A stretch of DNA of 21,184 bases from a virus. The notes beneath the pieces were generated by a model. It searched no databases. It was not told where the DNA came from and was given only the letters and a program-made list of their open reading frames with translations. How positions within the stretch are numbered: the first letter of the stretch is position 1; each line of letters starts with the position of its first letter. The stretch is taken from positions 1 through 21,184 of IMG/VR virus record IMGVR_UViG_3300027712_000183. One strand, written 5' to 3'. Positions 1 to 21,184 of the stretch are shown here, piece after piece. The position numbers and the translations under genes are program-made.

Positions 1-1
1 C

Positions 2-805
2 GGCTCATGCACGTGGCAATGGCACGCGGATTTATCAAAATGGATCAAGGTCTCTGGCGGTAACGGCACGTGCTCGACGGGGTGCTCGTGCTCGTATCCG
101 AGTAGCAATGGCACGACGGATGGGGAGTATGCGACGCCAGCTTGCAAACGGTTGACGTGCATGAAGTGCTGCGGGAATGCCTTATGCTGTCCAATAAATG
201 TATCGTGCTGTAATCCGTCAAAACAATTGCCAAAAATTCTTAATTTAACATTTTCAGATTTATATAATTATTGGCCTTGCGCAGACGGAAAAACAATTAG
301 TTTCCATTATTTAGGCACAACAAATTATTCTGGTTATCGCGTCTCTACTTATTATAGATCTCAAGTAGAACCATCTCCATATAATACTGCTTTGCTTTGT
401 TCTGGAGAAGGATATTACACATTAGGCGATTCAAATCCTGCTTGCAATCAAACGCCAAGACGTGATTGCAATACTGACGTTATGTTGGCTGGAGATATTA
501 GTATTTATGATCCAATTACTGATAATTCTGAATGCAAAATTCAAATTAATGTTTATCCATTAGTTAAGGCTAGATCTTATGCTTTTTACCCATGTGTTTT
601 ATTAGATTGCCCAAATTTTTATTTGGGTACAACAATATCATTAAATGGTGCAAGACAATCTTTTGGATGTGGTGTTATAAATTACACATTTGAATTATCA
701 GTTAAAAAATGCAATGAAATTATTTCGCCAACGTTATGCCCTGCAACATTTGTTTATTATGGTGCCACTGGTACTGGTACTATTATGGCCACGGTGACCG
801 AATGA
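2..805 (+). CDS. Cysteine-rich virion-type protein, N-terminus outside the window
   Basis: The frame is open from base 2, so the gene starts upstream and only the last 267 codons are seen. The first visible part is dense in Cys, Gly, Ser and Thr (CSTGCSCSYPSS, then CMKCCGN and CCP), followed by a region rich in Tyr, Asn and beta-branched residues with paired cysteines about every 20-40 residues. This suggests an extracellular or particle-exposed, disulfide- or metal-stabilised beta fold. No catalytic motif is visible. Base usage changes sharply near base 200: upstream codons are GC-rich like the neighbours, and about 200-770 is AT-rich. The stop overlaps the next start (ATGA at 802-805), so the two genes are translationally coupled. 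A phage structural or adhesion role is inferred from context. Function is not recognised. Confidence 0.75.
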   Translation, partial: GSCTWQWHADLSKWIKVSGGNGTCSTGCSCSYPSSNGTTDGEYATPACKRLTCMKCCGNALCCPINVSCCNPSKQLPKILNLTFSDLYNYWPCADGKTISFHYLGTTNYSGYRVSTYYRSQVEPSPYNTALLCSGEGYYTLGDSNPACNQTPRRDCNTDVMLAGDISIYDPITDNSECKIQINVYPLVKARSYAFYPCVLLDCPNFYLGTTISLNGARQSFGCGVINYTFELSVKKCNEIISPTLCPATFVYYGATGTGTIMATVTE

Positions 806-1191
806 AACCTTGCAACCACACACCACCGCGCGACGGATGCCGACTTTGCTGGCTCTACGATCACGACCCTCGCTATCGAGCGCTCTGGGGCGGAGATCCG
901 GCAACCGTGGCAACATCGGTCACAACTACGGGCGCGACGCCGCCAGCTCCGGACAGAGCTCCGGGCTTAAGTCCGGAGCAGCTCGATATGCTGCGCCGGA
1001 TTAAACTGCACATGTCCTCGCCATGCCAGCACCTAGGCGAGGCTCTCGAGGACAAGCCATCGTGCGGGTGCGGAGGTACTCTCGCCATCAAGCATGCGTG
1101 CTCTGTTCATGGCCAGTGCCGGATCTCTTCGAGAGACAAGGCGCTGCCGAACTGCATCGACTGCGACAGTTATGTGGCACGGGTTCTGTAA
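802..1191 (+). CDS. Small CxxC/CxH protein, probable zinc-binding
   Basis: A 129-residue protein whose ATG overlaps the upstream stop. The N-terminus has C-x2-C spacing (CRLCWLYDHDPRY). A Pro/Ala/Thr-rich linker leads to a second cysteine block near residues 74-125: CQHLGEAL, CGCGG, KHACSVHGQC and NCIDCDSY. Paired CxC, HxxC and CxxC motifs suggest one or two zinc knuckles. In planctomycete phage-like clusters I recall such a C..H..C..CxxCxxY module beside, or fused to, family 2 glycosyltransferases, and the next gene here is a GT2. It may be the detached N-terminal module of that enzyme. Family recall is from memory; no search was possible. Confidence 0.75.
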   Translation: MKPCNHTPPRDGCRLCWLYDHDPRYRALWGGDPATVATSVTTTGATPPAPDRAPGLSPEQLDMLRRIKLHMSSPCQHLGEALEDKPSCGCGGTLAIKHACSVHGQCRISSRDKALPNCIDCDSYVARVL

Positions 1192-1228
1192 GAAAAACTA
1201 CCACCAATTCCTTACATCTGGAGTGCTA

Positions 1229-2095
1229 ATGTCCGACCCTGTCCTGACGATTGGCATGGCCGCATTCAACGACGATCAGGGTGTATGGTGGACGCTCAGC
1301 GCCATCCGCGCATATCACGTCGAGCTGTCTCGGGACGATGTCGAGCTGCTGGTCATCGATGATGCGCCAGTGAGCTCCAAGGAGCTTGTGGCTGTCTGCG
1401 GGCACACCAAGACGAGGTACGTCCACAAGCCCAAGGGCAAAGGCCCGGCTCACGCCAAGAACTCCATCTGGGAAGAGGCACGGGGCACTCACGTCTTGAT
1501 GATCGACTGTCACGTTCTGTTAGGGCCGGGATCTGTGGACTATCTGGTGTCGGCAGCCGAGGGCCAGGCATCGAGGCGCGACATGTGGGTCGGACCGCTG
1601 CGGAGCGAAGGCGGACACCTCGTCGCCACCGAGCTGCTGCCAGAGCTGCGCGGCGACTTCTATGGTGTCTGGCATGTCGGCCCGCATGAGCCACACGAGG
1701 TGCACGCTCACGGCTCGGCGTATGCGTTCATGGCGAAAGCAGCATGGCCTGAGTTCAGTAACGACTTTCGCGGATTCGCTGGCGAAGAGATCTACATACA
1801 CGACAAAGTTCGTCGCAATGGTGGCAAGGTCATGTACCACCCAAGGCTCGAGTGGGTGCACAGGTTCCCACGCTTCGGGCCTGTCACGTATCCGCTGACG
1901 CTCAACGACAAGCTGCGCAACTACTGCATCGCGGCATACGAGATGGGCTGGAACGTCGGCCAGATGCGACAGTATTTCGGGCGCAAGCTACCTACCGACC
2001 AGAGCTCCGCAGTCGAGGCCGAGCTACTGGCGCTCCATCCGGACATCTGGGCGCCTGAGCGATCGACGGCAGGTCTAGTGCGGGCACACGATTAG
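1229..2095 (+). CDS. Family 2 glycosyltransferase-like protein
   Basis: 288 residues from ATG 1229. The frame is open upstream to 1094, but that extension lies inside the preceding gene, and the start at 1229 follows a TGGAG box. The N-terminal half fits a GT-A nucleotide-sugar-binding fold: a first strand (VLTIGMAAFND), an acidic strand (VELLVIDDAP), a Gly/Lys-rich turn (HKPKGKGPAHAKN) and a strand ending in MIDCH, in the position of the DxD metal-binding motif but reading D-C-H. A later segment (GFAGEEIYIHDKVRRNGGKVMYHPRLEWVHR) matches the acceptor-side E/D motif and trailing basic motif of GT2 enzymes. It probably transfers a sugar to a phage structural protein or host surface polymer; donor and acceptor are unknown. 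There is no membrane segment or signal peptide. Confidence 0.8.
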   Translation: MSDPVLTIGMAAFNDDQGVWWTLSAIRAYHVELSRDDVELLVIDDAPVSSKELVAVCGHTKTRYVHKPKGKGPAHAKNSIWEEARGTHVLMIDCHVLLGPGSVDYLVSAAEGQASRRDMWVGPLRSEGGHLVATELLPELRGDFYGVWHVGPHEPHEVHAHGSAYAFMAKAAWPEFSNDFRGFAGEEIYIHDKVRRNGGKVMYHPRLEWVHRFPRFGPVTYPLTLNDKLRNYCIAAYEMGWNVGQMRQYFGRKLPTDQSSAVEAELLALHPDIWAPERSTAGLVRAHD

Positions 2096-2122
2096 TTACT
2101 CTGTCCTCATGGAGGACAATCA

Positions 2123-2368
2123 ATGGAAGTTATCCCGTTCATCCGAGAATTTGGCCTGCCGGTAGCGGCACTGTGTGCCATCGCCTACGGCACCTGGCAC
2201 ATCGCCCAGTGGATCGGCACGCAGGTCGTGATCCCTCTGCGGGACAGGCACTTTGCGTTCCTTGCAAGCCTCGAGGCGACGCTTGATGCGATCGCTCGGA
2301 CGCAGTCCCAGATGGTGCAGGAGATCGAGCGTGTGAGCAATTCTTGCCGCAACGGAGTGACTAAATGA
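2123..2368 (+). CDS. Small single-pass membrane protein, holin-like candidate
   Basis: 81 residues, preceded by a strong ribosome-binding site (GGAGG, about 8 bases before the ATG). Residues about 9-35 (FGLPVAALCAIAYGTWHIAQW onward) form one hydrophobic helix. The rest (LRDRHFAFLASLEATLDAIARTQSQMVQEIERV) is an amphipathic, probably coiled-coil helix. This topology is seen in small phage membrane proteins such as holins and spanin-like or injection-associated proteins. Nothing in the sequence selects one role, so the holin suggestion is inference from size, topology and proximity to the protease gene. Its stop overlaps the next start (ATGA at 2365-2368). Confidence 0.7.
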   Translation: MEVIPFIREFGLPVAALCAIAYGTWHIAQWIGTQVVIPLRDRHFAFLASLEATLDAIARTQSQMVQEIERVSNSCRNGVTK

Positions 2369-3006
2369 TCCTGATGCTGGTGTTGATGTGCGGACAGAAG
2401 GTGGAGCTGCCTGCTGAGATCAGGGGAGAGGTGGGTTCGTTTATTGCGGTTAGGCCGAAAACGGACGGTAAGCTCGTTAGATACTATTCGCTGGATGCCG
2501 GACTTAATTCATTCCCTGCCGAATTATTGTCCGATGCGACAGCGACCGTAGTCACCGCGCCACGTGCTGGCCGGTATCGACTCCTGGCATACACCGCTCT
2601 CGGTGATCGTCCATCTGATCCAGTCATCGTCACCATCGTCGTCGGCGGAGCCGCTCCACCACCAGTGCCGACACCGGGCGAGTACGAGCGCTCGCTGCTC
2701 GACATCTACGGTGCACTGCAGGACTCAGACCGAGACGCCACCCGCATTGCGCTGGCCAAGGTCTACCGATCCTGTGTTACGGAATGTATGGGATCGCATG
2801 CAACTGCCGGCGATTTGTATCAGGCGCTGGTCAAGATCGCTGCTGCCGTGCCGGCCACCAAGCTGAGCACCCTGCGTGATCGAGTCGGCGCCGAAGTGGC
2901 GAAGATCGCCCCCAACGATCCAACCGCAACCATCACCGCAGCACAGCGCGCATCCGTCGGGGACATATACGAGCGCACAGCCACCCTGCTGGAGTCCATT
3001 CGATGA
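2365..3006 (+). CDS. Ig-like plus helical-domain protein, function unknown
   Basis: 213 residues. A short hydrophobic N-terminus (MILMLVLMCG) could be a weak signal or anchor, but has no convincing cleavage site. Residues about 13-92 alternate as beta strands and end in GRYRLLAYTALGD and VIVTIVVGG, which resembles an Ig-like or PKD-like domain. A Pro-rich linker (APPPVPTPGE) follows, then an Ala/Leu/Arg-rich all-helical domain (about 105-213). Both ends are coupled to neighbours: its start overlaps the upstream stop, and its stop (TGA 3004-3006) overlaps the ATG of the protease gene. A surface or particle role is plausible, but I do not recognise a family. Confidence 0.7.
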   Translation: MILMLVLMCGQKVELPAEIRGEVGSFIAVRPKTDGKLVRYYSLDAGLNSFPAELLSDATATVVTAPRAGRYRLLAYTALGDRPSDPVIVTIVVGGAAPPPVPTPGEYERSLLDIYGALQDSDRDATRIALAKVYRSCVTECMGSHATAGDLYQALVKIAAAVPATKLSTLRDRVGAEVAKIAPNDPTATITAAQRASVGDIYERTATLLESIR

Positions 3007-3887
3007 ATTACGAGATGGGCTGGGTGCGAGATGACGATGCCGTCGCTCAACTGCTGACCGAGCTGCCGGAGCCTAACTGGCGGGTCACGCAGGCGGGCGA
3101 GCAGATCGCAGATCTACCCGATCACGTGTACCTGTGGGATGTGGCTCGCAAAGTCACCGGCAACTTGCTCCGACCATGGAGTCAGGGTCAGGTCGGGTCG
3201 TGCGTGAGCTTCGGAACTGCGCGCGCCATCGAATATAGCATGTGCTGCGAGATCGCTGCCGGCGAGCCTGAAGAGTTCCGCAGCCTATGCCAAGAAGCTA
3301 TCTACGGTGGCAGCCGTGTCGAGGTCGGCGGGGGCAAGCTGCGAGGTGACGGCAGCACAGGTAGCTGGGCTGCTAAGTGGGTGTCTCAGTGGGGCCTGAT
3401 CGATCGCGGCGTCCACGGGAGCTACGACCTCTCGGAGTACAGCGTCGACAGGTGCAAGAAGTGGGGGATCTCTGGCGTCCCGGATGACCTTGAACCGCTG
3501 GCTCGCACGCACCCTGTCTCGGTGACGCAGGTCACCTCGTGGGGCGGAGCGATGCGGATGCTGGCCAATGGCTACGGCATTGCGATCAGCAGCTCTCAGG
3601 GATTCTCAATGGTGCGTAACCAATACGGAATCTGCCAACCATCCGGATCGTGGGCGCACTGCATGTGCCTGGCTGGATACGCCACCATCAACGGCGAGGT
3701 TTGCGGCCGCATCGACAACTCATGGGGCCCGTCGTCGCACACCGGACCAGTCGGCCCAGGTGATCCCGGTCCCGAGGGCTTCTACGCATCGGGAGCCACC
3801 ATCGACAAGATGCTTAGGCAGGGCGACTCGTGGGCGTTCAGTGCAGTGCAAGGGTTCCCGTCTCGTCGCATCAACTGGGTGATATAA
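3003..3887 (+). CDS. Papain-like (C1 family) cysteine peptidase
   Basis: 294 residues. The papain active site is complete in order: QGQVGSCVSF gives the oxyanion Gln61 and nucleophile Cys67 with the usual six-residue spacing; WAHCMCLAGY gives His219; and RIDNSWG gives Asn239 in the NSWG motif typical of C1 peptidases. No signal peptide or long inhibitory propeptide is present (about 55 residues precede the active-site segment). Extra cysteines at 81, 82, 96, 151, 211, 220, 222 and 234 could form disulfides or bind metal. In a phage it could process virion proteins, attack host surface proteins or aid lysis; the sequence does not say which. It starts by ATGA overlap with the gene before it and is followed by a GGAG box for the next gene. 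Confidence 0.9.
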   Translation: MNYEMGWVRDDDAVAQLLTELPEPNWRVTQAGEQIADLPDHVYLWDVARKVTGNLLRPWSQGQVGSCVSFGTARAIEYSMCCEIAAGEPEEFRSLCQEAIYGGSRVEVGGGKLRGDGSTGSWAAKWVSQWGLIDRGVHGSYDLSEYSVDRCKKWGISGVPDDLEPLARTHPVSVTQVTSWGGAMRMLANGYGIAISSSQGFSMVRNQYGICQPSGSWAHCMCLAGYATINGEVCGRIDNSWGPSSHTGPVGPGDPGPEGFYASGATIDKMLRQGDSWAFSAVQGFPSRRINWVI

Positions 3888-3896
3888 GGAGAGATT

Positions 3897-4229
3897 ATGC
3901 CATATAGCAGTCCGCTACCAACAGAGCTAGACTTCGCAGCCGTCCGCGTGCTGATGGACTTCGCTCGCACCAAAGAACCGTTTGGTCGGCCTGTCGTCGA
4001 GGCAGCCTACAACCTGCTCGGGTATGCGCTCAATGTCACAGTACCACCACGACTCGTCGGTGGTGATATCCCAGATCCGATCAGTATGGACGCTGGCGCA
4101 ATCGCTGCGCTGGAGAGTCTGTCTGATCAGGAATCACAGCATCAGATAGCTGCCGGACTCATTCCGTGGACGCTGCTGGCGTCTTGGCTGGTCCAGCGAG
4201 TGATCGACCGATGGTTAGCAGGGCGCTAA
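3897..4229 (+). CDS. Hypothetical protein, 110 residues
   Basis: Starts at an ATG preceded by AAGGAGAG, a good ribosome-binding site. The N-terminal half is helical (ELDFAAVRVLMDFARTKEPF, VVEAAYNLLGYAL). A Pro/Gly-rich stretch follows, and the C-terminus (LIPWTLLASWLVQRVIDRWLAGR) is a hydrophobic or amphipathic helix that could contact a membrane. No known motif is visible. It ends one base before the HNH gene, in the same operon as the protease and membrane protein. Confidence 0.65.
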   Translation: MPYSSPLPTELDFAAVRVLMDFARTKEPFGRPVVEAAYNLLGYALNVTVPPRLVGGDIPDPISMDAGAIAALESLSDQESQHQIAAGLIPWTLLASWLVQRVIDRWLAGR

Positions 4230-4230
4230 T

Positions 4231-4551
4231 ATGCTGAGCTCATTCCGCTGGTCCATGATCTGGGGCGGTACACCACGCAGCAGTCACTGGTCCACATTCC
4301 GCATCAACTTCTTGCGCGGCCGATCTTGTAGCGGTTGCGACTCAACGCGCGAGCTAGAAGCGCATCATATCGTGCCGTTCCACATTGATCCTGCGCGCGA
4401 ACTCGATGTGGACAACCTGATCCCGCTATGTCGTGAGTGCCACTACCAGATAGGTCACCTACGCGACTGGCAGACAGCTAACCCGCATGTGCGTGATGAC
4501 GCGGCGGTATACCTGCAGAGGACTCTAGAGTTCGGAAGACGAGATACGTGA
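4231..4551 (+). CDS. HNH endonuclease-like protein
   Basis: 106 residues with a complete HNH layout: a CxxC pair (Cys33, Cys36), the catalytic-strand motif LEAHHIVPFH (His45/His46), the middle Asn in DNLIPLC (Asn62), and the closing CxxCH (Cys67, Cys70, His71). The four cysteines would hold a structural zinc. HNH proteins are common in phages as homing endonucleases or packaging partners. It stands alone at the end of the left operon, immediately before a hairpin terminator, so a free-standing endonuclease is as likely as a packaging role. It starts one base after the upstream stop. Confidence 0.88.
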   Translation: MLSSFRWSMIWGGTPRSSHWSTFRINFLRGRSCSGCDSTRELEAHHIVPFHIDPARELDVDNLIPLCRECHYQIGHLRDWQTANPHVRDDAAVYLQRTLEFGRRDT

Positions 4552-4608
4552 TGCGTGCTGACGCACACGCCACCCCGGTCACCATGGATGGGGCCGGGGT
4601 TATTTATT
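4552..4608. terminator. Tandem hairpins between convergent HNH and integrase genes
   Basis: Two hairpins lie in the 66-base gap between convergent genes. The first is TGCGT-GCTG-ACGCA (4552-4565). The second pairs ACCCCGG (4572-4578) with CCGGGGT (4594-4600), extendable by T-G and C-G pairs, with a loop containing CCATGG. It is followed by TTATTTATT, a partial U-tract for the plus strand. It is best read as a terminator for the left operon. The first hairpin, with its GCTG loop, recurs upstream of the primase gene (see 9082-9126). Confidence 0.65.
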
Positions 4609-4617
4609 GATAGCGCG

Positions 4618-5754
4618 TCATCCCCACTTTTCGACAACTGCCTCAACTCTTCGCCTCGGCACAGCAGCATACCTGCCGGTGATCGTGCCGGAGCCGGTGG
4701 ACATCGAGTCATCATCACCCTTGCCGTGGTGCCCCATGATGGCTCCGATAATCGGCTCGGGTACCATGCGATCGATTAGATACGTGGCAGCCGTGTGACG
4801 CACTTGGCGCGGCGTGTAGTGCGGGATGCCAGCGCGAACGCAGGCTCGCTCCATGGCGGCGGCATATCCGGAGTACTGCCTAGGCCCTCGGTAGATGGTG
4901 CCTGGCACGGCGGACCGGCCCGGAAACAAAAATGATTTTGCCAGCATCAACGGCTTGATCACTGCACGGGCTCGAGGCCCGACGAGGATGGTGAGATCCA
5001 ATCCCTTGGCCAGTCCCTTGTGCTGCCTCGGAACGTACTGCCATGGGTGTCGCTGTTGGTCGATCTGGTCAGCCGTGACACTCAGCGCAGTCTCGACCCG
5101 CTGAGCAGTGAGGATGTGAAATAAGAAAACTTTCTTCCAGCCGGTCGGCAGCTCTCTGAACAACTTGAACAGGTGCGAGCGAGGTATGCCGCGCACGACT
5201 TTTTTTGCCCGACCTTGATCTCCGCGCATGTTCGGAATCTTTTCCAGTCTCAGAATATGCTCAGAATTTATCCACTCACGATCTGAGCCGAACTTGAACA
5301 TGCGCACTATGCGTGAGATGTAGTGCTTGATCGTTGAACGACTTTTCCCTGTCGCTACCAGCTGGTCCCTGATGCTGATCAGGTGTGCGCGGCTGAACTC
5401 ATCGATGGGTTGATCGGCGAACGGCATCAGCAGTGACGCAGCCTGCTGGCAGATCCCGACCTCGCCAGTCGCCTTGCCATCGGCTCGGCGATAGGTCTGT
5501 CTGCAGTACTCCAGCCAGCGTGTTGCGAGGTGACCGATAGTGGGTGGAGCGGCTGCAATCGCAGGGATTATCTGCATTTCTCGAACGAAGTCTGCCAGCC
5601 AGGTGGCGTACTTGGTCTGGGTCTCAACGCCACCCCATGGACCCATGTAGATTTGGTTCCCGGTGCGCGGGTCGGTGACGTATGCAAAGTCTTTGAGCTT
5701 GTTGCGGCAGAGCTTCGGCAGCCGCTTGGGTCTGGTTTTCTGAGTCTTGCCCAT
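4618..5754 (-). CDS. int: Tyrosine recombinase / phage integrase
   Basis: 378 residues on the minus strand. It catalyses site-specific recombination between phage and host attachment sites. The N-terminal part (about 1-60) is basic and could bind arm sites. About 72-165 is a core-binding SAM-like domain. The catalytic domain follows, with Arg219 (TAQRVETAL), Lys246 (RQHKG), the box II motif TPRQVRHTAAT with Arg319, Gly341-His342 and the nucleophile Tyr362 (GRYAAV). The first position of box II, His in most family members, is Arg316. About 19 residues rich in Gly, Asp and Ser separate the GH from the Tyr, more than usual. Two copies of TTCTGAGTC lie at the start of the gene (5738-5746 inside, 5758-5766 just upstream), so the enzyme could bind its own promoter. 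It sits next to the att core, the expected place. Confidence 0.95.
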   Translation of the reverse strand: MGKTQKTRPKRLPKLCRNKLKDFAYVTDPRTGNQIYMGPWGGVETQTKYATWLADFVREMQIIPAIAAAPPTIGHLATRWLEYCRQTYRRADGKATGEVGICQQAASLLMPFADQPIDEFSRAHLISIRDQLVATGKSRSTIKHYISRIVRMFKFGSDREWINSEHILRLEKIPNMRGDQGRAKKVVRGIPRSHLFKLFRELPTGWKKVFLFHILTAQRVETALSVTADQIDQQRHPWQYVPRQHKGLAKGLDLTILVGPRARAVIKPLMLAKSFLFPGRSAVPGTIYRGPRQYSGYAAAMERACVRAGIPHYTPRQVRHTAATYLIDRMVPEPIIGAIMGHHGKGDDDSMSTGSGTITGRYAAVPRRRVEAVVEKWG

Positions 5755-6000
5755 TATTTCTGAGTCGTCTTTTTGCCCCGAAACCTTCTGAAACCACTTG
5801 TTTTGTAGATCGGGGCGACTGGATTTGAACCAGCGACCTCTTGCACCCCAAGCAAGTCCACAAAGCAGTTAAAGTGCTTATCAGTAAGGCCTTATGGCAA
5901 AGACAACACCTCCTGTAGTAGATAAAAAACTTCGACAATCTGAGACTCAGAAAACCATTTTCTGAGTCATTCTGAGTCGATGCCAGATCAGATTCAGAAA
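5738..6000. other. Attachment region (attP-like) with arm-type repeats
   Basis: This 263-base region holds a tRNA-derived core (5810-5857) between clusters of the 9-mer TTCTGAGTC. Direct copies lie at 5738-5746 and 5758-5766 (20 bases apart) on the integrase side, and at 5960-5968 and 5970-5978 (10 bases apart) on the far side. An exact inverted copy is at 5944-5952, and an inverted copy with one mismatch at 5992-6000. Spacing in multiples of about one helical turn on both sides of a core is the layout of lambda-type attP arms bound by the integrase N-terminal domain. The 10-bp palindrome TAAGGCCTTA (5885-5894) also lies here. The gene-free stretch 5755-6150 contains this region and, further right, the leader of the excisionase-like gene. 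Confidence 0.75.
5810..5857 (-). other. 3' half of tRNA-Pro(GGG): integration core
   Basis: Read on the minus strand this is the 3' two-thirds of a tRNA. It has anticodon stem CTTGC/GCAAG around the 7-base loop TTGGGGT (anticodon GGG), variable loop AGGTC, T-arm GCTGG-TTCAAAT-CCAGT, the 3' acceptor strand CGCCCCG, and discriminator A at 5810. No CCA is encoded. The 5' half (acceptor CGGGGCG and D-arm) is missing: sequence beyond 5857 has no D-loop and no complementary strand. This is therefore a tRNA fragment carried by the phage, as in elements that integrate into a tRNA gene and rebuild its 3' end. It is not expected to make a working tRNA here. Confidence 0.88.
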
Positions 6001-6096
6001 CTGTAAAAAAAAACATTTGTGCGAAAGATTTTTCTTGCAATTAAAAAATCTGGTCCATATCGTTTCTTTATCGAGATAGAGTTCTCGGCCCCAACC

Positions 6097-6147
6097 GATG
6101 GATCGGATGGTCTTTCTGATGGATCTTAAACCCCAGTCCCGTGGGGT
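6097..6147 (+). promoter_or_regulatory. Direct repeats and leader hairpin before the excisionase-like gene
   Basis: The octamer GATGGATC occurs twice (6097-6104 and 6118-6125), 21 bases apart, or two helical turns, which suits an operator or a pair of protein-binding sites. Just downstream, ACCCCA (6130-6135) and TGGGGT (6142-6147) form a perfect 6-bp hairpin ending three bases before the ATG at 6151. It covers the place where a ribosome-binding site should be, so it could limit translation. No protein can be assigned to these sites from sequence. Confidence 0.4.
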
Positions 6148-6150
6148 AAA

Positions 6151-6510
6151 ATGACTCTGCTTTCAATTTCTGTTATCGCCAAAATGCTTGATGTTTCTCC
6201 CACCACTATCCGCTCATGGATAATCGTCGGCCGACCCATCTACGGCAAGGTCGAGTACCTGCACGGATTTCAGGCTGGAACGATGTGGCGCGTCTCAGAA
6301 TCTGAGCTGCAGCGTTTTCTGAGTTCGATTCAAACCTCACCCCGTGCACGTCGTGTTAATATAGGGGGAGGGGGGATAGCGCAGACTAGGCAGGGCGAGG
6401 GCTCGGCTATTCTGGCGCGCGCTCTGGCGGCTGGTCGGAAGCGGCCAGCGCCGACGCCAAAAACTCCACTCCTGACGGTGTCGATGCAAGATCCGGTGCA
6501 ATCGCCTTAG
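6151..6510 (+). CDS. Excisionase-like helix-turn-helix protein
   Basis: 119 residues. The N-terminal 55 residues fit a MerR/excisionase-type winged helix: LSISVIAKMLDVSPTTIRSWI is a helix-turn-helix, followed by a wing (VGRPIYGKVEYLHGFQAGTMWRV) and SESELQRFLSS, the closing helix common in Xis and AlpA-like proteins. The C-terminal half is basic, Gly/Ala/Pro-rich and probably disordered. Beside the integrase and att region, a recombination directionality factor is the natural role; a repressor is the alternative. The last 104 bases overlap the antisense gene ending at 6407. Copies of the arm-site motif with one mismatch (6317-6325) and a related palindrome CTCAGA-A-TCTGAG (6294-6306) lie inside it. 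Confidence 0.75.
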   Translation: MTLLSISVIAKMLDVSPTTIRSWIIVGRPIYGKVEYLHGFQAGTMWRVSESELQRFLSSIQTSPRARRVNIGGGGIAQTRQGEGSAILARALAAGRKRPAPTPKTPLLTVSMQDPVQSP

Positions 6511-6673
6511 CCAACATTCTGAGTGACATGTGAACGATGTCGCTTTGCGTCATCGTGTCCCCTGTCCGCTCCCTAATCCTCTGCTCCAAGCCAACCAGCA
6601 AATCGTGCACCACTGCACGGACACGTATTTGTCCGTCTTTGCGTTCGTCTGGTTGTTTTGCGCGTCGTGCCAT
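6407..6673 (-). CDS. Ribbon-helix-helix-like DNA-binding protein, candidate repressor
   Basis: 88 residues on the minus strand. After a basic N-terminus (MARRAKQPDERKD) comes a possible beta strand (GQIRVRAVV), helix LLVGLEQRIRERTG, a turn, and helix TQSDIVHMSLRMLAKAI. That is the order and length of a MetJ/Arc-type ribbon-helix-helix domain, but the match is by pattern only. A GGGAGG box lies about 13 bases upstream, a little far. It is transcribed away from the rightward promoter near 6740-6780 and converges with the excisionase-like gene, overlapping it tail to tail by 104 bases. This position suits a lysogeny regulator acting on the nearby palindrome. The reading could be wrong if the frame is a shadow. 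Confidence 0.6.
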   Translation of the reverse strand: MARRAKQPDERKDGQIRVRAVVHDLLVGLEQRIRERTGDTMTQSDIVHMSLRMLAKAIAPDLASTPSGVEFLASALAASDQPPERAPE

Positions 6674-6739
6674 GTCGCAATGCTAGACCTCCCGACCCGG
6701 CGCCGAAATGGGAAAATCAAAATATTTGTAACTTAGCCG

Positions 6740-6780
6740 TTGACGCTGTGCCGACATAGTGCATACAACAGTTGGCACAG
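6740..6780 (+). promoter_or_regulatory. Early rightward promoter with overlapping palindromic operator
   Basis: TTGACG (6740-6745) is a good -35 box. TACAAC (6764-6769), 18 bases further, is a fair -10 box. An inverted repeat overlaps this promoter: CTGTGCCGAC (6746-6755) and GTTGGCACAG (6771-6780) match at 9 of 10 positions, separated by 15 bases. The arms lie just inside the -35 and just past the -10, so a dimer bound there would block RNA polymerase. It would drive the long early operon that starts at 6794. The repressor is not shown; the RHH-like gene at 6407-6673 is the nearest candidate. Confidence 0.6.
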
Positions 6781-6793
6781 GGAGCGGTTAGCG

Positions 6794-6916
6794 ATGTGGA
6801 AAATAATCGGGATCGGGATCGCCCTCTGTACTACTGGGTGCTCCCACATTCAGACCGAGATCCAAGTGTCGTATCAGTCCGGTGGCACATCTGTGACCAC
6901 CACTATCAGGAGATAA
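6794..6916 (+). CDS. 40-residue lipoprotein-like peptide
   Basis: A short frame, ATG 6794 to TAA 6914-6916. The N-terminus MWKIIGIGIALCTTGCSHIQ has a charged residue, a hydrophobic core and a cysteine at position 16 preceded by T-T-G, a passable lipobox. The mature part would be only about 25 residues, rich in Ser, Thr and Gln. A GGGAG box precedes the ATG at suitable distance, and the AGGAGA at its 3' end serves the next gene. It is the first gene after the early promoter. Secreted lipopeptides from prophages can mediate superinfection exclusion, but that role here is speculation. Confidence 0.6.
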   Translation: MWKIIGIGIALCTTGCSHIQTEIQVSYQSGGTSVTTTIRR

Positions 6917-6919
6917 ACC

Positions 6920-7162
6920 ATGAGCTACAGCAGCAGGATCGAGAGACTTGAGTCGGAGCTGACAGGATTGATTATGTACCGACGCGATCAGATCAGTAAG
7001 CGCAGTCGGGCGCATGCCTGCGGCAGTACCAGCATTTTTAGATTTTACTGCCGGAACATAGCAAAAGCAGACGAGGCGATCAGCCGGCTACACGAGTCAC
7101 TCGAGATAGCACGCTGCTCGACTATCCGATGGACAGTGACAACTCCTGTGGAGGTCGCCTAA
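6920..7162 (+). CDS. Hypothetical early protein, 80 residues
   Basis: The ATG at 6920 follows AGGAGATAAACC, a clear ribosome-binding site. Two helical stretches (SSRIERLESELTGLIMYRRDQISKRSR and AKADEAISRLHESLEIAR) have heptad-like spacing and may form a coiled coil or helical hairpin. Charge is mostly basic. No domain is recognised. The stop TAA (7160-7162) overlaps the csrA start as TAATG, and GTGGAGG near its end serves as the csrA ribosome-binding site. Confidence 0.7.
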   Translation: MSYSSRIERLESELTGLIMYRRDQISKRSRAHACGSTSIFRFYCRNIAKADEAISRLHESLEIARCSTIRWTVTTPVEVA

Positions 7163-7359
7163 TGCTGTGCCTGTCAGCCCGTCCAGTGTCGTGTGGTGGA
7201 GAGACCATCGTACTCAAGACTGCGCATGGAGACATCTCATTGGTCATCGCTGACATCGATGGAGGCAGAGTTCGCATTGGCATTCATGCTCCGGCAGATG
7301 TCAAGATAGTGCGAGTTAAACAAGTAATTAATAAACTTAAGCAGGAGGTTGTTACGTGA
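7162..7359 (+). CDS. csrA: CsrA-type translational regulator
   Basis: 65 residues from ATG 7162, the usual CsrA length. The open frame extends to 7129, but the overlap TAATG with GGAGG upstream marks 7162. Family features are visible: MLCLSARPV at the N-terminal strand, GETIVLK, and the core GGRVRIGIHAPADVKIVR, which matches the VRIGxxAPxxVxVxR signature; Arg51 corresponds to the RNA-binding Arg44. About three extra residues lie between strand 1 and GET. CsrA dimers bind GGA-containing leader RNAs and block or stabilise mRNAs. In a phage it could redirect host gene expression or time phage genes. Its own stop overlaps the next start. Confidence 0.87.
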   Translation: MLCLSARPVSCGGETIVLKTAHGDISLVIADIDGGRVRIGIHAPADVKIVRVKQVINKLKQEVVT

Positions 7360-7595
7360 TAAAAAACTTCCCGCGGCCAGTGGTCTGGACTCGCGACAGC
7401 CTGGGCCGAGCGATCCAGATACCACCCGATATTAAAGTATGCAACTGCTCGAGGTGCAATAGGCTATGTGTGCGCAGGTGGTACATGTCTGATCCGCAGG
7501 TCAGCGAGCTGGTCGATACGGGATGGGTCTGTCTTTACGGTCGTCACGTCGATGGCCGTCCAGTATGTGTGGGATGTTTTGAGGAGATGAAGTGA
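7356..7595 (+). CDS. Small zinc-ribbon-like protein
   Basis: 79 residues starting at GTG 7356, which overlaps the csrA stop (GTGA). Cysteine pairs CNCSRC (about residues 29-34) and CVGC (about 71-74) bracket a Trp/Tyr-rich middle (RRWYMSD, DTGWVCLYGRH), so it probably binds one zinc. No enzymatic motif. The stop overlaps the next start (GTGA), keeping it within the coupled early operon. It might bind nucleic acid or a host protein; I do not recognise a family. Confidence 0.7.
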   Translation: MIKNFPRPVVWTRDSLGRAIQIPPDIKVCNCSRCNRLCVRRWYMSDPQVSELVDTGWVCLYGRHVDGRPVCVGCFEEMK

Positions 7596-8341
7596 GCAGA
7601 TTAAGCAATATCCAGAAGGGGCCTAGCAACCTAGCGCCACGCATAGTTATCTATGGCACCGAAGGTATCGGCAAGTCGACCTTTGGATCGCAGGCACCAA
7701 CGCCCATTTTTATCCAGACAGAAGATGGCCTTGGGCAGATTTCTGTAGACAAGTTTCCGGTGGCGCTAAAGCTCAGCTCGGTGCTCAGCGATCTGCAAGC
7801 ACTCGAGGATAACGACCACCAGTACGGCACTGTCGTGATCGACTCGCTGGACTGGCTCGAGCGCCTGATATGGGATCACATCTGCACCGAGTACAGCGTT
7901 GCATCGATCGAGCTGGCGGCCGGCGGGTATGGCAAGGGATATGTGCAGGCTGTCCGCATATGGCGCGACATCCTTGGGCATCTAGACCGGCTACGTGATC
8001 GACGCGGTATGTGTGTAGTATGCGTAGCGCACGCCAAGATTGAGCGCTTCGAGGATCCCGAGTCTGCCTCATATGACCGCTATGCGCCACGTCTGCACAA
8101 GCTGGCATCTGGGCTGATATGCGAGTGGGCAGATGCTGTCCTTTTCGCTACACGTAAGATCCGAACTCTCGAAGAGAAGACCAAAGCCGGCACGCGGGTG
8201 ATAGCGTCTTCGGTGAAGGGTGCCGAGGACCGTGTCCTTCGCACTGTGGGGGGGCCAGCATGCGTGGCCAAGAACCGGTTCGGTATCCAGCAGGACATCC
8301 CTCTGTCCTGGGATGCCTTCATGACATCTATGGGAGCCTAA
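7592..8341 (+). CDS. RecA-fold ATPase, Sak4-like (AAA_24)
   Basis: 249 residues from GTG 7592. The P-loop GTEGIGKST lies at residues 22-30. The Walker B strand GTVVIDSLDWL has Asp84. A later strand (GMCVVCVAHAKIERF) carries the polar and His residues seen after motif B in phage RecA-like proteins. This is the PF13479-type ATPase found in many phages and called Sak4, which helps single-strand annealing and recombination together with a DNA-binding protein. The next gene is the expected partner, a DUF669 protein. No transmembrane part. The domain is complete and the length is typical. Confidence 0.87.
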   Translation: MSRLSNIQKGPSNLAPRIVIYGTEGIGKSTFGSQAPTPIFIQTEDGLGQISVDKFPVALKLSSVLSDLQALEDNDHQYGTVVIDSLDWLERLIWDHICTEYSVASIELAAGGYGKGYVQAVRIWRDILGHLDRLRDRRGMCVVCVAHAKIERFEDPESASYDRYAPRLHKLASGLICEWADAVLFATRKIRTLEEKTKAGTRVIASSVKGAEDRVLRTVGGPACVAKNRFGIQQDIPLSWDAFMTSMGA

Positions 8342-8346
8342 ACGAT

Positions 8347-8964
8347 ATGAATCTGAAAGAATTCGATCTGCCTAATGTGACACCGATGCAGCCTCGGACA
8401 TCTGAGCCGCTGCCGCCGGGAGACTACATGGTCGAGATTATCGAGGCGAAGGAGATGGCGAACAAGAAGACTGACGGTACCCATCTGAGCCTGACATTCC
8501 GCGTCATGGACGGTGACTACCGGAGGCGCCAGCACTGGCAGCGGCTCAACCTCAAGAACTCCAATCCCATGGCGAAGGAGATGGCCAAGGCTGAGTTAGC
8601 CTCGATCGCCGTGGCTGTCGGCATCCCTAATCCAGAAGACTCGAGCGAGCTATGCAGCATACCGCTATCGATAACAATCGCACACAAGAAGAGAACAGAT
8701 GGTACCGGAGGCACAGACGCATCAATAGTTGCGTACCGCCCCGCTGGCGAGCATCCGGGAGATGAGGCACAGGCTGCCGCAGCGTTCTCCGCCTTCTCAA
8801 GTGGCAGCAAGCCGGCAGCAAAACCAGCAGCTCGCTCGCCCGTGCAGCCGCCAATCGCACCACCCAGACGTCCATCGTGGGGAGCTAGGCAGGCTAATCC
8901 GCCCTACCAACCAGTAGCAGCCAAGACCGACGACGATATGGATGCAGCCGACATTCCGTTCTAA
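8347..8964 (+). CDS. DUF669-like ssDNA-binding protein with SSB-type tip
   Basis: 205 residues from ATG 8347. Residues about 1-130 fit the DUF669 family: LPPGDYMVEIIEAKEMANKKTDG, LSLTFRVMDGDYRRRQHWQRLNL and a C-terminal strand block. The family is usually found beside Sak4-type ATPases and is thought to bind single-stranded DNA. The tail is Pro/Ala-rich, disordered and ends DDDMDAADIPF, very like the acidic tip by which bacterial SSB recruits replication proteins. I infer that this protein takes the SSB role for the phage. No Cys cluster or catalytic motif is present. Confidence 0.83.
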   Translation: MNLKEFDLPNVTPMQPRTSEPLPPGDYMVEIIEAKEMANKKTDGTHLSLTFRVMDGDYRRRQHWQRLNLKNSNPMAKEMAKAELASIAVAVGIPNPEDSSELCSIPLSITIAHKKRTDGTGGTDASIVAYRPAGEHPGDEAQAAAAFSAFSSGSKPAAKPAARSPVQPPIAPPRRPSWGARQANPPYQPVAAKTDDDMDAADIPF

Positions 8965-9081
8965 GTCATTGAGCCATGGGTTGGGTGAGTATGGATATCG
9001 GCAGGGTTGTGGTCGACTTCTTAGTACAGCTGATGCGCTGCCTGTCGACGACCTGAAAGCCCAACCTATTGATCGTTCCAC

Positions 9082-9126
9082 GCGCGTGCTGACGCGCACC
9101 CCGACCGGGCGGGGCCATGGATGGCC
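9082..9126. repeat. Hairpin cluster upstream of the primase gene
   Basis: The 198-base gap 8965-9162 contains GCGCGT-GCTG-ACGCGC (9082-9097), CCCCG-ACCGGG-CGGGG (9099-9114) and the palindrome-like GGCCATGGATGGCC (9113-9126). The first hairpin has the same loop as the one at 4552-4565 but different stem pairs, and both sites are followed by a G/C hairpin and CCATGGATGG. No U-tract follows, so this is more likely a processing, attenuation or protein-binding site than a terminator. The primase ATG at 9163 has its own AAGGAGG box. Nothing else is seen in the gap. Confidence 0.5.
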
Positions 9127-9162
9127 AACCCGACAATATAGATTGACGACAAGGAGGTTGAG

Positions 9163-11268
9163 ATGGACGAGGATCTGCTGCTCGATGCGGCTCTTAAATA
9201 CGCGCGCTTGGGCTATCCTGTTTTTCCGGCCAAGCCGGGCAATAAGTTCCCGATCATTACTGGCGGTCGCAACTCTGCCACAACAGGCCAGCAGCAGATT
9301 AAGGCATGGTGGACGCAGTGGCCCAACGCCAACATTGGGCTCAATACTGACAGCCTTGTCGTGGTCGACATCGACGGTCTGGATAATGCGTGGCCAGCAG
9401 ATCAAGAGGCTGGAGCGCAGCTCGCCGAAGTGCCCACCAGCATGACGCCAAATTCTGGGCGGCACCATGTGTTTCGGCAACCCCAGGGTAAGCGCTGGCG
9501 CAGCACGGCCAGTCGCCTCGGTGAGCATGTCGACACTCGTGCTTATGGTGGCTACATCATTGTGCCACCGAGCCAATTACCTGCCGGCCAGTACCACTGG
9601 ATTGATGGCCTCGAGCTCGATGTTCCGGCGCAAGAACTTAAGGAACCACCGCCGTGGCTGGCAGCCATGCTCGACGATCTTGAGAACGGCACACGCCTGA
9701 CGCCTATCGGAAACACCACCGCAGGCGACGGCAACGCCATCGGATCTGGCCAGCGCAATGTGGCCTTGGCGCGGTTAGCGGGCAGCATGCGGTCAAAGGG
9801 CATGACGAAGGCTGAGATCTTTGCAGCCATATCGGTGGTAAATGCCGACCGATGCAACCCGCCACTTGATGATATCGAAGTTCGGAAGATTGCTGAGAGC
9901 GTGGCGCGCTATGAGCCCTCGCAGATATTCACGGCCTTTAGTGAAGACCATTGGGGGGCCAACGTGCAAGCGGTCCAGGAAGAGGCTAAGCAGACGCCGG
10001 CAACGGATAATGTGTGCGATCCCGGCGCATTCCCGGAAGACTTGCTCGAAGTGCCCGGCCTTGTCGGCGCAGTCATGGATTACATCGAGCAGTCAAGTTA
10101 TCGTTCTCAGCCAGTGCTCGCTCTTGCTTCTGCGATCAGCCTGATGTCGCTGCTGACCGGACGCAAGGTGCGGGATGCAGTAAACACTCGACCAAACATC
10201 TACTCCATTGGCGTGGCTGCATCTGGAGCAGGAAAAGAAAGTGGGCGCAGTGCCATCAAGAGCCTGCTTGTCGCAGCCGGTGGAGCTCAGCACATCGGTG
10301 AAGGTCTGGCTTCGCACACGGGGCTGGTGAACACCATGGGCCAGCAACCCTCGATGATTTGGCTAATCGATGAAGTGGGGCGGTGGCTACGGTCGCTCAA
10401 TGCGAACGCCGAAAAAGCACCACCACATCTGGCAGGAATTATCAGCAATCTGATGAAGTTCTACACTTCGTCTGGCGGCGTGTATCTGGGTGACCATTAT
10501 GCGGACATCAGTAATCGTGTTATTATCAACCAGCCGAACGTAGTACTCTATGGCACGACAGTACCGGAAAGTCTGTTTCACGGGCTGACTTCGGAATCAA
10601 TCGCTGACGGATTCTTGAACCGCGTGTTTATATTTGAGACGCCAGATATCCACGCAAAGAAAAAGAAGCCGACGTTATTTGAACCACCCGAGGGTCTTGC
10701 GCTTGATTGCCAGGGCTGGCTGGCGTGGCGCCCATCCCCCGGGAACCTGAGCGAGATTAATCCTCGCACCATGATAGTGCCAGCAACTATGTCTGCCGAA
10801 GCACTCTTCGAGAATTTCGATAATCATGTCGAGGAGCGACAGGAGAAGGAGCTGAAGCCCTTTGGTGCGCTGTGGGCGCGCACAGTCGAGAAGGCGCGCA
10901 AGCTAGCCCTTATCTATGCGTGCTCGACCGCTACGCCTGGCGAAGCATTTACCATCGATGAGGCTGCCGTCACATGGGCCTGCCGAGTCTCGGAGTATCT
11001 CACCCTGCGACTTATCTGGCTCGCCAAGACTTGGATCAGCGATGGCCCCTTCGACTCACGGCGGAAGCGAGTGCTGCGGGTGCTGCGTGACGCTGGCAAG
11101 GGAGGGATGACGCGCACTGAACTTAGCCGTCGCACTCAATCACTACGGCCGGCGGAACGCGAAGAGGTGATTGCGTCTCTGGTCCAGTCTGGAGAGATTG
11201 AATTAGTACAAATAGAAAAAATTGGCGCAGGTCGTCCGGCAGCTCGCCTTGTTTGCCTAGATTTATAG
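9163..11268 (+). CDS. Prim-Pol / DUF3987 primase-helicase
   Basis: 701 residues, ATG preceded by AAGGAGG. Residues about 5-165 are a bifunctional primase-polymerase (Prim-Pol, PF09250) domain: FPAKPGNKFP, the metal-binding LVVVDIDG (Asp69, Asp71), GRHHVF (His101/102) and VDTRAYGGYIIVPPS. Residues about 195-255 resemble a PriCT_1 domain. From about 285 a DUF3987-type helicase ATPase domain follows, with the P-loop ASGAGKES (Lys358) and Walker B-like MIWLIDE (Asp403, Glu404). The P-loop has Glu359 where Ser/Thr is usual. The last 60 residues (RRKRVLRVLRDAGKGGMTRTELSRR, then a Gly/Arg-rich end) form a winged helix. It should open the origin and lay down primers. An AT-rich repeat region lies just downstream. 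Confidence 0.9.
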   Translation: MDEDLLLDAALKYARLGYPVFPAKPGNKFPIITGGRNSATTGQQQIKAWWTQWPNANIGLNTDSLVVVDIDGLDNAWPADQEAGAQLAEVPTSMTPNSGRHHVFRQPQGKRWRSTASRLGEHVDTRAYGGYIIVPPSQLPAGQYHWIDGLELDVPAQELKEPPPWLAAMLDDLENGTRLTPIGNTTAGDGNAIGSGQRNVALARLAGSMRSKGMTKAEIFAAISVVNADRCNPPLDDIEVRKIAESVARYEPSQIFTAFSEDHWGANVQAVQEEAKQTPATDNVCDPGAFPEDLLEVPGLVGAVMDYIEQSSYRSQPVLALASAISLMSLLTGRKVRDAVNTRPNIYSIGVAASGAGKESGRSAIKSLLVAAGGAQHIGEGLASHTGLVNTMGQQPSMIWLIDEVGRWLRSLNANAEKAPPHLAGIISNLMKFYTSSGGVYLGDHYADISNRVIINQPNVVLYGTTVPESLFHGLTSESIADGFLNRVFIFETPDIHAKKKKPTLFEPPEGLALDCQGWLAWRPSPGNLSEINPRTMIVPATMSAEALFENFDNHVEERQEKELKPFGALWARTVEKARKLALIYACSTATPGEAFTIDEAAVTWACRVSEYLTLRLIWLAKTWISDGPFDSRRKRVLRVLRDAGKGGMTRTELSRRTQSLRPAEREEVIASLVQSGEIELVQIEKIGAGRPAARLVCLDL

Positions 11269-11273
11269 GCAAA
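11252..11273 (+). terminator. Stem-loop over the primase stop codon
   Basis: TTTGCCTA (11252-11259) and TAGGCAAA (11266-11273) form a perfect 8-bp stem with a 6-base loop. The stop codon is inside it. No run of T follows at once, so it may slow ribosomes or mark an RNA end rather than terminate by itself. The repeat at 11285 ends with TTTTTT and could supply termination a little further on. Confidence 0.4.
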
Positions 11274-11284
11274 TCATGGCACCG

Positions 11285-11470
11285 GTGAATTAATTAATTA
11301 TTACTAGGTCACCTTTTTTCTTACCGGGGCCAATAAGTGAATTAATTAATTATTACTAGGTACCTTTTACCAGAAAACACTGTAATCCTCGTACGGAGAA
11401 AGCCAGAAAAGAGGCGACCTAGTAATAATTAAATAATTATTATATATATTATTTTTATATTATATTTAAT
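11285..11470. other. Candidate replication origin: repeats with AT-rich stretch
   Basis: Two identical 25-base direct repeats (11285-11309 and 11337-11361, 52 bases apart) read GTGAATTAATT...ACTAGGT and both continue with ACCTTTT, the first with one extra C. A third copy lies inverted at about 11407-11432; its reverse complement matches the first copy at nearly all of its last 26 positions. The inverted copy runs into an almost pure A/T stretch to about 11470. Repeats plus an AT-rich unwinding zone, immediately after the primase-helicase gene, is the usual layout of a phage or plasmid origin. Alternatives are a bidirectional terminator pair or operator sites, since each repeat ends in a T-run. 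The gene-free gap 11269-11557 contains nothing else I can call. Confidence 0.6.
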
Positions 11471-11557
11471 GCTATCCAAACATGTTAGCCATGATCGTGA
11501 CGGCAGTTTATTAGAGTCTGGTTGGGGCGTGGAACAGTTGGTCGAAGGAGAGAGTGG

Positions 11558-12148
11558 ATGAGCTTAGTTGTCGCATGCGATGTGGATATAGAGGCACGGG
11601 GCAATGAGTGGGGCGAGGTTACGTCGGGCAAATACGAGGATGAAGAAGCAGCCTGTGAGCATTTTGACAGATTGGCCATTGCTGCTGGCTGGATCGTGCA
11701 CAAGGAAGTCGTTGGCGAGTGCCGACAGCCGCGACTAGGTGTTGAGCACAAAAGCCATTACCGCATAGATCGGATTCTCGAGCCGACTGCAGCGCTTTGG
11801 CGAGGTGGATGGAATCGTGGCTTTGTCGGAATAGAGATTAAGCGCTCAAGGGAAAAGCTTGGGCCAGTCATTGCTCAAGTAATTGATTATGCCCGTTGCG
11901 CATGGTTTATCAGCGGCGGTAGGTGGGTCGAGTGCGAATACAATTTCATCTTCCCATGCGAGAAGGTCAGTGGAAACACATTAAGCATTATGACATCCCA
12001 GAAGATTGGTGTCGCAATGCCTAGGGTTGATTGGGGTGGTGACAGGCAAGTCAGTTTAGCGCTGATCTTTGGTGGGCGATTATGTCATTTCCGTGACAAG
12101 AATGTAGACATGAGTCAAATGGGTGGCAACAAGGCGGGATCAAGATGA
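11558..12148 (+). CDS. PD-(D/E)XK-like nuclease
   Basis: 196 residues from ATG 11558, preceded by AAGGAGAG. A longer frame from TTG 11522 has no ribosome-binding site. The nuclease core can be traced: an N-terminal helix (ACEHFDRLAIAAGW), RIDRIL with Asp71, the strand FVGIEIKRS with Glu93 and Lys95 (E-x-K), then the helix VIAQVIDYARCAWF with Gln107 and Asp110-Tyr111. This order is that of PD-(D/E)XK enzymes, which in phages act as exonucleases, resolvases or restriction-like nucleases. The C-terminal third is beta-rich and unknown. Placement after the primase and origin suggests replication or recombination. The assignment is by motif only, and substrate is unknown. Confidence 0.65.
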   Translation: MSLVVACDVDIEARGNEWGEVTSGKYEDEEAACEHFDRLAIAAGWIVHKEVVGECRQPRLGVEHKSHYRIDRILEPTAALWRGGWNRGFVGIEIKRSREKLGPVIAQVIDYARCAWFISGGRWVECEYNFIFPCEKVSGNTLSIMTSQKIGVAMPRVDWGGDRQVSLALIFGGRLCHFRDKNVDMSQMGGNKAGSR

Positions 12149-12357
12149 CCAAGACAGAAGCGATCCAAACAATTATCGACCAGTTCGAGGGTGGTCTGGC
12201 GCTGACCGATCTTCAATCGGTCTGGCTGCTTAAGGAGCTAACCGACACGCGCAAAGTGATCAGGGAAAACTGCTCCATGCGATGCCTGGGCAAGGACATG
12301 CTGCAGGACTGGGCCAAGGACATCCTCGACGGTCCGATCGTACCGCCGGAATGCTAG
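12145..12357 (+). CDS. Hypothetical protein, 70 residues
   Basis: Starts inside the upstream stop (ATGA at 12145-12148). It is mostly helical (TKTEAIQTIIDQFEGGLALTDLQSVWLLKELTDTRKVI) with a short C-terminal Cys, Pro and acidic end. No motif recognised. Codon use and coupling match neighbouring early genes, so it is probably real. A role with the nuclease or the following genes cannot be judged. Confidence 0.6.
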   Translation: MTKTEAIQTIIDQFEGGLALTDLQSVWLLKELTDTRKVIRENCSMRCLGKDMLQDWAKDILDGPIVPPEC

Positions 12358-12386
12358 CGTCGGCGCATGTCCTTTGGAGGTTTCCG

Positions 12387-12653
12387 ATGAAGGTAACGAT
12401 CAGCGTCGAGAACAACGGGCTGGACATCGAGGTGTCGCACAACGACGCGGAGCGGACGGTCAGTCTGGTCTGCATGCGCGACAGCCACACCGTGCTCGCG
12501 GGCACTCTGGAGATCGCCGAGGCAGACACCCTCGGGTACGTGCTACAGACGATCGCCGAGGGGCTCCGGCACACGTCGGACGACATAGAGAGTGATGATG
12601 ACGACGACGATGATGACACTGACGAAGACGACGACGGCAATGTCCCGAAGTGA
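12387..12653 (+). CDS. Small protein with polyacidic tail
   Basis: 88 residues from ATG 12387 with TTTGGAGG upstream. Residues 1-70 read as a small alpha/beta domain (MKVTISVENNGLDIEVSHND, VSLVCMRDSHTVLAG, LGYVLQTIAEGL). The last 20 residues are almost all Asp/Glu/Ser from a GAC/GAT trinucleotide tract, ending GNVPK. A polyacidic tail can mimic DNA or bind basic proteins, so an inhibitor or chaperone-like role is possible. The tail overlaps the start of the sigma-factor gene (ATG 12640) in another frame. Confidence 0.65.
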   Translation: MKVTISVENNGLDIEVSHNDAERTVSLVCMRDSHTVLAGTLEIAEADTLGYVLQTIAEGLRHTSDDIESDDDDDDDDTDEDDDGNVPK

Positions 12654-13182
12654 ACTATTGCAATTATTCACCGAGAATATCCGGCTCGTCTACAAAGCTT
12701 GTCAGGTATACAAGCCAGCCAAGATGGACAAGGACGACTGGGAGCAGGAGTGCATGCTGTATCTGCTGGAGCACCTTGAGTACTTCGATCCGGTTCGGTC
12801 TTGCTGGACGACATACGTCTACCTCATGGTCTGGTCCTGCTGCACACGGATCAGTCGACGCCTGAAAACGCGCCGGCACATTAGCGGACAGAGTATCTCC
12901 GGATCTGTGCGGGAGGATGGCAGCGAGATCATTCAGCTTCTGGCTCGAGACGAGTCCGACAGATTGGACGAGATGATCGATGCCGAGGACCGTGTCCGAC
13001 TGTTGAGATCCAAGGCTAGGCGTGGAGTCCAACCAATAATCGACGCCATGCTGTCCGACAAGTCGATGGCGAGCGTTTCTCGGGATCTGGGTGTCAGCAG
13101 GCAATCGATCAATGAGCGATGGCGCAAGTGTGTAATGGACTGGCGGGAGGGCATGCGTGATGGAAGGATCTGGATCGACTGA
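12640..13182 (+). CDS. Sigma-70 family-like RNA polymerase factor
   Basis: 180 residues from ATG 12640. An earlier in-frame start at 12592 would read through the acidic tract as Met/Thr repeats and is unlikely. Residues about 8-75 fit sigma region 2: NIRLVYKACQVY, DDWEQECMLYLLEHLEYFDP and TTYVYLMVWSCCTRISRR, the promoter -10 and core-binding part. Residues about 125-165 (GVQPIIDAMLSDKSMASVSRDLGVSRQSINERWRK) fit a region 4 helix-turn-helix that reads the -35 box. The middle is short and charged, as in group 4-like factors. A phage sigma factor in the early operon is a natural switch for late genes. It overlaps the gene before it by 14 bases and the gene after it. Confidence 0.8.
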   Translation: MSRSELLQLFTENIRLVYKACQVYKPAKMDKDDWEQECMLYLLEHLEYFDPVRSCWTTYVYLMVWSCCTRISRRLKTRRHISGQSISGSVREDGSEIIQLLARDESDRLDEMIDAEDRVRLLRSKARRGVQPIIDAMLSDKSMASVSRDLGVSRQSINERWRKCVMDWREGMRDGRIWID

Positions 13183-13372
13183 CATCACACGCGAGACACT
13201 GCTCGACACCTGCCTCCAAGTTTGCCAAGCCAATCTGGCCTATGCGCAACACGAGATCAAAAGACTTAAGGCAGCCATTGCTGCCCATAAAGAGGACGAC
13301 CGGCATCACCTCTACAAGCCATACCGACACGACATCGAACTCTGGGAGCATCTAGATGGACCTGCTAACTGA
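13160..13372 (+). CDS. Hypothetical helical protein, 70 residues
   Basis: ATG 13160, with GTG 13157 as a possible alternative start; it overlaps the end of the sigma gene by 23 bases. TRETLLDTCLQVCQANLAYAQHEIKRLKAAIAAHKEDD is a long amphipathic helix, likely a coiled coil. A His/Tyr-rich end (RHHLYKPYRHDIELWEHLDG) follows. Its 3' end overlaps the small zinc-ribbon gene at 13356. It could be an anti-sigma or accessory peptide because of its position, but nothing in the sequence proves that. Confidence 0.6.
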   Translation: MEGSGSTDITRETLLDTCLQVCQANLAYAQHEIKRLKAAIAAHKEDDRHHLYKPYRHDIELWEHLDGPAN

Positions 13373-13502
13373 TCCGTGGTCCGCGCACAAGGACTCTTGC
13401 TCCAATTGCGGAGCCGTCAAAGTGGTGATCGCTGACGGCATGTGCCGCACATGCTGGCGTGAGAGCAACGGCGACGCAGAGATGGAGCGAGACGATGTCT
13501 GA
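13356..13502 (+). CDS. 48-residue zinc-ribbon peptide
   Basis: Short frame, ATG 13356 to TGA 13500-13502. It carries CSNCGAVKVVIADGMCRTCW, that is, two CxxC pairs at zinc-ribbon spacing, then a charged tail (RESNGDAEMERDDV). The start lies inside the upstream gene and the stop overlaps the DUF3310 start at 13495, as in the rest of this coupled operon. Four spaced cysteines in one frame make a real gene more likely than chance. Function unknown. Confidence 0.65.
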   Translation: MDLLTDPWSAHKDSCSNCGAVKVVIADGMCRTCWRESNGDAEMERDDV

Positions 13503-13848
13503 GATCGATCCACCGCATTATGCGAGCGCCGATGGCAGCGATGTCGACTGCATGCGGGCGCAGCTCGCCATGCTCGGCGTGGAACAGATGCGAGGCTACT
13601 GGCGCGGATGCGCGATCAAGTACTTGTGGAGATACCTTGGGAAGAACAAACGAACGGATCTGGCCAAGGCGCAGCGGTGCATCGAGCTACTGGACAGTCT
13701 GGAGGCGAACCATGACCGCGACAACATTCGAGACGTGGTTCGAGGAGTGGGCCGAGAAGCTGGGCGAGGCGGTGACGCTGGTAAGCAAAGCGGCTGCCGC
13801 CATGGCCGCAACGCCTCCTCGGGCGCGGACAGCCAAGAAGTATCTTGA
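13495..13848 (+). CDS. DUF3310 family phage protein
   Basis: 117 residues from ATG 13495 (an upstream in-frame extension to 13459 lies within the zinc-ribbon gene). The DUF3310 signature is plain: DPPHYASADGSDVDCM, then EQMRGYWRGCAIKYLWRYLGKNKRTDLAKAQRCIELLD. The family is small and common in phage replication or nucleotide modules; its biochemical role is unsettled. The family fold should end near residue 73 (LDSLEANHD). The last about 45 residues (Gly/Arg/Ser-rich) overlap the next gene out of frame by 137 bases and are probably read-through with no structural role. Confidence 0.85.
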   Translation: MSEIDPPHYASADGSDVDCMRAQLAMLGVEQMRGYWRGCAIKYLWRYLGKNKRTDLAKAQRCIELLDSLEANHDRDNIRDVVRGVGREAGRGGDAGKQSGCRHGRNASSGADSQEVS

Positions 13849-13921
13849 ACGCGCGTCGATCTTATGTGGCGAAGGCGCTACTGGCGTCGATAGGTGGATC
13901 CAGCCGAAAGGCAGCAAATGA
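13712..13921 (+). CDS. Hypothetical protein, 69 residues
   Basis: ATG 13712 with CTGGAGG upstream at good distance. It runs in a different frame from DUF3310 over 137 bases. The N-terminus TTFETWFEEWAEKLGEAVTLVSKAAAAMA is an amphipathic helix rich in Trp, Phe and Ala; the rest (RARTAKKYLERASILCGEGATGV) is basic. The stop overlaps the next ATG (ATGA at 13918-13921). No family recognised. Confidence 0.6.
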   Translation: MTATTFETWFEEWAEKLGEAVTLVSKAAAAMAATPPRARTAKKYLERASILCGEGATGVDRWIQPKGSK

Positions 13922-14232
13922 CCATCTCCAATGAGCGACTTAATGCGATCGAGGCCGCGCACTTGCACAAGGGCCTTCAGTCGACTCACTGGGATGGATG
14001 CGAGCTCGATCACGCGGGGTGCGCGGTCGGGGTTCTGATGCAGTACATCGATGAGCTGAGAGACAAGCTCCGAGACTGCTGGTTACTGGGAGTATCGGAT
14101 GATCCTGACACTGTTAACCCGAGAACTACGCCAAGGCCTGAAGCGCCTAAAGCCGATAGGGCAAAAGACAGCCAAGGGCGAACCCGTAAGCGTCCGCATC
14201 CAGGCAGACGCAAGCCTCGGCCAACGGATTAG
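13918..14232 (+). CDS. Hypothetical protein upstream of the sliding clamp
   Basis: 104 residues from ATG 13918, overlapping the previous stop. The N-terminal about 60 residues look folded: NERLNAIEAAHLHKGLQS, CELDHAGCAVGVLMQYIDELRDKLRD, with Cys/His that could bind metal. From about residue 61 the frame overlaps the clamp gene for 134 bases and becomes Pro/Arg/Lys-rich. This is the second case in this cluster of a long out-of-frame tail. Function unknown. Confidence 0.6.
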   Translation: MTISNERLNAIEAAHLHKGLQSTHWDGCELDHAGCAVGVLMQYIDELRDKLRDCWLLGVSDDPDTVNPRTTPRPEAPKADRAKDSQGRTRKRPHPGRRKPRPTD

Positions 14233-15220
14233 CCTGACCGTTACCGACCCGACATCTTCGATATCCATGACGGTCTACATCAGAGCGTCAAAGTCCGGAA
14301 ACCAAGAATTCAGCACGGCCGATGTCCACCTGGGCAAGCTCGACCAGATCGTCGGACTCGTTCAGCAGGACTACCTTGACATCGACATCGATGGCGCCGA
14401 GCAGATCGAAGTCCTAGCCGGTGGCAGCGAGTGGCAGCTATCAAAGCGTGATGATGCTGTGATCCCGGTCCTGCAAAACTTGGAGCCAAGCTCGCTGGAT
14501 CACATGGTGTTCGCCGATTCGATGGACTTCGAGGCGCTTCTCGGCAGCGTCGAGCATGCAGTCTGCGTGGAGTCTGCACGCTTCGCGCTGTGCGGCATTG
14601 AGGTGTCGTATAGCAAGAAGCAGGCAGTCGCTGCTGCCACCGATGGGCGCAGGCTCGCCGTTGGCACATGTGAGGCATCCGGTACTGCCAAGGTCCGATC
14701 AGCGCTGATCCCTCGCAATGTGCTGCCGTTCCTGCATCCGCGATTCGAGAATGCGCAGCTAGCGCTGTATGTGCGCGCCAATGAAGTCGTGGCGTGGTGG
14801 AGCATCGATGGCCAGAGCATGGCCGAGCTGGTGTTCGTCCAGATCAACGGCAAGTTCCCCGACTACCACTCCGTGATGCCGCCAGAATCCAAAATCGGCT
14901 CGCCATACGTGCATGATCTGTCGGCTCTCTCTCATGCCATCCGGCAGGTGGAGTTCATGGTGGATCACGAGACAAGTCGGATGACCGTGGATTACCGACA
15001 GACTGGGCTGCACCTATCGGCGCAATCTCAGAGCGGTAAATGTCAGGTGGTGATCCCATGCGACGTGGCCGCCGAAAGCAAGAGCAACTTCAACCCGAAG
15101 TATGTCCTCGATGCGCTGAAGGCGGTCAGGACGCAGGAGGTCACGGCGTACCTGACCGACAGCGGCCAGATGATTCTGAAGTCGGACAACTTGACGCAGC
15201 TCCTGATGCCGTTGGGCTAA
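14099..15220 (+). CDS. dnaN: DNA polymerase III beta subunit (sliding clamp)
   Basis: 373 residues, the normal DnaN length, ATG 14099 with GGGAG upstream. The clamp holds the replicative polymerase on DNA as a ring of two subunits with three domains each. Family marks are ARFALCGIEVSY followed by AAATDGRRLAVGT (about 160-190), GKFPDYHSVMPP (about 251-262), and the C-terminal strand block ending MILKSDNLTQLLMPLG, where the hydrophobic end matches the MPM-type finish of the partner-binding cleft. The N-terminal domain is more divergent. Phages rarely carry a bacterial-type clamp, so this points to a phage that does not rely on the host one, though the polymerase itself is not in view. Confidence 0.9.
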   Translation: MILTLLTRELRQGLKRLKPIGQKTAKGEPVSVRIQADASLGQRISLTVTDPTSSISMTVYIRASKSGNQEFSTADVHLGKLDQIVGLVQQDYLDIDIDGAEQIEVLAGGSEWQLSKRDDAVIPVLQNLEPSSLDHMVFADSMDFEALLGSVEHAVCVESARFALCGIEVSYSKKQAVAAATDGRRLAVGTCEASGTAKVRSALIPRNVLPFLHPRFENAQLALYVRANEVVAWWSIDGQSMAELVFVQINGKFPDYHSVMPPESKIGSPYVHDLSALSHAIRQVEFMVDHETSRMTVDYRQTGLHLSAQSQSGKCQVVIPCDVAAESKSNFNPKYVLDALKAVRTQEVTAYLTDSGQMILKSDNLTQLLMPLG

Positions 15221-15228
15221 CGATCATC

Positions 15229-15588
15229 CTGCCGGTACCGCCATCGGTGAACGGCATCTGGCGCAGCAACCGTGGGCGAGTGCACAAGTCTGCGACCTAC
15301 ACGAGGTGGATCACGCAGGCGGACATGACGGCGCGGGTTGCTGGCGTCCGGTCCGTTCTTATCGGTGATCGAGTCAATATCGTGATCTCTGTCATGCCTG
15401 GCAAGGGATGGCGCAAGGGCAGGGACCTCGACAACGTGGCCAAGCCGATCCTCGACTGGTCGGTGAGGTCTGGACTGCTGATCGATGACGATTGGGAGCA
15501 TGTTCCAAGTGTGTGCGTGCGGATGGTCGCAGGCAACGGCGGGCCGGCTCAGGTGGTCGTGACATACGAGGTGCTGAATGGTGGATGA
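15229..15588 (+). CDS. RusA-family Holliday junction resolvase (start uncertain)
   Basis: RusA resolves four-way DNA junctions as a dimer. The domain starts at about 15217 with IILPVPPSVNGIWR, like the RusA N-terminus, and continues to RDLDNVAKPILDWSVRSGLLIDDDWEHV, which holds the conserved acidic residues (D-x-D-N, then Asp-Asp). No ATG, GTG or TTG lies near the domain start. In-frame ATGs at 15040 and 15058 would add over 50 residues read inside dnaN. GTG 15247 would remove the PPS motif. A CTG at 15229, nine bases after the dnaN stop, is used here provisionally; ATC 15223 and 15226 are other options. Its stop overlaps the next gene. Confidence 0.8.
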   Translation: MPVPPSVNGIWRSNRGRVHKSATYTRWITQADMTARVAGVRSVLIGDRVNIVISVMPGKGWRKGRDLDNVAKPILDWSVRSGLLIDDDWEHVPSVCVRMVAGNGGPAQVVVTYEVLNGG

Positions 15589-15976
15589 TACCTGCGTCGC
15601 TGAGCACATCATCGAGGATCGTGTACTCGATCTGTCGCTGCTACTGGGTGTGCCTGCCGATGCGCTGGAGCCACTGGTCGACGACTGGCCGGGAGATCGG
15701 CAGATACCTGTCTCTGTGGTCGAGGACTGGCTCGAGGATCTGCCCGCAAGGCTCGGTGGACTGACGACCCGTCAATGGGCTTCGGCCTGCGCTCACGTGC
15801 TGCCAGAGGCATACCGTGAGCCACTGCGACCACACAAGCAGAGCGCTGGTGTTCCGCGCAGCAAGGCGAAGTTAGCGGCCATGGTGAGGCGAGCGGCGGC
15901 AGGGTGCGGACTGTTCCATCCACTCGACACCAACGGCGTGGACCATCAGCAGACTCTGTTCGGGACTGCTGATTAG
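15578..15976 (+). CDS. Hypothetical protein, 132 residues
   Basis: ATG 15578 overlaps the RusA stop. The first 60 residues are acidic and helical (DRVLDLSLLLGVPADALEPLVDDW, VSVVEDWLEDLPARL), possibly a small helix-turn-helix-like bundle. The second half is basic (RPHKQSAGVPRSKAKLAAMVRRAAAG). The bipolar charge could suit DNA or protein binding. Not recognised. It is the last gene before the HNH gene, 12 bases on. Confidence 0.65.
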   Translation: MVDDTCVAEHIIEDRVLDLSLLLGVPADALEPLVDDWPGDRQIPVSVVEDWLEDLPARLGGLTTRQWASACAHVLPEAYREPLRPHKQSAGVPRSKAKLAAMVRRAAAGCGLFHPLDTNGVDHQQTLFGTAD

Positions 15977-15988
15977 TAGGCTTGTTGC

Positions 15989-16264
15989 ATGGCTGACAGA
16001 CTCCCGATGCACCGACTGCCTAAGCCGCCCCTGCCGAAGCAGGAGGTGAGGCCTAGCAGCAACGACCGAGGCTACGACGCGACGTGGCAGAAGTTGCGCC
16101 TGATGGTCCTGCGGGGCGAGCCCCTGTGCAGACGATGCGGTGAGGCGGCCAGCCAAGTGGATCACATCGTGCCGCTGCGCAAGGGTGGCACGAATTCAGC
16201 AGAGAATCTGCAGTCGCTGTGCCATAGCTGCCACAGCCGAAAAACAATAACGGAGGACATGTGA
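15989..16264 (+). CDS. HNH endonuclease, phage-packaging type
   Basis: 91 residues. A basic N-terminus leads to SSNDRGYDATWQKLR, then CRRC (Cys47, Cys50), VDHIVPLRKGG (Asp58-His59), AENLQSL (Asn73) and CHSCH (Cys78, Cys81, His82). This compact layout, with the RGYD..W motif, is the one often found beside terminase genes, where the HNH protein aids DNA packaging. No terminase follows here; a virion-type gene does. It marks the border between early and late genes. The end of its frame holds the GGAGG box for the next gene, and its stop overlaps that gene's ATG at 16264. Confidence 0.92.
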   Translation: MADRLPMHRLPKPPLPKQEVRPSSNDRGYDATWQKLRLMVLRGEPLCRRCGEAASQVDHIVPLRKGGTNSAENLQSLCHSCHSRKTITEDM

Positions 16265-16689
16265 TGGCGACGTTTAACAAGTATAATTGCTTTGTTGAGA
16301 ATCTGGCAGAGAAGGTTCACAACTTGCAAAGCGATACGCTCAAGGTTGCGCTAACAAATACGGCGCCGACGGCATCTAGCGATACCGTGTGGAACACCAC
16401 AGTAGCGCCAGCACCAGCAGCAGCTAACGGCTACACCTCTGGCGGTAATACGATCACGACCACGTCATCGGCGCAGACAAGTGGCACTTACAAACTGGTG
16501 CTTGCCGACTCAGTGTTTACCGCGTCTGGCGGTAGCATCGGGCCTTTTCGTTATGTCATTTTGTACAACTCCACTGCCAGCAATGCCGTGATCGGATATT
16601 ACGATTACGGATCATCGATCACGCTGGCCGATACCGAAACATTTACCGTGGACTTTGATGCCACCAATGGAGTGCTGACCCTTGCCTGA
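16264..16689 (+). CDS. Phage virion-type protein, 141 residues
   Basis: ATG 16264 is preceded by GGAGG about 8 bases away; GTG 16261 is the alternative. The start TFNKYNCFVENLAEKVHNL, the early LKVALTNTAPTASSDTVW and a Gly/Ser/Thr-rich beta region (GYTSGGNTITTTSSAQTSG, ending TFTVDFDATNGVLTL) match a small protein I recall in many tailed-phage genomes near tail genes. The composition suggests an all-beta structural protein. No enzyme motif. The name is from memory, not a search. Confidence 0.78.
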   Translation: MATFNKYNCFVENLAEKVHNLQSDTLKVALTNTAPTASSDTVWNTTVAPAPAAANGYTSGGNTITTTSSAQTSGTYKLVLADSVFTASGGSIGPFRYVILYNSTASNAVIGYYDYGSSITLADTETFTVDFDATNGVLTLA

Positions 16690-17104
16690 CATCGATATGG
16701 GTAACGGTAATACGTTTGACGCCGCCAATGGTGGCGTTAGCCAGGATGAGCATGAAATCATGTTGGCTCAATCTATTTTGCAACGTGAAAATGAAGTGTA
16801 TCAATATCAGGCTAATGTATTTAATTTTCAATTGATGTTAAACGGGATGGCTAATTTAACATGGCCTGCTCACTTATTGCCTTATCGAGGCATGAGCCGT
16901 GAGCAACTAGCCATTAATGTAACTAATGATGACGACCTAGATTTTGCCGCAGAGCTTGCATTTCGAGATGAATTGCGTACTCGATTGCGCACCGAAAAAA
17001 TAGAATTACGAAAAACAACCATGATGCTAGAATCGTTGGTTAGTCAATCTACAGATATCGCCAAAACAAGAGCAATAATTTTAGAATTGAAACGAGTTAA
17101 ATAA
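16682..17104 (+). CDS. Hypothetical tail-region protein, 140 residues
   Basis: The frame starts at TTG 16682, overlapping the stop before it, or at ATG 16697; no clear ribosome-binding site decides. Helical throughout: EHEIMLAQSILQRENEVYQYQANVFNFQLML and FRDELRTRLRTEKIELRKTTMMLESLVSQ, with possible coiled coil at the C-terminus. It is probably a small structural or chaperone protein for the long fibre-like protein that follows. The region is more AT-rich than the operon before it. Its stop overlaps the next start (TAATG). Confidence 0.7.
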   Translation: MPDIDMGNGNTFDAANGGVSQDEHEIMLAQSILQRENEVYQYQANVFNFQLMLNGMANLTWPAHLLPYRGMSREQLAINVTNDDDLDFAAELAFRDELRTRLRTEKIELRKTTMMLESLVSQSTDIAKTRAIILELKRVK

Positions 17105-19965
17105 TGGGACTTTATGTCGCGGTTGGATCAAACTCGTCCAGCCCCGGCATTCACGCCTATGATTTTACGTCCGTATCTGGCTGGGGGACAAAATTTGCCG
17201 CGCCATCTAGTGCGTTGAGCGCAGGCGGAAGGCGTATTGCGTTTTCGAAAAACAAAGATTTTGTTGCAATAGCGACTCAATCATCCCCATACATACATTC
17301 CTACGCTTTTTCTTCAAGCGGATTTGGAACAAAAGTTTCTGACCCAGCTACTCTGATCCCATCTGGTGGACAAGATCTTGCTTTGAATTCTGGTGCGGTT
17401 GCAATCAACGCTGGGACTAGCGGTATTGGCGTTTACCCAATTAGCACATCAGGATTTGGTACAAAATTTACCAATCCAACATTTTCGGCTAATGGTACTG
17501 CAGTTGCTTTCAGTCCCGATGAATCTTATATCGTTGTTTCCGCAAACAATTTAACGCCATATATTCACGCTTGGGCTTGGTCAAATTCAACTGGCTTTGG
17601 AACAAAGGTTTCAAATCCAGCCACCAATCCGGGCGCGCAGCCACGCAGAATAGCATTCTCTCGTGATGGGGCACAGATTGCAGTTGCGCATCCAAGCACA
17701 CCATATGCCTACGCTTGGGCTTGGTCTTCTGGATTTGGCACAAGAATAAATCCAATTGGAATTACGTTAACTGGTCAAGGACAAAGTTTATCCTTTGGCG
17801 ATTCATCTGCTGTATATGCTGTAAGCGCAACCAGTAGTGGTGGTTTGCGCGGTGGGCCTTGGTCTAGTTCAGGATTTGCAAGCACGTCCATTCCGCCAAA
17901 CACAACGGCACCTTGGCCCGCTGGCGGTGGCCAAGAAGTTCAAATAACTAAATTACCAAACAAAGTATTTTCAGCGTTTCAAAGTGACGTTACGCCATAC
18001 GCTATGTCATGGAGCGAAACAACCGGCTTCAGCGCTGGAACAAGCCTTTATACCGCCCCATCAACTTTGCCAAATGCAGCGTTGCTTGCAATCACTGTAA
18101 GCAAAGAAGATTACGTTTTGCTTGCCGATGTTAGGTCTTATTTATTTACTGGGATTGCCGCAACTTTAACAAAAACAACCGCGCAAAAAAGAATAGCTTG
18201 TGACGTTGTTTCATTTACGTTATCCGGCATTGCTGCCGGTTTAAAAAATGACCGCAAAGTAATCGCCAATAGTCAATCGTATGCGTTGACTGGTACTGCT
18301 ACTGGTTTGACAATTGGCCGCAAAATTCCCGCGTCTGTCGGATCATTTGCGCTGAATGGCATAGCGGCAAATCTGAAAGTCGGACGTGTAATTACGGCGA
18401 CGGCTCAGTCATTCACGCTGGCTGGCATAGCCGTAAATCTAAAATCCACGCGCACGCTTACCGCAAATGTCGGCACATTTACGCTCACCGGTCAGTCTGC
18501 ATTTCTTCGATCGACACGCACCATTGCGACTGGCACTGGATCGTATGCGCTTACTGGCATAGCCAATCGATTAGCAGCAACCCGCACTATCACGGTTGGC
18601 GCTGGCACATTTTCGCTATCTGGCATAGCTAATCGATTGACAGCAACGCGCACTATCACGTCTAGTCCTGGTGCGTTTACGCTAACGGGCCAGGCTGCAT
18701 CTTTGCAATCAACCCGCACCATCTCAGTTAATGTTGGAACGTTTACGCTCACGGGCATAACCAATCGATTAGTAGCAACCCGCACCATCTCAGCCAGCGT
18801 TGGCGTGTTTGCCCTTACCGGCATCAATGCGACTCTAACAAAATCTACCGCTGCTGGTTACACGCTCAGCGCATCTGTCGGCACATTTGCTCTGACTGGG
18901 CAGGCAGCATCGCTCAGACTAACGCGCTCGATACTGGCTGGCACTGGCTCTTATGCGCTGACCGGCATCAATGTCACGCTCACGCATACAGTAGTTGTCG
19001 CATATCGCATCACGGCATCAGCAGGCACATTCACGCTCACCGGGCAGGATACTCGCACCATAGTCGTGCGCAAAATGTCTGCCGCAGTGAGTGCGTATGC
19101 GCTGACCGGGCAGAGCGCAGCGCTGATCTATGGCCGTGGTATACGCGCATCGTCTGGCTCGTATGCAATGACTGGCCGAGCAGCCGCTCTGCGATCGACG
19201 CGCACGCTGACATGCTCGACAGGACCATACCTGCTCACCATGGGCGAAGTCGTCGTCGGTGCTCGGCGCATCATCGTGGCCAGTCCTCGATCGTATGCTC
19301 TGTCCGGTCAGAGCTGCGCCCTGCGTCTGACTCGAGCCATCGTTGCTGATGCCCGTTCATATGGTCTAGTTGGTCGTGATGTCGGACTGCGTCGCACATA
19401 CGTGATGCCTGCCACACGTCGCACGTATGCATTGTCTGGTATCTCTGCTGGCCTGATCCATGGCTTATTCATGCGAACCGATGTCGGTGCGTATATCATC
19501 GCCGGCAAATTGGTTGGGCTGCGTTCTGCTCGCCGCGTGGCAGCGACTTCTGGTGTTTATGTTCTAGCTGGCTCGAGCGTGTCATGGGTGGTGCAAACAA
19601 GGCTCGCTGTATGCGATCTCTTATCGAGCCTACCATCGACATCGGCATCATCGATTAGCACCATCTCGCAGGCAGGGCTCACCACTGGCCTGATCTCTGA
19701 TGTCGATGTAGGCGTCAGCTCAGCCTCGTCTGCATCTGCGACGCAGTCTCTAGTCTCTGGCTCTGCTGCCACTATCGCATCGGTATCATCCGTCTCAGGC
19801 TCAGCCAGTACGACATCAAGCGTATCGATCTCGCATGCGCTGGCAGCGTCTGTCGTGGTATCCTCATCCAGAATTGCGTTAGTGACCGTATCGCATGCTA
19901 TACTTTCATCGTCTAATGCCTCGATCCAGACGAGCTCGGGCATATCATCTATCGTGGAGCTCTGA
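17104..19965 (+). CDS. Large propeller-plus-repeat virion protein, fibre-like
   Basis: 953 residues. Residues about 1-335 contain seven blade-like units, each ending near S/T-G-F/W-G-T-K-x-x-x-P with a preceding IAFSxDGxxIAVA-type strand, as in a seven-bladed beta-propeller. From about 340 to 830 there are about twenty units of 22 residues of the type xSYALTGIAAxLxxTR-TIxA, strongly conserved as S/T-F/Y-x-L-x-G. The last about 125 residues are nearly all Ser, Ala, Val and Thr (SVSGSASTTSSVSISHALAAS). There are no cysteine-rich or enzymatic parts. The pattern fits a particle-surface or tail protein that recognises the host. Codon use changes along the gene: AT-rich in the propeller, GC-richer in the repeats. 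Confidence 0.8.
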   Translation: MGLYVAVGSNSSSPGIHAYDFTSVSGWGTKFAAPSSALSAGGRRIAFSKNKDFVAIATQSSPYIHSYAFSSSGFGTKVSDPATLIPSGGQDLALNSGAVAINAGTSGIGVYPISTSGFGTKFTNPTFSANGTAVAFSPDESYIVVSANNLTPYIHAWAWSNSTGFGTKVSNPATNPGAQPRRIAFSRDGAQIAVAHPSTPYAYAWAWSSGFGTRINPIGITLTGQGQSLSFGDSSAVYAVSATSSGGLRGGPWSSSGFASTSIPPNTTAPWPAGGGQEVQITKLPNKVFSAFQSDVTPYAMSWSETTGFSAGTSLYTAPSTLPNAALLAITVSKEDYVLLADVRSYLFTGIAATLTKTTAQKRIACDVVSFTLSGIAAGLKNDRKVIANSQSYALTGTATGLTIGRKIPASVGSFALNGIAANLKVGRVITATAQSFTLAGIAVNLKSTRTLTANVGTFTLTGQSAFLRSTRTIATGTGSYALTGIANRLAATRTITVGAGTFSLSGIANRLTATRTITSSPGAFTLTGQAASLQSTRTISVNVGTFTLTGITNRLVATRTISASVGVFALTGINATLTKSTAAGYTLSASVGTFALTGQAASLRLTRSILAGTGSYALTGINVTLTHTVVVAYRITASAGTFTLTGQDTRTIVVRKMSAAVSAYALTGQSAALIYGRGIRASSGSYAMTGRAAALRSTRTLTCSTGPYLLTMGEVVVGARRIIVASPRSYALSGQSCALRLTRAIVADARSYGLVGRDVGLRRTYVMPATRRTYALSGISAGLIHGLFMRTDVGAYIIAGKLVGLRSARRVAATSGVYVLAGSSVSWVVQTRLAVCDLLSSLPSTSASSISTISQAGLTTGLISDVDVGVSSASSASATQSLVSGSAATIASVSSVSGSASTTSSVSISHALAASVVVSSSRIALVTVSHAILSSSNASIQTSSGISSIVEL
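18127..19580 (+). repeat. Tandem 66-base coding repeats
   Basis: Within the long fibre-like gene, about twenty 66-base units encode the 22-residue repeat. Most differ at the DNA level, but some are nearly the same: GGCATAGCC/T-AATCGATT-containing stretches begin at 18556, 18622 and, with a few changes, 18754, that is, 66 and 132 bases apart. This suggests recent duplication or gene conversion between units. The repeat number may vary among related phages. Confidence 0.75.
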
Positions 19966-19966
19966 G

Positions 19967-20257
19967 ATGGCGACCTATGATCGTGGAGATTTAGTACGTC
20001 TCACTGCAACATTCACAGTATCTTCTGTGCCTACTGATCCGACTAACGTGATGTTATATGTAAGGTCGCCAACAGGTACTCTCACGACTCTCACTTATGG
20101 CGTGGATGCCGCTATCGTTAAAGCTTCAACTGGAGTCTATAGGTATGATTACTCGGCTAGTGCGGTAGGCAATGTGACATTTCGGTGGGCATCGACTGGT
20201 ACTGCGCAGGCGGCATCGCAAGACTCATTTTTTGTCTATGATGACGTTCAGGTCTGA
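19967..20257 (+). CDS. Small beta-rich virion-type protein
   Basis: 96 residues from ATG 19967 (GTGGAG upstream), which follows the fibre-like gene's TGA by one base. The frame is open further back to 19895 but that part lies in the fibre gene. ATYDRGDLVRLTATFTV, DPTNVMLYVRSPTGTL, GVYRYDYSASAVGNVTFRWAS and a final QDSFFVYDD describe an Ig-like beta sandwich. Proteins of this kind are common in phage tail clusters. It may decorate or cap the fibre. Not named with certainty. Confidence 0.75.
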   Translation: MATYDRGDLVRLTATFTVSSVPTDPTNVMLYVRSPTGTLTTLTYGVDAAIVKASTGVYRYDYSASAVGNVTFRWASTGTAQAASQDSFFVYDDVQV

Positions 20258-20277
20258 CACCAACCAGAGGCTCAGAC

Positions 20278-21150
20278 ATGACAGATCCATGGTGGAGCAT
20301 CGAGCGCTCGGACACGCACTGCCACAAGCTGACCATTAACCATGGCGCCATCGGGTCTGTGCGCCGCGTGCTGCTGCTGGCCGACCTCCACTGGGACAGC
20401 GCCCACTGCCTGCGGGATGAGCTGGCCGCCACATTAGGCCAGGCGAAGGCGATAGGCTCACCCGTCCTTATGTTCGGCGACATCTTCGACGCAATGCAGG
20501 GCAAGTGGGATCCACGCGCCTCGGCTGACACCCTGCGCCCTGAGCATCGATGTGGTAACTACCTCGACAGTTTGGTCGACACCGCTGCCGAGTGGTTCAC
20601 ACCCTATGCGGACAGTATTGCTCTGATGAGCTATGGCAACCATGAGACCTCCGTCAAGAAGCGGCACGAGGTGGATCTGCTGCAGCGGCTGGTCGGCCTG
20701 CTCCGCAGTAATGGCAGCCGCGTCGTGTGTGCGCCGTACTGGGGCTTCGTGATGGCTCGCCATCTGTTTTCTCAATCTCCAAAGCATGTGGCTCTTACTC
20801 GACTGCTGTATCACCATGGCTACGGTGGTGGTGGCGAAGTGACACGCGGCATGATCGATCACTCAAGGACGCAGCGCCAATACGAAGCGGACATCTACGT
20901 GAGCGGCCACATCCATCGTCGCAACGTCGACGAGAACATCATGATCCGGCTCACATCTCGCGGCAACGTCGAGCAAAATCGCCAGCTATTTTTGAGATGC
21001 GGAGCGTGGAAGGATGAATCGGGGGACGGCTGGCACACTGAGAAGGGTCGCGCCGCAAGACCTCACGGCGGATGGTGGCTCGAATTTCAATCGTCGCGAA
21101 AAAATGATAGCAGAACTTCTGAAGTTTCATTCAGAGCGATACCGACGTAG
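20278..21150 (+). CDS. Calcineurin-like metallophosphoesterase
   Basis: 290 residues, full set of family motifs: LLADLHWD (Asp36, His38), FGDIFD (Asp68), YGNHE (Asn121, His122), LLYHHGYGG (His179/His180) and SGHIHR (His211, His213). These bind two metal ions and hydrolyse phosphate esters, such as nucleotides or nucleic-acid ends. Phage members are often found near tail or packaging genes; the substrate is not clear. No signal peptide. Length is typical. The ATG is 20 bases after the previous stop. Confidence 0.9.
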   Translation: MTDPWWSIERSDTHCHKLTINHGAIGSVRRVLLLADLHWDSAHCLRDELAATLGQAKAIGSPVLMFGDIFDAMQGKWDPRASADTLRPEHRCGNYLDSLVDTAAEWFTPYADSIALMSYGNHETSVKKRHEVDLLQRLVGLLRSNGSRVVCAPYWGFVMARHLFSQSPKHVALTRLLYHHGYGGGGEVTRGMIDHSRTQRQYEADIYVSGHIHRRNVDENIMIRLTSRGNVEQNRQLFLRCGAWKDESGDGWHTEKGRAARPHGGWWLEFQSSRKNDSRTSEVSFRAIPT

Positions 21151-21184
21151 GGGGCGAATATGTTGGCTATATTTGGCGGATGAC
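21151..21184. other. Short end stretch, no gene assigned
   Basis: An ATG at 21161 runs only seven codons to a TGA at 21182-21184 in frame terms too short to call. An ATGAC at 21180 could start a new gene beyond the edge, but only two codons would be visible. No hairpin or promoter is seen. Confidence 0.3.

Follow-up and report, generated by a model that had tools for sequence, protein, structure and literature searches.

Integrase, divergent HTH_17 gene and tRNA-Pro(GGG) segment

The window (the whole 21,184-nucleotide stretch of DNA analyzed here) carries a gene coding for a tyrosine integrase and, divergent from it, a gene coding for an HTH_17 protein, with a segment of tRNA-Pro(GGG) between them (Table 1). 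The integrase possesses the catalytic residues R219, K246, R319, H342, and Y362. The canonical first His of the HxxR motif is replaced by R316, in the window as well as in both phage relatives (G001 and G002, see below), and the equivalent residue varies (H, N, G, A, or Y) among the integrase relatives of Planctomycetota. The N-terminus (residues 1-65) was the least conserved part of the protein, with 51% compared with 67% for the catalytic part. No integrase match was obtained by tblastn in 50,697 phage and 72,556 plasmid records, and the integrase profile had no match among solved structures; the AlphaFold model reached a pLDDT of 42, too low to be used. The gene reads away from the tRNA segment, and the gap from the segment to its start codon is about 53-55 bases. 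The HTH_17 protein, given its weak profile matches, is probably an excisionase or a regulator, and a similar ORF occupies the same place in G002.

On the minus strand, positions 5856-5810 read 5'-CTTGCTTGGGGTGCAAGAGGTCGCTGGTTCAAATCCAGTCGCCCCGA-3' and correspond to tRNA-Pro(GGG) positions 27 (the start of the anticodon stem) to 73 (the discriminator base). A sequence-only reading of this DNA had reported all 3' parts of the tRNA here, namely the anticodon arm, variable loop, T-arm, acceptor strand, and discriminator, and each of them could be read. It had also reported the 5' half to be absent. In agreement with this, neither ARAGORN nor an Rfam covariance search (E<=1) predicted a complete tRNA anywhere in the window, indicating that the 5' half is truly missing; a null Rfam result is expected for half a gene. 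The length of 48 bases (5810-5857) given in that reading has to be corrected, since the shared segment comprises 47 bases and base 5857 lies outside it. The exact 47-mer was found only in tRNA-Pro(ggg) genes and in contigs with a homologous integrase, so a chance origin of the match is excluded on sequence grounds.

DNA matches to this region in known phages were intact tRNA-Pro genes only, with about 80% identity, which are not comparable attachment sites. A hairpin between the 3' acceptor strand and the downstream TTTCGGGGC was set aside because G002 does not have that sequence. Promoter and terminator scans near the segment were uninformative, and no sigma-70-like promoter was found there.

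Table 1. Features of the integrase region and of the tRNA-Pro(GGG) segment in the window.
Feature	Position	Strand	Evidence or remark
Tyrosine integrase, 378 aa	4618..5754	minus	PF00589 8e-08; PHROG integrase 4.9e-29
HTH_17 protein	6151..6510	plus	PF12728 1.7e-06; PHROG 66 excisionase/regulator 2.1e-05
Very probable attP core, tRNA-Pro(GGG) 3' 47 nt	5810..5856	minus	Exact in two phages and five Planctomycetota genes
Anticodon stem 5' strand CTTGC	5856-5852	minus	
Anticodon loop TTGGGGT, 7 bases	5851-5845	minus	Anticodon GGG
Anticodon stem 3' strand GCAAG	5844-5840	minus	
Variable loop AGGTC	Between GCAAG and T-arm	minus	
T-arm GCTGG-TTCAAAT-CCAGT	5834-5818	minus	
3' acceptor strand CGCCCCG	5817-5811	minus	
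Discriminator A	5810	minus	
Probable 7-bp strand-exchange (overlap) region TTGGGGT	5845..5851	minus	Compare start of attR copies in three related chromosomal elements
Probable core-type Int site (right) GCAAG	5840..5844	minus	Inverted repeat flanking the 7-nt loop
Probable core-type Int site (left) CTTGC	5852..5856	minus	Host identity begins exactly there in both phage lineages
Probable arm-type Int site GACTCAGAA	5738..5746	minus	Within first int codons
Probable arm-type Int site GACTCAGAA	5758..5766	minus	4 bases upstream of int ATG
Probable arm-type Int site GACTCAGAA	5944..5952	plus	Exact copy
Probable arm-type Int site GACTCAGAA	5960..5968	minus	Position kept in G002, letters altered
Probable arm-type Int site GACTCAGAA	5970..5978	minus	Position kept in G002, letters altered
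Possible degenerate arm-type site GATTCAGAA	5991..5999	plus	One mismatch

Phage relatives, probable host target and form of the site

A scan of IMG/VR showed the exact 47-mer in two contigs, G001 (33,741 bp) and G002 (35,075 bp), both of which code for a homologous integrase, 98% and 62% identical to that of the window, respectively. A profile scan of viral contigs revealed no integrase relatives beyond these two. Compared with G002, the flanks of the window were strongly diverged, whereas 47/47 core bases were identical and the identity ended abruptly on both sides. On the left, identity begins with the anticodon stem, at its first base, both in the two phage lineages and against all hosts.

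The two ends of G001 overlap with 147/148 identical bases; they differ by a single C in a poly-C run, which is the probable reason for the listing of this contig as linear in the database. G001 is a relative of the window at the 92% level. Window positions 4622-6441 align to G001 1820-1, continuously through the site, and positions 6297-7359 align to G001 33741-32673, across the contig ends of G001. G001 therefore stands for a genome of about 33.6 kb that is circular or circularly permuted and in which phage DNA surrounds the site. Its genes include those for TerL, portal, prohead protease, HK97-type capsid, and connector. The TerL protein shares up to 53% identity with planctomycete chromosomal copies, while the maximum among 50,697 phage records is 47%, a difference in keeping with a planctomycete host. 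Since G001 is circular with the site internal, and the window is continuous with it on both sides of the site, the site in the window is read as an attP, as had been proposed from the sequence, and not as an attL or attR. The circular form proposed along with it is established for G001; the window is a linear fragment and has no end repeats, and a circular form would follow for it from that of its relative. The integrase does lie on the 3' side of the segment and phage-type genes on its 5' side, as had been stated, yet phage-type genes were found on both sides: positions 1-5754 carry integrase, peptidase, and HNH genes and are continuous with structural genes in G001, and the window also carries phage replication and tail-like genes.

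In a scan of 84,980 species genomes (GTDB), the exact 47-mer was detected in five contigs, all from Planctomycetota, one of them labelled Candidatus Kuenenia. All five matches sit in intact tRNA-Pro(ggg) genes with 47/47 identity through the tRNA 3' end, and identity to the host starts at the same base in each of the five genomes. The tRNA-Pro(GGG) target named by the sequence-only reading thus has a matching gene in host genomes, and no genome was met in which both flanks of the site in the window were chromosomal. None of the five genes has an integrase beside it, and the integrase profile had no match in these five genomes; they are empty attB-like sites. ARAGORN accepted the host 5' half joined to the phage core as a tRNA-Pro(ggg), while it did not accept the attP alone, which suggests that the gene would be made whole again by integration. 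No lysogen of this phage or of a near relative was found in the genomes scanned, so we infer its integration from these comparisons.

Integrated relatives were sought in Planctomycetota genomes alone, with an integrase profile built from three sequences, which matched 57 of the 392 genomes (E<=1e-12). At 24 of the 30 best loci, a tRNA gene lies just upstream of the integrase gene on the same strand. Nine of these are tRNA-Pro (four GGG), and the others are specific for Gln, Trp, Asn, Ala, Val, Leu, Lys, Gly, Arg, and Cys. In three genomes, the element at tRNA-Pro(GGG) has the full tRNA at one end; about 24.6, 2.8, and 17.7 kb downstream, at the other end, lies a displaced 3' fragment that measures 46, 46, and 39 bp, respectively. 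Each displaced repeat starts with the 7-base anticodon loop, either at its first base or at the base just before it, which is the attL/attR picture expected for strand exchange in the anticodon loop. The element in one of the genomes (G161) carries RadC and DUF932-like ORFs, and at least this element looks more like an island than a phage. Because these chromosomal relatives are distant and at least one is island-like, they support the general rule and not the lysogeny of this particular phage.

Our results indicate that the 47-bp segment is very probably the attP core of a temperate tailed phage whose integration target is the tRNA-Pro(GGG) gene of a Planctomycetota host. Three features of such sites were found, namely an adjacent tyrosine recombinase gene, identity to a host tRNA up to its 3' end, and element DNA on both sides. 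If the integrase side were host DNA, the site could be the attR of an integrated prophage, which would look much the same, since there too a 3' fragment is bordered by phage DNA on the 5' side. However, the integrase side (1-5754) is phage-like and aligns at 90-91% to the circular G001, which refutes an attR unless G001 is misassembled, and we regard this explanation as highly improbable. Decay is another way to arrive at a fragment that alone cannot make a tRNA: tRNA genes and relics are common in phages, and the segment might be a captured relic no longer used for integration. A relic would hardly keep 47/47 bases while the flanks diverged in G002, nor does it fit with an integrase and candidate arm sites placed symmetrically around the core or with related integrases at tRNA-Pro(GGG), so it is very unlikely.

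It is also conceivable that the attP belongs to an integrative plasmid or island, since related chromosomal integrases serve islands as well, for example in the G161 element. This is again highly improbable, given that the near-identical G001 has a full head module and the window has phage replication and tail-like genes. In the tRNA-dependent lysogeny known for actinobacteriophages, which also integrate at tRNA genes by means of a tyrosine integrase, the common core is about 8-10 bp, the host tRNA is broken by integration, and a phage-borne tRNA of the same isotype replaces it (PMC10865867). In contrast, the core described here is 47 bp long and would rebuild the tRNA, and the 21-kb window contains no tRNA gene, though one could lie in the unsequenced part of the phage; the probability of this kind of lysogeny is close to nil.

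Candidate arm-type sites and a model of integration

Exact copies of GACTCAGAA occur five times in the window and five times in the 33.6-kb circle of G001, all within about 240 bp of the core. Relative to the core start on the int strand, they are located at -122, -112, -96 (opposite strand), +90, and +110, and two of them overlap the start of int. In G002, a motif ACACAARAA is found at -122, -112, +103, +123, and +149; the upstream positions and the 10- and 20-base spacings are kept, while the letters differ. The GACTCAGAA motif was picked by eye after inspecting repeats, so its statistics are post hoc, whereas two diverged phages agree in the positions regardless of which motif is chosen. 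Judging from this comparison, the GACTCAGAA repeats probably serve the integrase as arm-type sites and have changed in step with its arm-binding domain.

From these data we infer the strand-exchange point, the arm sites, the role of the excisionase, the control of int, and the integration of this phage. The integrase would bind the inverted repeat of the anticodon stem as core-type sites and the GACTCAGAA repeats flanking the core as arm-type sites, and the strands would be exchanged within the 7-bp anticodon loop. As the phage copy reaches from the anticodon stem to the final base of the tRNA, an integration event would create at attL a complete tRNA-Pro that immediately precedes int and points in the same direction. 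The displaced 3' fragment would be left at attR, as seen in the related chromosomal elements. What the window shows is the form found after excision or in the virion. The likely excisionase is the HTH_17 protein encoded divergently across attP, and integration would place int and the HTH_17 gene at opposite prophage ends.

The model is similar to the Islander class A sites, the anticodon-loop class of tyrosine-integrase attP sites in tRNA genes, in which the element carries a 3' tRNA fragment, crossover takes place in the anticodon loop, the tRNA is rebuilt, and the integrase is adjacent (PMC4383910). It differs from them in its Planctomycetota host, in the tRNA-Pro(GGG) target, and in an integrase with no tblastn match in the phage and plasmid collections. 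A further parallel is KplE1, where IntS represses its own gene in an arrangement termed 'STI' (PMC2951348). As in KplE1, the tRNA would precede int on the same strand, the attachment site and the arm-type sites (candidates here) overlap the int start, and the int and RDF genes are in separate operons. Unlike in KplE1, the spacer between tRNA and int would be only about 55 bp, and the candidate arm sites reach into the int codons.

We tentatively suggest, while considering it somewhat doubtful, that integration itself might be the switch, through arm-type sites lying over the int start and an attP located between int and a divergent excisionase gene. In that case, the phage DNA on the upstream side of attP is where int would be read from in the circle, while in the lysogen int would lie 55 bases behind tRNA-Pro and be repressed by its own product, and the excisionase gene would be at the far prophage end. 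This would be a planctomycete version of KplE1-type control, with a recognizable arm-site code co-evolving with the integrase N-terminus.

The attP is real, functional-looking, and ordinary in kind, and its mechanism is a textbook one. The arrangement is well known, and what is new is the phage together with the probable arm-type sites GACTCAGAA. Sequence alone was enough to connect an uncultured phage lineage with a host phylum and, at base resolution, with a single chromosomal target, and temperate phages of Planctomycetota are little described in the literature searched. The attP core, the integrase, and the candidate arm sites form a compact module, which is a possible tool for site-specific integration in planctomycetes.

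Other features of the phage genomes and a chromosomal tRNA array

Two blocks of the window, 7590-12144 (replication genes) and 16266-20251 (a long tail-like protein), have little or no DNA match in G001, while the rest matches at 90-94%; this is typical of module exchange between sister phages. A DNA polymerase III sliding clamp (DnaN-like) is encoded at 14099-15220, near a sigma-70 region 2 protein (12592-13182). The region 17104-19965 codes for a protein of 953 aa with many repeats of a unit of about 24 residues, '(T)RTI.A..GTFTLTGI/Q.A.L'. It had no Pfam or PHROG match, and a role as a repetitive virion protein is probable.

On the shared map, the window (21184) and G002 (L016) stop on the right within about 50 bases of one another, just past a metallophosphoesterase gene, and terL is about 1.5 kb further on. 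Possible explanations are a cos or pac end used in packaging, or assemblies that broke off at a variable gene. In one Planctomycetota genome (L068-L069, G116:C68), about 34 tRNA genes are arrayed on one strand at contig positions of about 33289-38949, roughly 12 kb downstream of a tRNA-Pro(GGG)-integrase pair, and this array may be a mobile tRNA cassette.
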